NCBI RefSeq assembly: GCF_003003215.1
Contig: NZ_PVUF01000006.1
Location: 164,068-228,067, forward strand
DNA length: 64,000 nucleotides
DNA from: Tritonibacter scottomollicae
Lineage (GTDB): Bacteria; Pseudomonadota; Alphaproteobacteria; Rhodobacterales; Rhodobacteraceae
Direction of reading: 5' to 3'
Shown here piece after piece: positions 1 through 64,000 of this stretch. Made by a program: the position numbers and the translations under genes. The number at the start of each line of letters is the position of its first letter. Position 1 is the stretch's first letter. Below the pieces are notes generated by a model. That model worked only from the letters and a program-made list of their open reading frames with translations, was not told where the DNA came from and searched no databases.

Positions 1-527
1 ATGAGGCCGACCAGACCCGCAAGGCCGGCGTGCTGAGGCTGGCCGCCGACAAGGCCGGTTGGGGCAAGGCACCCACGGGCCGCACTCAGGGCATCGCGGT
101 GCATAAATCCTTCGGCTCCTACGTCGCGGAGGTGGTGGAGATTTCCGGCAACATCGACGATGGCATCGTGATCGAAAAGGTCACGGCGGCGGTCGACTGC
201 GGCATCGCCATCAACCCGGATGTCATCACGGCCCAGATCGAGGGCGGTATCGGCTACGGCATCGGGCACGCCATGCGCGACCAGATCACCCTGTCGGATG
301 GCGCGGTGGAGCAGTCGAACTTCCCCGACTACGAGCCGCTGCGGATCTCGGACATCAAGATGATCGAGACCCATATCGTGCCCTCGACCGTTGCCCCCAC
401 CGGCATCGGCGAGCCGGGCACACCGCCCTCGGCCCCGGCTCTGGCCAATGCCATTGCCGCCCTGACCGAAGACAGCGAGCTGGTGGCGGAGCTGCCGATG
501 GCCGAGGCCGGTGTTTACTTCGCCTGA
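1..527 (+). CDS. Molybdopterin-binding aldehyde oxidase/xanthine dehydrogenase family subunit, C-terminal part (IorB-like)
   Basis: This is the 3' end of a gene that begins before the window; the frame is open from base 3 and ends in TGA at 525-527. The visible ~174 residues match the C-terminus of large molybdenum-cofactor subunits of the isoquinoline 1-oxidoreductase beta / xanthine dehydrogenase type. Typical blocks are AVDCGIAINPD, the glycine-rich GGIGYGIGHAM, and the late GIGEPGTPPSAPALANAI, which carries the Glu that acts as catalytic base in this family. Such subunits hydroxylate N-heterocycles or aldehydes and work with a small [2Fe-2S] subunit, which would lie upstream outside the window. 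The substrate cannot be inferred. A terminator follows within 65 bases, so this is the last gene of its unit. Confidence 0.85.
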   Translation, partial: EADQTRKAGVLRLAADKAGWGKAPTGRTQGIAVHKSFGSYVAEVVEISGNIDDGIVIEKVTAAVDCGIAINPDVITAQIEGGIGYGIGHAMRDQITLSDGAVEQSNFPDYEPLRISDIKMIETHIVPSTVAPTGIGEPGTPPSAPALANAIAALTEDSELVAELPMAEAGVYFA

Positions 528-567
528 TCCCGCCTGCGGTAGTCAGGACTTTGCAATGACATCAGGA

Positions 568-590
568 GGCGCCTTCGGGCGCCCCTTTTT
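568..590 (+). terminator. Rho-independent terminator after the molybdenum dehydrogenase gene
   Basis: A perfect six-pair stem (GGCGCC, loop TTCG, GGCGCC) is followed by CC and a run of five T. It lies 41 bases after the stop codon. Confidence 0.85.
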
Positions 591-726
591 ATGCGCCTGT
601 GGTCCTGCGTTTGCGCCTGCCGTTGCACCTAACGTTGCAGCTGTCCTCGCACCTGTTTGAAAAACCACTTGCCCTCAACCATGGTTGAGCCGCGACAAAG
701 GTCTCCGATCAAAATTATCGGAGACC

Positions 727-1608
727 ATGCACATGCGAATTTTCCTTCTCGGCGCCACCGGCTCCATCGGCAGCGCAATCCTCAGCACCCTCGTGGCAGC
801 GGGCCATCAGGCCACCGCCCTCTGCCGCTCCGACCACAGCGCCTCTGCGGTGGCGCGACGGGGCGCCGCCGTCCAACGCGGCGACATGCGCGCACCCCGG
901 GGCTGGGCCCATGCGCTGAGAGATCAGGACGCGGTGATCCAGGCCGCCGCCACCTTCGACACCGACATGGCAGAGGCCGACCGCGCGGTGGTGGATGCGC
1001 TTCTCGAGGTGGGCGCGACCCGCAACAGCCCGCTGCGGGTGGTCTATACCGGGGGCTGCTGGCTCTATGGTGACACCGGCGGGCGGGTCGTCGACGAGGC
1101 ATCCGGATTTGCCCCGATCCCCGCCTTTGCCTGGATGCTCGACCACGCTGATCTGCTGATGCGATGCCCCGGCCTCTCCACAGCCGTGATCCACCCCGCC
1201 ATGGTCTATCACGCAGGCGGCGGCGTGTTCGATGACATGCTTGCCGACATCCGTGCCCACCGCCCCATCGAGATCCGCGGCCACCCCGACATCCGCTGGC
1301 CACTGGTCCATCGCGATGATCTCGCCCTCGCCTACCAGCTGTTGGCAGAAATGCAGGGCCTCACCGGTCACTTCAATGCCGTCGCCCAGACCGGAGTCGA
1401 GATTGGTCGGATCGCCGCGACCCTCGCCCGTGCATCCGGGCATGACGGCCAGCTGACCTGCCGTTCCCGCGCCGAGGTGCTCGCCCGCGAGGGGGACTGG
1501 GCCGAAGGGCCGATGCTGGATCAACGGCTTTCGGCCAGACGCCTGATCGAGGCCACCGGCTGGACGCCGCAGCACAGGGACCTGAGCCAGACCTTCCCCG
1601 CCAGCTGA
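727..1608 (+). CDS. NAD(P)-dependent epimerase/dehydratase-like protein (extended SDR fold)
   Basis: A 293-residue protein with an N-terminal Rossmann motif (FLLGATGSIGSAIL), which binds NAD(P) in atypical or extended short-chain dehydrogenases. Central VVYTGGCWLYGD and IHPAMVYHAGG segments resemble NAD-dependent epimerases and NmrA-like proteins. The classical YxxxK pair is not obvious, so catalysis is uncertain. The frame is open upstream, but the Rossmann strand begins right after the ATGs at 727 and 733, so the start was placed at 727; no strong ribosome site is visible. It stands alone between a terminator and a palindrome-rich gap. The substrate is unknown. Confidence 0.75.
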   Translation: MHMRIFLLGATGSIGSAILSTLVAAGHQATALCRSDHSASAVARRGAAVQRGDMRAPRGWAHALRDQDAVIQAAATFDTDMAEADRAVVDALLEVGATRNSPLRVVYTGGCWLYGDTGGRVVDEASGFAPIPAFAWMLDHADLLMRCPGLSTAVIHPAMVYHAGGGVFDDMLADIRAHRPIEIRGHPDIRWPLVHRDDLALAYQLLAEMQGLTGHFNAVAQTGVEIGRIAATLARASGHDGQLTCRSRAEVLAREGDWAEGPMLDQRLSARRLIEATGWTPQHRDLSQTFPAS

Positions 1609-1684
1609 GCCGTTGCCGTTGCGCCGGACGCCCACATCACGCAACCTCATTAAAACTTAAAAAAATCAGTACGATAGATCACAC

Positions 1685-1726
1685 CTCCTGACCTATTGTT
1701 TCGCGCGCGAAACATTGCGTCAGGAG
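1685..1726. promoter_or_regulatory. 42-bp nested palindrome, candidate operator
   Basis: Two perfect inverted repeats share one centre: inner GTTTCGCGCGCGAAAC (1698-1713) and outer CTCCTGAC (1685-1692) with GTCAGGAG (1719-1726), each separated from the inner block by five bases. A further small palindrome, AAACAA-TTC-TTGTTT, lies at 1745-1759. The site is about 100 bases upstream of the P-loop gene and has no T-run, so an operator is more likely than a terminator. The binding protein is unknown. Confidence 0.5.
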
Positions 1727-1826
1727 AGTTGACCTATCGTCCGGAAACAATTCTTGTTTTGCGCAACCTGTGGTGGTAGCCCTCGTCGCCTTGAATTTGC
1801 ACAGCTGCGGACACCGGGAGGTCGCG

Positions 1827-2378
1827 ATGCAACGGGTGATGATCCTTGGACAGCCGGGCTCCGGCAAATCCACCTTGGCGCAAAAGCTCGGCGCCCGCAC
1901 CGGACTGCCGGTCTTTCACATCGATCATATCCACTGGTCCCCGGGCTGGGTCGAGCGTCCGCGCGACGAAAAAAACCGCCTTTGCGCAGAGGTCCACGCG
2001 CGCGCTCAATGGATCTTCGAGGGCGGCCATTCTGCCACTTGGGCCGAGCGACTGGCGCGGGCCGATACGGTGATCTGGCTTGATGTGCCGCTGGGGCGGC
2101 GGATCTGGCGGGTGATCCGGCGTTCGCTGTTCTACTGGGGGCGCAGCCGTCCCGACATGCCCGAAGGCTGCCCGGAGCGGTTCAGCTTGGAGTTCTATCG
2201 TTTTATCTGGCGCACCCGCCGGTCCTCGCGCGACCAGATCAGACGTCTGATTACGCAGGCCCGGGCGGAGAAATCCGTACATGTTCTGCACACCCTGCGC
2301 GACGTCGACAGGTTCCTCGACAGCCTGTCGGCAAACCAGACCGGTGGAACTCCCACAGGCGGCATACAGACGGGATAG
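1827..2378 (+). CDS. P-loop nucleotide kinase-like protein (AAA/adenylate-kinase-related, FlaR-like)
   Basis: A 183-residue protein that begins MQRVMILGQPGSGKST, with the Walker A motif GQPGSGKS at residues 8-15. The following HIDHIHWSPGW and EGGHSATWAERLARADTVIWLDVP blocks are typical of small adenylate-kinase-related proteins often labelled 'DNA topology modulation protein FlaR' or 'adenylate kinase'. The cellular substrate of this family is not established. The ATG at 1827 was chosen over an in-frame GTG upstream because GGGAG lies seven bases before it and homologues begin at this strand. It is a single gene, convergent with the lyxose isomerase. Confidence 0.75.
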   Translation: MQRVMILGQPGSGKSTLAQKLGARTGLPVFHIDHIHWSPGWVERPRDEKNRLCAEVHARAQWIFEGGHSATWAERLARADTVIWLDVPLGRRIWRVIRRSLFYWGRSRPDMPEGCPERFSLEFYRFIWRTRRSSRDQIRRLITQARAEKSVHVLHTLRDVDRFLDSLSANQTGGTPTGGIQTG

Positions 2379-2477
2379 CTGCGCAGTCTGCGCGCTGCAT
2401 GGCACGGAAAGCCCCGAGATATTGCACCTAGATTGCCCGTGATGAAGGCCGCAAACCGCCATCACCCGGCGCGCGGA

Positions 2478-3143
2478 TCAGTAGTCCGACACCAGCAGAT
2501 GAGACGGTGCTACATCCTCGTCAATGTCACTGAACCGACCGATCTTCATCTCGAACACATTGTCGGTCCGGTCATCATTGACGGTCGAGACCTCGCCGAT
2601 CAGACAATCGCTTCCCTCCGCCCAGAACGCATGCCAGATGCCCGGCATGAGGGTGACGCTCTCGCCCGGTTGCAGCATCAGCTTGCCACCGGCAGGCAGC
2701 GTCCGCGCAATCCCATCCGTAGGCACAGTCACATCGGCCGAACGGTCAATGCCGCCCTCTGCATCCGGCGCGAACAACTCAATCACCAAGGTGCCGCCGC
2801 CGCGGTTGATGATGTCCTCGGCCTTGATGTCGTGACGATGCATCGGCGACAGCTGATCGCGGCGTGAGATCATGACCTTCTCCGCATAGAGCATCCCTCG
2901 TCCGGCGCTCAGATCGGCGTGGCTGCCGTTGCGGGTGGTGAACAGGAACAGACCCAGCTCGTCAAACCGACCCTGCCCGTAGTCCGTGATATCCCAGCCA
3001 AGGCCACGAGAGCGGATATCTGCAGCCTCCGGAGCGCGCATTTGCTCCGGCGTCCAATGGGCGAAGGGCGGAAGATGCATGCCGTGACTTTTGATGAAGG
3101 ACCAACTGCGGTCCAGAATATCGTTTACCTCAGAGCGTTTCAT
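2478..3143 (-). CDS. D-lyxose/D-mannose ketol-isomerase (cupin)
   Basis: A 221-residue cupin-type sugar isomerase of the D-lyxose isomerase family, which interconverts D-lyxose with D-xylulose and D-mannose with D-fructose using a divalent metal. The metal-binding motif is visible as MHRHDIKAED, with a further histidine in MPGIWHAFW. The start has a good AGGAG site. It lies 39 bases downstream of frcK on the same strand, so it is probably the last gene of the frc operon. That position suggests it feeds an imported aldose into fructose or xylulose metabolism. Which sugar is used in vivo is not shown by the sequence. Confidence 0.85.
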   Translation of the reverse strand: MKRSEVNDILDRSWSFIKSHGMHLPPFAHWTPEQMRAPEAADIRSRGLGWDITDYGQGRFDELGLFLFTTRNGSHADLSAGRGMLYAEKVMISRRDQLSPMHRHDIKAEDIINRGGGTLVIELFAPDAEGGIDRSADVTVPTDGIARTLPAGGKLMLQPGESVTLMPGIWHAFWAEGSDCLIGEVSTVNDDRTDNVFEMKIGRFSDIDEDVAPSHLLVSDY

Positions 3144-3182
3144 GCCCGGTCTCCTTGATCGTCATTTTTGCTACGCCCCGCC

Positions 3183-3806
3183 TCAACGCCATGTCAGATC
3201 GGCGGGCAGTCTGGCGCTCGCGATGCGCTCAGCATTGGCAAGATCATTGCCCCGCGCCCGCGCCTCTGCCGCGGCCTGATCAAGGCCATGGGTCAACCAG
3301 CGCTGCACCAGCCGCGCCTCCAGGTCCGCAAGCGGAACATCCAGTCGGATCGATACGTCCCACAGATCCGCCAGTTCGCGCCAGCCAGGTTCGTCAAACA
3401 ACAGGTAGTTGCCTTCGATCACAGCGATGCTGCAGTCCTGCCCCACATGCGCCGCACCGGCGATGGCAAGATCGCGACTGCGGTCGAACAGCGGGTAGAT
3501 CACTTCATCATCCGCGCGCAGCGCATGGCAGAGCCGCTTAAAACCGCCCAGATCGAATGTCTCCGGCGCGCCCTTTCGCGGCATCAATCCGCGTGCTTCC
3601 AGCAACCGATTGTCCAAGTGGAACCCGTCCATCGGCACGACCTCAGACCGGACGCCGCGCTCTGTCAGCATGGCCGCCAGCGGCTCCGAAAGGGTCGATT
3701 TACCGCTGCCCGGCGCACCGGACAGGGCAACCAGTCGACGCCCCCCGCCCGACAGGTCCAGCCGGGCAAGCACCGCATCACACAGCTCTTCCATCCGTCG
3801 CAGCAT
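3183..3806 (-). CDS. frcK: P-loop sugar/nucleoside kinase of the frc operon (FrcK-like)
   Basis: A 207-residue P-loop kinase of the uridine kinase/phosphoribulokinase-like group, with Walker A GAPGSGKSTLSEPL near the N-terminus and PMDGFHLDN following, a substrate-side motif of this family. In Sinorhizobium the fourth gene of frcBCAK encodes such a kinase, and the order here is the same. The phosphorylated substrate is not firmly known. The frcA stop reads GTGATG on the coding strand. Either GTG at 3809 or ATG at 3806 could start translation; the ATG (TGATG overlap) was chosen. The tight overlap implies translational coupling to frcA. Confidence 0.8.
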   Translation of the reverse strand: MLRRMEELCDAVLARLDLSGGGRRLVALSGAPGSGKSTLSEPLAAMLTERGVRSEVVPMDGFHLDNRLLEARGLMPRKGAPETFDLGGFKRLCHALRADDEVIYPLFDRSRDLAIAGAAHVGQDCSIAVIEGNYLLFDEPGWRELADLWDVSIRLDVPLADLEARLVQRWLTHGLDQAAAEARARGNDLANAERIASARLPADLTWR

Positions 3807-4582
3807 CACGCCACCGACATTTCCTGCTCCGGCTCCTTGGCGCCGGTCATATAGGCCACCGCATCGGACATCTCATGCTGTTTTGGGTCAATCACGCAGA
3901 GCCGCTTGCCCAGTCGATGCACATGGATGCGGTCGGCGACCTCAAACACATGCGGCATGTTGTGGCTGATCAGGATGATCGGAATGCCGCGCGACTTCAC
4001 GTCCTGAATAAGCTCCAGAACCCGGCGGCTTTCCTTGACGCCAAGCGCCGCCGTCGGCTCATCCAGAATGATGACCTTGGAGCCAAAGGCCGCCGCGCGG
4101 GCCACGGCGACGCCCTGACGCTGGCCACCGGACAGGGTTTCCACCGCCTGATTGATGTTCTGGATGGTCATCAGCCCGAGGTCGTTGAGCTTTTCCCGCG
4201 CCATCGTTTCCATCCGGGCCCGGTCCAGCTGCCGCAGAACCTGCCCGCGCCAGCCCGGTTTGCGCAGTTCGCGCCCCATGAACATATTGTCGGCGATCGA
4301 CAGCGCCGGAGACATGGCGAGGGTCTGATAAACTGTCTCGATCCCCGCTTCGCGTGCGTCAATGGGCGAGTGGAAGTTGATCGGCTTGCCGTCCAGCTCC
4401 ACCGTGCCCTCGTCCGGAATCACCGCCCCCGACAGGGCCTTGATCAGGGTGGATTTGCCAGCGCCGTTGTCACCGATCACCGCCAGGATCTCGCCCGGCA
4501 TCAGCTCAAAATCACAGTGATCGAGGGCCGTCACGCGCCCGTAGCGTTTCACCAGGCCGCGACCTTTGAGAATGGGTTCCAT
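3806..4582 (-). CDS. frcA: Sugar ABC transporter ATP-binding protein (FrcA-like)
   Basis: A 258-residue ATPase with a single nucleotide-binding domain. Walker A is GDNGAGKST at residues 37-45, the signature is LSGGQRQ, and Walker B is VIILDEPTAALG followed by an LISHN switch. Single-domain ATPases of this sort power CUT2-like fructose/mannose/ribose importers of the Frc type. The open frame extends 26 codons upstream into frcC, but the start is ATG at 4582, which overlaps the frcC stop by one base (TAATG). It works with FrcC in the inner membrane and the periplasmic FrcB. Confidence 0.9.
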   Translation of the reverse strand: MEPILKGRGLVKRYGRVTALDHCDFELMPGEILAVIGDNGAGKSTLIKALSGAVIPDEGTVELDGKPINFHSPIDAREAGIETVYQTLAMSPALSIADNMFMGRELRKPGWRGQVLRQLDRARMETMAREKLNDLGLMTIQNINQAVETLSGGQRQGVAVARAAAFGSKVIILDEPTAALGVKESRRVLELIQDVKSRGIPIILISHNMPHVFEVADRIHVHRLGKRLCVIDPKQHEMSDAVAYMTGAKEPEQEMSVA

Positions 4583-5643
4583 TACACCGATACCTTTCTG
4601 ATCCACTGGTCCACTGCGACGGCAGCGATGATGAGCACACCGATGAGCAGATAGGTCCATTGCGCGTCCGCCCCCAGCAGCCGCAACCCGAGGGTGAAGA
4701 CCCCGACGATCAACGCGCCAAAGAAGGTGCCCAGCACCGAGCCGCGTCCTCCAAAGAGCGAAATGCCCCCGATCACCACCGCGGTGATGCTCTCGATATT
4801 GGCGAGCTGGCCGGAAGTGGGCGAGACCGAGCCGATGCGCCCGATCAGGGCCCAGCCGGCAAAGGCGCAGATCAGGCCCGACAGCATGTAGACTGAAATC
4901 AGCACCTTGTCGGTGTTGACGCCCGACAGCTCCGCCGCCTCCTTGTCATCGCCCACCGCATAGACGTGTCGCCCCCAAGCGGTGTGGCGCAGCACATAGG
5001 CGAGGATCAGCACCAAGAGCACCATGAACAGCACGCCATAGGTGAAGACCGCACCGCCGATTTTGAACTTCTCGCCAAAGAACTGCAGGAAAGGTGCCTC
5101 GGCGGATATTTCCTGGCTGCGGATGGTTTCATTGGCGGAATAGAGGAAATTGCCCGCCAGCACGATTTGCCACATGCCGAGGGTCACGATGAAGGGCGGC
5201 AGCTTCATCCGTGCGACCAGCCAGCCATTCACAAAACCGCAGGCGGCGCCGCACATCAGCCCGCACGCCACCCCGAGCGCCGGCGGCAGCCCGTAGCGGA
5301 AGGTGAACTGACCCATGACCACCGAACTCAGCACCATGATCGCGCCCACCGACAGGTCGATGCCCGCGGTCAGGATCACCAGCGATTGCGCGCTGGCCAC
5401 GATACCAACGATGGCCACCTGCTGGAGGATCAGGGTCAGCGCGAAGGGAGAGAAGAATTTCGACCCCAGCAGCGCACCAAAGGTCACGATGGACAGGATC
5501 AGCACGATCAGCGGCACCAGCGAGGGCGTCACATGCAGCGCGTGTTGGAGCCTCTGGATAAAACTCTGATGGCCCTGATCGAACTCTGCCACCTGATCCG
5601 GGCTTCCGGTGACAGCGGCTTCATAGCTCTGCGGGGTAGACAT
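4582..5643 (-). CDS. frcC: Sugar ABC transporter permease (FrcC-like)
   Basis: A 353-residue inner-membrane permease of the ribose/fructose (RbsC/FrcC) family with about nine or ten hydrophobic segments. A soluble N-terminal tail of ~40 residues precedes the first helix (LIVLILSIVTFGALLG). AGIDLSVGAI and AVGDDKEAAELSGV are characteristic RbsC-type blocks. The start at 5643 has a strong GGAGGA site; six further in-frame codons lie upstream. It is separated from frcB by 143 bases that carry two hairpins and is coupled to frcA by a one-base overlap. Confidence 0.9.
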   Translation of the reverse strand: MSTPQSYEAAVTGSPDQVAEFDQGHQSFIQRLQHALHVTPSLVPLIVLILSIVTFGALLGSKFFSPFALTLILQQVAIVGIVASAQSLVILTAGIDLSVGAIMVLSSVVMGQFTFRYGLPPALGVACGLMCGAACGFVNGWLVARMKLPPFIVTLGMWQIVLAGNFLYSANETIRSQEISAEAPFLQFFGEKFKIGGAVFTYGVLFMVLLVLILAYVLRHTAWGRHVYAVGDDKEAAELSGVNTDKVLISVYMLSGLICAFAGWALIGRIGSVSPTSGQLANIESITAVVIGGISLFGGRGSVLGTFFGALIVGVFTLGLRLLGADAQWTYLLIGVLIIAAVAVDQWIRKVSV

Positions 5644-5705
5644 GATGCTCCTCCAAATCACCCGATGTCAGCGGGGTTGGTGTATTTTCTCTTGTGGTCC
5701 GAGAG

Positions 5706-5777
5706 ACCAATGGGGCGGGCACGCATGTCCACCCCATTGGTATTGTGTGTGGAGAGAGGGGGCGAATACGCCCCCTC
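5706..5777 (-). other. Two intercistronic stem-loops between frcB and frcC
   Basis: Just after the frcB stop the transcript can form a nine-pair hairpin (5756-5777, stem GAGGGGGCG, loop of four), then a second with perfect ten-base arms (ACCAATGGGG at 5706-5715 with CCCCATTGGT at 5732-5741). No long U-run follows. Such structures commonly protect the binding-protein message or partly terminate, giving more binding protein than membrane components. Confidence 0.65.
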
Positions 5778-5786
5778 CGTGTCAGC

Positions 5787-6803
5787 TCAACCCCAGCAGA
5801 GGTTGGTGCCCTCTTCGGTGTCGATGCTGTCAACGCCATCCACGGGTTTGTCGGTCACCAGTGCAACGCCAGTATCAAAGAAATCCTTGCCCGGTGTCGG
5901 TTCCGGCTTCACGCCTTCGTCGGCCCATTTCTTGATGGCCTCAACACCGAGGGACGCCATCATCAACGGGTACTGCTGCGACGTCGCGCCGATCACGCCG
6001 TCCTTGACGTTCTGCACGCCGGGGCAGCCACCATCGACAGAGACGATCAGAACGTCATTCTCACGTCCGATGGATTTCAGTGCCTCATAGGCACCGGCGG
6101 CAGCGGGTTCGTTGATGGTATAGACCACATTGATCATCGGATCCTTGGCGAGCAGGTTCTCCATCGCCCTGCGACCGCCCTCTTCATTCCCGGCTGTCAC
6201 GTCATTGCCGATGATGCGCGCGTCGTCCTCATCGCCCCATTTGTTGGGATCACCAAGGTCGATGCCAAAGCCCTGAAGGAACCCCTGATCGCGCAGCACG
6301 CCAACGGTGGGCTGGCTGACCGCCAGATCGAGCATGCCGATTTTGGCGTCGGCTGCGTCCTCACCCAGTGCAGCGGCAGCCCATTGGCCGATCAACTCAC
6401 CGGCGAGGAAGTTGTCAGTCGCAAAGGTCGCATCCGCCGCGTCGATCGGGCTGAGCGGCGTGTCCAGCGCAATCACCACAAGGCCCGCGTCGCGCGCCTG
6501 CTGCACTGCGGGCACGATGGACGAGGTGTCGGACGCGGTGAGCAGGATGCCCTTGGCCCCATCCGCGATGCAGGTCTCGATCGCCGCAACTTGCGTTTCA
6601 TGATCGCCGTCGATCTTGCCGGCAAAGGACTTGAGCTCCATGCCAAGCTCTTCGGCCTTGGCGGTGGCGCCTTCCTTCATCTTCACGAAGAAGGGGTTGG
6701 TGTCGGTTTTGGTGATCAGGCAGGCAGTCACCTTGTCATCGGCCTGTGCGGCACCTGCAATCAGGCCCACACCAGCGATGGTGGTCAGCAGAAGTTTCTT
6801 CAT
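5787..6803 (-). CDS. frcB: Sugar ABC transporter periplasmic binding protein (FrcB-like)
   Basis: A 338-residue periplasmic binding protein with a 21-residue signal peptide ([21 protein letters not shown]). Type I sugar-binding-protein blocks follow: [38 protein letters not shown] and [16 protein letters not shown]. It is close in length and order to FrcB of Sinorhizobium, which binds fructose, mannose and ribose. The start has a strong GGAGGAG site. It is the first gene of a minus-strand operon (frcB-frcC-frcA-frcK-isomerase) and is divergent from the ROK regulator across 186 bases. Substrate specificity is inferred from the family and from the adjacent isomerase. Confidence 0.9.
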
Positions 6804-6909
6804 GGTCTCCTCCCAGAAACGCGTATTTCATGTCGCTTCGCCCCACCCTGTTCTCCCTTGGCGGGTGCGTCGCCTGCCCGCATGAAAGCCGCGATTCCTC
6901 GCCACTGTC

Positions 6910-6934
6910 AATAAATAATTCAACTTGATTTATT
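6910..6934. promoter_or_regulatory. AT-rich inverted repeat in the frcB-frcR gap, candidate ROK operator
   Basis: AATAAAT (6910-6916) and ATTTATT (6928-6934) form an inverted repeat with an 11-base spacer in the divergent promoter region. Known ROK regulators of the NagC/Mlc group bind AT-rich inverted repeats of similar size. Assignment to the adjacent regulator is inference. Confidence 0.5.
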
Positions 6935-6989
6935 AACTATCCAGCGGCACGCTCTTGCCTCATGTGGAGGAGGAGCGCATAGACCGCAC

Positions 6990-8186
6990 ATGCCAGAGAC
7001 ACGTCCCTATACCAGCGGCGCAAATCAAAGCGAGGTGCGCGCGCATAATGAACGGTTGATGCTGTCGGTCCTGCATCAGGACGGCGCCATGCCGGGCAGC
7101 GAGATGGCACGGCGCACCGGCCTGTCGTCGCAAACGGTGTCGGTCATTCTGCGCAAACTGGAGCAAGATGGGCTGATCCTGCGTGGCGAGAGCCAGAAGG
7201 GACGCGTCGGGAAACCCTCGGTGCCCATGGGCATCAACCCCGAGGGGCTGTTTTCCTATGGCATCAAGATCGGGCGGCGCAGCACCGACTTGATGCTGAT
7301 CGATTTCAGCGGAGGCATTCGCGCCGAGCGCCGCCTGCGGTATCGATACCCGCAACCTGACGAGGTGTTCGGCTTTATCGAAACCAGCCTGCGCGACATC
7401 GGGTCCGACCTGACCGCAGATCAGCGCGACCGCATCTGCGGTATCGGCGTCGCGACCCCCTTTGACCTGTGGCGCTGGCACGCACAGGCCGGCGCACCAA
7501 AGACCAGTCTTCAGGCCTGGAAAGAACTGTGCCCGGTGACCGAAATCGCCCGGTTCAGCCCCCTGCGATGCTTTGTCATCAACGATGCGACCGCCGCCTG
7601 TCGCGCGGAGCACATGTTCGGTGCCAGCCGCGCCTGGCGGGACAGCATCTACTTCTTCATCGCATCATTTGCCGGCGGCGGCGTGGTGCTGAACAATTCT
7701 GTCTATGAGGGCAGCATGGGCAACGCAGGGGCGCTCGGCCCGCTGCCCACGCGCCGTCCCGATGGAAGCGACGGACGCCTGCTCGACACCGCGTCGATCC
7801 GCGAGCTGGAACGGAGACTGGTGGAGGTCAATATCGATCCGATCGTGCTGTGGACGCAACCGCAGGACTGGAGCCGTCTGGAAGAGCATGTGGCGCAATG
7901 GCTGGAAGACACCGCTGTTGCGCTGGCGCGCGCGGCTCTTGCAACCTGTGCCGTCATCGATTTTCAGGCTGTGGTGATAGATGGCGCCATGCCCCCGTCC
8001 CTGCGCGCGCGTCTCGTGGATCGGGTACGCGCCGAGCTGCCAACGCTGGACGCACGCGGTTTGATCCGACCCGTTGTGGCAGAGGGTGAGATTGGCGCCC
8101 ATGCCTCTGCCCTTGGAGCCGCTGCCAAACCCCTGATCGCGCAATATCTGATGGACACGCACGCCGGGTTTGCTCCGGCGTCCTGA
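6990..8186 (+). CDS. frcR: ROK-family transcriptional regulator (FrcR-like)
   Basis: A 398-residue ROK repressor. An N-terminal winged helix-turn-helix (about residues 20-75, with LSSQTVSVILRKLEQDGLI) is followed by a ROK domain with FINDATAACRAEHMFG and a glycine-rich IASFAGGGVVLNN. The kinase-type ROK zinc motif is not clearly complete, as in many regulators. It is divergent from frcB, as in the frc locus of Sinorhizobium, so it most likely controls sugar uptake and may also repress itself. The inducer is probably the transported sugar or its phosphate. Confidence 0.85.
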   Translation: MPETRPYTSGANQSEVRAHNERLMLSVLHQDGAMPGSEMARRTGLSSQTVSVILRKLEQDGLILRGESQKGRVGKPSVPMGINPEGLFSYGIKIGRRSTDLMLIDFSGGIRAERRLRYRYPQPDEVFGFIETSLRDIGSDLTADQRDRICGIGVATPFDLWRWHAQAGAPKTSLQAWKELCPVTEIARFSPLRCFVINDATAACRAEHMFGASRAWRDSIYFFIASFAGGGVVLNNSVYEGSMGNAGALGPLPTRRPDGSDGRLLDTASIRELERRLVEVNIDPIVLWTQPQDWSRLEEHVAQWLEDTAVALARAALATCAVIDFQAVVIDGAMPPSLRARLVDRVRAELPTLDARGLIRPVVAEGEIGAHASALGAAAKPLIAQYLMDTHAGFAPAS

Positions 8187-8239
8187 GACGCGACCCTGCC
8201 CCACCGGCGAGGGTTGACGGGTGATTTATGCGCGGCTTA

Positions 8240-8260
8240 CAACCAATCTCAAATTGGTTG
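8240..8260. promoter_or_regulatory. 21-bp perfect palindrome upstream of tauE, candidate FadR-type operator
   Basis: CAACCAAT (8240-8247), five bases, then ATTGGTTG (8253-8260): perfect eight-base arms 37 bases before the tauE start. It overlaps the expected promoter of the tauE-gntR pair. There is no T-run, so it is not a good terminator for the preceding gene. The ACCAAT element recalls sites of FadR/PdhR-type GntR proteins, but in those the half-sites face the other way. Confidence 0.55.
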
Positions 8261-8296
8261 CCTCCCATCGAGGCCAGAAGTCAGGGCGAGAGACAC

Positions 8297-9133
8297 ATGT
8301 TGGAAATTGAAACGCTATTGCCCCTGGCGGGCGTTGCCGCTGCTGCAGGGGTTGCCGGGGGCATTCTTGCCGGCCTGCTGGGTGTGGGGGGCGGTATTGT
8401 CATCGTGCCCGCACTCTATTTCGTACTGGCCCTGACCGGCATGGATCCGGCGCTGACCATGCAGGTTGCCGTTGGCACGTCACTGGCCACCATCGTCTTT
8501 ACTGCGCTGTCGTCGGGCTATGGGCACTATAAGAAAGGCGCTATCGACATGGCGCTGCTGAAGCTCTGGGCGCCGTCGATCCTGGCGGGTGTCGTCATCG
8601 GCGGGGTTTTGGGCGGGCTGGTCTCCGGCAATGTACTCATCGTGGTCTTTGCCACCGTTGCCATGGCTGTTGCCCTCGACATGATTTTGCGCAAACCCAA
8701 GGAAACCCAAGAACCGAGATCATTCTCCACACCCGTCTGGGCTGGTCTGGGCGTGTTCGCCGGTGCGGTCTCGGCGATGATGGGGATCGGCGGTGGCTCC
8801 GTCTGCGTGCCGACGCTCAGCTTTCTTGGCTATGACATCCGCAAGGCGGTCGGCACATCAGCCGCAATCGGGTTCATCATCGGCCTGCCGGGCGCCCTGA
8901 TCTACATGGCGACGGGGTTCGGTGCCGAAGGTCTGCCACCGATGTCGCTGGGCTATGTGAACCTGCTGCTGGCGGCGATCATCATCCCGCTGTCCACCAC
9001 ATTTGCGCGCGTGGGCGTGAAACTCGCCCATTCGATCCCGCGCCGGGCGCTGAAGCTGTCGTTCGGACTGTTCCTGATGGCGACCTCGCTGCGCATGGTT
9101 GCGGATCTGGCCGAGCAGGCCGGATGGCTCTGA
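8297..9133 (+). CDS. tauE: TauE/SafE family sulfite/organosulfonate exporter
   Basis: A 278-residue membrane protein of the TauE/SafE (DUF81) family with about eight hydrophobic helices in two halves. Each half carries the repeated motif: GLLGVGGGIVIVP at the start and AMMGIGGGSVCVP in the middle. Members export sulfite or sulfoacetate during sulfonate breakdown. The ATG at 8297 was chosen because the membrane domain begins there; the open frame continues 23 codons upstream across the palindrome. It overlaps the next regulator gene by ten bases. Beside an SQ monooxygenase-type operon, sulfite export is the likely role. Confidence 0.85.
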   Translation: MLEIETLLPLAGVAAAAGVAGGILAGLLGVGGGIVIVPALYFVLALTGMDPALTMQVAVGTSLATIVFTALSSGYGHYKKGAIDMALLKLWAPSILAGVVIGGVLGGLVSGNVLIVVFATVAMAVALDMILRKPKETQEPRSFSTPVWAGLGVFAGAVSAMMGIGGGSVCVPTLSFLGYDIRKAVGTSAAIGFIIGLPGALIYMATGFGAEGLPPMSLGYVNLLLAAIIIPLSTTFARVGVKLAHSIPRRALKLSFGLFLMATSLRMVADLAEQAGWL

Positions 9134-9801
9134 AGCCACCTGCCCCCGGCGCCGAGGCCCTGCGTCAGGCGATCCTGAGCGGGGAGCTGGCGGAAAACGG
9201 GCGCCTGCTGCCCGAACGTGCGTTGGCACAGCGACTGTCCGTATCCCGCGCGCAATTGCGCGGGATATTGGATGATCTGGCCAGCGACGGTCTGGTCTTT
9301 CGCCGCCATGGGCAGGGCACCTTTTTGCAGCCGCCACCCGTGCAGGGCGCGGAGCGGCTCGGCGCGCTGGCCCAGCGTGTCTCTCCCCACGATTTGATGG
9401 AGGTTCGCCTTGATCTGGAACCCGCACTGGCCGCGCATGCGGCAGAGCGCGGCCGCGCAGAGGACAAGGCACGCCTGGCGCAGCTGACCAAAGCCACACG
9501 GTCTGCGGCCGACGCCGCCAACTATGAACGGGCCGATGATCTGTTTCACTACAAGATCGCGCAAATGGCCGGGAACGCGGTTTTTTTGACGCTGTTTGAG
9601 GAAATTCGCAGCCTGCGGCAGGCAGCAGATTGGACGCGCCTGCGGCAAGACGTTCTCGGCGTGGACGAAATCTCGCGGATTTCCGACGCGCACACGACCA
9701 TCTGTGACGCGATCTGCGCCGGCCAGTCAGAAGCGGCGCGTCTTGCGATGCGCGCGCATCTGGAGCAGGTCTGGCAGACGTTGGAGCGCGCGGAGGGCTG
9801 A
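9124..9801 (+). CDS. GntR-family transcriptional regulator, FadR subfamily
   Basis: A 225-residue regulator with an N-terminal winged helix (about residues 10-70, LPERALAQRLSVSRAQLRGIL, then the wing FRRHGQGTFLQ). The C-terminal all-helical FCD ligand domain has the metal-type residues of the FadR group (EVRLDLEP, DDLFHYKIA, DAHTTICDAI). It is translationally coupled to tauE by a ten-base overlap and probably controls the tauE promoter through the palindrome at 8240-8260. The ligand is unknown; an organic acid or sugar acid is typical for the subfamily. Confidence 0.85.
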   Translation: MALKPPAPGAEALRQAILSGELAENGRLLPERALAQRLSVSRAQLRGILDDLASDGLVFRRHGQGTFLQPPPVQGAERLGALAQRVSPHDLMEVRLDLEPALAAHAAERGRAEDKARLAQLTKATRSAADAANYERADDLFHYKIAQMAGNAVFLTLFEEIRSLRQAADWTRLRQDVLGVDEISRISDAHTTICDAICAGQSEAARLAMRAHLEQVWQTLERAEG

Positions 9802-9835
9802 AAAGCGTACGAGCCCCGGTGGCGGCTCCGTCCTG

Positions 9836-10630
9836 TCAGCCGCCAAGGTCCTTGAGAACCGCCAGCAGGTTGTCGACGTCTCCCTGTTCCAGATAGCGCT
9901 GCACCTCGATCACAATCCGGAGCTGCTTGGCCAGATAGGCAAGCTGACGGTGGTTGTTCTCGATGTGGCGGGCCGAGATTTCCGCGTCGATGGCCTCGGC
10001 CTCCTTGAGCAGTTTCTGCACCTCGGCGAGGGTCTTTTCATTGGCGATATCCTGTTTCTTCAGATGCGCCTTGATCGCCGACAGCCCCTCCAGCGCGATG
10101 GCACGGGCCTCGTCACGCACGGTGGTTTCCTGCTCCGGGTCGGCGATCGCGTCAAGCACCCTGCCCAGCGCCGCATCCAGTTTTGCAACCAGCCCGCTGC
10201 GCTCGCCTCCGGCAATGGGCAGCAGGTCGTTCACCGGCAGCGACAGAGGCAGGTTCTGGCCCTTGGCCTTTGCCAGCAGTCCCCGGCGTGCGGCGACAAA
10301 GGTCTTGATCACGAAGCGCGACGCTTCGGCCGCGCGTGGTGAGCGCATCAGCGTCGCGGCCATCACCGCGCCATGCTCTGTATACATGAGCGGCGGCGTG
10401 CGCAGGCCACCATGGCCTTTTGATATTCCAAGTTGGAATTTCAAGTCGGCGAATTCTTCTGCATCGAGGCGAAAGGCAAAATCCTCGCCAAAACGATCGG
10501 TGTTGTTGCTCACCAGTTTGTTGAGGTTGCCGGTGGTGTAATCGAACAATGCGGCCAAATCGGCGTCGCGGATCACCGGTTGGCCGCGAAAGGTAAAAAT
10601 CTGCGGTGTGGTCAATGTCTGATCCGTCAT
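9836..10630 (-). CDS. ORF6N domain-containing protein
   Basis: A 264-residue protein. Residues ~10-100 form an ORF6N domain (FRGQPVIRDADLAALFDYTTGNLNKLVSNN, then FQLG and YTEHGAVMAATLMRS), a DNA-binding-associated module first seen in phage antirepressors and also found in chromosomal genes. The rest is helical and charged and may form coiled coil. The ATG at 10630 was preferred over an upstream open frame that would run into the dctP gene. No other phage gene is near. It sits between the tauE-gntR pair (convergent) and the end of the SQ-type operon. Its role is unknown. Confidence 0.75.
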   Translation of the reverse strand: MTDQTLTTPQIFTFRGQPVIRDADLAALFDYTTGNLNKLVSNNTDRFGEDFAFRLDAEEFADLKFQLGISKGHGGLRTPPLMYTEHGAVMAATLMRSPRAAEASRFVIKTFVAARRGLLAKAKGQNLPLSLPVNDLLPIAGGERSGLVAKLDAALGRVLDAIADPEQETTVRDEARAIALEGLSAIKAHLKKQDIANEKTLAEVQKLLKEAEAIDAEISARHIENNHRQLAYLAKQLRIVIEVQRYLEQGDVDNLLAVLKDLGG

Positions 10631-10761
10631 GCGGGCGCGCGGGGCTCCTGTCGGTGAAACGTCAATGACCCCAAGGTTGATCTTCCGGACCGGAAGATCA
10701 AGCCGAGACTGACCGCCGTCCGACACACGCCCGGCACCGCCGCACATCTGAAAACCAGAAC

Positions 10762-10782
10762 GGGCGGACCAATGGCCCGCCC
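10762..10782 (-). terminator. Hairpin after the dctP stop
   Basis: GGGCGG (10762-10767) pairs with CCGCCC (10777-10782), with two further inner pairs. On the minus strand it lies 26 bases after the dctP stop, and a T-rich stretch follows only after several bases, so it is a weak terminator. Confidence 0.5.
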
Positions 10783-10808
10783 ATCCCTGCGATTTCGCAA
10801 TCTTCGGA

Positions 10809-11870
10809 TTATTGCAGATCTTTGGCGCGGGCCGCGTCGATCTCTTCTTCTGCAACCGCGACGGCATCGGTCAGCGCGGCAAAGGCCTCCTCGCCCTTGG
10901 TCACATTGGCCTTGAACCAGTCGTAGACCGGCGAAGCAGCCTCTTTGAAGGCGGCTTTCTGCTCAGGTGACGGAACATACAGATCCCCGCCGCCCGCGAC
11001 GAATTCCTCGTAGGCTGCGATCGACTTGCGCTTGGGCGAGGCAAAAGTGGCCTGCTGCAGCGCGTAGAAGCCATCGACAACCACCCGGCGCATATCTTCG
11101 GGCATCGCCAGGAAGGACTCGTTCGACATCCACCACAGGGCGCCCATATAGGCGTGACCGTCCAGGGTGATGTACTGCAGCCCCGCATCCGGGAATTTCA
11201 TGCCCATGATGTCGGTGATGCCGTTCTTGGAGCCTTCGACCACGCCGGTCTGAAAGGAGGTGAACAGCTCCGGCCATGGGATCGGGGTCGGCGAAGCGCC
11301 CAGCGCCTTCACCAGTTCCTGCGGCAGGTCCGCGACCACGGTACGGATCTTCAGGCCGTCCATATCAGACGGCTCTGCCACACGGCGCTTGGTGTTGGCA
11401 AAGTTGCGCCAGCCGCCGGTGTTGCCGATGGTCATCAGGCGGATGGTATCGCCGGAATCCTCCAGCGCCATATCGCGGATTGTGCGGGTGAAATCACCCG
11501 ACAGCACATGCTCCGCCACCCGGTCGTTGGCCATCAGATAGGGCAAATCCAGCACCTGCACGTAAGGGAACAGGCCCGCCGCGCCGCCGGAGGTGGAGAT
11601 ATAGACGTCGATGGAGCCATCAGCCACGCCCTGCAGGCATTCCGCGCCGTTCGAACACAGCTGGGTGCCGATGAACAATTCCACCTCGATGGCGCCGTTG
11701 GAGGCCGCCTCGACATAGTTCTTGAACACCACGAGACCGTCATAGTCCTCGTCGTTCTCGTTGGAATTGGCGGTGGCGCGGATGGTGTAATCCGCGGCCA
11801 ATGCGGATGTCGCCGCACTCCCTGCCATAAGGGCCGCAACGGCGACCGTCTTGAGGGCTTTCTTGAGCAT
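10809..11870 (-). CDS. dctP: TRAP transporter substrate-binding protein (DctP), candidate SQ/sulfonate binder
   Basis: A 353-residue periplasmic DctP protein. The signal peptide is ~25 residues (ending SAATSALA). The conserved ligand-contact arginine of DctP proteins is probably in DGLKIRTV, followed by ALGASPTPIPWPELFTSFQTGVVEG. A GGAGG site precedes the start. It is the last gene of the minus-strand run that begins with the monooxygenase, 36 bases after dctM. TRAP proteins bind carboxylates, sulfonates and some sugars or sugar acids. In this operon SQ or a sulfoquinovosyl glycoside is the suggested ligand, by context only. Confidence 0.85.
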   Translation of the reverse strand: MLKKALKTVAVAALMAGSAATSALAADYTIRATANSNENDEDYDGLVVFKNYVEAASNGAIEVELFIGTQLCSNGAECLQGVADGSIDVYISTSGGAAGLFPYVQVLDLPYLMANDRVAEHVLSGDFTRTIRDMALEDSGDTIRLMTIGNTGGWRNFANTKRRVAEPSDMDGLKIRTVVADLPQELVKALGASPTPIPWPELFTSFQTGVVEGSKNGITDIMGMKFPDAGLQYITLDGHAYMGALWWMSNESFLAMPEDMRRVVVDGFYALQQATFASPKRKSIAAYEEFVAGGGDLYVPSPEQKAAFKEAASPVYDWFKANVTKGEEAFAALTDAVAVAEEEIDAARAKDLQ

Positions 11871-11906
11871 TTAGTGTCCTCCCTGATGCTCTTCTCTTTT
11901 ATGCAG

Positions 11907-13196
11907 TCAATTCACAAACCCGGTCAGACGCGGGATCGTCATGGAAATGGCCGGAACGAAGGTGATCAGGAAGATCACCGCGATCTCTACGGCCAGAAAC
12001 GGCAGGATGGCGCGCGCAATGGTGGTGACCCGCTCGCCGGAAACGGCCGAGGCTACAAACAGCACCAGCCCCATCGGCGGTGTCGCCAGCCCCACGGTGA
12101 GGTTCACGCACATGATGATGGCGAAATGCACGGAATCGACGCCAAGGCTTGCAAACACCGGGCCAAGGATCGGACCGAGAATGATGATCGCCGGTCCCGC
12201 ATCGAGGAACATCCCCACCACAAACAGCAACAGGTTGATCAGGAACAGCAGCAGCAGCGGGTTTTCCGTCAGCGTCAGGATGAACTCAGCCAGCTGCTCC
12301 GGGGCATGGCTCAGCGACACCACCGTCTTGAACGACATCGCCGCGCCCACCAGCAACAGCACTACAGACGAGGTAATGCCGGCCCGGGTGAAGACATCTG
12401 ACAGCTCGCCCAGTTTAAGCGTCCGCAGCACAAACAGACCGATCACCAGCGCATAGGCGACGGCAACGGCGGCGGCCTCGGTCGGGGTGAAGACCCCTGC
12501 AAGGATGCCACCGAGGATGATCACAGGGGTCAGCAGCGGGAAGAACGCCTTGAGGCTCGCCTGTCCCCGCTCGCCCCAGGAATAGCGGCGCGAGGCGACG
12601 GGGAAGTCGTATTTATCGGCCATGACCTTGACCATGACCATCAGGCCAACCCCGACGAGGATGCCCGGCACCAGCCCGGCCAGGAACAGCGCCGCGACGC
12701 TCTCGCCCATCACATAGGCGTAGATGATCATGATGCCCGACGGCGGAATGATCGGCCCGATGACAGAGCTGGCGGCGGTGATCGCGGCGGCGAACTTGCG
12801 GCTGTAGCCCTGTTTCTCCATCGCCGGGATCAGCATGGAGCCGAGCGCCGAGGTATCCGCCACCGCCGAGCCGGACAGACCGGCAAACAGCATCGACGAC
12901 AGCACGTTTACATGTGCAAGCCCCCCGCGCAGATGCCCCATCAGCGCCTGAGAGAATTCAACCAGCCGTAGCGTGATGCCGCCCCGGTTCATCAATTCGC
13001 CCGCCAGCATGAAGAAGGGGATCGCCATCAGCGGGAAACTGTCCATGCCGTTATAAAGGTTGCGGTACAAAAGCGTGATGTCGCGCTCCTGCCCGTTCAG
13101 CCACAGCATCAGGCCCGGCGCGGCCAGAAGGCCAAAAAACACCGGCAGGCCGACCATCAGGAACAGCAGGAAAAGCGGCAAGAACCAGATCAGCAT
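11907..13196 (-). CDS. dctM: TRAP transporter large permease (DctM)
   Basis: A 429-residue membrane protein of the DctM family with about twelve hydrophobic segments, including the IPFFMLAGELMNRGGI, SAVADTSALGSMLIPAM and PPSGIMIIYAYVMG blocks typical of the ion-coupled subunit. The coding strand reads GTGATG at the junction with dctQ. ATG at 13196 was chosen because AAAGGAG is better spaced for it than for GTG at 13199. The overlap with the dctQ stop implies coupling. It uses a sodium or proton gradient to move the substrate delivered by DctP. Confidence 0.88.
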   Translation of the reverse strand: MLIWFLPLFLLFLMVGLPVFFGLLAAPGLMLWLNGQERDITLLYRNLYNGMDSFPLMAIPFFMLAGELMNRGGITLRLVEFSQALMGHLRGGLAHVNVLSSMLFAGLSGSAVADTSALGSMLIPAMEKQGYSRKFAAAITAASSVIGPIIPPSGIMIIYAYVMGESVAALFLAGLVPGILVGVGLMVMVKVMADKYDFPVASRRYSWGERGQASLKAFFPLLTPVIILGGILAGVFTPTEAAAVAVAYALVIGLFVLRTLKLGELSDVFTRAGITSSVVLLLVGAAMSFKTVVSLSHAPEQLAEFILTLTENPLLLLFLINLLLFVVGMFLDAGPAIIILGPILGPVFASLGVDSVHFAIIMCVNLTVGLATPPMGLVLFVASAVSGERVTTIARAILPFLAVEIAVIFLITFVPAISMTIPRLTGFVN

Positions 13197-13786
13197 CACT
13201 CGGCTCCTTTGGCAGTGGCGAATTCAATTTCAGGCAGGCGGTCCGCCCCGCCGAGAAGCGCAACAAGGCGGTGCAGGATCAGCTCCACATTGACGAGGAT
13301 CAGCAACGCCAGCCCCACCAGAAGCGAGAGCATCATCCAGCTGCGCGGCAAGCGGAACCAGCTGTCAAAGGCGATGGAGGTGGGCAGGTAGAGAGAGGCT
13401 GTGGCGAAACGACCACCGATGCCGGTGACCTCCTTGTAGCCGATCTGGATGGCCACGATCATCACCAACAGGCTGAGCCCCAGAAGGATGAGCGACAGGA
13501 GCGAACCGACCCGCTGCGGCAACATCGCAGAGACCGTATCGATGGCGACAAACCCACCCTGGCGAAACGCCGTCGGCGCCATCAAGCCGGTCATCCAGAG
13601 CATGCAGAACCGCGCCGCCTCGTCAGGCCAGGGCAGCGCGTTGTTCAGAACGTAGCGACAAAAGACTTGGATCAGGATTGCCACGACCATGGTCGCCACA
13701 GCGGCACATCCCAGCCAGCGCCCGATGCGCAAGAGGGTTGAGTTGATCCAGTACAGCGATGTCACCACCGCCATCAATGCGTTCAT
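13196..13786 (-). CDS. dctQ: TRAP transporter small permease (DctQ)
   Basis: A 196-residue protein with four hydrophobic segments and the DctQ motifs VFCRYVLNNALPWPDEAARF and MTGLMAPTAFRQGGFVAIDT. The start at 13786 carries a strong GGGAGGAG site; the longer open frame upstream reads into the flavin reductase gap. It lies 61 bases after the flavin reductase gene and overlaps dctM. It pairs with DctM in the inner membrane. Confidence 0.88.
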   Translation of the reverse strand: MNALMAVVTSLYWINSTLLRIGRWLGCAAVATMVVAILIQVFCRYVLNNALPWPDEAARFCMLWMTGLMAPTAFRQGGFVAIDTVSAMLPQRVGSLLSLILLGLSLLVMIVAIQIGYKEVTGIGGRFATASLYLPTSIAFDSWFRLPRSWMMLSLLVGLALLILVNVELILHRLVALLGGADRLPEIEFATAKGAE

Positions 13787-13847
13787 GTTGCTCCTCCCAG
13801 AACCCGAACTTCGAAGCGCCCTCCCAGACACCCCGACAGCGCACCTG

Positions 13848-14369
13848 TCAGTGCCCGGTGACGCGGCCCATTTGCCCTTTGAAGAAGGCAAGCGCCTCGC
13901 CTTCCTCACGCATCTCCGCCCGGTTCACGACGCCCAGCACGATGGCATGGTCTCCCCCGTCATAAACCGCATGGCGGCTACATTCGAAACGCGCCAGACA
14001 GCCCTCAAGCACCGGCACGCCCTCCGCATTCAGCGCCAGATCGAGATCACGCAGCCCAGCCGCATCCTTTGCCACGCTGTAGCAAAGGTCCTGCTGATCC
14101 GCGGCAAGGACATGGATCGCGTAGTGCTCTGCGGCCTCGAAATAGGGAAAGCGCCGCGAGTTGCGGTCCGGCGACCACAGAACCATCGGCGGGGTCAGTG
14201 ACACCGAGGAAAAACTGCTGGCGGTGATCGCCACCACACCTTCGGGCGTCTGCGCCGTCACGATGGTCACGCCAGTTGCAAAGCGGCCAAAGGCATCGCG
14301 CAGCAGTCGGGTGTTGCTCTCGTCCGGCACAAAGGCCTGTTGTGTCTTGTTGCTCATGTGCAGGCCCAT
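13848..14369 (-). CDS. smoA: NAD(P)H:flavin oxidoreductase (SmoA-like)
   Basis: A 173-residue flavin reductase of the HpaC/flavin-reductase-like split-barrel family, with the core FGRFATGVTIVTA, GVVAITASSFSSVSLTPPMVLWS and the His/Tyr-rich CSRHAVYDGGDHAIVLGVV. It would reduce FMN with NAD(P)H and hand FMNH2 to the monooxygenase two genes upstream. AGGAGGT precedes the ATG at 14369, one base after the stop of the aldo/keto reductase gene, so the pair is translationally coupled. The pairing with an SsuD-like monooxygenase and an aldo/keto reductase is the smoABC gene set of the SQ monooxygenase pathway. Confidence 0.82.
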   Translation of the reverse strand: MGLHMSNKTQQAFVPDESNTRLLRDAFGRFATGVTIVTAQTPEGVVAITASSFSSVSLTPPMVLWSPDRNSRRFPYFEAAEHYAIHVLAADQQDLCYSVAKDAAGLRDLDLALNAEGVPVLEGCLARFECSRHAVYDGGDHAIVLGVVNRAEMREEGEALAFFKGQMGRVTGH

Positions 14370-14370
14370 G

Positions 14371-15261
14371 TTACGCGACCTCCTGGCCCAAGGCGGCCTC
14401 GTAGAGACGGAACCAGCTCTGGCGGTCCAGCTCCACCTTCAGCGCGTCCGAAATGTTTTGGATGCGTGACAGGTTGTTGGTGCCCAGCACCGGCAGGATC
14501 ATCGCCGGGTGACGCAACAGGAAGGCCACAGCCACGGCGGCGCGGTCGACACCCTGCGCGGTCGCGATCTCATCCAGACGCGAGGCCAGCTCCCCCTGAC
14601 CGGTCATCAGGCTGCCGCCGCCAAGCGGCGACCACGCCATGATTGGCTGAGCGTTCATCTGGTGGAACGCCAGATCGCCATTGGTGAAGGGCGCAGGCTC
14701 AGAAAGCGAAATCTCGATCTGGTTGGTCACCAGGGGGCTGGTCATCGCCGATTGCAGCAGGTTCCAGTCCCAGGGACGGAAATTCGACACACCTACGGCT
14801 TTCACCTTGCCCGATTTGACCAGGTCATCAAGCGTCGCACCGGTTTCGTGATGATCCATCAGCGGGTCCGGACGGTGGATCAGCAACAGGTCGATCTGCT
14901 CGATGTTCATTTCGCGCAAGGAGCGCTCTACCGCAGTCTCGATGTAGGCGCGCGACGTGTCATAGTATTTGACCGGCTTATCGCTGTGGATGCCGATGGG
15001 CGCAACGATATCGCATTTCGTCACGATCTCCATCTGCGCCCGCAACGCAGGATTCGACTTGAGCGCTGCGCCAAGGATCGCTTCGGCGCCGTAATCGCCA
15101 TAGATGTCAGCCTGATCGAAGGTGGTGATCCCCTGTTCCAGGCAGGCGTGGATCTTGGCTTCGACATGTTTGACGGATGTATCGGCATCATCACCGATCC
15201 GCCACATGCCGTAGATCAGGCGGGAAAGTTCAAGGTCGTCAGCTAGCTTAACGCGATCCAT
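14371..15261 (-). CDS. smoB: Aldo/keto reductase, candidate 6-dehydroglucose reductase (SmoB-like)
   Basis: A 296-residue aldo/keto reductase with the complete catalytic tetrad Asp49, Tyr54 (FDQADIYG), Lys82 (VTKCDI) and His129 (LLLIHRPDP). The fold ends in the cofactor segment LPVLGTNNLSRI. In the SQ monooxygenase pathway SmoB reduces 6-dehydro-D-glucose to glucose with NAD(P)H. The ATG at 15261 overlaps the monooxygenase stop by one base (TGATG), which rules out the longer open frame upstream. Taken alone it would be called only a YdhF-type oxidoreductase; the SmoB assignment rests on its two neighbours. Confidence 0.75.
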   Translation of the reverse strand: MDRVKLADDLELSRLIYGMWRIGDDADTSVKHVEAKIHACLEQGITTFDQADIYGDYGAEAILGAALKSNPALRAQMEIVTKCDIVAPIGIHSDKPVKYYDTSRAYIETAVERSLREMNIEQIDLLLIHRPDPLMDHHETGATLDDLVKSGKVKAVGVSNFRPWDWNLLQSAMTSPLVTNQIEISLSEPAPFTNGDLAFHQMNAQPIMAWSPLGGGSLMTGQGELASRLDEIATAQGVDRAAVAVAFLLRHPAMILPVLGTNNLSRIQNISDALKVELDRQSWFRLYEAALGQEVA

Positions 15262-16415
15262 CAGCGGCGCACTCCTACACCAAGCGGTGTTTTTGGGGGG
15301 CTCGCCGGCACCCGGCCATAGGCCTCGGGCAGCGAGCAGGTTTTCATGTTGGGGAGGATGCGCGCACCGAAGTGTTCGGCTTCCTCGATATGGGGGTAGC
15401 CCGACAGGATGAAGGCGCGGATGCCCATCTTCTGATAGGCCTCCAGCTTGCTCATCACCTGGTCGGTGGAGCCAACCAATGCCGCGCCGCAGCCCGAACG
15501 GGCACGGCCAACGCCAGTCCAAAGATGCGGCTCGATAAAGCCGTCATCATCCGCGATCTCGCGGTTCTTGGCCTGATGGCTCACGCCGAGCGATTTGGCA
15601 TCCAGCGCCCGCTCCCGAATGGCGGTGCCTTGCCCGTCGTCGAGTTGCGACACGATATAGTCGGCATATTCGCGCGCTTCTGCTTCGGTATCGCGCACGA
15701 TGGTGTGCACGCGCAGACCGTAGTCCAGCGTGCGATCGTATTGTTCTGCCACCGCGTGGACGGCCTGCATGCGGCCCTGAAGCTCTTCCATCTTTTCCGG
15801 CCACATCAGGTAGACATCGCAATGCTGCCCGCACAGCTCCAGTGCCGAGGGGCTATAGCCGCCAAAATACAGCAACGGACCGCCGGTCTGGTACGGCCTT
15901 ACCGGATCCGTGGTGAGCCCGGAGAAGTTATAGACCTCACCTTCGTAGTTGATCTCGTCCCGGGTCCACGCCTGTTTCAGGATCTCCACCACCTCTCGCG
16001 AGCGTTGATAGCGATACGCGCTCTCGGCCTTCTCGCCCGGAAAATCGGAAGAGATGATATTCACCGTGAGGCGGCCCTCCAGCATGTGATCGAGCGTCGC
16101 CAGGGTGCGGGCCAGCATGATGGGCTGCATCTCACCACAGCGCACCGCCGCCAGCATGTTGATCTTCGAGGTGATCGGAGCACACCCAGCGACGAACGAC
16201 AGCGTGTCCTGCCCCACCTGATAGGAGGAGGGACACAGGATGTTGCGGAAGCCCTGCGCTTCGGCGGTTTTCACAATCTCGGAACAATGGGCCCAGGATG
16301 ACCGAAGGTCGCCATCCGGCACGCCAAGGAACTGGTAGTCATCCGAACACAGGGCAGAAAACCACGAGACTTCGGCAGCGTCCAGATCGGGCGATGTGAT
16401 GGGAACGACGGTCAT
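15261..16415 (-). CDS. smoC: FMNH2-dependent LLM-class monooxygenase, candidate sulfoquinovose monooxygenase (SmoC-like)
   Basis: A 384-residue member of the SsuD/LLM family of two-component flavin monooxygenases, which cleave C-S bonds with FMNH2 and O2 to release sulfite and an aldehyde. Family blocks include TAEAQGFRNILCPSSYQVGQD, GRLTVNIISSDFPGEKAES, YFGGYSPSALELCGQHCDVYLMW and FILSGYPHIEEAEHFG. The start at 16415 (CAGGAG site) fits the family; the frame is open far upstream but without a ribosome site. It is the first gene of the operon and is divergent from the GntR/UTRA gene. SQ rather than an alkanesulfonate is suggested by the SmoB-like gene, glucokinase and Gfo/Idh/MocA protein nearby. 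Confidence 0.75.
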   Translation of the reverse strand: MTVVPITSPDLDAAEVSWFSALCSDDYQFLGVPDGDLRSSWAHCSEIVKTAEAQGFRNILCPSSYQVGQDTLSFVAGCAPITSKINMLAAVRCGEMQPIMLARTLATLDHMLEGRLTVNIISSDFPGEKAESAYRYQRSREVVEILKQAWTRDEINYEGEVYNFSGLTTDPVRPYQTGGPLLYFGGYSPSALELCGQHCDVYLMWPEKMEELQGRMQAVHAVAEQYDRTLDYGLRVHTIVRDTEAEAREYADYIVSQLDDGQGTAIRERALDAKSLGVSHQAKNREIADDDGFIEPHLWTGVGRARSGCGAALVGSTDQVMSKLEAYQKMGIRAFILSGYPHIEEAEHFGARILPNMKTCSLPEAYGRVPASPPKTPLGVGVRR

Positions 16416-16469
16416 TTGGCTCTCCTGGAACAGTCGAATTTCCTCTTGCGTAGCAGCGGATTTAAAGTA

Positions 16470-16487
16470 CATCAATGGTGCATCAAT
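16470..16487. promoter_or_regulatory. Direct repeat in the smoC-gntR divergent promoter
   Basis: CATCAAT occurs at 16470-16476 and 16481-16487, 11 bases apart (about one helical turn), within the 99-base gap between the divergent starts. It is a candidate site for the GntR/UTRA regulator that controls both directions. There is no experimental or comparative support here. Confidence 0.35.
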
Positions 16488-16514
16488 TATTTCCACCCGT
16501 CCACACTCTTGCGC

Positions 16515-17249
16515 ATGGGACCCCGCATGACCCCGCTGAACGACCTTGACCGAGACACCCCAACCGCCCTGCCGATCTACATGCAGATCAGCGAATTCCT
16601 GATCCGCGAGATCGCCGCCGGGCGTCTGGTCGACGGGCAACGCCTGCCGCCAGAACGGGAGATGGCAAAGAGCCATGGGACCACCGTGCGCACCCTGCGC
16701 AAGTCATTGTACGAGCTGGAGAAAAAAGGGCTTCTGGAACGTGTGCAGGGTTCCGGAAACTACATCCACGCCAACCACAAGGCGCAGAGCGTTTATTCGA
16801 TGTTCCGGCTCGAATTGACCACGGGCGGCGGCCTGCCCACTGCCGATATTCTGGAGGTGGCTGCCGTCGAAAAACCGGCAGATCTGCCAGTGTTTGGCAC
16901 CGCAGATCACGGCACGCGGGTACGCCGCCTGCGATTTCTCAACCGCATTCCGATCGCGGTAGAGGAGATCTGGCTCGATGGGGACGCCGGCATCATCAAG
17001 CCCGAGCAGATGTCAGATTCGCTCTACCGCACGTATCAGATGCAACTGGGCCTGATCATCGCCCGCGCCGAGGACCGCGTGTCCATCGGCCATGTGCCCG
17101 ACTGGGCCCCGAACAGCTTTGCGCTCCGCCCCGGAACGCTCACCGGCTATATCGAACGCTTCAGCTGGGCCGAGGTTGCGGCCCCGGTGGAGTTTTCCAG
17201 AACCTGGTTCGACACGAACAAGGCGCTCTATGTACAGCGCCTGATCTGA
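16515..17249 (+). CDS. GntR-family regulator with UTRA domain
   Basis: A 244-residue HutC-subfamily regulator. An N-terminal winged helix (about residues 20-85, QISEFLIREIAAGRLVDGQRLPPERE, wing VQGSGNYI) precedes a UTRA ligand domain (RVRRLRFLNRIPIAVEEIWLDG, then TLTGYIERFSW). Sugar phosphates or related metabolites are common ligands of this type. ATG at 16515 was taken; a second ATG at 16527 is equally possible, since neither has a strong ribosome site. It is divergent from the monooxygenase operon and followed after 11 bases by the Gfo/Idh/MocA gene, so it most likely controls SQ catabolism in both directions. Confidence 0.82.
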   Translation: MGPRMTPLNDLDRDTPTALPIYMQISEFLIREIAAGRLVDGQRLPPEREMAKSHGTTVRTLRKSLYELEKKGLLERVQGSGNYIHANHKAQSVYSMFRLELTTGGGLPTADILEVAAVEKPADLPVFGTADHGTRVRRLRFLNRIPIAVEEIWLDGDAGIIKPEQMSDSLYRTYQMQLGLIIARAEDRVSIGHVPDWAPNSFALRPGTLTGYIERFSWAEVAAPVEFSRTWFDTNKALYVQRLI

Positions 17250-17260
17250 GGGAGACACTC

Positions 17261-18367
17261 TTGTCACAAATCATCAATTACGGCGTCATCGGTTGCGGCA
17301 TGATGGGGCAGGAACACCTGCGCAACATCGCACTGTTGGACGACACACGCGTCGCGGCGATCTTTGAGCCGGACGCCCAGATGGCCACGGAGAGCCGCAA
17401 GTTCGCACCCGACGCGCAGTTTGTCGACAGCGTGGACGCGCTGCTGGCGGTGGAGGCGCTGGACTGCATCCTGATCGCCAGCCCCAACTATCGCCACGTT
17501 GAACAGCTGGAGGCCCTGGCGGCCCATCGTCCGCTGCCGGTGCTGGTGGAAAAACCGCTCTTCACCGATCCCGCACATGCGGAGCGGCTGGCGGCGTTCC
17601 GCGCCAATTACCCCGCGCCGGTGTGGGTGGCGATGGAATATCGCTACATGCCGCCCGTGGCGACCCTGCTGGCCGAGGCCGAGGCGGCCACTGGCGGCAT
17701 CAAGATGCTGACCATCCGCGAGCACCGGTTTCCCTTCCTCGACAAGATCGGCGACTGGAACCGTTTCAACCGCTTCACCGGTGGGACGTTTGTGGAGAAA
17801 TGCTGCCACTTCTTCGACCTGATGCGGCTGACGCTGAAATCGGAGCCTGTTCGGGTGCTGGCCTCGGGGGGCGCGGATGTGAATCATCTGGCTGAACGCT
17901 ATGACGACGAGGCGCCGGATATCCTCGACAACGGCTATGTCATTGTTGATTTTGCCAATGGAACCCGCGCCATGCTGGAGCTGTGCATGTTCGCCGAAGG
18001 CGCCCGCTATCAGGAAGAAATCTCTGCCGTGGGTCCAAAGGGCAAGATCGAGGCGTTGGTGCCGGGGCCGGGCCGGTTCTGGCCGGACCACTTGGGCGAA
18101 CCACCGGTTCCGCAGGTTGTAGTCTCACCACGCGCCCCCAAGGGGCCGGAGATTCGCGACATCCCGGTCGATCCCACGCTGCTGGAAGCCGGCGATCACA
18201 ATGGATCGACCTTCTATCAGCACAAGGGTTTTCTAGACTTGGTGCGTGGCCTGCGCACGCACCCCGACGTGAGCTTGGAGGACGGTCGCATTGCGGTGCT
18301 GATGGGCATGGCGGCGCAGATCTCCATGACCGAGCATCGCGCCGTGGAGATTGCAGAGCTGCTGTGA
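17261..18367 (+). CDS. Gfo/Idh/MocA-family protein, candidate NAD-dependent sulfoquinovosidase
   Basis: A 368-residue protein with an N-terminal Rossmann fold (GVIGCGMMG, residues 8-16), EKP at 97-99 and the family's Lys180, His183 and Asp186 (VEKCCHFFDLM), so NAD(H) binding and catalysis look intact. It starts with TTG at 17261 behind GAGGGAGA, which overlaps the stop of the GntR gene. Most relatives are sugar dehydrogenases. However, an oxidoreductive NAD-dependent sulfoquinovosidase family (GH188, SqgA) has this fold, is found in SQ clusters lacking a GH31 SQase, and is reported from Roseobacter bacteria. No GH31 gene is visible here. The SQase role is inferred; a sugar dehydrogenase is the alternative. 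Confidence 0.72.
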   Translation: MSQIINYGVIGCGMMGQEHLRNIALLDDTRVAAIFEPDAQMATESRKFAPDAQFVDSVDALLAVEALDCILIASPNYRHVEQLEALAAHRPLPVLVEKPLFTDPAHAERLAAFRANYPAPVWVAMEYRYMPPVATLLAEAEAATGGIKMLTIREHRFPFLDKIGDWNRFNRFTGGTFVEKCCHFFDLMRLTLKSEPVRVLASGGADVNHLAERYDDEAPDILDNGYVIVDFANGTRAMLELCMFAEGARYQEEISAVGPKGKIEALVPGPGRFWPDHLGEPPVPQVVVSPRAPKGPEIRDIPVDPTLLEAGDHNGSTFYQHKGFLDLVRGLRTHPDVSLEDGRIAVLMGMAAQISMTEHRAVEIAELL

Positions 18368-18383
18368 CGTCACAGAATTTGCG

Positions 18384-18412
18384 AAAGGCCGCCCCCACGG
18401 AGGCGGCCTTTT
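18384..18412. terminator. Bidirectional terminator between the Gfo/Idh/MocA gene and glk
   Basis: AAAGGCCGCC (18384-18393) pairs with GGCGGCCTTT (18402-18411) across an eight-base loop and is flanked by A and T runs, so it can stop transcripts from both sides of this convergent pair. Confidence 0.88.
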
Positions 18413-18440
18413 AAACGCGTACCTACTCTTGTCTCTGCAG

Positions 18441-19403
18441 CTACCGCGCCGTCAGGTAGTTGCGAGCCCCGATCAGGCCGAAGTTGGGTTGATGGTAGAG
18501 GTGCAGCGGCAGCTCCTGTCGCCAGGACGTATGCCGCCCACCCGCGTTGAAGGCCGCAACAAAAGCCTCATCAAAAATCCACGGGTTGGCCGCCGCCACA
18601 CCCCCGCTGATGAAGACGCCGCCCTTGGCCGCAAAGACAAGGCCGAGATCGCCAGCAACACCCGCGAGATACTGCACGAACAGCTCAACCGCGCGTATCG
18701 CGGCAGTATCAAGCCTCGCTTTCGCGGCCTCGAAAATTTCAGCACCTGTCCCCAGTGGGGCGGTCAAATCCATGCTCTTGGCCACCGCGCGATAGAAATA
18801 TGGCAAACCGGTGCCCGAAAGAATGGCTTCGGCTTCGACCACCAACCCCGGCCCCATGCCGACCTCGGGCCATTCTTCGCGCAGCGCCTCAAAGATTGGC
18901 ACCTCCTCCGGGGTGCGCGGACCAAGCGCCACATGTCCGCCCTCGCCCGGAATCACGCAGGGTTCACCATTGGCCCAGACCAGCGCCCCCACCCCGAGGC
19001 CGGTCCCGGGACCAACAATCAGGCAGGGTTCGCGCGGAAACACCGCCTGCCCTTGAAGGACGGTCACATCCCCCTCTGCCACCGTGGCCAGAGACCAGGC
19101 GGCCGCCTCGAAATCATTCAGCACTTTTGCGCGTTCGATCCCAAGCGCCACGGCGATACCGCGTTCGGAAAAGCTCTGATCTGCATTGGTCAATTGCACG
19201 GAGCCGTCGCGCACGACACCCGCTGCCGCAATCACGGCCCGGCCCGGCGCACTACCGCGATGGGCTGCGAAATCCGCGCAGGCCTGCTCAAGGTTCAGCG
19301 TGCCCTTGGTGTCATAGCGGGCGCGTTCGAGAATATCGCCCTCGACGTTCACAGCTGCCAGTCGCATGTTGGTTCCGCCAACGTCGGCGATGAGATTCCA
19401 CAT
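18441..19403 (-). CDS. glk: Glucokinase (Glk family)
   Basis: A 320-residue non-ROK bacterial glucokinase. The ATP-site phosphate motif is IADVGGTNMRLA at the N-terminus. LNDFEAAA carries the catalytic Asp, and GPGTGLGVGALV, GEGGHVALG and FISGGVA complete the fold. It makes glucose 6-phosphate from ATP and glucose in the cytoplasm. The start at 19403 has GGAGGG. Its position, convergent with the candidate sulfoquinovosidase and next to an SQ monooxygenase operon whose end product is glucose, fits a dedicated role, but it may also be the general glucokinase. About 200 bases upstream hold its promoter and no further gene. Confidence 0.9.
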   Translation of the reverse strand: MWNLIADVGGTNMRLAAVNVEGDILERARYDTKGTLNLEQACADFAAHRGSAPGRAVIAAAGVVRDGSVQLTNADQSFSERGIAVALGIERAKVLNDFEAAAWSLATVAEGDVTVLQGQAVFPREPCLIVGPGTGLGVGALVWANGEPCVIPGEGGHVALGPRTPEEVPIFEALREEWPEVGMGPGLVVEAEAILSGTGLPYFYRAVAKSMDLTAPLGTGAEIFEAAKARLDTAAIRAVELFVQYLAGVAGDLGLVFAAKGGVFISGGVAAANPWIFDEAFVAAFNAGGRHTSWRQELPLHLYHQPNFGLIGARNYLTAR

Positions 19404-19606
19404 CTTTGCCCCTCCAGTCCGGTGCCTGCCCACAAGGGTGGCCGGACCCGATGCTCAGGTTGTCAGTTACCAAGGGTCAAACAGCCTCGCATGGCGCAGG
19501 TCAAGACCTGCACGTCGATTATGACCGCTTTGCGGGCCCTATCCTCGGAGTCGCGTGACTGTTGCCTGTGATATCACGCAAGGCAAGCGTTAGCGCAAAC
19601 AGTTCA

Positions 19607-20344
19607 TCAAGATGACGCCGCGCGTGTCAGATAAGCCACCGGTTCAAAATGGTGCATATGCTCGAATGTGCACAGCTCCAGTGGGCCAAGCTCTATCACA
19701 GCCAGCCGATCCGCATAGCGGGCAAAGAGCTCATCGGAGAATGACAGCAGATCCGCCGCCTCTGCCACATCAAGCCAGCGCAACAGATAGGCAAGGGTCA
19801 CATGAAACGTGTAAGTGTCAAAATGGTCCTGCCGCAATCCGGTCAGCTCTCGCAGAGAAACACGGGTTGCCCGCAGGCGGGCCTCTTCGATCTCGTCGGC
19901 CCCTTCAAGCGTCAGTGAATGTCCACCGTAGAGGCCGCGCGCACAGACACGGCGGGTTGAAGGCAGATCTTGCCCGTCCAGCCGCTGCCGGAATGCGGCT
20001 GTCACCTCATCGCGGGTCGCTTCGACCGGAATATCTGCGGGCCAGTTCCGTTCATCGGGAGCGATGCCCTGAAACACCGTCATGTGCAGGCTAGCGGGGG
20101 GCAAATAGGTGAACAGAGCACCGAAACCGCTCTGCCGGATTTCATCCTGCATGTCGCACAGGGCCGCGTGCACATCACTCGCCGGGTCGATGTGGCAGAG
20201 TACCGTGTTGCCGGGAAAGGGCAGCACCTCTCCATTGGGGGTGAATTTTCCACCCTGCCCCGGGTCGGAAATCGCCTTCGGGCGAGACGTTTCGGCATCG
20301 GCGCCAGTCAGAAAACGCATCGGATCGGGGCGAAAAGTGGCCAT
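19607..20344 (-). CDS. DUF1868/2H phosphoesterase-like protein
   Basis: A 245-residue protein with two HxT motifs, His87-Met-Thr89 (SLHMTVF) and His181-Val-Thr183 (FHVTLAY), the signature of the 2H phosphoesterase superfamily (2'-5' RNA ligase, cyclic phosphodiesterases). The context LPPASLHMTVFQG resembles DUF1868 proteins, whose substrates are unknown. A good AGGA site precedes the ATG. It stands between the IclR gene and glk on the same strand but with gaps of 73 and 203 bases, so an operon link is not clear. Confidence 0.75.
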   Translation of the reverse strand: MATFRPDPMRFLTGADAETSRPKAISDPGQGGKFTPNGEVLPFPGNTVLCHIDPASDVHAALCDMQDEIRQSGFGALFTYLPPASLHMTVFQGIAPDERNWPADIPVEATRDEVTAAFRQRLDGQDLPSTRRVCARGLYGGHSLTLEGADEIEEARLRATRVSLRELTGLRQDHFDTYTFHVTLAYLLRWLDVAEAADLLSFSDELFARYADRLAVIELGPLELCTFEHMHHFEPVAYLTRAASS

Positions 20345-20417
20345 GGGGCAAAGTCCTTTGATAGTCCTACCGAACAGGTCTACGCGCCTTACATGTCAAT
20401 GGTTTGACACATGCCAG

Positions 20418-21248
20418 CTACTCTGACGAGACCGCTGACACGGCATGTCCGGTTAGAGATTTGAGCCTGTTGACCGCACGCACCAGTTCCGCGCCAACTT
20501 CGCCGTGGATGCGCGTATCGCTGAGGTCATCGACATTTGCCCCGCAGAAGAACGAGACCGGTTCGCCGATTTCGGAGGGGCGAAACGGCGTCGCGACGGC
20601 GTTGATGGCGCGGGAATAGCGGGCCTCCTCCTCGACACAAACATAGCCCTCGCGCTGCAGCTGCAGGCGTTCGCGCTGCCAGACCTCTTCACAGGCCTCT
20701 GCGTCGGCCTCCGGCAACAAGGCTTCCAGCTTCTCCCGCTCATCGCGCGAAAGCGCACCAAGATATGCGACACCGGAGGAGGACGTCAGCACCGGCATAC
20801 GGTACCCCACATCAAGCCAAATGGTGCGTGAACCTTCGGGCCGCCAAGTTTTCACGATCAGCATATTGCCATCGTCCTGGATCGACACGCCAACCAGCGC
20901 GTTCATCTGATTGGCAAGCGCCTGCATGATCGGTGCCGCGACCGACACAAAGCCAAAGGCCGCTGATGCGATATTCCCCAGTGCCAGCGCCGCCGGTCCG
21001 AGGCGGTATTTGTCGAAGTGACGCCCGTGAGTCAGGTATCCCAACGCACATAGTGTGAAGGTCAGGCGTGACACAGTTGACCTTGGGATGCCTGTGCGCT
21101 CGGAGATTTCGAGATTTCCCAGACCGTTGTCGGACGGGCGAAAGGCACGCAGGATACGAAGGCCACGGGCCAGCGTATTGGCGTATCGCCGGTCCTGCTC
21201 AAGCTCACGCATGGTTTTCCGTCCTGTTGGATCATCCGGGGGAGTCAT
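20418..21248 (-). CDS. IclR-family transcriptional regulator
   Basis: A 276-residue IclR regulator with an N-terminal helix-turn-helix (about residues 25-90, LEISERTGIPRSTVSRLTFTL, then LGYL) and the C-terminal effector domain (LANQMNALVGVSIQDDGNMLIV, VLTSSSGVAYLGAL, EARYSRAINAVATPFR). The start was left at 21248; ATG at 21212 also has a possible ribosome site (GGACGGA). It lies 207 bases downstream of the thiolase on the same strand and is a plausible regulator of the fadJ-fadA pair. The effector is unknown, though CoA esters or aromatic/aliphatic acids are usual for the family. Confidence 0.85.
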   Translation of the reverse strand: MTPPDDPTGRKTMRELEQDRRYANTLARGLRILRAFRPSDNGLGNLEISERTGIPRSTVSRLTFTLCALGYLTHGRHFDKYRLGPAALALGNIASAAFGFVSVAAPIMQALANQMNALVGVSIQDDGNMLIVKTWRPEGSRTIWLDVGYRMPVLTSSSGVAYLGALSRDEREKLEALLPEADAEACEEVWQRERLQLQREGYVCVEEEARYSRAINAVATPFRPSEIGEPVSFFCGANVDDLSDTRIHGEVGAELVRAVNRLKSLTGHAVSAVSSE

Positions 21249-21455
21249 ATAAGACCCTAACTCGCATCAAGAAAAGCACATTCGTCGCCCCGCAGCACGC
21301 GATTTGCTTAGGCCCGTGCACCAAGAGTGGTGCGCAACATCCTGGCAGGCGCCCCAGCTGAGTGGCGCGATTTCGCTGCTTGCCGACACCGGCGAACTGA
21401 GGGGCGACCCTCAACACGCGCCGACTAAACTGCGCCGGCGCGTATAGGCCTCCGA

Positions 21456-22634
21456 TCAGAAGATCTCGAACAGGCCAGCTGCGCCCTGACCGCCGCCGAT
21501 GCACATGGTGACAACGCCGAGCTTGGCACCGCGCCGCTTGCCTTCCAGCAGCAAGTGCCCGGTCATCCGCGCGCCAGTCATGCCGAAGGGGTGGCCGATG
21601 GAGATCGAGCCCCCGTTGACGTTGCAGATCGCAGGATCGATCTCCAGCCGCTCGCGACAATAGAGCGCCTGGCTCGCGAAGGCTTCGTTCAGCTCCCACA
21701 GGTCGATGTCGGAGACCTTCAGTCCGTGACGTTCCAGCAGACGCGGCACGGCAAAGACCGGGCCGATGCCCATCTCGTCCGGCTCGCAGCCTGCGGTCAC
21801 GAACCCCTTAAGCGCGCCCAATGGCTCCAGCCCCTGTTGTGCGGCCAGATCGGCGTCCATCACCACCAATGCGGCGGCCCCGTCCGACAGTTGCGAGGCA
21901 TTGCCCGCAGTCACGAAATTGCCCTCGCCGCGCACCGGGTTCAGGCCGGACAGACCCTCCAGCGTGGTGTTGGGACGGTTGCAATCATCCATGGCGAAGG
22001 TGACCTCCTTGTAAGAGACCTCCTTGGTTTCCTTGTCGGTGATCTTCTGGGTGACGGTGATCGGCACGATCTCATCATCGAATTTGCCCGAGCTCTGGGC
22101 CGCGGCGGTGCGCATCTGGCTTTCCAGCGCCAGCGCATCCTGTGCGTCCCGGCTGATGCCATAGCGCTGCGCCACGATATCGGCGGTTTCGATCATGGTC
22201 ATGTAGACCTCGGGCTTGTTCGCCTCAAGCCAGTCGTCGCGCCGCTGCGCCGGGCGCGAGGGCGGCATCTGGCTGATGCTCTCGACACCGCCAGCGATGG
22301 CGGCAGAGGCGCCCTCCATGGTAATCGCGTGCGAGGCCATTGCCACCGCCTGCAGGCCGGAAGAGCAGAAGCGGTTCACGGTGGCGGCGGCCACTGTGAC
22401 CGGCAATCCGGCACGCAGCACGGCCTGACGCGCGATATTGCCGCCGGTCCAGCCCTCGGGATAGCCGCAGCCGATGAAAGCGTCCTCAATCAGTGCCGGG
22501 TCCACCTTCGAGCGCGCGACCGCGTGTTCGATGGCATGCCCCGCCATCTGCGCGCCATGGGTGTCATTGAATGCACCCCGATAGGATTTGGCGAGGCCGG
22601 TCCGGGCAGTGGAGACGATAACAGCTTGTTTCAT
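21456..22634 (-). CDS. fadA: Acetyl-CoA C-acyltransferase (3-ketoacyl-CoA thiolase)
   Basis: A 392-residue thiolase with the acyl-enzyme cysteine in [12 protein letters not shown], the [13 protein letters not shown] block, [17 protein letters not shown] with the catalytic His, and the second cysteine in [14 protein letters not shown]. It performs thiolytic cleavage of 3-ketoacyl-CoA in fatty-acid beta-oxidation. The start has AGAGGA. It follows the fadJ gene by 23 bases on the same strand, so the two are co-transcribed and probably form a multifunctional beta-oxidation complex. Confidence 0.92.
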
Positions 22635-22657
22635 GGGAAAATTCCTCTTCGAGGTGA

Positions 22658-24748
22658 TCAGGCAGCGTTGAGGTCAGCAAAGGTCTTACCCTCAGCGACC
22701 AAGCGTTTCAGAAGCGGTGCGGGCTGCCAGAGGAACGAGTCCTCGGCGGCGAAGCCTTCGATATCAGCGAGGATCTTGTCGAGGCCAACACTGTCGGCGT
22801 AGTGCATCGGTCCACCGCGCCAGCGTGGAAAGCCATAGCCATTCAGTAGCGTCACATCGACATCCAGCGGACGCAGAGCGATGCCCTCCTCGACCACACG
22901 AGCAGCCTCGTTGACCATTGCGGCCATGTAGCGGTCGACGATCTCCTGATCCGAGATGTCGCGCGCCGTGATCCCTTTGGCCTCGCGTTCAGTGGCGATA
23001 TGATCCAACACCGCGTCATTGGGAGTCTGGGCGCCATCCTCGTAGACGTAAAACCCCTTGCCGGTCTTGCGCCCAAAATCGCCTGCCTCGCACAGGCGGT
23101 CGGCAAATTCGGCGTAGGTTTCGCGCGGGTCGCGGGTTGGGGCGAGCCGCTTGCGCGTGGCCCAGCCAATATCCAGCCCAGCAAGATCGCTCACCGCATA
23201 GGGACCCATGGCGAGACCAAACTCCGTGAGCGCCCGATCCACGTCAAACGGGCTTGCCCCGGCCAGCACGGCGCCGTCGCCCGCTTTGCGATAATGGCTG
23301 AGGATGCGGTTGCCGATAAAGCCATCGCACACACCCGCACGTACGGCGACCTTCTTCAGCCGCTTGGCCAGGGCAAAGCCCGTCGCGGTGACCTCGGGCG
23401 CGGTCTTGCCGGCCACAACGATCTCCAGCAGCCGCATGACATGGGCAGGCGAGAAGAAATGCAGGCCAATGACATCCGCAGGCCGAGAGGTCATCGCTGC
23501 GATTTCGTTGACATCAAGGTAGGAGGTGTTGGAGGCCAAAATGGCATCTGGCTTACAGATCGCGTCCAGCTTGGTGAAGACATCCTTCTTCACCTCCATG
23601 CTCTCGAACACGGCCTCGATGACGATGTCGGCCTGCGCGAGGGATGCGTAGTCGTCACTGGCACGGAAGGTACCGGCCATGATGGCGTCATATTTCTCCT
23701 GAGCAAGCTTGCCGCGTTTGACAGAGCCTTGCAGCGTTGCGGAAACGGTCTTTTCCGCCCGGGCAACGGCCTCCGCATCGCGTTCAATCAACGTTACATC
23801 AAGGCCCGCGAGCAATGCTGATACAGCGATCCCCGCCCCCATTGTCCCGCCACCGATCACACCGATCCGGTCCGTATCCCGAGGTTGCACCCCCTTGATA
23901 TCAGGCACTTTCGCCACTTGCCGCTCTGAGAAGAACGCGTGGATCAGCGCCGATCTCTGATCGCTTTCCATCAACTCCTGAAACAGGGCGCGCTCCTGGG
24001 CCAGCCCTTCGGAGAAGGGCAAGTTGACGGCAGCCTCCACCGCCTTGATGCAATTCTGCGGAGCGATCTGGCCTCGCGCTTTTTTGGCCATCTTCCGACG
24101 CGTCTCATCAAAGACATCGACGTCCCCGATGGCGACGCTGCTCTCGCTGGTACGGCGCGGGCCTGCGCCTTCCGATATCAACTCTCGGGCATAGGCAAGA
24201 CCGGCAGTGCGCGGATCATGCGTTTCGGCGATCTTGTCGATAACACCTGCGGTGAGCGCTTCTTCTGTACCGATCTGACGACCGGAGGTGATCAAGTCGA
24301 GTGCGACCTCCACCCCAGCCAAACGCGGCAGACGCTGCGTACCCCCCGCTCCGGGCAAAATACCAAGCGTCACTTCAGGCAGCCCAAAGCGCGCGGACGG
24401 CACCGCAACGCGGTAGTGCGCGCCAATGGCGACCTCAAGTCCGCCCCCCAACGCCGTGCCGTGCAAAGCCGCAACGACGGGCAAATCGCAGGCTTCGATC
24501 CGGTTGATGAGGTCGGGCAAAAAGGGTTCCTGCGGAGGCTTGCCAAATTCGCGGATATCCGCGCCGGCGATAAAGGTCCGGTCGGTGCCATAGAGGACCA
24601 CTGCCTCTAGGTCCTTGCGGTCCGCAATTTCGGCAAAGGCCGCATCCAATCCGGCGCGGACCGCATGGCTTAGCGCGTTCACCGGCGGGTTGGCGATGGC
24701 GATGACTGCAATAGCATCAGTGGTTTCCAGGGACACAGGGTTCGACAC
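22658..24748 (-). CDS. fadJ: Bifunctional enoyl-CoA hydratase/3-hydroxyacyl-CoA dehydrogenase (FadB/FadJ)
   Basis: A 696-residue fusion. Residues ~1-180 are a crotonase domain ([50 protein letters not shown], with the two catalytic Glu). Residues ~290-470 are the NAD-binding domain ([20 protein letters not shown]), with catalytic His in [11 protein letters not shown]. The C-terminal HCDH domains follow ([25 protein letters not shown]). It hydrates enoyl-CoA and oxidises 3-hydroxyacyl-CoA. The start chosen is GTG at 24748, eight bases after GAGGA; the longer frame from 24820 would run through the promoter region. It is the first gene of fadJ-fadA. Confidence 0.92.
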
Positions 24749-24814
24749 GGGCGGTTCCTCTTTCCAAGACGCAGGGCGCATTTGCCTGAAAGGCCTAGAT
24801 GATCCCTCCACAAA

Positions 24815-24853
24815 TTTCAATATGCGGAATTATGTCTTTCAATGTGGAATTTA
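24815..24853. promoter_or_regulatory. Tandem repeat upstream of fadJ, candidate operator
   Basis: TTTCAATATGCGGAATTA (24815-24832) and TTTCAATGTGGAATTTA (24837-24853) are near-identical direct repeats with 22-base periodicity, ~70-100 bases before the fadJ start. Each contains a TTC...GAA element. The nearby IclR protein is a candidate binder. Confidence 0.45.
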
Positions 24854-24882
24854 CTCCATGCCCCTTACTCCATGACCCCATG

Positions 24883-24912
24883 AAAAAACCGGCTGGTCAG
24901 GAGACCAGCCGG
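24883..24912 (-). terminator. Strong rho-independent terminator of the chemoreceptor gene
   Basis: On the minus strand a perfect ten-pair stem (CCGGCTGGTC, loop of four, GACCAGCCGG) is followed by six T. It lies 29 bases after the chemoreceptor stop and separates it from fadJ. Confidence 0.92.
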
Positions 24913-24941
24913 GGTTTGTACGTTTCAGTTGCTGTGTTTTT

Positions 24942-27716
24942 TCAGGACGTGCCGGTGGCCTGCTCACCGTTCTCGTCCCAATTGAAGTCCGTCCAATCGG
25001 TTTCCGGCGCCGCAATGGGCTCTGCGGTCTCCCATTCCGCTCCATCGCCATCTCCCCAACTGGTTGGCTCAGGGGCGATTTCAACGGGCTCGTCTTGCGG
25101 CGCTTCCACAGAGAGGTGTGTCGCTTGTGCGGTCTGGAAACGCGCGACCAACTCGCCCAAGGTCTGGGCATCAGAATTCAGCAACTGACCAGCGGCGGTC
25201 GCCTGTTCTACCATTGCGGCGTTCTGCTGGGTCACCTGATCGAGCTGGTTCATGCCGGTATTGATTTCCACCAAACCGGTGGATTGCTCCTGTGCGCCAG
25301 TGGCGATGCCAGAAATCAACTGTGAGATATGGGAGACGCGTTGAAGGATGCTCTCCAAGGCACCACCAGCCTTGCCAACCAGATCGACACCGCGTTCCAC
25401 CTGTTTTGAGCTATCACTGATAAGGCCCTTGATCTCTAGCGCCGCATCGGATGATCGTTGTGCGAGCCCCCGCACTTCAGAGGCCACCACCGCAAAGCCG
25501 CGACCGGCCTCACCGGCCCGGGCGGCCTCGACGCCTGCGTTCAAAGCCAGCAAATTGGTCTGGAACGCAATGTCATCGATCACAGAGATGATCTGGGAGA
25601 TCTTGCTGGAGCTTTGCTCGATCTCGGTCATGGCGGACACGGCGTTCTTCACGATATCACCACTCGCCTCGGCTTCACTGCGCGTCTCATTCGTGGTGCT
25701 CTCCACATCGCGTGCGCCTTCCGCTGCGGATTTTACGCTTGCGGTCATCTCATCAAGGGCAGCCGCGGTCTGTTCCAGAGTGGCGGCCTGGCTTTCAGTG
25801 CGATGGGACAGATCTTGCGAGGCCTGGCTGATCTCGGACGCACCGTTGCGGATCGAAGACGAGGTCTCCACCACCTGCCCGACCGTTTCGTTCAACGTAT
25901 CCAAGGTGCGGTTGAAGTCTGCACGCAACTGCTCATAGCCTTCGGACAATTCATAGTCTATCCGCGCGGTCAGATCCCCTTCGGACAAGCGGGACAACCC
26001 ATTCCCCAGGGCCGACACCGCCTTTTCCTGAGCGGCCATGCGCTGGCTGCGCTCTTCCTCGGCAAGCCGTTCCATTTCTTCTTTCTCGACGATACCGTCA
26101 CGGAATACGGACAAAGACCGCGCAATGCGGAAAATCTCGGTGCTGGCCCGTTCAAAGCCGACAACCGGGCTACGATCGCCATTTGCAAGCCGTTCGGTGC
26201 TCGCGCTGACGCGGTTCAATGGACGCATGACCAGCATCTGCATCAACAGCAACGCGGTCAGAAATACTCCAGCAATCCAGCCGAGAGAAACAATCAGATT
26301 GCGGTTGGCCGTTGCGATTTCAGCAGAGATGTCGCGCGCCATGCCGCCAATGCCCGTCAGCGACCCCGCAGCAAAGTTCGCTGCGCGCTCTGCAATTCCG
26401 ACGACTGTTACCTCGGTTTCGCGGGTGGCCACGTCTGCGGCAGCCCGGGCATTGAGAACATTGATCCGAAGCGCTGCAAGGCCCGTCTCCGGCGCGTTGA
26501 GGGCACCGAGTTTCTTCAGCAAATCGCCCACGCGAGCGTCTTCAAAGTCCTCATAAAAGGACAGGTTCATGCTCGCACTCGACATATCGAACGCGGCGTC
26601 GTTGACAAGCGCCTCGTCATTCGAAGTGATCACATCAAGGGCGGCCACTTGGAACGCGTTGACCCCGGCACTGATATCCATCAGCGTATTGAGGAAGCCG
26701 ACTTCGTTTTTCATGAGGCGGCGCAGCGCATCCCCGTTTTCCTTGCTCGCCCGGTCAGCTGCGATGGAGAGTTTGTCGACCTGCGCGTCGATCCCCATCA
26801 CGATAAAGCGCTCCGTATCCGCACGCGCCTTCATAGCCGCCTGACGCAGAGTTTCCGATGGAAACAGGCTCTGTGCGATCACTGACTGAAGTGTGAAGGA
26901 CGCATTCCGAAGCAGGGAAACATCAAGCAACTCGGGCGCGTTCGCCTCGATAAGATCGGCAAGCTCCAGCAAACGGGCATCTGAACTGTCGGCCAGCTTC
27001 TGCAACTCCGCCAGTGTCGTCGGATCCTTCGTTCCACCAAATGCCACAGCCGTGCCGGCCAGCAGGTTCAGTTCCGCTCGGGCCTCCAGCAACATTTTCA
27101 GGTTCTGAAAGTCCACTTCAACAAGGGTTTTCAGGGAGTCGTCGATGGCGCTGTAGGTGGCCACCGCCCCCTTGTTCAGCTCGACCGAGGCTGACTGTGT
27201 CAGCTCCATCATCAACCCACGCAGTTCACTGCTGATCCGATGCAAGTCTTCAACTCCGACATCGATCTGCGCATCGCTTTCCAATGCCATTCGCCGTGCA
27301 GAGGCCAGATCATTCAGGGCGTCCGACACCTCCGACGCGCCCGCTTCGAACTCAGGCTGCATGGTCTCATCCAAGTCAGATATCAACGCCAGCAGCAGCT
27401 CAGTTGAGGTTGCGACCTTGGCCACCGCCGCATCGATGCCTGCGGTATCATCTGCAATCATCAAAGAGATCATGCCGTCTTTGGCAAGCCCGGCCGCAAG
27501 CGAGATCTCACCGGCAAGCACCAAGTCCGGAAGCTTCTCGGTATTGAGATTGGTCATGTCCTGATCGATCTTGTTCAAGACCGAATACATCATGTATGCA
27601 AACAGCCCGAAAGAGATGCCCATCAGCAGCAGGATCATTCCCATCTTGGCGCGAATACTGCGCAGCAGACCGAAGCGACGGCGGCGGGCGGGTTTGATAG
27701 TGGAAGTATCGGTCAT
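24942..27716 (-). CDS. Methyl-accepting chemotaxis protein
   Basis: A 924-residue chemoreceptor. A basic N-terminal tail ([12 protein letters not shown]) precedes a first membrane helix ([20 protein letters not shown], about residues 25-45). A long periplasmic helical sensor domain of ~430 residues follows, then a second helix ([20 protein letters not shown]) and HAMP regions. The signalling domain has the conserved tip [24 protein letters not shown] and [14 protein letters not shown]. The C-terminal ~80 residues are acidic and end in a Trp-containing tail (DFNWDENGE) that could tether adaptation enzymes. The start ATG at 27716 was chosen since the preceding open frame lacks a ribosome site. 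No che genes are in the window, and the ligand is unknown. Confidence 0.92.
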
Positions 27717-28234
27717 TGGCTCACTCTGCGCGCTGGAAAGCCACGCTTGGCGCTGAGAATAGCGCGCGATCGCATGGACAGGAGAAGATCGGGCAGACAC
27801 AAGGAGAGATTGGCAAAGCAGATCGCGGCTGGCAGAGCGGTATCATGCCCATCGAAACAGGTCCGCTGGCGCATTTTGCATTGCTGAGTGACAACGAGGG
27901 CCAAACATCATCTCCAGTATCATTCAGCCAGAAGACTGCTCTGCACGCCCTTAATTTTCGATGAAATCGAAGGCGCTTTACGCATGTACCCCGCTGCCCT
28001 CACGGAAGAATAACGAGAATTGGCGCCTTTCTTTTGGAGCAATTTAGTTCAAATTCACCACACTGATTTCACTGCCACCAACGCCACCATGTCGCCTCGG
28101 AGGGCCTACACGCCGTTTTCCCGTTTGGAACAGCGTGCCACCTCTGCTCCACTCGGCTGCGCCGATACGCAGCGCATGAATGCTCCGGCCCTAAAACTCG
28201 CGGCGCAGAGTGCCGCCACTCAAAGGATAGAACG
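27717..28234. other. Intergenic region, no gene recognised
   Basis: These 518 bases separate the divergent chemoreceptor and aldehyde dehydrogenase genes and must hold both promoters. Short open frames here have no ribosome sites or recognisable motifs. The segment around 28010-28075 is AT-richer than its surroundings. No clear inverted repeat was noticed. Confidence 0.5.
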
Positions 28235-29686
28235 ATGACCGAGCTGCCTGCCTACTGGAAAAACCACATCGCCGGGGACTGGGTGGATGGCGGTGCGGGG
28301 CGTATTGACGTTTTGGACCCGGCCAGTGGCGAGAAAATTGCCGAACACGCCATGGCAGACGCTGCTGATGTGGATCGCGCCGTGCAGGCCGCGCGGGCCG
28401 TGCATCTCTCCGGCACCCTCAGCCGTATGCGCCCGATCGAGCGGGGCCGGATGGTGCAGGCCATGGGCCGCTACCTGCTGGAACACAAGGACGAGATTGC
28501 GCTTACCCTGGTCCTGGAACAGGGCAAACCGCTGTGGGAGGCGGTGGTCGAGGTGGAAGGCGCTGCCCTCTACTTCGAATACTACGGCAACCAGGCCAGT
28601 ACGGTCGAAGGCCGGTCAATCCCGCTCGGCGCTGGCTACTACGACTTCACCGACTATGAACCAATGGGGGTGTCGGCCCAAATCATCCCGTGGAACTATC
28701 CGGTGGAGATGACGGCCCGCTCGCTCTCGGCGGCGCTGGCGACCGGCAATGCCTGCGTGATCAAGAGCCCGGAGCTGACGCCACTGACCAACGCCTGGTT
28801 CGCCCATGCCGCAACGGCCGCGGGGTTTCCGGCGGGCACGGTGAACGTGATCTGCGGCTATGGGCATGAGGCAGGTGCCGCGCTGGCAGGCCACCCGGAT
28901 GTGAACCAGATCGTCTTTACCGGCTCCGTTCCCACCGGGGTCGCCATTGCCAAGGCGGCAGCGCAAAACGTGGTGCCCTGCGTCCTTGAGCTGGGTGGAA
29001 AGTCCGCGGCCATCGTGCACGACGACGCCGATCTGGAAGCGTTTGAGAACGATATTCGCTGGGGGATCTACTTTAACGCAGGACAGGTGTGTTCGGCCAT
29101 GAGCCGGGTGATCGTGCACGAGAGCCGCGCCGAGGAACTGATCGCGCGCGCCGAAACCATTGCAACCGGCCTGTCGGTTGGACCCGGAGTGGAGCGCACA
29201 GAGTTCGGGCCCAACATGGGGGCCATGGTCTCCGAGGCGCAGCGCAACCGCGCCGTCGCCATGGTGGCACGAGCAGAGGAACAGGGCGCGCGCCTGGTGA
29301 CAGGGGGGCGGGCGCCAAACCATCCCGGTGCCTTTTTGCAGCCAACGGTGGTCGCCGACGTGACCCCGGACATGGACATCGCGCGCAACGAGGTTTTTGG
29401 CCCGGTTCTGTCCATCCTGACCTTCAAGGACGACGCGGAGGCCATCGCGATCGCCAACTCTACGGATTATGGGCTGGTCGGCGGCGTATTTACCCGCGAT
29501 CTGGACCGCGCCACCCGCGCCGCCCGTCAGATCCGCGCGGGTCAGGTGTTCGTCAATGAATGGTATGCCGGAGGGGTGGAGACGCCATTTGGCGGTGTCG
29601 GAAAATCCGGATATGGCCGCGAAAAAGGGCGCGAAGCGTTGTGGAACTACGTGCAGACAAAGAACATTGCAATCCGCCTGCGCTAA
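28235..29686 (+). CDS. NAD(P)-dependent aldehyde dehydrogenase
   Basis: A 483-residue aldehyde dehydrogenase of the betaine-aldehyde-like class. IIPWNYPVEM and CVIKSPELTP form the cofactor site, VFTGSVPTGVAIAK the Rossmann turn, LELGGKSA carries the general-base Glu, and FNAGQVCSAMSR the catalytic Cys. EVFGPVLSI and FGGVGKSGYGREKG close the fold. It oxidises an aldehyde to the acid; the substrate is unknown. An AAGGA site precedes the ATG. It converges with a TRAP/DadA-like operon across a shared terminator, so the two units may serve one amino-acid or amine catabolic pathway, but this is not shown. Confidence 0.9.
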   Translation: MTELPAYWKNHIAGDWVDGGAGRIDVLDPASGEKIAEHAMADAADVDRAVQAARAVHLSGTLSRMRPIERGRMVQAMGRYLLEHKDEIALTLVLEQGKPLWEAVVEVEGAALYFEYYGNQASTVEGRSIPLGAGYYDFTDYEPMGVSAQIIPWNYPVEMTARSLSAALATGNACVIKSPELTPLTNAWFAHAATAAGFPAGTVNVICGYGHEAGAALAGHPDVNQIVFTGSVPTGVAIAKAAAQNVVPCVLELGGKSAAIVHDDADLEAFENDIRWGIYFNAGQVCSAMSRVIVHESRAEELIARAETIATGLSVGPGVERTEFGPNMGAMVSEAQRNRAVAMVARAEEQGARLVTGGRAPNHPGAFLQPTVVADVTPDMDIARNEVFGPVLSILTFKDDAEAIAIANSTDYGLVGGVFTRDLDRATRAARQIRAGQVFVNEWYAGGVETPFGGVGKSGYGREKGREALWNYVQTKNIAIRLR

Positions 29687-29702
29687 GCCATCGGAAAACC
29701 TG

Positions 29703-29730
29703 AAAGGCCGCCCACTCCGGGGCGGCCTTT
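29703..29730. terminator. Bidirectional terminator
   Basis: A perfect 11-pair stem, AAAGGCCGCCC (29703-29713) with GGGCGGCCTTT (29720-29730), has a six-base loop and lies between two converging genes. Confidence 0.9.
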
Positions 29731-29744
29731 GCCGTTAATGCGTC

Positions 29745-31049
29745 CTACTGCCGCCGAATATTCTCCGGCAACCATGTGGCCAGTTCTGGCCAGACCACAA
29801 GGATCACCACCATCAGAAGCATCAGCGCCACCATCGGCACTGCGGTCTTGGCAATGTAGGAGATTTCGTGCCGGGTCATGCCTTGCAGCACAAAGAGGTT
29901 GAAGCCGATGGGCGGCGTCACCTGCGCGGTCTCAATCACTACGACGAGGAAGATACCGAACCAGATCACGTCAATTCCCGCTTGCCGGATCATCGGTTCC
30001 ACAATGGCCATGGTCAGGACCACGGAGGACAGACCGTCCATGAACATGCCGAGGATCAGGTAGAACACCGTGAGCACCGCAATCAGGGCAATGGGCGACA
30101 GGTTGTAGCTATCAATCAGCCCGGCCAGCGCGCGCGGCAGACCTGTGAACCCCATCGACAGCGACAGGAAGGCCGCCCCCATCAGGATGAAGGCAATCAT
30201 CGCGGAGGTGCGCGTGGCTCCCATCAGGCTTTCGACAAACGTTGCCCAATTGAGGCTACCCTGCATCAGCGACAGACCCAAGGCGCCAAGAACGCCCACT
30301 GCGGCGGCTTCGGTCGCGGTGGCAAATCCCGTGTACATCGACCCGATGACCACAAAGACCAGACCAAAGAGCGGCAGCAGAAAGCGGCTCTCGGCGATCA
30401 TCTCCCCCAGTGACAGGCGCGGCTCCGGCTTGGGGCGCTGACCGGGGCTAAAGAAATGCCACCCAATGATATAGAGCATGAACAGTCCGGCCAGAACGAG
30501 GCCGGGAAAGACGCCCGCCATGAATAGCTTGGTGATGCTTTCGTTGATGCTGACACCATAGACGATCAGCGTCAGCGAGGGCGGGATCATCAGGCCCAGT
30601 GTGGCGGCACCGGCCAAGGTGCCGATGATCATATACTCGGGGTAGCCGCGCGCCCGCAGCTCCGGGATCGACATCTTGCCCACCATATTGAGCGTTGCCG
30701 CCGAGGAGCCAGAGACAGCGGCAAAGATCGTGCAGCCCGCGATATTGGTGTGCAAAAGCCCGCCCGGCAGGAACCGCATCCAGGGTGCGAGGCCACGAAA
30801 CATGTCCTCGGATAATCGGGTCCGATAGAGGATCTCTCCCATCCAGATAAAGAGCGGCAAGGCGGTGAGCGTCCAACTGGAGGCGCCACTCCAGATGGTG
30901 GTGATCATGGCATCCCCTGCCGGACGGGAGGTGAAAAGCTCCATCCCCACCCAAGCGACGCCCATCAGCGCAAGGCCAATCCACACGGACCCGCCCAGAA
31001 GCGCGAACAGGACAAAGAGGAAAATGACCGTGGTGTAGATTTCGATCAT
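29745..31049 (-). CDS. dctM: TRAP transporter large permease (DctM), second system
   Basis: A 434-residue DctM family permease with about twelve hydrophobic segments, including FIWMGEILYRTRLSEDMF, GSSAATLNMVGKMSIPEL and PPSLTLIVYGVSINESITK. ATG at 31049 overlaps the dctQ stop by four bases (ATGA) and has GGGGGAGG upstream, so the long upstream frame is rejected. It is the last gene of the dadA-like-dctP-dctQ-dctM operon. It is clearly different in sequence from the DctM at 11907-13196, so this is a second, separate TRAP system. Confidence 0.9.
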   Translation of the reverse strand: MIEIYTTVIFLFVLFALLGGSVWIGLALMGVAWVGMELFTSRPAGDAMITTIWSGASSWTLTALPLFIWMGEILYRTRLSEDMFRGLAPWMRFLPGGLLHTNIAGCTIFAAVSGSSAATLNMVGKMSIPELRARGYPEYMIIGTLAGAATLGLMIPPSLTLIVYGVSINESITKLFMAGVFPGLVLAGLFMLYIIGWHFFSPGQRPKPEPRLSLGEMIAESRFLLPLFGLVFVVIGSMYTGFATATEAAAVGVLGALGLSLMQGSLNWATFVESLMGATRTSAMIAFILMGAAFLSLSMGFTGLPRALAGLIDSYNLSPIALIAVLTVFYLILGMFMDGLSSVVLTMAIVEPMIRQAGIDVIWFGIFLVVVIETAQVTPPIGFNLFVLQGMTRHEISYIAKTAVPMVALMLLMVVILVVWPELATWLPENIRRQ

Positions 31050-31759
31050 TCGAGGACCTCCCCCTTGATCTGCGGCGCACCGGTCACAAGCATCCGGGCG
31101 AGGTAGTCCCACAGCGCGACGGCCAGCAGAACAGTTCCGATCGACATCGGCAGTTGCGGCAGCCAGACCGGCGTATAGACCCAGCCCGAACCGCTCTCGG
31201 CCCAGAGCGCGGCCCAGTTCCAGGGCCAGGTTCCAAACATGGACACCGCTGTCAGCAGCCACTCAGGCGCGAAATCCTGTCCCTGTGTGCGATCATTCAG
31301 CATCTCCGACAGGACATTTGTCTTGATGGCGTAGCGGGCAAAATAGGTGGCCGTCAGAGCCGAAATCAACATCGCCCCCGCATCGAGCCAGAAATGGTGC
31401 CGCCCACCAAGGTTCAGAAAGATCGACACCCGGATGTGCCCCCCGTGGGTCAGTGTGTAGGCCAGTGCAAAGAACGATGTCGCGGCCATCGCATAGCCCG
31501 CATATTCGGTCGAACCGGGAAAGGTCAGTGACGCCCAGCGCGCCCCCATCTGCCCGACGATCAACAGCAGGATCGCCACCATGAACAGCGCCGCGATTGC
31601 GCCCGCGCCGTTATAGATCCGATCCAGCGCGCCCCAGAGCGGTTGCAGCACCCGGCGCATCGCGGCCGGTCTCAAAATGCACAGCAGCATCAGAGCTGTT
31701 GGCACAACGAAGAGCCATACCCACAGGGGCAAGCCCAGAACAGGTTGCCAGTCACGCAT
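31046..31759 (-). CDS. dctQ: TRAP transporter small permease (DctQ), second system
   Basis: A 237-residue small permease, longer than usual because of an extra N-terminal hydrophobic helix (LPLWVWLFVVPTALMLLCIL) and an insertion before the last helix. The DctQ core is ILLLIVGQMGARWA, STEYAGYAMAATSFFALAYTLTHGGHIRV. The start at 31759 has AAAGGAC. It overlaps dctM by four bases and lies 79 bases after dctP with a hairpin in the gap. Confidence 0.85.
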   Translation of the reverse strand: MRDWQPVLGLPLWVWLFVVPTALMLLCILRPAAMRRVLQPLWGALDRIYNGAGAIAALFMVAILLLIVGQMGARWASLTFPGSTEYAGYAMAATSFFALAYTLTHGGHIRVSIFLNLGGRHHFWLDAGAMLISALTATYFARYAIKTNVLSEMLNDRTQGQDFAPEWLLTAVSMFGTWPWNWAALWAESGSGWVYTPVWLPQLPMSIGTVLLAVALWDYLARMLVTGAPQIKGEVLE

Positions 31760-31797
31760 GTCTTGTCCTTTGGATGAATAGACTGATCGAGAGAAGG

Positions 31798-31831
31798 CGG
31801 AGCCGGTTACCCTGAAGGCCTCCCGGCTCCG
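31798..31831 (-). other. Intercistronic hairpin between dctP and dctQ
   Basis: A perfect nine-pair stem (CGGAGCCGG with CCGGCTCCG) with a 16-base loop lies directly after the dctP stop. No T-run follows. It could stabilise the binding-protein message, like the hairpins after frcB. Confidence 0.6.
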
Positions 31832-31838
31832 TCGCGGA

Positions 31839-32816
31839 TCAGTTTGCCTTGAAACCGTCGAGGATCGCCTGACCATCCTCACCCGCAGTGGCGAGCCAGT
31901 CCTCGGTCATTTTTGCACCGATCATTTCCAGTTCAGCCAGAAACTCCGGTCCGGCCTCAACCACATTCATGCCATTGGCCTCAAGCTGTTCAAAATACCA
32001 ATTGGCCAGCTCTTCGGACTTGGCAGCACAGGCGGCGCCGGTCTCTGCGGCGGCTTTTTCGACCGAGGTTTGCACCTCGGCGTCAAGACCGTCCCAGACC
32101 TGTTTGTTCACCATCACGTAGTTGCGCGGCAGCCATGCGTTCACCTTGTAGTAGTGGCTGAGCTGTTCCCAGACCTTGCGATCATAGCCGGTGGCACCGG
32201 ATGAAATGAACGCTTCCGCCACGCCGGTCGCAAGGGCTTGGGACAGTTCGGCGGCCTCGACCTGTACCGGGATCATTCCCAGCTCCTCCGCAAAGGTGGC
32301 CGTTGCGGTATTGTAGGAGCGGAATTTCACGCCCTGGGTGTCCTCGGAAGAGTTCACTTCCTTGTTGAAATAGAACCCCTGCCCCGGCCATGGGCAGGTA
32401 TAGAGCGTGACCAGATTTTGATCGGCAAGCTGCGCGTTGACCTTGTCCTTGGCGATGGCCCAGAGTTTTTCATTGTCCGCATAGGATGTGGCAAGGAACG
32501 GTAGGTTGTCCCAGCCCAGCAAAGGCACCTCATTGGCGTGCGCAGACATGAAACGTTCGCCAATTGGGGCCTGCCCGGTCTGTACCGCACGCTTGATCTC
32601 GCCGCCTTTGAAGAGGGACCCGCCGGGATGCACGGTGATGTCGATCTCACCATCGGTGTACTCACGCACCTTCTCGGCAAAGACCACGCCCATCTCCGAA
32701 TGGAAGTTCGAGGACGCATAGGCCATCGGCATATCCCATGTCTCGGCCTGCGCGGCGCCAGCGGCGATGGCGACCGCAAAACCGGCAACGGTGGTCCTCA
32801 AAAGTGTCTTGTTCAT
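31839..32816 (-). CDS. dctP: TRAP transporter substrate-binding protein (DctP), second system
   Basis: A 325-residue periplasmic protein with a 24-residue signal peptide (ending GAAQA). The DctP core includes FHSEMGVVFAEKVREYTDGEI, PGGSLFKGGEIKRAVQTGQ, and TQGVKFRSYNTATATFAEELGMIPV with the conserved arginine. GGGAGAA precedes the start. It is the second gene of the operon, 36 bases after the DadA-like dehydrogenase gene. The ligand is unknown; the partner oxidase suggests an amino-acid-like compound. Confidence 0.9.
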   Translation of the reverse strand: MNKTLLRTTVAGFAVAIAAGAAQAETWDMPMAYASSNFHSEMGVVFAEKVREYTDGEIDITVHPGGSLFKGGEIKRAVQTGQAPIGERFMSAHANEVPLLGWDNLPFLATSYADNEKLWAIAKDKVNAQLADQNLVTLYTCPWPGQGFYFNKEVNSSEDTQGVKFRSYNTATATFAEELGMIPVQVEAAELSQALATGVAEAFISSGATGYDRKVWEQLSHYYKVNAWLPRNYVMVNKQVWDGLDAEVQTSVEKAAAETGAACAAKSEELANWYFEQLEANGMNVVEAGPEFLAELEMIGAKMTEDWLATAGEDGQAILDGFKAN

Positions 32817-32852
32817 AGGTTCGGTTCTCCCGTGTTGAATAGTTTTTTATCG

Positions 32853-34100
32853 TTATGTCTTGGCAAAGCGCATCGGATCAAAGGCGCTCACATCGGCATT
32901 GGGCCAATTGCCCGCAATCATGTCGGCCACCAGTCGGCCTGTCTTTGGGCCACCTGTCAACCCGATGTGGTGATGCCCGAAGGCGGTGTAGACGCCGCTG
33001 CCGCGCACTTCGCCAATCAGCGGCAGACTGTCCGTGGGCGCAGGCCGGAAGCCCAACCACTCTTCCTCGGTCGTATAATCGAGGTCGGGAAAGGTCCGCG
33101 CCACCGTGCGCCGCAGCATCTCGAGCGGTTTTCTGGATTTCACATCGCTCAAGCCGCCAAATTCGACAATGCCGGCACAGCGCAGGCCCTGGTCCATGGG
33201 CGTGGCGACAAATTTGCCTTCGGTCAGCATCATCGGATTGTTGGGACGCTGGCTCGGGTTCTTGAAGATGATGTGATAGCCGCGCTCCGCCTCCAGCGGC
33301 ACCTCAAGCCCCAGTTTCTTCATCAAGGCGCCAGACCAGACCCCGGCGGAGAGAACCGCCTTATCGCAAACGAGGCGTCCCTGATCGGTCGCGACAGCAG
33401 TGATCTGGCCGCCCATGAGTTCAAAATCTTTGACCTCGGCCTGCAGAAAGCGCCCGCCCATCCCCTCAAACTGTGTCACCAGATCCTGCACATAGCTGCC
33501 CGGATTGAGGATGAAGCCGTGATCCTTATTCACGGCCAGAAGGCGCATGTCCGGCGACAGGATCGGCTCGCGCTCCCGCACGGCGTCGCCTTCGATGATC
33601 TCTGGGACAAACCCGGCCTCGCGGCGCAAGGCCCATGTATAGGCATCCGCCTCAAACGCGGCCCGGTCGCGATAGACAAAATTATACTCGCTGTCCTGTA
33701 TCCATTTCGCAGCGGGCATGCCGTCGGTCAGCGCCTTGTGTTGCTCGACACTGTCCCCCACGACGGTGGCCAGCCCTCTCGAAATCCGCCGGGTGTCTGC
33801 GTCATTGGCGTTTTTCAGATATTTGGCCAGCCAAGGCAGCAACCTCGGCAAATAGGACCAGCGCATGAAAAGCGGAAAGTTCGGATCGAACAGGTAACGT
33901 GGCCCTTTGGGGATCAGACCTGGCGTCGTGACCGGCACAATGGCGCTGCGCGCGAGGATACAGGCATTGCCATATGAGGCCCCCATGCCCGGCGCGCCTT
34001 TGTCCACCAGCGTCACCTCAAGCCCCGCCCGACGCAACCAGATGGCGCTGGCCGCGCCCACGATACCCGCGCCGACCACCACGATATGCTGAGTTCCCAT
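32853..34100 (-). CDS. FAD-dependent D-amino-acid dehydrogenase-like oxidoreductase (DadA family)
   Basis: A 415-residue FAD enzyme of the DadA/glycine-oxidase-like family. The dinucleotide-binding motif is VVVGAGIVGAASAIWLRRAG at residues ~7-26. ERGYHIIFKNP and EEEWLGFRPAPTDSLPLIGEV are typical mid and late blocks, and GHHHIGLTGGPKTGRLVADMI closes the FAD site. It would oxidise an amine or D-amino acid at the cytoplasmic membrane. As first gene of the operon with a TRAP transporter it probably acts on the imported substrate. The exact substrate, for example a D-amino acid or hydroxyproline epimer, is open. A 233-base gap upstream holds its promoter and nothing else recognised. Confidence 0.85.
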   Translation of the reverse strand: MGTQHIVVVGAGIVGAASAIWLRRAGLEVTLVDKGAPGMGASYGNACILARSAIVPVTTPGLIPKGPRYLFDPNFPLFMRWSYLPRLLPWLAKYLKNANDADTRRISRGLATVVGDSVEQHKALTDGMPAAKWIQDSEYNFVYRDRAAFEADAYTWALRREAGFVPEIIEGDAVREREPILSPDMRLLAVNKDHGFILNPGSYVQDLVTQFEGMGGRFLQAEVKDFELMGGQITAVATDQGRLVCDKAVLSAGVWSGALMKKLGLEVPLEAERGYHIIFKNPSQRPNNPMMLTEGKFVATPMDQGLRCAGIVEFGGLSDVKSRKPLEMLRRTVARTFPDLDYTTEEEWLGFRPAPTDSLPLIGEVRGSGVYTAFGHHHIGLTGGPKTGRLVADMIAGNWPNADVSAFDPMRFAKT

Positions 34101-34333
34101 GTCTCTACCCTATGTCCTGTTGCGGATCAGATTGTCGGGAACCACACATCATTTCAAATACAAATCATCCGCTCACCGAACACAGGAGATGATAGAGCCG
34201 ACGCAGTGCCGCTTGCATCAAATCCGGGCGCTTCATGACATCCGCCGCGCTCCTGGCCTGCCGGGCACTTCCATCGCGCGCGTTCTCACATGGGATCAGG
34301 CCAGCTTGATGCATCGCAGGCAAGCCGCAGACC

Positions 34334-35260
34334 CTAGCGCCCTTTTATGGCAATGGTGAACCGGGTCCGCGCGCCTGCGGGGGGCGGCGGAAACGGGCCC
34401 GCCCGTCGTATTTGCTGCAACGCCAGCTGATCCAGCTCTGCAGATCCGGAACTCTTTGCCACCCGCACCGTGGTCAACTGCCCTCCGGCCCCGATGGAGA
34501 ATGCTATATGCGCCACCCCGCGCGCCGAGGTTCGTGGTTTCCGCTGACGCGAGATCTTGCGCATGACTTGGCCCGGATAATTGGATGCAGCCGCATTGCC
34601 AGCATCAGTCGACTTGCCCGCGCGCGCACTGCTTGCCCGGGCAGCACGCTGATCTTCCGCCCCGCTTTCGGTTCCCGCCCTTGCGTTGGTGGCACTGTTC
34701 CCGCGAGACGCTGCCGTCGCCGGTTTCACAGCAGGCTTTTCAGGTTGTTTGGTCGCCTCCACCGGGGGCGGCGTCGGGCGCTCGGGGGGGCGCGGACCAC
34801 TGTCGGGCGCAAGGTCTGACTGCGGAACCGCAGCAACCTTCGTCACCGGCACGGACGCCACCACAGAAACCGCATCGGTGGGGGAAACTGACGTAGGTGC
34901 AGGAGCCGAGAGTGCGGGCTGTTCGACGGGTGCGACCGCTTGCACTGACGCTTCGGAAACAGGCGTCACTGCGGTCACGTCCTGTGCAGGCGACGTCGGC
35001 GCGGCTGTCGGTTGCAATGTGGTTTGCGTCGGCTGAACCGGCTCTGTGACCTGCTGGGTGTCAGGCAACGTCTCTGCCTCCACCGGCGAGGCGCGGCCCT
35101 GCGCAAGGTCGGCGAAACTGCTGCCCAATGCCGCTGGCGCGACGCTGCCACCGCCCTCAATCTCGACAGAGGCCGCCCCCATATCCACAAGGAACGCCGC
35201 ATGCGCCGCGAGCGCCACACAGACCGAAAGGCTGGCAATGAGTGGTGACCGAGGGATCAT
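34334..35260 (-). CDS. tonB: TonB-like energy transducer of the haem uptake system
   Basis: A 308-residue TonB protein with an N-terminal membrane anchor (PLIASLSVCVALAAHAAFLV) and a long Pro/Ala/Val/Thr-rich periplasmic spacer (residues ~50-220, including PPERPTPPPVEATKQPEKP). The C-terminal TonB domain has GVAHIAFSIGAGGQLTTVRV and AELDQLALQQIRRAGPFPPPP. It carries proton-motive energy from ExbB/ExbD to the outer-membrane receptor. ATG at 35260 overlaps the exbD stop by four bases. It is the last gene of the receptor-exb-tonB operon. Confidence 0.9.
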   Translation of the reverse strand: MIPRSPLIASLSVCVALAAHAAFLVDMGAASVEIEGGGSVAPAALGSSFADLAQGRASPVEAETLPDTQQVTEPVQPTQTTLQPTAAPTSPAQDVTAVTPVSEASVQAVAPVEQPALSAPAPTSVSPTDAVSVVASVPVTKVAAVPQSDLAPDSGPRPPERPTPPPVEATKQPEKPAVKPATAASRGNSATNARAGTESGAEDQRAARASSARAGKSTDAGNAAASNYPGQVMRKISRQRKPRTSARGVAHIAFSIGAGGQLTTVRVAKSSGSAELDQLALQQIRRAGPFPPPPAGARTRFTIAIKGR

Positions 35261-35652
35261 GGCATATTCCGTTCCGACAACAGCGAAATCCGGGAGGCGC
35301 CCAGCGCGCGCAGCTCCTTGGCGACACGCAACAGCTGCGCGGCAGGCAGGGCACGATCGGGAACAAGCCGCGCCACAAAGTTCTCCTGCTCTTCCCACAC
35401 GATGCGCACATAGGCCTCGGGCGAGGTCAGTTCCGCACCCCGAAAACTCAGACTGCCATCGGCGCGTATTACCAGCGCATCCGGCGGTGGGCTGGCCTCC
35501 AGATCGGAGGCTTCGACCAGACGCACGGCCGGATCCATCGATGGCGCAAGCGAGCCCGCAACCATGAAGAACACAAGCATCAGGAACACCACATTGATCA
35601 GGGCAATGGTCGGTTCACGATGGCTTTTGTTTGCGCGACGGCGTGACAGCAT
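35257..35652 (-). CDS. exbD: ExbD-family biopolymer transporter, second copy
   Basis: A 131-residue ExbD/TolR protein with a short basic N-terminus and one membrane helix (ALINVVFLMLVFFMVAGSL), then a periplasmic domain. The membrane Asp that conducts protons in ExbD (usually LxDVxF) is replaced by Asn here (ALINVVFLM), while the first ExbD copy keeps Asp. This suggests a hetero-assembly in which only one copy carries protons. It overlaps tonB by four bases. Confidence 0.85.
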   Translation of the reverse strand: MLSRRRANKSHREPTIALINVVFLMLVFFMVAGSLAPSMDPAVRLVEASDLEASPPPDALVIRADGSLSFRGAELTSPEAYVRIVWEEQENFVARLVPDRALPAAQLLRVAKELRALGASRISLLSERNMP

Positions 35653-35656
35653 GGCC

Positions 35657-36049
35657 CTACCCCAGCACCGTCACGGCCAGTTTCGGCTGCTGACGCAGAA
35701 CCGCCAGTACATCGACCAACCGCTGAGAGGTCACCGTGCCAGCCAGACTGACCAGTACTTGGGTTTCTTCGGCGTCACGGTCTGACCTGAGAGAAACTAA
35801 CCGCGCCTCTATCGCGTCAACCGCCACCACCTCACCGTTGAGGGAAATCTGGTCTGGCGTAAGTCTGAGAAACAGCGAGCGTGTCTCGCCCGATGTGCCC
35901 TGCCCGGCCTCCGCTGCCATCAGGTCAACGGTGCCGAACCGGGAAAATGTCGACGACAGCATAAAGAACAGCAGCAACAGAAAAATCACGTCGATCAGCG
36001 AGGTCATCGACAACCGCCGCGCATGCCGTTTGCTCAGTCGCAGTGCCAT
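35657..36049 (-). CDS. exbD: ExbD-family biopolymer transporter, first copy
   Basis: A 130-residue ExbD protein with SMTSLIDVIFLLLLFFMLSSTF. The conserved membrane Asp is present (LIDVIF), as expected for the proton path. The periplasmic part has LRLTPDQISLNGEVV and a C-terminal VLAVLRQQPKLAVTVLG, typical of ExbD. Its start overlaps upstream exbB by one base (TGATG), and four bases separate it from the second exbD. Confidence 0.9.
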   Translation of the reverse strand: MALRLSKRHARRLSMTSLIDVIFLLLLFFMLSSTFSRFGTVDLMAAEAGQGTSGETRSLFLRLTPDQISLNGEVVAVDAIEARLVSLRSDRDAEETQVLVSLAGTVTSQRLVDVLAVLRQQPKLAVTVLG

Positions 36050-36729
36050 CAGGCCGCCTCGCGCGGGGTGTGCTGTGCCCCGCAGTCTGCATCCGGGGCG
36101 AAGGCCTGCCGCAGCGCCGTGTTGGCAAAGACGCGGTCCCGTTCAACCGCGCCGCTGAGCCAGCCGTGGACAGCCGCCACCGGCATCGCAACCGCAAGCC
36201 CCGCCGCAGTGGTCAGCAGTGCGACCCAGATGCCACCTGCAAGCACAGTGGGATCCACCGAGGTGCCCGCAGATTGCAGCCCCTGAAACGCCTCGATCAT
36301 GCCCAGCACCGTGCCAAACAGGCCAATGAGGGGCGCGAGCTGTGCGACCATATCGAGAAAGCCCAGTCCGGTCTCAAGCCGCAGGAACAGTGCTTCGGCC
36401 TCTGCATCGCAGCGATCAGACACTGCAGAGGCATCATCAGCCGTAGTTCCACGCAACGCCCGTTTCACCGGCGCGACAAGGTAGCTTTGCGAGTCTGACA
36501 AGAGTGCCTCCGCAGTTTTGCAGTCGCCACGCTCATAGGCCGCGAGAGCCAGTTTGACGCGACGATGCCGCCCCACACCTGCGCGGCGGAACTGCCAGAA
36601 TTTATAAAGCACCGTCGCCGCACTCACCACGGACAGGGCCAGCAGCAGGACAACCACGGGCCCACCGATCGCGACCACCTCCGCGAGCGACCCCAGCAGA
36701 CCAGACCAGACATCAGACAGCTGCATCAT
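36049..36729 (-). CDS. exbB: ExbB-family (MotA/TolQ/ExbB) proton channel
   Basis: A 226-residue inner-membrane protein with three hydrophobic segments: GGPVVVLLLALSVVSAATVLYKF, and LGFLDMVAQLAPLIGLFGTVLGMIEAFQ with ILAGGIWVALLTTAAGLAVAMPVAA, the last two being the MotA/TolQ/ExbB signature. It forms the proton channel with the two ExbD proteins and drives TonB. It overlaps the small periplasmic protein gene by four bases and exbD by one. Confidence 0.9.
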   Translation of the reverse strand: MMQLSDVWSGLLGSLAEVVAIGGPVVVLLLALSVVSAATVLYKFWQFRRAGVGRHRRVKLALAAYERGDCKTAEALLSDSQSYLVAPVKRALRGTTADDASAVSDRCDAEAEALFLRLETGLGFLDMVAQLAPLIGLFGTVLGMIEAFQGLQSAGTSVDPTVLAGGIWVALLTTAAGLAVAMPVAAVHGWLSGAVERDRVFANTALRQAFAPDADCGAQHTPREAA

Positions 36730-37172
36730 CCCAGAAGCTCCACGTCGGTGCGGCTTTTGAGGTCTAGCCCCGTTTCGCAGAGCGCATTGCCGCCATCCGC
36801 GATGCAGCTGCTGGCACCATTGATCAGAACCCGGCCCACATCGGCGCAGGCCATATCGGGCAGATCGAACTGCCGGACCCGCGGACGCCCCGCTGGCAGG
36901 TCGCGAAAATCAAACAGCGTGAAGGTCATCACCCCTCCGGACTGGTCGAAGAGGACGGTCTCGTAGACCGCCTCCTCGATATCCGTGGCGTGGGTGTTCT
37001 GCGCGAGAAAGGACAAGCGACACGCGCTGCCTTGATCCTGAAGCGCGTTCAGTTCGATCTGAACACCCGACTGTGGCGGGGTATCCTCCGCCCCGGCTGC
37101 AGCTGCCCCCCCGAGGGAGGAAAGGACAGCTGCCGCAAGAGCAAAGGCATGGACCTGGCTCGGATTAGTCAT
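36726..37172 (-). CDS. Small periplasmic protein of unknown function in the haem locus
   Basis: A 148-residue protein with a signal peptide (VHAFALAAAVLSSLGGAAAAGAED) and four cysteines in the mature part, probably forming two disulfides. The core has IELNALQDQGSACRLSFLAQNT, VLFDQSGGVMTFTLFDFRDLPAGRPRVRQFDL and a C-terminal LCETGLDLKSRTDVEL. The start at 37172 is preceded by AAGGAGAAG; the upstream frame enters the receptor gene. It lies 13 bases after the receptor and overlaps exbB, so it is probably a periplasmic partner of TonB-dependent uptake. I do not recognise a named family. Confidence 0.7.
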   Translation of the reverse strand: MTNPSQVHAFALAAAVLSSLGGAAAAGAEDTPPQSGVQIELNALQDQGSACRLSFLAQNTHATDIEEAVYETVLFDQSGGVMTFTLFDFRDLPAGRPRVRQFDLPDMACADVGRVLINGASSCIADGGNALCETGLDLKSRTDVELLG

Positions 37173-37185
37173 GACATCTTCTCCT

Positions 37186-39177
37186 TTAGAAGGCTGCAGC
37201 CAGCGAGAGTTTGATATTACGGCCAGACGCGGCACGGGTCGCCAGATGCGGCGTGTACTGCTTGTCAAAGATGTTCTCGACACCCAGACGCAGCTCCGCC
37301 TCTTTCAGGAACCCGGTGTCGATGGCGTAGGTGGCGCGCAGATTGTGGACCGCATAGCCGGGCGTGCTGCGGATGTCCTTGGTCAGCACGGCTTCCCACG
37401 ACAGATCCAGCGTGTCATTGAACTTCTTACCGACGGTGAGGCCAAGGCTGTTGGCGGGCATGCGGGTATAGTCGGCGGTGGTGCCGTCCACATAGGACCA
37501 CTCGCCACTGGACATATTCGCATTCATGTCCACGTAGGCGCCGGAGCCATGGCTGTAGGACGCCTCGATCTCCACACCCTCGGTGTTTACACGGTCAACA
37601 CTCGCGTAGTCGGTGCCCGACGTGTAGTCCCATAGCCGGGTCTGCCAGAGGTTCACCTTCGCCCGCAGCGTGTCGTCACCGCTGAACACCCCGACCTTGT
37701 CGTAGGAGGCGCCCAGTTCATAGGTCACGGCCTTCTCGCTCTGGGTCATGTATGTTGCGTAGGTGGCATAGTCGAAATCATCGAGGATCGGCAGGCCGGC
37801 GGTATAAGCCACCGAGCCAAACACGGCAAAACCACTGTCAAAGGCGTAGCGCGCGGAGATCCCGCCCATCAACTCGCTGTTGTCGAAGCTTTCGCCTGCG
37901 GTGACGTAGCTGCCGTCCGAGCTGGACCTGATGTCCTGTGTCTCGTAGCGCATCGCCGGGGTCAGGCTGAACCCATTGCCAAAGTCGATCTCGTCGATCG
38001 CAAACAGGGCGAACCGCTTGTCAGTACCGCCCGGCGCGGAGGAGGCATCGAGACGTTCCTTGTGGATGATCTCCCCGCCTGCCCGCAGATTGTGCTCCGC
38101 ACCAAAGGCATTGAAAAGCGAGGTATTTTTCACCGTCAGCTTGGTGGTCTCATACCGATGGTCGGCGTTGAGCAGGCCAGAGCCGGTGCTGCCGACCTCA
38201 TCCTGTTCGATATACTGATCAGCGTAGGACAGGGTCGCGGTCAGGTCGACCAGATCGTTGCCCAGCGGGTTGTAGGCATATTGCAGGCTGGTTGTTGTGG
38301 TCTCGGTATAGCGGTCCACATTGCCAAACGGGATGCTGGCGAAGGCGTCATAGGGCACGTCCTTCTCATCCGAGGTCGTCTGCGAATGCGAGAACGTCAG
38401 CGACTGGTTGGCGTTGTCGCCAAAGCTGTACCGCCCCTTCACCAGATAGGATGGCAGCTCGTAGCCGGTGTTGGCCACCTCGTTGCCATCGCCATCGGTA
38501 TAGTTGCCCTGCTCGCGGTAGGTGTAGTTCAGCAGGAATTCCAGGTTCTCGGTCGGCTGCCAGCCAAGAATAGTAGAGCTGACGCTGGTGTTGGCGTTGC
38601 CGTAATACTCAAACGTTTGCCGACCGGAGAGGCCGATCTCGCCCTCGGTCAGATCAGCGGCGTCAATGGTCTGCAGGTTCACCACCCCACCGATCACGCC
38701 CGAGCCATACTCGTAGGACCCCACGGTGCCGCGGATCACCGAAACCTCGCGAAACAGGGCCGGGTCGGTATAGAGCTGGGTGCCGATGCGATAGAGCTCT
38801 TCGGACCCCATCGTCGCGCCATCAAGCTGGATCTGAACCTTCTGATTCGACCCGTAGGTGCCATCGGCACCATAGCCACGAATATTGATCCCCGCGCCGG
38901 TGGGCGTGCCAGCGTTCACCAGCGTCACGCCGGGAACGGAATCGATAAGTTCGGCAACACTTCCTGCCTGACGGTCCTGAATCTCCTCGGCGTTGATAAC
39001 GGTTTCCGGCGTCGCGGTATCGGTTTGAACATCGCGCTTGTTGTTGCCAAGCACGAGCAGGCCGAGGAACCCGTCACCGTCATCCAGATCCTGTGCCGCA
39101 CTGACGGTTGCAGTCACGGCCAGCGCCATGCCTGATGCAGAGCACAACAGTGCCCGGCGCATTTTGTTGATTTTCAT
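37186..39177 (-). CDS. hmuR: TonB-dependent receptor, probable haem receptor (HmuR-like)
   Basis: A 663-residue outer-membrane receptor: signal peptide, plug domain (ETVINAEEIQDRQAGSVAELIDSVPGV, INIRGYGADGTYG, VSVIRGTVGSYEYGSGVIGG), then a 22-strand barrel ending in Phe (NIKLSLAAAF). The start at 39177 has GGGGACG. The FRAP/NPNL motifs of classical enterobacterial haem receptors are not seen, so the haem assignment rests on the divergent hmuSTUV genes and on the following exb/tonB genes. The N-terminal VLGNNKRDVQTDTATPETV resembles roseobacterial receptors at this position. Confidence 0.85.
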   Translation of the reverse strand: MKINKMRRALLCSASGMALAVTATVSAAQDLDDGDGFLGLLVLGNNKRDVQTDTATPETVINAEEIQDRQAGSVAELIDSVPGVTLVNAGTPTGAGINIRGYGADGTYGSNQKVQIQLDGATMGSEELYRIGTQLYTDPALFREVSVIRGTVGSYEYGSGVIGGVVNLQTIDAADLTEGEIGLSGRQTFEYYGNANTSVSSTILGWQPTENLEFLLNYTYREQGNYTDGDGNEVANTGYELPSYLVKGRYSFGDNANQSLTFSHSQTTSDEKDVPYDAFASIPFGNVDRYTETTTTSLQYAYNPLGNDLVDLTATLSYADQYIEQDEVGSTGSGLLNADHRYETTKLTVKNTSLFNAFGAEHNLRAGGEIIHKERLDASSAPGGTDKRFALFAIDEIDFGNGFSLTPAMRYETQDIRSSSDGSYVTAGESFDNSELMGGISARYAFDSGFAVFGSVAYTAGLPILDDFDYATYATYMTQSEKAVTYELGASYDKVGVFSGDDTLRAKVNLWQTRLWDYTSGTDYASVDRVNTEGVEIEASYSHGSGAYVDMNANMSSGEWSYVDGTTADYTRMPANSLGLTVGKKFNDTLDLSWEAVLTKDIRSTPGYAVHNLRATYAIDTGFLKEAELRLGVENIFDKQYTPHLATRAASGRNIKLSLAAAF

Positions 39178-39310
39178 GTCGTCCCCATAGGTCTGATGCA
39201 AGTCGATACCGCATGCTCGCCTTGGGGCTGGCTTGGTGTCTGGCGCGTTGAGTGGCCCGATTATTCTCTGTCATCAAGCCTTCGCACTTGCGGCGCCTAA
39301 TTTAATTTAC

Positions 39311-39328
39311 TATTTCTGTCAAGAAATA
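39311..39328. promoter_or_regulatory. 18-bp palindrome in the hmuR-hmuS divergent region, candidate iron-responsive operator
   Basis: TATTTCT-GTCA-AGAAATA has perfect seven-base arms around a four-base spacer. It lies in the 254-base gap between the two divergent haem units, embedded in an AT-rich stretch (39298-39330). An Irr, RirA, Fur or HmuP site is plausible; the half-site orientation does not match a consensus I can name with confidence. Confidence 0.5.
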
Positions 39329-39431
39329 TCCCGATGCGCATATGACTCTCTCGCACCGGATGTCAGCCTGATCGCCCCATCCCATGGGCGCACGCCAGCA
39401 GTATCCCCAGACACAAGAATCGAGGACCCTG

Positions 39432-40487
39432 ATGGATCAGGACAGACCCACTTCGGCAGAAGACATTCGCACTCTGCGCGCCGAGAAAGCCTCTCTGCGC
39501 GCACGGGATTTCTGCGACACCTACGGCTTGGCAGAGGCGCAGCTTGTTGCGGCCTATACTGGCCAAGGATCGACACGACTGACGGCACATCCTGATGCGC
39601 TGATGCCACGCATCGAACGGCTGGGCGAAGTGATGGCGCTGACGCGGAACGCCTCCTGCGTGCATGAGCGCGTTGGCACCTATGGCAATTACAAAAGCGG
39701 CCCGCATGCGGCGATGATCCTGCAACCGGAAATCGACCTGCGGCTATTCCCATCCCATTGGGTCAGCGCCTTTGCGGTGGAGACCGAGACCGACGCGGGC
39801 GTAAAACGCTCGATCCAGGTCTTTGATGCGGCGGGTGATGCGGTGCACAAGATCCACCTGCGTGACACCTCAAACCACGCGGCCTGGGCAGAAGTGATCG
39901 CCGAACTGGCCAATGGCGACAGCTCCGACACGCTGGAGGTCGCGCCCCGCAAGCCGGCCGAGACCCCGAAGGTCAACCATGACAAGCTGGACCTGCTGCG
40001 CAGCGAATGGTCCAAGATGACCGACACCCATCAGTTCCTGCGCCTGACCTCGAAGCTGAAGATGAACCGTCTGGGCGCATATCGCCACGTCGGCGCGCCC
40101 TATGTTGATCGCCTCGACACCGGCGCCGTGGACGCAGCCCTGCAGGCACTGGCGGGCAGCAGCACCGAGGTGATGCTGTTTGTCGGCAACCTCGGCTGCA
40201 TCCAGATCCACGGCGGTGCAATCGAAACGCTGAAGGCGATGGGCCCGTGGCAAAACGTGATGGATCCGCGCTTCAACCTGCATCTGCGGCTGGACCATAT
40301 TGCCGAGGTCTATGCGGTCAACAAACCGACCCAGCGCGGCCCCGCTCTGTCGCTGGAGGCCTTTGATGCCGAGGGGGGCATCATCCTGCAGATCTTTGGC
40401 CGCCGCACCGAAGAACTCGACAGCCGCCAGGCGTGGCAGGAAATCCTGTCCGCCCTGCCCCGCACTCAGCAAGAGGAGCTGGTCTGA
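39432..40487 (+). CDS. hmuS: Haem-degrading/haem transport factor (HmuS/HemS family)
   Basis: A 351-residue cytoplasmic haem-handling protein made of two related halves. The first has LGEVMALTRNASCVHERVGTYGN and the second LDTGAVDAALQALAGSSTEVMLFVGNLGCIQIHGGAI; each ends in a DAAGDAVHKIHLRD- or DAEGGIILQIFGRR-like segment. HemS/HmuS proteins bind incoming haem and either deliver or degrade it. The ATG at 39432 with GAGGA was chosen over the upstream in-frame ATG. It is the first gene of hmuSTUV and overlaps hmuT by one base. Confidence 0.9.
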   Translation: MDQDRPTSAEDIRTLRAEKASLRARDFCDTYGLAEAQLVAAYTGQGSTRLTAHPDALMPRIERLGEVMALTRNASCVHERVGTYGNYKSGPHAAMILQPEIDLRLFPSHWVSAFAVETETDAGVKRSIQVFDAAGDAVHKIHLRDTSNHAAWAEVIAELANGDSSDTLEVAPRKPAETPKVNHDKLDLLRSEWSKMTDTHQFLRLTSKLKMNRLGAYRHVGAPYVDRLDTGAVDAALQALAGSSTEVMLFVGNLGCIQIHGGAIETLKAMGPWQNVMDPRFNLHLRLDHIAEVYAVNKPTQRGPALSLEAFDAEGGIILQIFGRRTEELDSRQAWQEILSALPRTQQEELV

Positions 40488-41335
40488 TGCGTCGTACGCT
40501 CCTCGCCGCCAGCCTGTCCGCCCTGCTCTGCTCTTCCCTTGCCGCACAGGCTGCGGATCGGGTGTTGTCCATCGGCGGCTCCGTCACTGAGATCATCTAC
40601 GCGTTGGGCGCCGGTGACCGGCTGATTGCCCGGGACACCACCTCCACCTACCCAGAGGCCGCCAATGACCTGCCGGACGTCGGCTACATCCGCGCCTTGT
40701 CGCCCGAAGGGGTGCTGTCGGTGGACCCGGACCTTATCATCTCAGAAGCTGGCGCTGGCCCGGTGGAAACGCTGGAGGTGTTGACCCGTGCAGAAATTCC
40801 GTTTGTCGAAGTGCCCGATGGGTTTGATGGCGCGGGCATCCTCGCAAAGGTCGCAGCCGTTGGCACCGCGCTCGAGCTGGAAGAGGAAGCCGCCGAACTT
40901 GCCGAGGACCTGAGAACCGGGCTGGACGCGGTTGCCGCAAAGACCGCATCGCTGCCGGAATCGGAGCGCAAACGCGTGTTGTTCATCCTTTCCACCCGCG
41001 GCGGGCGCATCATGGCCTCGGGCACGCATACAGCCGCTGATGGCATCATCCGCATGGCCGGTGGCATCAATGCGCTGAGCGATTTCGAGGGCTACAAGCT
41101 GATGACCGATGAGGCCATATCCCGGGCAGCACCAGAGGTTATTCTGATGATGGATCGGGGCGGCGATCATGGTGCGCCCGATGCCGAATTGCTGGCCTTG
41201 CCTGCCATTGTCACCACCCCGGCGGCCAAGACCAAATCCGTTGTGCGGATGAATGGCCTCTATCTGCTAGGGTTCGGCCCACGCACAGCCGACGCCGCGA
41301 TGGATCTCGCCCGCGCACTTTATGAAGGGTTGTGA
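40487..41335 (+). CDS. hmuT: Haem ABC transporter periplasmic binding protein
   Basis: A 282-residue binding protein of the haem/vitamin B12 class with an 18-20-residue signal peptide (SALLCSSLAAQA). The tyrosine expected to ligate haem is in DVGYIRALSPEGVLSVDPDLI, a conserved HmuT/PhuT block. The ATG overlaps the hmuS stop by one base with GAGGAG before it; the longer open frame lies inside hmuS. It hands haem to HmuUV. Confidence 0.92.
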   Translation: MRRTLLAASLSALLCSSLAAQAADRVLSIGGSVTEIIYALGAGDRLIARDTTSTYPEAANDLPDVGYIRALSPEGVLSVDPDLIISEAGAGPVETLEVLTRAEIPFVEVPDGFDGAGILAKVAAVGTALELEEEAAELAEDLRTGLDAVAAKTASLPESERKRVLFILSTRGGRIMASGTHTAADGIIRMAGGINALSDFEGYKLMTDEAISRAAPEVILMMDRGGDHGAPDAELLALPAIVTTPAAKTKSVVRMNGLYLLGFGPRTADAAMDLARALYEGL

Positions 41336-41338
41336 TCC

Positions 41339-42427
41339 ATGGTCGCGTTAAGTGAACCCAGCCCTCACAACCTCACAGACCAGGCGCGCCCCCTTGACCG
41401 CCGCATCCTGGCGCGACGGCTTAGCGTCCTTCTGGTTGGCCTGCTCGCCATAGCCGTTGTGGTCAACCTCGCGCTGGGGGCTTCAGACATCTCGCTGTGG
41501 GGGGCGCTTGGCAAATTTCTCTCGGGCGAGGAGCTGACGACGCTGGAGCGCGTGGTCCTCTGGGACATTCGCCTGCCTCGGATCATCCTTTGCGTCTTGG
41601 TGGGCGCGGCGCTGGCGGTTTCGGGCGCGGTGATGCAGGGATTGTTTCGCAACCCTCTGGCGGACCCCGGACTGGTGGGCGTCGGGGCCGGAGCGGGACT
41701 GGGGGCGATCATCTCCATCGTTCTGGGCGGACTGTTGCCCGTTGGGCTGCAAAGCCTTTTTGGCAGCTATGTCACGCCCGTCGCAGCCTTTGTCGGTGGC
41801 TGGGGCAGCACTCTGGTCCTGTACAGAGTGTCCACGAGGGGCGGGCGCACTTCGGTTGCGACCATGTTACTGGCTGGGATTGCCCTTGGGGCACTGGCTG
41901 GCGCAGTTTCGGGTATCCTTGTCTACATGGCGGACGATCAGCAACTGCGTGACCTGACGTTCTGGTCAATGGGGTCGCTGGCGGGCGCGACATGGGAAAA
42001 ATCCATGATCGCCGGTCCCGTGATCCTGCTGGCCATCGCGGGCTCAACCTGGCTGGCGCATGGTTTGAACTGCCTCGCACTGGGAGAAGCGGCGGCAGCG
42101 CATATGGGGATACCAGTTCAGCGCATGAAGAATGCTGCGATCTTCTCGGTGGCGGCGGCCACGGGGGTCGCGGTTGCTGCAACCGGAGGCATTGGCTTTG
42201 TCGGCATCGTGGTGCCGCATGTGCTGCGCCTGGCGACAGGTCCGGATCACGGCACATTGCTCCCGAATGCGGCATTGCTGGGCGGAGCACTTCTGTTGGG
42301 TGCAGACCTGATCAGCCGCACAATCATCGCGCCGGCGGAACTGCCCATCGGCATTGTCACGGCCGTCCTAGGGGCGCCGGTGTTCTTGTGGATCCTGCTG
42401 AAGCGTCGGGGGCTGGTGGATCAATGA
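41339..42427 (+). CDS. hmuU: Haem ABC transporter permease
   Basis: A 362-residue FecCD/BtuC-family permease with about ten membrane helices. Family blocks are RLPRIILCVLVGAALAVSGAVMQGLFRNPLADPGLVGVGAGA and GGIGFVGIVVPHVLRLATGPDH. It begins three bases after hmuT and overlaps hmuV by four bases. Confidence 0.93.
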   Translation: MVALSEPSPHNLTDQARPLDRRILARRLSVLLVGLLAIAVVVNLALGASDISLWGALGKFLSGEELTTLERVVLWDIRLPRIILCVLVGAALAVSGAVMQGLFRNPLADPGLVGVGAGAGLGAIISIVLGGLLPVGLQSLFGSYVTPVAAFVGGWGSTLVLYRVSTRGGRTSVATMLLAGIALGALAGAVSGILVYMADDQQLRDLTFWSMGSLAGATWEKSMIAGPVILLAIAGSTWLAHGLNCLALGEAAAAHMGIPVQRMKNAAIFSVAAATGVAVAATGGIGFVGIVVPHVLRLATGPDHGTLLPNAALLGGALLLGADLISRTIIAPAELPIGIVTAVLGAPVFLWILLKRRGLVDQ

Positions 42428-43206
42428 CCATGCACGCAGATCACATCAGCCTGACCATCGGCAAGAAGCAGATCCTCGACGACGTGTGCTTCACCGCACG
42501 CCCCGGAGAGGTCTCTGCCATCGTCGGCCCAAACGGATCCGGCAAGTCCACCCTGCTGAAAGCCATGGTGGGAGAGTTGCCCTGTGACGGCAAACTCACC
42601 CTGAACGGGCGCAGTTTGCAGGGCTATAAACCGTGGGAACTGTCAAGCCTACGCGGGGTCCTGCCACAAGCAACGACGCTGGCCTTTCCCTTTACCGTTC
42701 TGGAGGTTGTGCGCCTCGGCCTTGCCGCCGGGATCGACGCCAACCACCCTGATCGCCCGTTTGAAGCGCTCGCCCGTGTGGACCTCGACGGTTACGCCGG
42801 GCGCCTCTATCAGGAGCTTTCTGGCGGCGAGCAGCAACGCGTTCAGCTTGCCCGCGTCCTGGCGCAAGTTGGCCAGCCCCGGCGTGATGGTCATCCGTGC
42901 TGGCTGTTTCTCGACGAACCGGTCTCCAGTCTGGATATCGCACATCAGCTGACGGTGATGGATCTGGCGCGGGAGTTTGCGCAGGGCGGAGGCGGGGTGA
43001 TTGCAGTGATGCACGACCTCAACCTGACCGCAATGTATGCCGACCATGTGCATGTGATGGCCGCAGGACACACTGCAGGTGCTGGCCCGGCTGCCGAGGT
43101 CCTCACCGACGCGCGACTGTCGGATGTTTACGGCTGCCCCCTGCGCACCGGGATCGTGCCGCCAGATGTGGGCGTATTTGTCCTGCCACAAACCGCAAGA
43201 GCATGA
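42424..43206 (+). CDS. hmuV: Haem ABC transporter ATP-binding protein
   Basis: A 260-residue ATPase with Walker A GPNGSGKSTLL, signature ELSGGEQQRVQLARVLAQ, Walker B CWLFLDEPVSSLD and the His switch VMHDLNL. The Q-loop segment is VLPQAT. The start is the ATG that overlaps the hmuU stop (ATGA); an open frame continuing far upstream is inside hmuU in another frame. A terminator follows 22 bases after the stop. Confidence 0.93.
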   Translation: MTMHADHISLTIGKKQILDDVCFTARPGEVSAIVGPNGSGKSTLLKAMVGELPCDGKLTLNGRSLQGYKPWELSSLRGVLPQATTLAFPFTVLEVVRLGLAAGIDANHPDRPFEALARVDLDGYAGRLYQELSGGEQQRVQLARVLAQVGQPRRDGHPCWLFLDEPVSSLDIAHQLTVMDLAREFAQGGGGVIAVMHDLNLTAMYADHVHVMAAGHTAGAGPAAEVLTDARLSDVYGCPLRTGIVPPDVGVFVLPQTARA

Positions 43207-43228
43207 TCTGAGCGCCCTGACACCGATG

Positions 43229-43268
43229 CCAAAGGCCCGCGCTTCACCACAGCGGGTCTTTGGTTTTT
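43229..43268 (+). terminator. Rho-independent terminator after hmuV
   Basis: CCAAAGGCCCGC (43229-43240) pairs with GCGGGTCTTTGG (43252-43263) through 12 pairs including one G-T, followed by five T. Confidence 0.9.
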
Positions 43269-43294
43269 CGAAGCCCCAAGACCGCGCACCGCAA

Positions 43295-45775
43295 TCAAGC
43301 CGACGCAACGTGAGACACGGTATCGCGCCCTGCCATCACCGAAGCCATGCAGCGCAGCAGATGCTGCTTGTTGATCGGCTTGGACAGGAAGGAGTTCATG
43401 CCAGCTGCCGCGCAGGCCTCCCTGTCGCTGGCAAAGGCATTGGCGGTCAGCGCCACTATGGGTGGTTGAAAGCTCTGCTCGTTGCGGATCAAACGCGTGG
43501 CCGTGAGCCCATCCATCACGGGCATGGACATATCCATCAGCACCACATCCGGCTGACAACTCGCGCAGAGCTCAACCGCCTCCAGTCCGTTCTGTGCCTC
43601 GATCAATTCAACCGACAGGTCAGAGAGATATTTGCGGATCAACAGACGATTTGTGCGATTGTCCTCCGCCAGGAGAACCTTGCTGCCGCGAATGCGGTCT
43701 AGATCGGGTTCCAACCTGGCCGCGGGTGCCTCCAGCTCGCCCACCGGCGGTTTGCACTGGACATGAAGTGAAAAGCAGCTGCCCTCGCCCGGCCGAGAGC
43801 ACACAGTGATGTCGCCCCCCATCTGACTGGCCAGATGGCGGGAAATCGTAAGACCGAGTCCGGTACCACCAAACGCACGCGTCGTCGCTGCATCCGCTTG
43901 TGAGAACCGCTCAAAAATATTGCGCAACTGAAGTTGCGACAGCCCAATCCCGGTATCGTCGACATCAATGGTCAACGCATAGGGGTTGCCCTTGGCACGC
44001 ATCACGCGGACATCGATCCGCCCGGAAGAGGTGAATTTGACGGCGTTCCCGACAAGGTTCACGAGGATTTGCCGCAACCGACCATCGTCCGTGCGCACCC
44101 GGTCCGGCAGGTCGGGCGCATAGTCGACGTTCAGCAAAAGCCCCTTGTCCTGCGCGACAGGCCGCAACAAGTCGACGGCGCTTTCGACACATGTTTCAAG
44201 GTTGAAATCCACATCTGTCAGCGACAGCTTTCCCGACTCGAGACGAGACAAATCAAGGATATCATTGATAATCTTCAGAAGCGCCTTGGACGACGTGCGA
44301 ATGATCTGCACGTATTGCTCTTCTTCTTCCGGCAAATCGGACTCCGACAGGAGATCAGCCATCCCGATGATACCGTTCATGGGCGTGCGGATTTCATGGC
44401 TCATGTTCGCAAGGAACTCGGACTTGGCGCGGTCTGCCTTTTCGGCGGCCAGCTTTGCATCGGCAAGCTCTGCCGCATTGCGTTTGGATGCGGTCACATC
44501 GCGTTCGATCCCGATCACCATGCGCAGTTCGCCAGTTTCATCCTGCACCGGCACAAGGTTTGTATCGACCCAGATTTTCTCGCCCGACTTGGTATAGTTC
44601 AGGATTTGCCGGTGCAGACGCTCACCGCGCGCGATATGTTCGGCGATCTCCCGAACCGTGGTCAGGTCGGTCTCCGCCCCGTTCAAAAGATCGCCCGGCC
44701 GCTGCCCCTTTGCCTCTTCGATGCTGTAGCCGGTCATTCGGGTAAAGGCGGCATTGACCCAAAAGATACAGCCGTCAGCTCCGGAAAGAATGATGCTGTC
44801 GGAGGCATTCTGAGCCACGGTCGACAGTTGCTCCAGCTCCACCTGCTTGTGCTGCAACTCCTGTTCGCGCGTGCGCAGTTTCTTGATCGCGCTGCGCCGG
44901 ATAGCGGACAACCGGCAGGCCATATAGGTGGGAACGATGATCAGCACGCCAGCCGTGAGCAGGATCAAGCGCATAGGCCACAGAGTATGCGGCTCACTGG
45001 ACCAGCCACCGCGCGGGGTCGCTGCCATTTGCCAGGTTCCCGTCGGCAGGGCGATATCCATCAGAACGGCATCACGCTCAAAAATCGCCTCATCTCCGTA
45101 AAAGACGTCGCCTTGCTCTCCCATGCCATCACGTCCAGCCAAGGCGATATCGAGTGTCGCGCTTGCGTCGGTCAACCCGGCCTCTGCATAGACAATCTGC
45201 GCATCCACAACCGTTGAAACGATGCCCCAGAAGCGCCGTTCCTCGCCTTCATCGACAAAGATCGGAAAACGACCGATGAACCCGCGCCCCCCCTGAACCA
45301 GCTCGACAGGGCCTGCCAGTACCACATTGTCAATGTCGCGCGCACGCAGTGCGGCTTCTCTTTGGGCATCGTTTTGATTGTAGTCCAAGCCGAGGGCGGC
45401 CTTGTTGCGTTCATAAGGATAGACCATCGTCACCACGAGATCTGGCGCAACCGCGATGTTCAGGATTTCTGGCATGTCGCCGACAGCGATGGAGGCGATC
45501 TCGCTGAAACGCTCCTGTGACATGGTCCGATCAAGCGCCAGAACGGCCACCAGTCCCTTGATCAGCTGGAGGTCGGCATTCAGATGCCCTTCAAGGCGAG
45601 ATCGGATCAAACCGGCCTCGCTCTGCACGTCCGCGCGCAGGCTCTGTTGGTGGATCGTCCGGTTCTGTTGCTCTGCGAAAATCAGCGCGACAATGACCAC
45701 AAGCAAAGCGATCAATGTTGGCAGATAGGTTCGATTCACCACAGCCAAACCGGCTACTCGGCCCCAATGGCGCAC
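43295..45775 (-). CDS. Hybrid sensor histidine kinase with CHASE-type sensor, PAS and receiver domains
   Basis: An 826-residue hybrid kinase. Membrane helices lie at about residues 17-35 and 267-288. The periplasmic part between them looks like a CHASE-type domain (DMPEILNIAVAPDLVV, GFIGRFPIFVDEG). A PAS domain spans ~318-430 (IFWVNAAFTRMTGYSIEEAKG). HisKA has phospho-acceptor His460 (FLANMSHEIRTPMNG), the ATPase has N box NLVGNAVKF and G boxes DDTGIG and GGTGLGL, and the receiver from ~698 has Asp748 (VLMDMSMP). It starts with GTG at 45775 behind GGAGG. It converges with hmuV. Its output partner and signal are unknown. Confidence 0.92.
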   Translation of the reverse strand: MRHWGRVAGLAVVNRTYLPTLIALLVVIVALIFAEQQNRTIHQQSLRADVQSEAGLIRSRLEGHLNADLQLIKGLVAVLALDRTMSQERFSEIASIAVGDMPEILNIAVAPDLVVTMVYPYERNKAALGLDYNQNDAQREAALRARDIDNVVLAGPVELVQGGRGFIGRFPIFVDEGEERRFWGIVSTVVDAQIVYAEAGLTDASATLDIALAGRDGMGEQGDVFYGDEAIFERDAVLMDIALPTGTWQMAATPRGGWSSEPHTLWPMRLILLTAGVLIIVPTYMACRLSAIRRSAIKKLRTREQELQHKQVELEQLSTVAQNASDSIILSGADGCIFWVNAAFTRMTGYSIEEAKGQRPGDLLNGAETDLTTVREIAEHIARGERLHRQILNYTKSGEKIWVDTNLVPVQDETGELRMVIGIERDVTASKRNAAELADAKLAAEKADRAKSEFLANMSHEIRTPMNGIIGMADLLSESDLPEEEEQYVQIIRTSSKALLKIINDILDLSRLESGKLSLTDVDFNLETCVESAVDLLRPVAQDKGLLLNVDYAPDLPDRVRTDDGRLRQILVNLVGNAVKFTSSGRIDVRVMRAKGNPYALTIDVDDTGIGLSQLQLRNIFERFSQADAATTRAFGGTGLGLTISRHLASQMGGDITVCSRPGEGSCFSLHVQCKPPVGELEAPAARLEPDLDRIRGSKVLLAEDNRTNRLLIRKYLSDLSVELIEAQNGLEAVELCASCQPDVVLMDMSMPVMDGLTATRLIRNEQSFQPPIVALTANAFASDREACAAAGMNSFLSKPINKQHLLRCMASVMAGRDTVSHVASA

Positions 45776-45894
45776 CGCTTATGCCTCCGTGTCATAACAG
45801 GATCCTCAACAAGATGACTGGCTACATTGTCGCAGCTAAAACTTCCCGGATCGTTAACCCACAATCATTCCGGCGCCTGCCCTGAAGACATGCG

Positions 45895-45909
45895 AATCTT
45901 TGAAAGATT
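45895..45909. promoter_or_regulatory. 15-bp perfect palindrome upstream of the hybrid kinase
   Basis: AATCTTT-G-AAAGATT lies ~120 bases upstream of the kinase start, in the gap after fepC. No T-run is adjacent. It may be an operator or chance. Confidence 0.3.
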
Positions 45910-46004
45910 GAAATCTATTGAGCAGGAAACGCAAGAGGTTGATCGGCATCACGCGCAACGGGGGCGCAACGCCATGCCAATGCAACCCTAGACCGCGCGG
46001 GCGT

Positions 46005-46823
46005 TCACTGATCCCGGAGGACGCAATGACGCCCGATCGGAAGCATCATCGGCGCACCTGAGACCGGGTCCGAAACGACCTGACACGTCAGCCCGAACAC
46101 CCGGCCAACCATTTGCGGCGTCAGCACATCAGACGGGTGCCCCATTGCTTCAAGCCGACCGGCCACCATCGCCGCGAGCCAATCGCAATAGCGCGCAGCA
46201 AGGTTCAGGTCGTGCAACACCATGACGATGGTCGTGCCGCGCGTGCGATTGAGATCCACGAGAAGGTCAAGAACCTCGATCTGGTGATTGATATCGAGAA
46301 ACGTTGTCGGCTCGTCCAGCAGCAGGATGCTGGTTTCCTGCGCAAGTGCCATCGCGATCCAGACCCGCTGGCGCTGCCCTCCAGACAGTTCGTCAACATC
46401 GCGATCCGCAAGGTCGGCGATGCCCATGGCCTCCAGCGCCGTGGCGACGGCAGCGTCATCCTCCGCCGACCACCTTGCCCATACCCCCTGATGCGGGTGG
46501 CGCCCACGGCCAACTAGGTCCAGCACCGAGATACCATCCGGCGCAACCGGGCTTTGTGGCAACAGACCCATAGCACGTGCCAATTCCTTTGGCGGCATGC
46601 GGTGGATCGATGCCCCGTCAAGCAGCACCTCGCCTTTGGAAGGTCGCAGCAGACGCGACAGGCTACGCAACAAGGTGGATTTGCCACAGGCGTTTGCACC
46701 GACAATTGCCGTGATCTGCCCCTCCGGCACGTTAAAATCCAGCCCCTCAAGTACGGCGCGGTCTCCGTATCGGGTCTCCAGTCCGGTCGCGATCAGGGAT
46801 TTCCGTCTCAGATGCTGGTTCAA
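46005..46823 (-). CDS. fepC: Iron-siderophore ABC transporter ATP-binding protein (FepC-like)
   Basis: A 272-residue ATPase with Walker A GANACGKSTLL, MGLLPQSP at the Q loop, signature ELSGGQRQRVWIAMALAQ, Walker B ILLLDEPTTFLD and His switch VLHDLNLAARY: the FepC/FhuC type. It starts with TTG at 46823, which overlaps the permease stop, with GGAG eight bases upstream. It is the last gene of fepB-fepD-fepG-fepC. Confidence 0.9.
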   Translation of the reverse strand: MNQHLRRKSLIATGLETRYGDRAVLEGLDFNVPEGQITAIVGANACGKSTLLRSLSRLLRPSKGEVLLDGASIHRMPPKELARAMGLLPQSPVAPDGISVLDLVGRGRHPHQGVWARWSAEDDAAVATALEAMGIADLADRDVDELSGGQRQRVWIAMALAQETSILLLDEPTTFLDINHQIEVLDLLVDLNRTRGTTIVMVLHDLNLAARYCDWLAAMVAGRLEAMGHPSDVLTPQMVGRVFGLTCQVVSDPVSGAPMMLPIGRHCVLRDQ

Positions 46824-47869
46824 GACAGCGCTCCTTTGCGGTGCATGCGAATGAGAAGATAGAGCAGATAGGGTGCCCCCAATGCGCCGGTGACAATCCC
46901 GACCGGGTAACGCGACGGCAAGAGAAACTGCCCGGCATAATCGGCAGCGAGCACAAGCACGGCACCCGTCAGCGCAGACGTCATCAAGAGCGGACCACTG
47001 GCGCGTGTCATCCGCGAGGCAATCGGGCGAGACAGGAACGCAACAAAGGCGATCGGGCCACAGACGGCGGTGGCGACCGCGATCACCCCTACCGCCGACA
47101 GAACGACAAGCAAGCGGGTGCGCGCCACTGAGACCCCAATGGCCGCTGCGGCCTCATCCCCCATTTGGAGCGCACCGAGCGCCCGCCCCTGCAGCAGAAG
47201 TATGCCGCCGCAAATCCCCAGTGTCACGATCACCGGCACCGCCTGCATCAGTGTCGCGCCATTCAAGGTGCCGGTCAGCCAGCGCAGGGCTTCTTCCAGG
47301 CTCCAGGCCGGGGCTTTGGACAGCGTGTAGGCGGTGACACTCTGCAGCATCGCCGCGACGCCGATCCCGATCAGGATAAGCCGCCCGCCTGCCACGCCAT
47401 CGCGCCACGCCAGCAGGTAGATCACCATGGCGACCACAAGCGCGGCCAGCACGGCAAACACAGAGACCAGCCCGCCGGATACTCCGAAAAAGACGATGGC
47501 AAAGACCGCTGCGGCCCCCGCTCCGGCGGAAATTCCGATGATATCAGGACTGGCAAGCGGATTTCGCAACAAGACCTGGAACGCCGCCCCGGCAAGGCCG
47601 AAGCTGAGGCCGCCAACCGCCCCGAGAACCGCCCGTGGCAGGCGCAGTTCACGCACCGTGAAACCGACTCCGGGCACCTCATGCCCCCATAGCACCCGGA
47701 TCACATCAAGCGGCGCAGTCACGGATTGCCCGATGGCCAGCGTAACACACGCCAATGCCATCAAAACCGCGCCCAGCAACACGCAAAGGCGCCGCAGCTC
47801 TCGGCGACGGCGGTCGCGCTGCAGGCGGATGCTCTGGATCAATGGCGCAGGCGCTGCGAGGGTTTTCAT
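46820..47869 (-). CDS. fepG: Iron-siderophore ABC transporter permease (FepG-like)
   Basis: A 349-residue FecCD-family permease with about ten helices. It carries RLPRAVLGAVGGLSFGLAGAAFQVLLRNPLASPDIIG and GPIAFVAFLSRPIASRMTRA, the FepG-type version of the conserved blocks. It overlaps fepD and fepC by four bases each and forms the channel with FepD. Confidence 0.9.
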   Translation of the reverse strand: MKTLAAPAPLIQSIRLQRDRRRRELRRLCVLLGAVLMALACVTLAIGQSVTAPLDVIRVLWGHEVPGVGFTVRELRLPRAVLGAVGGLSFGLAGAAFQVLLRNPLASPDIIGISAGAGAAAVFAIVFFGVSGGLVSVFAVLAALVVAMVIYLLAWRDGVAGGRLILIGIGVAAMLQSVTAYTLSKAPAWSLEEALRWLTGTLNGATLMQAVPVIVTLGICGGILLLQGRALGALQMGDEAAAAIGVSVARTRLLVVLSAVGVIAVATAVCGPIAFVAFLSRPIASRMTRASGPLLMTSALTGAVLVLAADYAGQFLLPSRYPVGIVTGALGAPYLLYLLIRMHRKGALS

Positions 47870-48930
47870 AGCTCACGTATTCTCTTGCGGCGCACGATCG
47901 CAATGAAGACCGGCGCGCCGATAAAGGCGGTGACAACGCCAGCTTCCAGCTCTCCCGGACGGGCCAGGAAACGGCCCAGCACATCCGCCAGTGTGAGCAG
48001 GACTGCGCCACCCAGAGCGTTGAGCGGCAACAGGAGACGGTGATCGACGCCCGCAATCAATCGGCAGGCATGCGGGACCACAAGACCGACAAACCCGATC
48101 GGCCCGCAGATCGCCGTGGCTGCGGCACAGAGAAGAACTGCCCCCAGCGCCGCCATGAAACGCAGCCGGGCTACCCGTGTTCCAAGCACCGCTGCCGCCT
48201 CATCCCCAAGCGCAAGCATATTGAGCCCGCGCGCGCTGAGAAGCGACAGGAGCAGGCCCACGCCAAAGAAGGGCAACATCGGGCGGGTTGCCTCGAAGGT
48301 GGCACCGCCCACACCGCCGATCTGCCAAAGCTGAATTCCCCCGGCAATATCCCCGCGCGGCAGGATGATCGCGAGTGTCAGAGATGCGAGCGCGACCGAT
48401 GTGGCGGCACCCGCCAATGCGAGCTTCAACGGGGTTGCGCCCCCGCGACCAAGGCTGCCAACAGCATAGACAAAGATCGCGGCAATTGCGGCGCCTGCGC
48501 TTGCCACCCAGAGGAAGCCAGTCAGCGACTGCATGTCGAACCACGCGACCGCAATCACAACAGCCATCGCAGCGCCTGCGTTGACGCCAAGAATGCCCGG
48601 ATCGGCAAGTGGGTTCCGGGTAAGCCCCTGCATGACCGCTCCGGAAACGCCCAGCGCCGCCCCGGCCAGCGCCGCAAGGAGCGTTCGCGGCAAACGCATC
48701 TGAACAACGGCCTGCCCCAACGTCTCATTCCGCCCACTCAGACCACCCAGGACATCGCCCCAGCTCACGTCTCGGGCGCCGTAGCCCAATGACAGAAATG
48801 CCGAAACGCACAGCAGCGCCAGCAGCAGAGGGACCGCCCCCATCGCGCCGAGGTAGCGGCGAGACGAGGGCGGTGCGGGTACGTTTCGCCCCGTGCAGCC
48901 AGTGGTCGCTTCTTGGGCGGTCGATGTCAT
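47866..48930 (-). CDS. fepD: Iron-siderophore ABC transporter permease (FepD-like)
   Basis: A 354-residue FecCD permease with about nine or ten helices and the blocks RLPRTLLAALAGAALGVSGAVMQGLTRNPLADPGILGVNAGAA and GPIGFVGLVVPHACRLIAG. A polar N-terminal tail of ~28 residues precedes the first helix. Four-base overlaps with fepB and fepG indicate coupled translation. Confidence 0.9.
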   Translation of the reverse strand: MTSTAQEATTGCTGRNVPAPPSSRRYLGAMGAVPLLLALLCVSAFLSLGYGARDVSWGDVLGGLSGRNETLGQAVVQMRLPRTLLAALAGAALGVSGAVMQGLTRNPLADPGILGVNAGAAMAVVIAVAWFDMQSLTGFLWVASAGAAIAAIFVYAVGSLGRGGATPLKLALAGAATSVALASLTLAIILPRGDIAGGIQLWQIGGVGGATFEATRPMLPFFGVGLLLSLLSARGLNMLALGDEAAAVLGTRVARLRFMAALGAVLLCAAATAICGPIGFVGLVVPHACRLIAGVDHRLLLPLNALGGAVLLTLADVLGRFLARPGELEAGVVTAFIGAPVFIAIVRRKRIREL

Positions 48931-49964
48931 TCGGCGTTCCGCGCAGCCTCAGCGAGGCGGGAAACATAGGTCTCGAGAACCCAGTCGATGGCCAGCGGCG
49001 TCGGGTTGGCTCCGGTTCCCATCGGGTCATTGGCCATCAGCACCAGCGCATCATTCTCGATCACCGGCATGCGCGCGGTCAGGGGATTGTTCCTCAGGCT
49101 CTCCAAGAGGTCCTGCCCGCCGTAGGTCACGGCAATGTCGACGTCGGTAAAACTGTCGATCCGCTCCACGCTGATCTCGCCCGAGTACCGTCCCGCCTCA
49201 GTGGCATCGCGCACGCTTTGGGGGGAAATCATGCCGAGGTCTTCGAAGAACTGCACCCGCAGATCATTGGCCGAATAGAATCGAATGACGCTCAGATCAC
49301 GTGCCCGCAGATGCGTGATGAACATCGCGCGTTTTCCGGCGATTTCCGGGTATTTGGCGGTGATCGCTGCGATCTTGTCCTCGATTTCGGCGACAAGTGC
49401 CTCCCCTTCCTGCGCCATTCCCATGGCGGTGGAGTTGAGGCGGATCACCTCACGCCAGCTGGTGGCCCAGGGCCCGACGCTATAGGCGACCACCGGAGCG
49501 ATCTTGCTCAGCGTATCGTAATCGGACTGGCTGATGCCGGAATAGGCGGCGAGGATCAGATCGGGCTCGGTGGCGGCGACCGCTTCGAAGTCAATGCCAT
49601 CGCCCTCGTCGAACAGCGGCGGCATGTCCGCATCCAGTTCGGCAAGCCTGTCTTCGACCCATGGGAAGACACCATTGTCGTCGTCATCCCCGAAGTTGAC
49701 CTTGGCAAAGCCCACGGGCACCACACCAAGCGCCAACGGCACTTCGTGATTGCTCCAGCCGATCGCCGCGATACGGGTGGGTTTCTGCGTCACGACCGTG
49801 GTGCCCAGCGCGTGTTCCACAACGACCGGGAAGGTCTGCGCAGCGACGCTGGCGTCCTCCTGTGCCATGGCCGGGACGGCGCCAATAGCCGCGAGCGCTG
49901 CAAAGGCCAGCAGGACGCCGGAACGCCCCTGTTTCATACAACGACGGAACAGCTGAGACATCAT
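48927..49964 (-). CDS. fepB: Iron-siderophore ABC transporter periplasmic binding protein (FepB-like)
   Basis: A 345-residue binding protein with a signal peptide (VLLAFAALAAIGAVPAMAQ) and FepB/FecB-family blocks (PTRIAAIGWSNHEVPLALGVVPVG, EPDLILAAYSGISQSDYDTLSKIAPVVAY, VIENDALVLM). Binding proteins with this pattern carry hydroxamate or mixed ferric siderophores. The start at 49964 has GAGGAGG; ATG codons further up lack it. It is divergent from the receptor across 343 bases. Confidence 0.9.
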   Translation of the reverse strand: MMSQLFRRCMKQGRSGVLLAFAALAAIGAVPAMAQEDASVAAQTFPVVVEHALGTTVVTQKPTRIAAIGWSNHEVPLALGVVPVGFAKVNFGDDDDNGVFPWVEDRLAELDADMPPLFDEGDGIDFEAVAATEPDLILAAYSGISQSDYDTLSKIAPVVAYSVGPWATSWREVIRLNSTAMGMAQEGEALVAEIEDKIAAITAKYPEIAGKRAMFITHLRARDLSVIRFYSANDLRVQFFEDLGMISPQSVRDATEAGRYSGEISVERIDSFTDVDIAVTYGGQDLLESLRNNPLTARMPVIENDALVLMANDPMGTGANPTPLAIDWVLETYVSRLAEAARNAE

Positions 49965-50307
49965 GAACCTCCTCGACGCCAATGATCTCCATTCCCATTT
50001 CGAGTTTCACGATGCCCCTCACCGGTCAACCGAAGCAGGCAGGAAAATCAGGGCCAAACCGCCACCAAGGCGGAAACAACCAGAGAAACTGACCAAAAAA
50101 GTCGATTTTTACAATACGCGCCACCCTCCCGGCGGATAGGCAGCGGCGCGAACATACGCCCGGCCACAGCCACGCAACCACTTTCCCTCGGGTGAGCGCC
50201 GCCAGTCCCCCCGTGTGCTCTGTTCCCCTCGCCCGGTGGTCCTGGCTCTTGGACCATCAGACGAAGCCTCAGAAACAGAAAAACAATAACCAAATGGGAC
50301 CTCTAGG
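49965..50307. other. Divergent promoter region of fepB and the siderophore receptor
   Basis: 343 bases without a gene. It should contain promoters for both units and sites for the AraC-type regulator and an iron regulator. I saw no clear long palindrome. The 50255-50300 stretch is A-rich just before the receptor ribosome site. Confidence 0.5.
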
Positions 50308-52407
50308 ATGACCCTTGAAACGCCAAACATCAAAGGCCGACGCCTGCGCGCCTTGATGGCAGGTTGCACGGCCCTGATCGCCGTTCCGAGCCTTGCCATC
50401 GCGCAAGCCGATGACGAGTTGATCGTGCTGGAACCGATCACGGTTCAAGCTCAGGACGACACGCAAACGCTGGTGGCAAGCGAAGTGACCTCCGGCTCCG
50501 GGCTTGCGACGGATGTGATGGACACCTCCGCCACAGTCTCGGTCGTAACCGCACGCGAAATCCAACAGCGCGGCGCCCAGACCATCGAGCAGGTGCTGAA
50601 CTATACTGCAAGCGTGGTGACCGACTACTACGGCGCAGACAGTCGTTTCGACTACTTTAGAATCCGTGGTTTTGATGCCTACACCTATCGGGACGGGCTG
50701 CGGGTCGGCGCATCGTTCGGTGGGCTGCGCGAAGAGCCCTATGCGTTTGAACGGGTCGAGGTCGTGAAGGGCGGTAACTCCACCACCTTTGGCGTGTCAG
50801 ATCCCGGTGGGTCGGTGAACTTTGTCACCAAGACGCCAAAACAGGGTCGCCACGGCGAGGCCTATTTGTCGTTCGGCTCATTCAACAGCAAAGAAGTCGG
50901 GTTTGACTTCGGCGACGATCTGAATGCAGACGGGACCCTCTCCTATCGTCTGGTTGGCCTGGTGCGCGACGCAGATGCCGAATGGGATTTTTCGCGTGAT
51001 GACGAGACCTACCTGGGCGCAAGCATTGCCTGGCGTCCAACTGCGATGACCAGCCTCGTCTTTGCGGTGGATCGGCTGCACCGGGATGGCGTCCCGGGCG
51101 GTGGTGGCCATCCAATGGACACGGACTATGACGCCAGCCGCTATTTTGGCGAGCCTGATTTCAACTATCGTGGCGTTGATCGCACCACGGCCTCCCTCAT
51201 GTTCAATCATGAGTTCGACAACGGGCTACAGCTGGGAGTGTCCGCGCGCTACACCGACAGCGCCTCCGACTACGGCTATGTCTATCTTGATGACCGCAGG
51301 AACATCGCGCCCGGCGCCAATGTGGTGGATCGTTTCCTGTTCGCCAACGATTCATCCGGCAATGACTTTGTCATAAATGCAAATCTTCAGTATGACGCCA
51401 GCTTCGGCGCCATCGAAAGCCGCACGCTGGTCGGTATCGAGTATTCCGACAGTAGCGACTACAATACCGCCTGGTGGTCCGCCGTCGACCCGATCGACCA
51501 CACCAATTTCGCCTATACAGGCGGCGGCTATGACCTCGACAGCATCGCGCCCTACCAGGTGCGCCGTACAGATCAGACCACCAAAAGCGTATATCTGCAG
51601 GAAGAGCTGACCTTCAACGAGCAATGGATCGCAAACTTCGGCCTGCGCTACGACGAAGGTGAAACCACGCAGACCAACCTGCAGACCGGCGCCACGTCCA
51701 GCGGCGACTACGGCGAGACAACCCTGCGGGCGGGTCTCCTATACAAGGTCACGCCGGACCTGTCCGTCTACGGCAGCTATTCTGAATCCGTGGTCCCGGC
51801 GGGCCTTACTGTTGAACCGGAACGTGGTCGTCAGCTGGAGGCAGGCGTCAAATACCGTCCGGCCGGAGGGCGTGCCTTGCTGTCCGCCTCGATTTACGAT
51901 CTGACCAAACACAACATGACGGTCACGAACCCGACCACCATGATGGATGAGACCATCGGCGAATCCAGCGTGCGCGGTCTCGATCTCGAAGCGAAGGTTG
52001 ACCTCTACCGGAACTTCTCGATCATTGCAGGCTACTCGCACCTTGACTCCGAAATCGTCGATGACGGTGACGGCGGCAATGAAGGCAATGCACTGCAGTT
52101 TGTTCCCAGCAATGTCGGCTCGCTCTGGGTGAACTACACGCTGGAGGGCGCTGGCAATCGGGGCGACATGGTGTTCGGGCTTGGTGCGCGCTACACTGGC
52201 ACGATGTGGTACGACAATGCCAACACACGCGAGGGAGACTCCTTCACAGTGGTCGATGCCTCGTTCTCCTACGACATCCGAGAGAATACCAACCTTCGCC
52301 TCAACGTCACCAACCTGTTTGACAAGAAACACGTTTCAGGTGGCATCGGCGCTAACTGGTATTCACCCGCACGTACCATCAGCGCCACCCTGACCCGTAC
52401 TTGGTAA
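50308..52407 (+). CDS. TonB-dependent siderophore receptor
   Basis: A 699-residue outer-membrane receptor of the ferric-hydroxamate/ferrichrome class: signal peptide (TALIAVPSLAIAQA), a TonB-box region around LEPITVQAQ, and a plug with VSVVTAREIQQRGAQTIEQVLNYTASVV, FDYFRIRGF and ERVEVVKGGNSTTFGVSDPGGSVNFVTK. The barrel ends VTNLFDKKHV...TLTRTW with terminal aromatic Trp. GGGA precedes the ATG. With fepBDGC and the AraC regulator it forms a complete uptake locus. No siderophore biosynthesis genes are in the window, so it probably uses siderophores made elsewhere. Confidence 0.92.
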   Translation: MTLETPNIKGRRLRALMAGCTALIAVPSLAIAQADDELIVLEPITVQAQDDTQTLVASEVTSGSGLATDVMDTSATVSVVTAREIQQRGAQTIEQVLNYTASVVTDYYGADSRFDYFRIRGFDAYTYRDGLRVGASFGGLREEPYAFERVEVVKGGNSTTFGVSDPGGSVNFVTKTPKQGRHGEAYLSFGSFNSKEVGFDFGDDLNADGTLSYRLVGLVRDADAEWDFSRDDETYLGASIAWRPTAMTSLVFAVDRLHRDGVPGGGGHPMDTDYDASRYFGEPDFNYRGVDRTTASLMFNHEFDNGLQLGVSARYTDSASDYGYVYLDDRRNIAPGANVVDRFLFANDSSGNDFVINANLQYDASFGAIESRTLVGIEYSDSSDYNTAWWSAVDPIDHTNFAYTGGGYDLDSIAPYQVRRTDQTTKSVYLQEELTFNEQWIANFGLRYDEGETTQTNLQTGATSSGDYGETTLRAGLLYKVTPDLSVYGSYSESVVPAGLTVEPERGRQLEAGVKYRPAGGRALLSASIYDLTKHNMTVTNPTTMMDETIGESSVRGLDLEAKVDLYRNFSIIAGYSHLDSEIVDDGDGGNEGNALQFVPSNVGSLWVNYTLEGAGNRGDMVFGLGARYTGTMWYDNANTREGDSFTVVDASFSYDIRENTNLRLNVTNLFDKKHVSGGIGANWYSPARTISATLTRTW

Positions 52408-52424
52408 GCGTTGATATCCTTTAA

Positions 52425-52449
52425 GCTCGGCCCTGTCATAGGGCCGGGC
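52425..52449. terminator. Hairpin between receptor and AraC gene
   Basis: CGGCCCT (52428-52434) and AGGGCCG (52440-52446) form a seven-pair stem with a five-base loop between converging genes. There is no strong T-run. Confidence 0.5.
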
Positions 52450-53348
52450 TACACACCTTCGCGATCATTCAACAGCCGCCGCCAGCTTGCCGGCGTATGT
52501 CCGGAGACATCCCGAAACACCTTGGTGAAATGGGACTGGTCCGAAAACCCGAGCCGTGCCGCCACATCTGCCACGCTCAAATCCGTATCTCTCAGCAACC
52601 GTTGTGCGTTGCTCACCCTCCGGTTCTTCTGCCACCTGACAGGTGTCAGTCCAGTGGTGCTCTTGAAGACATGCGAGAACCAGCTTTCCGACAGGCCGAC
52701 CAATTGCGCCATCTCAGAGATCGACATGCGCTGCCCACCGCGCTGATCAAATCCCTGTCGCAGCTTTCTCATCTGGTGCGCAGTCAATCGCCCGGCACTG
52801 GGTTTTGCCTTGGACAGCGCCGGAGAAAGCGCAGCAATCACCATCGCGCAAGACAGGCTTTCAAAGTAGAATTCATCATGCGCCGGATCGGAAATCTCCG
52901 ACATCAACAGATGCGCAAGGGCCTCGACCTGAGGAGAGCCTTCGGTGCTGATTGTGCGGCTGAACATGTCATCAACCACATGCTCCCCCAGCGAGGGCGT
53001 CAACAATTGACGCAACCAGGCCGCTTCGAAATGCAGGTCCAGATGGCGGAATTCATGCGCCTTGCTGAAATAGCTGCTCAGTGACTGCCCTGCCGGAACG
53101 AACAGCGCCGTCGACAGCGACTGGCCACTCCGCGCTGCAGTGTCGTGACCCTCACTGATGCGCACGCAGGACATGTCATCGAGAAAGATCATCAATCGGG
53201 GCACATCCGACCAATACGACCCATGGGCCCCCACATCACTTCTGGCCTCCCAGTGTATCCCCAGCATCCGTGCACAACATCGCCAACGGGCCGGAACCGT
53301 GACCTCAATCCCTTCGGTCTTACCTTCGAAATTTTGCAGCAACCCCAC
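52449..53348 (-). CDS. AraC-family transcriptional regulator
   Basis: A 299-residue regulator with an N-terminal sensing region and a C-terminal AraC DNA-binding domain of two helix-turn-helix units (MSISEMAQLVGLSESWFSHVFKSTTGLTPVRW and LSVADVAARLGFSDQSHFTKVFRDVSGHTPASWRR). It starts with GTG at 53348 behind GGAGAG. It converges with the siderophore receptor. Regulators of this type often activate siderophore uptake genes upon binding the ferric siderophore, and that role is inferred here. Confidence 0.88.
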   Translation of the reverse strand: MGLLQNFEGKTEGIEVTVPARWRCCARMLGIHWEARSDVGAHGSYWSDVPRLMIFLDDMSCVRISEGHDTAARSGQSLSTALFVPAGQSLSSYFSKAHEFRHLDLHFEAAWLRQLLTPSLGEHVVDDMFSRTISTEGSPQVEALAHLLMSEISDPAHDEFYFESLSCAMVIAALSPALSKAKPSAGRLTAHQMRKLRQGFDQRGGQRMSISEMAQLVGLSESWFSHVFKSTTGLTPVRWQKNRRVSNAQRLLRDTDLSVADVAARLGFSDQSHFTKVFRDVSGHTPASWRRLLNDREGV

Positions 53349-53746
53349 CGCGGTCTCTCCACGCTCTGTCCAGATTGTCTGATGGCGAGGCTGTACCAGG
53401 GGCTCGAAACCGATTGCTATCGATCAAACCGTCCTCTGGGCATGGCGGGCTTTCAGGTAGATTTGATCCGCTGAATACATCTCACCAATGCAACTGTCCA
53501 TCGGCCACCCGGCATTCATGCCGCCTGCCCATCGCAAGGTAGACTACCCGCAGATATGCGCCCGCCTGACACGCGGGCAAAACGCGCCGCTCATTGGCTT
53601 CGTTCAGCGGAGAGCCTCTGAGAAGACGCCCGGACCCTGTTCAAGCAAACCCAACCACCTCGGTCTGTTGCCGCTGCTCAAGCGCAACAAGAGTTTTTTC
53701 ACAGTTTTCAGCTAGTGGTGATGGGAATGAGCGGAGTGAGAGACCC
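53349..53746. other. Intergenic region, no gene recognised
   Basis: Almost 400 bases between the divergent AraC and EAL genes. Short open frames here lack ribosome sites and known motifs. The open frame of the EAL gene begins at 53594 but this extension is low in complexity (RRRPDPVQANP) and probably not translated. Confidence 0.45.
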
Positions 53747-54532
53747 TTGGCTGATCTAGAAAAATGTAAGGCTTGTCGCAACGGCAACAGCTTTGAGATC
53801 CCGATTTCGATGGCGTTCCAGCCGATTGTTTCGGTCCGGTCGGGAAAGGTATTTGCCTATGAGGCGCTTGTACGGGGACAAGATGGTTCCAGCGCCGGGC
53901 AGGTGTTCGAGCAGGTGAACGATGACAACCTGTATGCCTTTGATCAGAAATGTCGAAAAACCGCGATTGAACATGCCAGTCGCCTAGATCTCGATGAAAC
54001 CGGAGCGCTCCTGTCGATCAACTTCTTGCCCAACGCGGTTTACGACCCAAAGGCCTGCATTCGCCTGACTTTGGAAACGGCAAAGAAGACAGGCTTTCCA
54101 CTTGCGCAGATCATGTTTGAGTTCACCGAGGTCGAGCGGATCTCCGTGCCTCATCTTCTGAACATTCTCAACACGTACCGCCGCCTCGGCTTTCTGACTG
54201 CGATTGACGATTTCGGAGCCGGATATGCCGGACTGGATTTGCTGTCCCGCTTTCAGCCAGATGTTGTGAAACTCGATGCGGAACTCACAAGAGACATCGA
54301 CAGCTCAAGCGTCAAAAAGGTTATCGTGCGGCAAGTCGTGTCGATGCTGGAGCAACTTGGGATCATTGTTATTGCCGAAGGCATCGAAACTGAGGGCGAA
54401 CTCTCGTGCCTATATGACCTTGGCGTTGACTTGATGCAGGGTTGGATCTTTTCAAAGCCACGCTTTGAAGGCCTGCCAGACATTCGCTGGCCGCGGGCAT
54501 TTGTCGGCGCGGAAGCTAGTCGTTCCGCCTAA
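53747..54532 (+). CDS. EAL-domain cyclic-di-GMP phosphodiesterase
   Basis: A 261-residue protein made of a single EAL domain with no sensor region. The catalytic set looks complete: E39-A-L-x-R (YEALVRG), Asn in SINFLPN, FEFTEVERI, DDFGAGYAGLDLL, Lys in VVKLD, AEGIETEGE and the final QGW. It should hydrolyse c-di-GMP. TTG at 53747, just before the conserved region, with GGAG upstream is the most likely start; there is no in-frame ATG before the EAL motif except MAFQPIV, which is inside the domain. A Cys-x-x-Cys pair (KCKAC) at the N-terminus is unusual and could bind metal or sense redox. Confidence 0.82.
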   Translation: MADLEKCKACRNGNSFEIPISMAFQPIVSVRSGKVFAYEALVRGQDGSSAGQVFEQVNDDNLYAFDQKCRKTAIEHASRLDLDETGALLSINFLPNAVYDPKACIRLTLETAKKTGFPLAQIMFEFTEVERISVPHLLNILNTYRRLGFLTAIDDFGAGYAGLDLLSRFQPDVVKLDAELTRDIDSSSVKKVIVRQVVSMLEQLGIIVIAEGIETEGELSCLYDLGVDLMQGWIFSKPRFEGLPDIRWPRAFVGAEASRSA

Positions 54533-54688
54533 TTCAGATGGCGTGCTGCGCAGGTGCCGGGTCGGAAACCGCACCATCGGCATAGCGCCCAGATTTTCAG
54601 TCTGATACGGCACGGCGCCAGGAGCGAAAGCCAACGCGACAGAGCGGCGCCTCGGTCCCTTGGTGAACCGGCGCCGCCCTTCAATTGG

Positions 54689-57600
54689 TCAGGTCTGGCC
54701 CGGAACCGGCAGGAGCCATTCACTGATAGACAACACGGTACGGCCAGCAGGTCCGGCATGCGACGTGATTGGCCCTGAGGCCTTGCCTGCCGTATCGGCC
54801 ACCATCTGATAATTCAGGGTATAGAGCGTGTGCCACATATCGACCGCGATGCGCGCGGCGGGAACCTTGTTGGTTGTCACTATGGGTGTCATCTCGGAGC
54901 TTTTCGCCTTCTCTCCAAACCCATAAATCGCCACATTGTAGTCCGTAGGCGATTTACCGTTGCCGGTGTAGTAGAGGATGAAAATGTAGGTCATAGACTT
55001 GTTGCCGACGACGCACATGTCCAGATACACCTCTCCATCATTTGGAATTGGCAGAATGGATGTGGCCTCCCCCTTGTCATCCAGGAAGCACGGAACCGGG
55101 CGCCCCAACAGATCAAAGGCCTGCACGCGGCTTTCTGAAGTCTCCTGACTAAACACCTGGTCAAGGATCAATAGCGTGCCGTCGTATGAACAGCCCAACG
55201 CCACCGGACGGAACAGGAACCCCTCGCGATCAGCGATCAGGGCCTTGCCTGCATTGGTGTTGGCCACGGGCATATCCGCATCGGACTTGCCCGCTTGCTC
55301 AATATTCAAGATCATCACCTTGGCGGCCTGTTGGTTGACGGCAATAAGATGGCCAGAGGGATGCATGGCCGTATGATCCGGGAAAAACGGAAAGCGGCCA
55401 TGTGACAGCAGGTTTGGATCCGGCAGCGTGCCGGGGGCAAAATCGCTGGTGCCAGACACATCAACCTTGCGCAGATGAAAGCCGCCCCCCTCGTCCAGCG
55501 ACACGTCCTGCAGTCGTGGGTCCACGTAATAGCAGCCCAGATCGACATCCTCAGGGTCAGGCACCGGCCGGTCATTCTCCAGCACCCACTGACCGTCCTT
55601 CATCAGGAATTTTGGCGGAAACGGATCGTAGATCAGCTCAGATTGATAGGTGAATCCTGCCGTCATCCATTTCACATCAGACATAGGGCGGCCGGGTATA
55701 TTTTGGCTTTGGAAAGCAAAAAGCTGCGTGTCAAAGCCCCCGCCTGTTGCGGGTGCGAGGCCAGTGCCCGCTGCCTTGAAGGACTGACCAAGAACAGCGT
55801 AGCGCTGCGATAACGCCAAGGCGACACATTCGGAAATCTCGTTTGCGTTCGAAGACGTCGACAGATCGGCCAGGGTGGAGACAGGCGCGGTCGCGGTGTC
55901 ATTCCAGCTATATGCTTCATTCTCATAAGTCAGAATGGCGCTGTGTTTGAAGGTTGAGCTTGCAGTGATTGGGATCGGCAACTGCACAAGATAGAGCGTC
56001 ATGTCTGCGGTTATGTCTTCTTCGTTCTTCAACCAGCCCGATTGGGCTTTGCCAGCCAACCAGCTGTCGATGTAGAAATCCGCCTCGATTTTGACCTCAC
56101 CGCCCAACGTGTTGCCGTCAAAGGCAAACTGTATCTGGGCATCAGTGAAATTTGCGGGAATGTCGAAGACCTGGGAAACCGTTGGGCGACCTTGGTTTTT
56201 AAATATCATCTTCGCTTCACAGCGGCTCTTGGTGCCCGCCTGCCCTTGCGGCCAGGCCTGATGGCGTGGGTCGGGATGGACCGTGATGGTTGAGGTGATC
56301 TGTTCCGTAACCGTATTGGTGATGAACCAGGGCGAGGTGGCCACCTCGACGATCGTTTCGGCCAGCTGTGCAACACCTGTCGCGATATTGAGCGCCACAA
56401 CGAGCCACCCTGAGAAGGGGATTTCGTCCTCGATTTCACCCTCGACGATGGTCGCCTCACACCAGGCGAGCGCCTTGGTCAGCCCCTGATTGAAGAGAAT
56501 CGAACAGAGCGACGTAAGCGCCGTCCAATTCATTTTGTGATGCGCCGCTGAGGTGCCGAATTGCACACCAAAAAAACCCGCGCCCGCGGCAACTGCGGCT
56601 GCGATGACCTTTTTATCCTCCATGATTTTGTAAAGTGGCTTATAGCTCTGCGCGGCCACGGCAAATCCCATCAGAAATGCCGGGATTGCAAGGTTCACAA
56701 AACCGGTCATGACCCCGCCTGGCACGATCGCGTTACCATAGGGGATGTCGCCCGTGCCGAGGCCCACACCAAAGATCTTGGCCGAGGTGGCCTTGGCCGA
56801 AGGAAAGGTGATATCCACCCCGTCACCATAGTTCAGCTGGCCGGGGTCGGCGGTGATCGGGATCGCCATGAAATTATTGACCGCTGAGATCAAACCGAGA
56901 CAGCGGTAGTTTTTGTTTTCAAAGGCGCTGATGCCCGGGATGCCACAATCAAAGTCCCAGTCGCTGATGTCGATCAGATTGTCATCAGCATCATAAAACG
57001 CGATGTAAGCGCCCAAGTAGCGGATGAAGGTGTTATCCATCTTCACGTTGATGGTGCGCGTGCTCGCATCCTTGATCGAGAGACTGGTTTGCAGCCCGTG
57101 CTGTTCCCCGCTGATGGTCAGCGCTGCGCTCCAGTTGTCGCCAGAGCCGCCCGCCCGCAAGGTCATCAGTTCCTGCGCCGCCGGCTGCGACGTGTCACTC
57201 AGATTGGCGCCAGCCCCGCCAGAGCCGCTTTGCACACTGTCGCCGGTCTGCTGCTGCCACTTCTTACCCTTGAGTTTGGGGTCATTTTTTGTCGCGATCA
57301 TCATGGCGGTCATGACGTCGCCGGCCGCATCTATGATCGTTTGTGTCGGAACCTGCTGATAATGCGTGGACGTTCCGTTGGAGGTCGTCACCTTCATCGG
57401 CTTGAGCACGGCCCAGCCCTCGGGCGTTACCCCTTCCGGCGTTGGCGGGCCAGCGTGGGACATCGCCGTGGCAAGGTCGCTGACCATGCCCACAATCCGT
57501 TTCGAGTTCTGCTGATCCGTCATGAAGGCCATGACGATGGCAGCCACATCCGGGTCATGGGTGATGAGATCGGGGTGATGAAAGATCAGAGCAGCGGCGG

Positions 57601-57973
57601 TAGATGTCCAATTGATATGGTGGTGAACCGGCGCCTCTGGATCACCGCCAGCGGGCGGTTGCACAATACCGGAATGCGTGGACCCATGGCTGGCGTCGTC
57701 GGCCACGTCAAATGTGTTCAGTGAGTGTTTGATATGGACGCGCACGACCTGATTCCGCGGCAGCATCACGGGCTCGGATGTGAAGTGAGTCAACTTGTGA
57801 TCGTCCACGCTGAGCAGATGCGGAGCGGCTTTGCGGGCCTCGGCCCGGCTCGCATCATCATGCGGCACAAGCTCGTAACTGCGGCCCGCGGCGTGCAGCC
57901 AATGGTCCTCGCCTGCATGAGCGTGGGACAGGTCTGCGTGGATGACGTGGTGTTGATGCTCGGTGGTGGCCAT
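54689..57973 (-). CDS. Large His-rich protein of unknown function, third gene of the pentapeptide operon
   Basis: A 1094-residue protein I do not recognise. No signal peptide is visible. The first ~140 residues contain about 20 histidines (EHQHHVIHADLSHAHAGEDH, PVHHHINW, FHHPDLITHDPD), suggesting metal binding. A region at ~430-540 has hydrophobic stretches (GFVNLAIPAFLMGFAVAA, KKVIAAAVAAGAGFFGVQFG). The last third reads like a propeller of repeated strands (AMHPSGHLIAVNQQAAKVMIL, RPVALGCSYDGTLLILDQ). GGAG precedes the ATG. It follows the glycine-rich pentapeptide gene by 79 bases with a hairpin between, and converges with the EAL gene. Confidence 0.75.
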   Translation of the reverse strand: MATTEHQHHVIHADLSHAHAGEDHWLHAAGRSYELVPHDDASRAEARKAAPHLLSVDDHKLTHFTSEPVMLPRNQVVRVHIKHSLNTFDVADDASHGSTHSGIVQPPAGGDPEAPVHHHINWTSTAAALIFHHPDLITHDPDVAAIVMAFMTDQQNSKRIVGMVSDLATAMSHAGPPTPEGVTPEGWAVLKPMKVTTSNGTSTHYQQVPTQTIIDAAGDVMTAMMIATKNDPKLKGKKWQQQTGDSVQSGSGGAGANLSDTSQPAAQELMTLRAGGSGDNWSAALTISGEQHGLQTSLSIKDASTRTINVKMDNTFIRYLGAYIAFYDADDNLIDISDWDFDCGIPGISAFENKNYRCLGLISAVNNFMAIPITADPGQLNYGDGVDITFPSAKATSAKIFGVGLGTGDIPYGNAIVPGGVMTGFVNLAIPAFLMGFAVAAQSYKPLYKIMEDKKVIAAAVAAGAGFFGVQFGTSAAHHKMNWTALTSLCSILFNQGLTKALAWCEATIVEGEIEDEIPFSGWLVVALNIATGVAQLAETIVEVATSPWFITNTVTEQITSTITVHPDPRHQAWPQGQAGTKSRCEAKMIFKNQGRPTVSQVFDIPANFTDAQIQFAFDGNTLGGEVKIEADFYIDSWLAGKAQSGWLKNEEDITADMTLYLVQLPIPITASSTFKHSAILTYENEAYSWNDTATAPVSTLADLSTSSNANEISECVALALSQRYAVLGQSFKAAGTGLAPATGGGFDTQLFAFQSQNIPGRPMSDVKWMTAGFTYQSELIYDPFPPKFLMKDGQWVLENDRPVPDPEDVDLGCYYVDPRLQDVSLDEGGGFHLRKVDVSGTSDFAPGTLPDPNLLSHGRFPFFPDHTAMHPSGHLIAVNQQAAKVMILNIEQAGKSDADMPVANTNAGKALIADREGFLFRPVALGCSYDGTLLILDQVFSQETSESRVQAFDLLGRPVPCFLDDKGEATSILPIPNDGEVYLDMCVVGNKSMTYIFILYYTGNGKSPTDYNVAIYGFGEKAKSSEMTPIVTTNKVPAARIAVDMWHTLYTLNYQMVADTAGKASGPITSHAGPAGRTVLSISEWLLPVPGQT

Positions 57974-58014
57974 GTTCCGTCTCCGCCAAAATAGGTTTCT
58001 TCAACCAATGAGTA

Positions 58015-58046
58015 TCGGCCCGGAACTCAGGAGAGCTCCGGGCCGA
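58015..58046 (-). other. Intercistronic hairpin
   Basis: A perfect ten-pair stem, TCGGCCCGGA (58015-58024) with TCCGGGCCGA (58037-58046), loop 12. It lies just after the stop of the glycine-rich gene; without a T-run it may partly terminate or stabilise the upstream message. Confidence 0.6.
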
Positions 58047-58052
58047 AGGGGT

Positions 58053-60179
58053 TCAATTCGCCTGGTAGGTGGCTTGGGCCAGCCCGCTTTGGCCAGGCTT
58101 GCCATCTGGGGTGGAGCCAGAGCCCCCGCCGCCTGTGCCGGCAGCACCAGAAGCACCAGGGTAGATCGAAGTCGGCGCCTGGGTATATTTGGACGTCCCC
58201 ACCAGCACGATGCCGACCGAGGGGCCGCCATTCCCACCGGCGCCGCCAGCTGACGCGCCACCAGCGCCACCCGAGCCACCCGGGCCACCATTGGCCGCAT
58301 CACTCGCCCCCTTGCCGCCTTCGCCGCCTTTGCCGCCCGCGGCACCTGCGCCGCCATTGCCGCCACTACCGCCCTGTGCGCCGGTCACCTTCAGGCTGGG
58401 TGTCACCGCCTGAGTGTTCGCAGAGGGCACAGTCAGGTCCGTGTTGATCAGCACGATGGCAAATGTTCCGCCTCCCATCAGGCCACCTGCGCCGCCCCCG
58501 GCACCGCATCCACCTGAGCCGCCGCCGCCGCCTATGCCACCGCGTCCGCTGCCAACGCCGCAGGAACTGAGAAACTTGCAATGCTCGGAAATGTTGGGAC
58601 TTGAGGCTTCGCCCCCACCGCCACCGCCGCCGTCAAGACCGCGCTCTCCTGTGGCACTGGTTGAAGGTGACCATGCACCTGTCGTAGCATCAAAGGATCC
58701 GATCCGATTGCTCGAGGCGGCGGCCTGCTGCGCAGCGCTCGCACCTGCAACACCATCGCCACCGGCGGGAGCCGTTCCATGCGAGCCGCCAAAATAGCAG
58801 GCTTTCGTCTGATTACCCTGGGCTGCACCGCCCCCCGCTTGACCGTAGGAGCCGTCGACGCCCCAGTTGCCGCTGCCGTCTTGCGAACAGTGGTAACTAC
58901 AGCCCGACGCCCAGTTGCCGCTGCAACTGGTCTTGAGCGCATAGCCCGGCGCGCCAGCCCCGCCCTTCGCATCGGATGCCGTACATTTATTGGCACCAGG
59001 GGTTACGCCGGATCCGTCCGCACCATCCGTCCCCTTCGCGGCATCTGACTGGTGCGCCGCGTCGGTCCCTGTGCCGGCCTGCACGTTCACATTGGTCATG
59101 GTGAGGCCCGTCATGCTAGTGAACTGCATCGCCACTGACGCATCGTCTGCGTTGGTTGATGGCGTGCCGATCACAATGAGATTGGCAAGAGCCGAGGTCA
59201 CTCCCGAGCCTCCCGAAATGGCCGGAGCGCCACCTGTTGGTGCGAGAATGGTCGACTGATAAGACGACGACGGCTGCCCCTGAACATACCCGCCGACGAG
59301 ACTGACGTTATTGGCCAATACGAGAGATGAGCTGGGCGTGTATTTGCCATAATCAATCAACACATCACAGCTTCCCCCCGATGCCGCACATCGGGTGATC
59401 CCCTCACTCACGGTCTCACAGGCGTTGGCGTAGGTTGAGCCGCATGTCGCACTGTCCGTGCCCTGCGGCGAGACATAGATCGAGCTGTCGGCAGTCGAAG
59501 CGGAGCCAATCCGACCCTCTGCAAGACGCGCTCGCACAAGCGGTGAGGAAAAGGCGGAATTATCTGCTCCGCGGGCTTGGTCGCCTACCGGCGTGTTGGT
59601 CGCCTCAGGCGCCAGAGGCGAAAGTCCCTCCAGCTCGGTCGGATCAACCTCTGCCCCTAGGTTCTCGCAATCCGGCAGGTCTGCGTTCTGCAGGTTGAGG
59701 TATTGAAACAGCCAGGGGAACTCGCAATCCATTCGTACGTTGTTGAAGATCGGGCCGGACGCAGACGCATCGTAATCAAGAGTCGGGCCAAAATCCGCCA
59801 TCGATTTGTCAATCCCGCTGAAATTCGTGCCAGTCACAACCGCATACTGAAACGACACGACGGTGGTTAGATTGGCGTCGGTGAAATTGGCATTCGTCAA
59901 ATCAGCCAAGTCAAAGCTGGTCGCGCCTAGGTCACTCGCGCTGATTGTGCTATTGTCAAACGTTGCTCCCGTCAGGTTGGCTTGGTCAAAAACCACGCCT
60001 TCCAGGGTCGCGCCGGTGAAATCGGCGCCGCTGAGATCCTGACCCAGAAAGTTCCTATCCGTAAGTGTCTGGCCGGAGTAGTCAGTCTGCGCCCAAGCCG
60101 CCGATCCTAACGAGGCCATGGCGACACTGAACATCAGACCGTTCATCGCATGACTGCGCCCGAAACAAAGAAGGTGCAT
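58053..60179 (-). CDS. Secreted pentapeptide-repeat protein with beta-helix-like middle and glycine-rich tail
   Basis: A 708-residue secreted protein with a signal peptide (LMFSVAMASLGSAAWAQ). Residues ~35-125 are pentapeptide repeats (DLSGADFTGATLEGVVFDQA, LADLTNANFTDANLTTV). Residues ~235-340 recall a parallel beta-helix/DUF1565 domain (IYVSPQGTDSATCGSTYANAC, VSLVGGYVQGQ). From ~380 the chain is rich in Gly, Ala and Ser with PGRS-like GGxGG runs (GGSGGNGGAGAAGGKGGEGG) and scattered cysteines. GGGA precedes the ATG at 60179. It lies 32 bases after the gene below, so they are co-transcribed. It is probably a surface or extracellular structural protein; no enzyme motif is seen. Confidence 0.8.
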   Translation of the reverse strand: MHLLCFGRSHAMNGLMFSVAMASLGSAAWAQTDYSGQTLTDRNFLGQDLSGADFTGATLEGVVFDQANLTGATFDNSTISASDLGATSFDLADLTNANFTDANLTTVVSFQYAVVTGTNFSGIDKSMADFGPTLDYDASASGPIFNNVRMDCEFPWLFQYLNLQNADLPDCENLGAEVDPTELEGLSPLAPEATNTPVGDQARGADNSAFSSPLVRARLAEGRIGSASTADSSIYVSPQGTDSATCGSTYANACETVSEGITRCAASGGSCDVLIDYGKYTPSSSLVLANNVSLVGGYVQGQPSSSYQSTILAPTGGAPAISGGSGVTSALANLIVIGTPSTNADDASVAMQFTSMTGLTMTNVNVQAGTGTDAAHQSDAAKGTDGADGSGVTPGANKCTASDAKGGAGAPGYALKTSCSGNWASGCSYHCSQDGSGNWGVDGSYGQAGGGAAQGNQTKACYFGGSHGTAPAGGDGVAGASAAQQAAASSNRIGSFDATTGAWSPSTSATGERGLDGGGGGGGEASSPNISEHCKFLSSCGVGSGRGGIGGGGGSGGCGAGGGAGGLMGGGTFAIVLINTDLTVPSANTQAVTPSLKVTGAQGGSGGNGGAGAAGGKGGEGGKGASDAANGGPGGSGGAGGASAGGAGGNGGPSVGIVLVGTSKYTQAPTSIYPGASGAAGTGGGGSGSTPDGKPGQSGLAQATYQAN

Positions 60180-60211
60180 ATGATTTTCCCTTTTCAGATT
60201 AGAGAATTACG

Positions 60212-62557
60212 TTAATCGCAATTGCCACAAGTACTCGGGTCGCAAGAGCATCCGAATTGATCGGAAACACTTTTCTTCACCCCCAGGGTGCCGCATTGAA
60301 AACAGGCATTCTCATTCAACTTCAGATAAAAAAGACTTCCACTTCCGTCATTCCAAAGGGACGAGACGGATCCAATTGTCGTCAGACGGTTTGACTGCAA
60401 ATAAATCGTATTCGCATCGGTCAGAAGATCCGTCTGTCCGATGCTGGTGATGCTGTTGTAGGACAGATCAAGGAAAGAGAGATTGTTTTCTCGGGAGGTG
60501 AAAAAGTCTACCGCACCACCCAACTGGTTGTGGGACAGATCCAGATAAGTGAGGTAACTGTTGGGCGAGACCGTGATCGCCGTCAGCTGATTGTTGGACG
60601 CGGCCAGGTAATTCAGTTCCGTTTGCGAATTTGAAAACGTGAGGCTCGTGTAGCCATTATAGCCCAGCTTGACTTCTTCAAGCTGATCCGAAAAATCTGT
60701 GAAATCTCCGGCTCCTGCCAAGCGATTTCCGGTCAAATCAAGCGTCACGAGGTTTGGGAAGTTCTGCTTGTCAAGACCTGCCAGATCGCTGATCTCTCGT
60801 TCGCCACAGCTGAGGTTTTGCAGCGCTTTGGCCGCCGAAACTGTGATGGGCCGATTGGCGCCATTGTAGATCACGTCTTGCAAGCATTTCTTGAGGTTCG
60901 CATCCGGGATCGTCACGACCTTCGGCTGCTCACCGCAAGTTGGCTTGCTCCACAGAACCTCCGAACGGCCATTGGGGTTACACAGGTTCGAAGTCCAGTT
61001 CGGCACAATCCAGTCTGAACCGGTACAGGAGAGCGTATCGCCGTTCGGACAGGTGACCGAGGCGGAGGCCGGTACAGTCGGCAGCACAGTGTGGCCGTAG
61101 GGGATACCGTCCCTGTCATATCCGCAAAAATAGGTCTCATCCGCCTGCGGACAGCACTGGCTGTCCGGGGGCACGACTGCCGCCTGAAAATTGGCTTTCG
61201 ATAAAACCGAACTGCTGAAAGTGGCGCCGCCAAGCTGAGAACACAGGAAATCAACTCCATCACCGGTTTTGGTAGCCGTTAGGTTGGTTGACGCAAATGA
61301 AGCGGTATTCAAGGCTGCATTGGTAAAGTTCACGTCCTGCAAGCTGGCCCCGTCGAACACCGCAGAGGTCAGGTCCGCAAAGGCAAAACTAGTCCCGCTC
61401 ATTGTGGTGTTGCGAAAGCTTGCGCCACTTAAATTGGTATTGTTGGAAAAGCTAACGTTATTCAGGGCTGCGCTTTCAAAGTCGGCCTTGATAAAGCTTG
61501 AGCCGATGATCGAAGCGCCCTTGTTGTTGGCATCTGGTTGAAAATTCGCATTTTTGAATGATGTATTTGCGCCGATGGCATTGTGAAACTGCGCGGTTTG
61601 CAGGGTACTATGATCGAATACCGTATTGTCCAAATTTGCATTATTAAACTTGGCCAGTTTTAAATTTGATGAGGTCCTGGCATAGAACGAGGCTTCGGTG
61701 AAGTTCGCTCCGCTCGCGTCCGTCCCGACCATGGTGACGCCGTCCATCTTGACGAGGCTCAGGTCTGCGTTGCGCAGACTGCTTCCGGTCAGGTCTGCGC
61801 CGTCCAGGGTGGAGGCTGTCTTGCTTTTTGTGTCATAGAAACTGAAACCATCAAACACCATCCCCCTGAGCACCGCTTCGGACATATCGTGGCCCGCGGG
61901 CTCAAAGTTCGATGGCGCAAGACCAATGAGCTTTGTGCATTCAAAAGCGGTGTTTTTCCAAAAACTTGGGTTTGGTGTCATATTGTTGAGAGGGAATAGA
62001 AAGCTGTTCGTATCCTCTGCAATACCCAGTTTTGCATAGGTAAACGTGATACGCGCGGACTGATCACGAGCCGCGCTGACCATGGGACCGAACTTCGCAT
62101 TTGTGGCGTCCGCGCAGGTGAAATCGGTGCCCTCAAAATTCGCGAACTGGAGATCTGCGCCCGATAGATCCGCGCCGGCAAAACACGTGCCTTTGAGGGA
62201 TGTGTTGCTCAAGTCCGTGCGTAAACCGTCACTATTCGCCTTGAACACGGCTCCCTTGAACGTGGCGCGAGAGAGATCCTGATTGCCAAAGTTCACGCCG
62301 ATCAGCGTCGTATCGCTGAAGTCCGCACCGAGCAGATAGCCCGTCCCTTTATTGCCGAAATTCACATTCTGAATAGTTTGACCACTGAAATCGACACCGC
62401 CGCCGGTATTATCGCAGTCAGCCACGGACGCGCAATGCGTCGCAGTATCTTCGCAATAGCTGGTGGCAGCCTCTGCAGAATGATGCACGAGGATCAAAGA
62501 TACAAAAAATGTGTAAAACAATGCACCCGAGCGAAATTTCCAAAAATCCAAATGCAT
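60212..62557 (-). CDS. Secreted pentapeptide-repeat and leucine-rich-repeat protein
   Basis: A 781-residue secreted protein with a signal peptide (ALFYTFFVSLILVHHSAEA). About residues 50-440 are pentapeptide repeats (A[DN]LXX-type: LLGADFSDTTLIGVNF, LDGADLTGSSLRNADLSLV). A cysteine-rich linker follows (QCCPQADETYFCGYDRDG, CPNGDTLSCTG). Residues ~560-750 hold leucine-rich repeats (LVTLDLTGNRLAG, LTYLDLSHNQLGG, LSFLDLSYNSITS). The C-terminus is Cys-rich (CGTLGVKKSVSDQFGCSCDP). GGAGGA precedes the ATG. It is the first gene of a three-gene operon. The domain combination suggests binding or display outside the cell, with no known enzyme activity. Confidence 0.82.
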   Translation of the reverse strand: MHLDFWKFRSGALFYTFFVSLILVHHSAEAATSYCEDTATHCASVADCDNTGGGVDFSGQTIQNVNFGNKGTGYLLGADFSDTTLIGVNFGNQDLSRATFKGAVFKANSDGLRTDLSNTSLKGTCFAGADLSGADLQFANFEGTDFTCADATNAKFGPMVSAARDQSARITFTYAKLGIAEDTNSFLFPLNNMTPNPSFWKNTAFECTKLIGLAPSNFEPAGHDMSEAVLRGMVFDGFSFYDTKSKTASTLDGADLTGSSLRNADLSLVKMDGVTMVGTDASGANFTEASFYARTSSNLKLAKFNNANLDNTVFDHSTLQTAQFHNAIGANTSFKNANFQPDANNKGASIIGSSFIKADFESAALNNVSFSNNTNLSGASFRNTTMSGTSFAFADLTSAVFDGASLQDVNFTNAALNTASFASTNLTATKTGDGVDFLCSQLGGATFSSSVLSKANFQAAVVPPDSQCCPQADETYFCGYDRDGIPYGHTVLPTVPASASVTCPNGDTLSCTGSDWIVPNWTSNLCNPNGRSEVLWSKPTCGEQPKVVTIPDANLKKCLQDVIYNGANRPITVSAAKALQNLSCGEREISDLAGLDKQNFPNLVTLDLTGNRLAGAGDFTDFSDQLEEVKLGYNGYTSLTFSNSQTELNYLAASNNQLTAITVSPNSYLTYLDLSHNQLGGAVDFFTSRENNLSFLDLSYNSITSIGQTDLLTDANTIYLQSNRLTTIGSVSSLWNDGSGSLFYLKLNENACFQCGTLGVKKSVSDQFGCSCDPSTCGNCD

Positions 62558-62940
62558 TCAATCCTCCCATGCGTTTCAGCACGCAAATAAATCGAAATTG
62601 CTCAGAATTTCCACTTCACGATCAACGCACAAAACGGCTCAAACACGGACTGCCTGAACCGATCTTGCGGCACATCCCAACGGTGATGAAAGCCATATAT
62701 TACAGCCTATGGTAGCATACATTTTCCGACAATCGCCAACCTGACCGTAGCGTTGTTTTTAACCATAGATTATTGCGGCTATCCTGCTCTTGGTCCGGCT
62801 CTGCGGGACTGCTTCGACGACTGAAAACAGGTATTTGAGCGAAGCGATGCGAACCCTCAGGAAATTGGTGCGCTCCTTCGTTGGGACAGCGCCGCTGCAC
62901 GAATCGAGGACTGAGCACAGTTCCCCTTTCCCGAACGGAT
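62558..62940. other. Upstream region of the pentapeptide operon
   Basis: 383 bases without a recognised gene, between the operon start and the IS remnant. The 62690-62775 part is comparatively AT-rich (around TATTACAGCCTATGGTAGCA) and is the likely promoter area. A short open frame on the minus strand here lacks motifs. Confidence 0.4.
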
Positions 62941-63181
62941 TTACCCTACAGCCACTGTGACCGGAATGCCGAGCGCGGTGTACCCGTTCAGCACGGCGAT
63001 ACGAACCTGCAACTCCGCGACCTGGCGGTCGAAGTCACGGGCCATGAGTGATTGGCCGAGCAACCTGATGCAGTTCATCTTTGACTTTTCACGGCTCCGG
63101 CGGTGATATCCGCTCCACCGTCTCCAGATTGCTCGGCCCCGATACTTTGATGCACGCAGGGCTTCGTTTCGTGCAATAGAC
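62941..63181 (-). pseudogene. IS5-family transposase remnant, C-terminal end
   Basis: The minus strand encodes the last ~80 residues of an IS5-type (IS903-like) transposase ending in TAA at 62941. Recognisable pieces are RNEALRASKYRGRAIWRRW, SGYHRRSREKSKMNCIRLLG, QSLMARDFDRQVAELQVRIA and VLNGYTALGIPVTVAVG. The N-terminal three quarters are missing: upstream of about 63181 the sequence changes abruptly into a recombinase gene on the other strand. No terminal inverted repeat could be assigned. Confidence 0.75.
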
Positions 63182-63982
<801 letters not shown>

Positions 63983-64000
63983 GTGTTTGTTTTGTTTGTT

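Follow-up and report, generated by a model that had tools for sequence, protein, structure and literature searches.

Sulfoquinovose (SQ) is a sulfosugar abundant in plants and algae. It is produced at approximately 10 billion tons a year, according to a passage of PMC10755693. The closest described systems are the sulfo-SMO (sulfo-ASMO) pathways of Agrobacterium tumefaciens (SmoABC) and Novosphingobium (SquDF), as outlined in passages of PMC9594981 and PMC12890257. The locus analyzed here carries the same SmoC, SmoB and flavin reductase in one operon, for which a conversion of SQ to sulfite and glucose is predicted. By contrast, the Agrobacterium form in these passages has an ABC importer and a GH31 sulfoquinovosidase (SQase), in place of which we observed TRAP genes and a GH188 protein. 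The hybrid sulfo-EMP/EMP2 clusters of Vibrio, described in parts of PMC13372026, have an enzyme set like that of clusters carrying relatives of this TRAP (L154, L206 and others). They perform sulfoglycolysis to dihydroxypropanesulfonate, whereas desulfonation is predicted here, and the words transporter and TRAP are absent from the main text of that source. Sulfo-SMO clusters in Roseobacters and the use of GH188 for GH31 are already in print, and the interesting part is the TRAP clade common to different pathways. Roseobacters, the same bacterial group, reportedly degrade SQ with the same enzymes.

Gene content and core enzymes

The window, i.e., the whole stretch of 64,000 nucleotides that was analyzed, very probably holds a Roseobacter-type sulfo-SMO locus, with predicted dedicated TRAP import of SQ or its glycerol glycoside (SQGro), predicted freeing of SQ by a cytoplasmic GH188 enzyme and predicted conversion by SmoC, SmoB and SmoA to sulfite and glucose. 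All the named genes have intact frames at the following positions, and Pfam backs every one of them.

8297..9133, plus strand: TauE/SafE family exporter, candidate sulfite exporter, flanking (PF01925)
9124..9801, plus strand: FCD-type GntR regulator, overlaps tauE, flanking (PF07729 and PF00392)
9836..10630, minus strand: ORF6N-domain gene (PF10543; kept in L002 and L003)
10809..11870, minus strand: DctP, TRAP solute-binding protein, predicted SQ or SQGro binder (PF03480, residues, clade neighbours)
11907..13199, minus strand: DctM, TRAP large permease (PF06808; TIGR00786 above cut-off)
13196..13786, minus strand: DctQ, TRAP small permease (PF04290)
13848..14369 (alternative start 14357), minus strand: smoA, predicted flavin reductase partner (PF01613)
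14371..15261, minus strand: smoB, predicted 6-dehydroglucose reductase (aldo/keto reductase)
15261..16415, minus strand: smoC, predicted FMNH2-dependent SQ monooxygenase (Bac_luciferase)
16462..16487, minus strand: conserved operator-like box, two mismatches to ATTGATRCACYATTGATNTACATCAA
16527..17249, plus strand: GntR/UTRA, predicted operon regulator (PF00392 and PF07702)
17261..18367, plus strand: sqgA, predicted GH188 NAD+-dependent SQase, Gfo/Idh/MocA fold
18441..19403, minus strand: glucokinase, adjacent to sqgA (PF02685)

The frames and Pfam confirmed the original prediction of a minus-strand run of an SsuD-like monooxygenase, an aldo/keto reductase, a flavin reductase and DctQ-DctM-DctP. 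The GntR/UTRA regulator, the Gfo/Idh/MocA protein and the glucokinase described as divergent from this run are all present, but the glucokinase lies on the opposite strand, facing the Gfo/Idh/MocA gene. Likewise, TauE and its own regulator do flank the block, but the ORF6N-domain gene between dctP and the TauE pair had been overlooked.

The three enzymes had been assigned to the SmoC, SmoB and SmoA families, an assignment that our comparisons support. SmoC, SmoB and SqgA each score far above any other family against their matching solved enzymes. The monooxygenase reached 676 bits with chain 7olf and 674 bits with 7oh2 (over 383 residues), deposited as methanesulfonate sulfonatase and alkanesulfonate monooxygenase, which we take to be crystallised SmoC proteins. 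Grouping with alkanesulfonate or pyrimidine enzymes of the LLM type, named beforehand as speaking against SmoC, was not what we observed, with 180 bits for 1nqk/1m41 (presumably SsuD) and 28 bits for RutA. The nearest NCBIfam model is SsuD, as would be expected of an alkanesulfonate SsuD-type enzyme in a locus that scavenges sulfur from simple sulfonates; however, this match attains only 233 bits, the cut-off of the model being 518, and is far below both SmoC chains, and SqgA was recognized in 85 of 88 related loci and SmoB in as many, which makes such a reading extremely improbable. The monooxygenase is thus assigned to SmoC from its sequence and the aldo/keto reductase to SmoB, the latter scoring 402 bits with 7bby/7bbz, which are SmoB by our assumption, and at most 196 bits with other reductases. 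Its catalytic tetrad (D49, Y54, K82 and H129) is complete, as had been predicted, and is kept in 86/86 aligned rows, window included. The flavin reductase of the operon, of SmoA type, matches PF01613 at the family level. In the predicted sequence of reactions, this protein provides SmoC with reduced FMN, SmoC liberates sulfite and yields 6-dehydroglucose, and SmoB reduces the latter to glucose. smoB and smoC are adjacent genes, and thus lie within the 10 genes used as a criterion in a passage of PMC13372026.

The 88 related loci were selected by SmoC, and 80 of them are genome loci representing the best 80 of 561 matches, so that the conservation counts describe near kin; Novosphingobium PP1Y (L111, without annotation) and the short loci L082-L102 stand outside this set. 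SmoC is 75-95% identical across all 88 loci, which were themselves picked by SmoC. SmoA is present in 85 loci, and GntR adjoins smoC in 88/88. Most of the 88 loci repeat the block SqgA-GntR / SmoC-SmoB-SmoA-DctQ-DctM-DctP, and the arrangement is therefore more than chance.

The sulfoquinovosidase

The Gfo/Idh/MocA protein, SqgA, scored 552 bits with 8zn9 and 364 and 356 bits with 8qc2 and 8qc3. The GH188 contacts given in passages of PMC10755693 are, in its numbering, K107, Y136, E189, H193 and H321, with the sulfonate contacts R166, L170 and K172. In the order of this list, all eight are identical in SqgA (K98, Y127, E179, H183, H313, R156, L160 and K162), without any difference found in catalytic or sulfonate contacts, and they are kept in 86/86 rows. 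Together with family membership, these residues identify the protein, at the level of sequence, as a predicted GH188 NAD+-dependent SQase. A Gfo/Idh/MocA protein had been proposed to take the place of GH31: this was borne out, but not as a novelty, since the replacement of GH31 by GH188 and its association with Roseobacter sulfo-SMO clusters are stated in passages of PMC10755693.

SqgA is present as a single copy in the genome at E <= 1e-20, and a signal peptide was not seen on inspection by eye. The enzyme, a member of an NAD+-dependent family, would cleave the glycoside inside the cell. We also considered the single GH31 of this genome as SQase. It belongs to a glucuronate locus, where its neighbours are UxaC, UxuA and GH2, and scored 257 bits with an alpha-glycosidase versus 104 bits with YihQ. 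It was therefore ruled out, leaving SqgA as the only SQase candidate found in the genome.

The TRAP importer and its relatives

The TRAP set is complete, with DctQ, DctM and DctP recognized by Pfam and a conserved substrate-binding arginine in DctP. A TRAP transporter in place of the ABC importer had been pointed out as a difference from the Agrobacterium locus. The genes are present but are no oddity, since the importer is of TRAP type in 67 of the 88 related loci and of ABC type in 11 (two of which, L048 and L066, are assigned on partial matches), the other 10 being unassigned. The slot after smoA is filled by TRAP or by ABC genes, depending on the locus, and on the SmoC tree the TRAP/ABC label changes at least 4 times, one change being forced by well-supported branches.

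The arginine R176 of DctP, which aligns with R147 of SiaP, is kept in 65/65 SMO rows and in 52/52 rows of the DctP clade. C72, C78, R155 and N216 are likewise present in 52/52 clade rows and K215 in 51/52. The relatives of this DctP fall into 48 distinct loci, 46 of which carry a marker of an SQ pathway (sulfo-SMO, sulfo-SDO-type or sulfo-EMP-type sets); several markers were drawn from loci later counted (41 of 42 when the six donors are left out), and the identity thresholds for the markers were chosen with some of the loci already inspected. The two loci without a specific marker are L158 and L207. As a control, none of the 13 loci with other DctP genes in this genome has an SQ marker. In addition, all 10 plasmid DctP matches at least 70% identical to the DctP of the window sit in records that also carry SmoC. 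The reading of the TRAP genes as an SQ importer, made from this locus, thus gains support from other genomes. Since the DctP relatives stand beside several different predicted SQ pathways, the TRAP genes probably encode a dedicated importer of SQ or SQGro. In this scheme, the sulfonated sugar would be bound by DctP and carried inward by DctQM, with sodium as in other TRAP systems.

Two more distant DctP loci, neither with an SQ marker, were tried as members of the clade and rejected: no SQ gene lies within 9 kb of the clade-like Pacificitalea DctP (L133, 51% identical), and the Paracoccus DctP (L135, 37%) has none within reach.

The familiar substrates of TRAP systems are carboxylates and small sulfonates. 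The enzymes could thus perform a true SQ desulfurisation while the TRAP carries another solute, e.g., a short-chain sulfonate or a sugar acid, and is present by operon inheritance. Consistent with this, an isethionate-binding chain is among the DctP matches (95 bits), 10 of the 88 SMO loci have neither TRAP nor ABC genes close by (contig ends account for the position of two), and the Pacificitalea relative lacks neighbouring SQ genes. However, the DctP relatives track SQ genes while the key enzymes vary from SmoC to a TauD-type dioxygenase and to sulfo-EMP-type sets. In L162, a DctP 84% identical to that of the window adjoins a sulfo-EMP-type set with GH188 instead of SMO, and ABC genes occupy the same slot in other loci. 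Another solute is therefore unlikely, and we retain a carrier of SQ or SQGro. SMO and SDO loci still have the reductase, and often the SQase, in common. The structure model of DctP, built with 20 close homologs, was poor (mean pLDDT 50.1), and its pocket could therefore not be inspected.

We consider it fairly likely that these TRAP genes represent a sulfosugar importer family not assigned before, whose DctP signature combines the clade-specific C72 and C78 with the basic residues R144, R155, R176 and K215. Such a family would serve desulfonation by SmoC or TauD-type dioxygenases, sulfo-EMP-type glycolysis and possibly sulfo-ED, in Alpha- and Gammaproteobacteria, with the importer, rather than the enzyme set, being the conserved entry point by which SQ use in the sea can be recognized. 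It would carry intact SQGro as well as free SQ, because the downstream SQase (GH188 or YihQ-type GH31) appears cytoplasmic. If true, a TRAP clade staying with SQ genes while the enzymes change would be a pathway-independent marker of SQ use in genomes and metagenomes. Among the literature matches listed (titles, abstracts and passages, of partial coverage), we found no description of a TRAP importer for SQ.

In L206, ten genes follow in the order kinase, SLA reductase, epimerase, TauE, isomerase, aldolase, DctQ, DctM, DctP and GH31. According to a passage of PMC13372026, ten genes of Vibrio mediterranei AbY-1905 (AC0VPI_00105-00150) are induced more than 20-fold by SQ, the SQ isomerase being 00125. 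The isomerase is the fifth of ten in both, and if the order agrees throughout, DctQ, DctM and DctP would be the seventh to ninth (AC0VPI_00135 to AC0VPI_00145), in which case the published data would already show that SQ induces this TRAP clade.

Some of the enzymes counted as SQ markers are named otherwise by curated models, which calls for caution. The Photobacterium isomerase has D-mannose isomerase as its nearest curated model (500 bits against a cut-off of 600), the L162 isomerase reached 252 bits against 700 for the SQ isomerase model, and the L162 aldolase resembles tagatose-bisphosphate aldolase, with 326 bits to 8tnf and only 54 to the YihT aldolase.

Regulation and flanking genes

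Between smoC and gntR, the operator-like box was found with at most 4 mismatches in 84 of 88 smoC-gntR regions and in 0 of 4400 shuffled regions; its first 21 bases occur once in the genome. Through this box, the GntR/UTRA protein is predicted to regulate the transcripts running in both directions. No promoter was picked up when the smoC-gntR region was scanned for consensus motifs. We also searched the genome for the box at tauE or glk and found none; this search gives no support to TauE and glucokinase being in the same regulon, and a different box could exist.

According to the original prediction, every step from import to glucose 6-phosphate and sulfite export had a candidate gene. This holds for the core enzymes, the SQase and the TRAP, but TauE and glucokinase are linked to them by neighbourhood in the closest relatives only. 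Glucose 6-phosphate would come from the neighbouring glucokinase, the sole PF02685 match in the genome, and from its neighbourhood in close relatives TauE, together with the adjoining regulator, is a candidate for sulfite export. No sulfite dehydrogenase of the PF00174 type (SorA-type) was recognized in the genome: the main PF00174 protein, presumably of the MsrP family, was set aside since it precedes an MsrQ-like gene and resembles MsrP, and a second match was at the cut-off.

It is possible, though rather doubtful, that the functional unit also takes in TauE, the FCD regulator and glucokinase. TauE and the FCD regulator are kept beside the unit in L002, L003 and L004 and glucokinase in L002 and L004; with a sole glucokinase and no SorA-type sulfite dehydrogenase recognized, both functions would be needed. 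By contrast, within the flanks covered, 85 of the 88 loci showed no TauE and 86 no glucokinase, the operator-like box is single in the genome, and TauE is one of six paralogs there. Weaker relatives of TauE were observed in L159, L168 and L169, and a YeiH-type putative sulfate exporter lies nearby in 28 of the 88 loci.

Enzyme families and gene content of the sulfo-SMO locus

The locus recognised in the original prediction (SmoABC route, sulfoquinovose (SQ) to sulfite and glucose) proved to be a sulfo-SMO locus of the typical Roseobacter form, with GH188 and a TRAP transporter. In sequence comparison with solved chains, the monooxygenase scored 676 bits against 7olf and 674 against 7oh2, which we take to be SmoC structures, versus 180 against 1nqk/1m41 (presumably SsuD), 107 against dimethylsulfone monooxygenase and 28 against RutA, in agreement with its placement in the SmoC family. 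The aldo/keto reductase likewise belongs to the SmoB family, with 402 bits to 7bby/7bbz, presumably SmoB structures, and at most 196 to other reductases. The depositors' names do not identify these chains as SmoC or SmoB, and a literature search found no paper on four of the codes. SmoA was recognised as a flavin reductase by family-level match only (Pfam).

Place and intact frames of the genes were as predicted, but one gene had been missed. Two features beside the unit are:

2478-8186: sugar ABC importer, kinase-like gene and D-lyxose isomerase, with a ROK regulator
9836-10630, minus strand: ORF6N-domain gene, between dctP and the TauE pair (the missed gene)

ORF6N domains are known mainly from phages. 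The gene occupies the same place, at 87% identity, in two relatives' loci (L002 and L003), and is thus resident in the window's lineage. The glucokinase gene and the Gfo/Idh/MocA gene lie on opposite strands of the window. Glucokinase is the sole PF02685 match in the window's genome (4.68 Mb, 72 contigs), which holds six TauE family members.

The Gfo/Idh/MocA protein, SqgA, had been proposed to take the place of GH31. It scored 552 bits against 8zn9, 364 against 8qc2 and 356 against 8qc3; PMC11465081 lists 8QC2 among GH188 structures. The GH188 contacts published in PMC10755693 correspond to window residues K98, Y127, R156, L160, K162, E179, H183 and H313, and all eight were conserved in 86/86 rows, window included. 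The replacement thus stands but is not new, since that paper gives GH188 as near-universal in Roseobacter sulfo-SMO clusters. SqgA starts with an NAD-binding motif and, by eye, no signal peptide was seen at its start or at that of the Vibrio GH31. If both enzymes act inside the cell, the carrier must import sulfoquinovosyl glycerol (SQGro).

Layout and boundaries among 88 SmoC loci

We collected 88 SmoC loci (the best 80 of 561 genome matches and 8 of 25 plasmid records), a set skewed to the window's near kin, and observed SmoB in 85, SmoA in 85, SqgA in 85 and GntR in 88. The nearest named relative among the best 80 of 561 matches was Tritonibacter horizontis (SmoC 95% identical), which suggests that the window comes from a Roseobacter-type bacterium. 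The adjoining importer was TRAP in 67 of these 88 loci, ABC in 11 (two being partial hits) and unassigned in 10 (two of which end at a contig end). TRAP in place of ABC, as noted in the original prediction, is the common form among near kin. A quickly built SmoC tree requires 4 changes between TRAP and ABC labels versus a mean of 10.5 with shuffled labels, and strongly supported branches force only 1 change. Importers have thus been swapped in one slot. A TRAP importer for SQ is unmentioned in the accessible parts of PMC9594981, PMC12890257, PMC13372026 and PMC12421959. We suspect that at least one of Liu 2023, Sharma 2022 and Ma 2025 already includes the TRAP genes in a figure or proteome table, and we claim no priority for the assignment.

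Across the same 88 loci (best 80 of 561 plus 8 plasmid), TauE and the FCD-type regulator adjoin the unit in three (L002-L004), glucokinase in two (L002 and L004), and a YeiH-type putative sulfate exporter lies near it in 28. The ROK gene of the 2478-8186 block also adjoins the smo block in L002-L004; the gene for that block's sugar-binding protein does so in L002 and L003.

Allowing up to four mismatches, the smoC-gntR intergenic box ATTGATRCACYATTGATNTACATCAA occurs in 84 of the 88 regions compared (the window and 87 loci with a divergent gntR, which L107 lacks), and none of 4400 shuffled regions contained it. This conservation is partly owed to the near relatedness of the loci. The first 21 bases of the box occur once genome-wide at up to three mismatches, at smoC-gntR, and the Vibrionaceae SMO loci carry diverged forms. 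The box contains an inverted repeat, TTGAT-N4-ATCAA, of which the window has an imperfect copy, and another ATTGAT stands 11 bases upstream; this fits a putative operator to which the GntR/UTRA regulator would bind.

Two plasmid loci depart from this layout. The operon of L107, on Marinovum algicola plasmid pMaD9, includes an ABC importer, an esterase and a second Gfo/Idh/MocA gene, and gntR and sqgA are co-oriented with smoC there. In L108, on a Qingshengfaniella alkalisoli plasmid, smoC is followed directly by TRAP genes, and smoB, smoA and sqgA were not found in the stretch examined, which suggests that the locus is either reduced in form or decaying. L036, a MAG contig labelled Granulosicoccaceae (Gammaproteobacteria), carries a full TRAP-type SMO block with SmoC 86% identical, and may reflect transfer or wrong binning. 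Twelve sulfo-SMO loci (L216-L222, L224-L228; SmoC 69-72% identical) come from a single genus, g456, within the Photobacterium family; PMC13372026, a survey limited to the genus Vibrio, gives sulfo-SMO in one Vibrio genome.

The SQ-linked TRAP clade

The most valuable addition to the original prediction is a clade of TRAP transporters linked to SQ genes. Among plasmid DctP matches, all 10 that reached 70% identity lay in SmoC-bearing records, and none of the three weaker ones did. For one of the latter, from Photobacterium sp. DA100 (46% identity), the TRAP genes adjoin those of an SLA reductase (509 bits to NCBIfam PRK15461, cut-off 348), a class II aldolase, an aldose epimerase, TauE and a YihS-family isomerase, which comes closest to the curated model for D-mannose isomerase (500 bits, cut-off 600). 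We read this set as sulfo-EMP/EMP2-like. The DA100 DctP matched at least 18 places in 17 of 398 Pseudomonadota genomes (E <= 1e-60) and at least 37 places in 30 of the 197 genomes of its family (four already known), both lower bounds since few candidates were scored per genome. The surroundings of every place among the matches listed, except the window's own, were then examined. A specific SQ marker lay within ~9 kb at 46 of 48 distinct DctP loci (49 with the duplicate L134), or at 41 of 42 without the six loci that supplied marker reference sequences.

Specific SQ markers within ~9 kb of DctP; pathway names at these loci were assigned from family and context.
SmoC and GH188: 21 loci
SLA reductase: 12 loci
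YihQ-type GH31, no reductase in reach: 8 loci
GH188 and TauD-type dioxygenase: 2 loci (L160, L223)
GH188, LacD-type aldolase and SftI-related isomerase: 2 loci (L159, L162)
TauD-type dioxygenase only: 1 locus (L209)

The same test found markers at 0 of the 13 remaining DctP loci in the window's genome and at 0 of 2 further loci (L133, L135). No specific marker was found within ~9 kb at L158 and L207. At L158, Pfam recognises a dehydratase, an HpcH aldolase, an SDR, an aldehyde dehydrogenase and TauE, a sulfo-ED-like set, though the dehydratase is L-arabinonate dehydratase per NCBIfam. L207 is a third DctP copy of its genome. The GH31 of L157 scored 981 bits (cut-off 553) and 775-979 against YihQ-like chains; the L160 dioxygenase scored 535 bits against 9yut, a chain with no reference to SQ in its name. 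At L162, the isomerase reached 252 bits to the SQ isomerase SftI model, below the cut-off of 700. The L162 aldolase scored 54 bits against YihT versus 326 against 8tnf, which ruled out a YihT-like enzyme; the sulfo-EMP label of L162 therefore comes from the combination of GH188, kinase, aldolase and isomerase.

Two observations argue that the TRAP linkage to SQ genes is more than operon inheritance. First, the DctP of L162, a locus from the window's own family, is 84% identical to the window's. On the DctP tree it is nested within the SMO rows, with branch supports of 80-94 (none starred), yet SmoC was not found in its reach. Second, a signature runs through the clade: C72, C78, R144, R155, R176, N216, H239, Y241 and W246 in 52/52 rows and K215 in 51/52, with C72 and C78 in 0 of 13 DctP paralogs. 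As both are among the 52 signature rows, the DctPs of L133 and L207 may be SQ importers with their enzymes elsewhere in the genome.

In five loci (L156, L208, L211, L212, L213), a DctP that has no permease of its own in reach adjoins GH31, an iron-type alcohol dehydrogenase and a dihydroxyacetone kinase, the last two of which would handle the freed glycerol. Together with L201 and L202, these Photobacterium-family loci show either two different DctPs or such a permease-less DctP; perhaps one DctP serves SQ and the other SQGro, with a common permease.

The window's genome also contains a glucuronoside locus (L130, G000:C24:1-19000), which has a TRAP transporter of its own beside GH31, GH2, UxaC, UxuA and a mannitol-type dehydrogenase.
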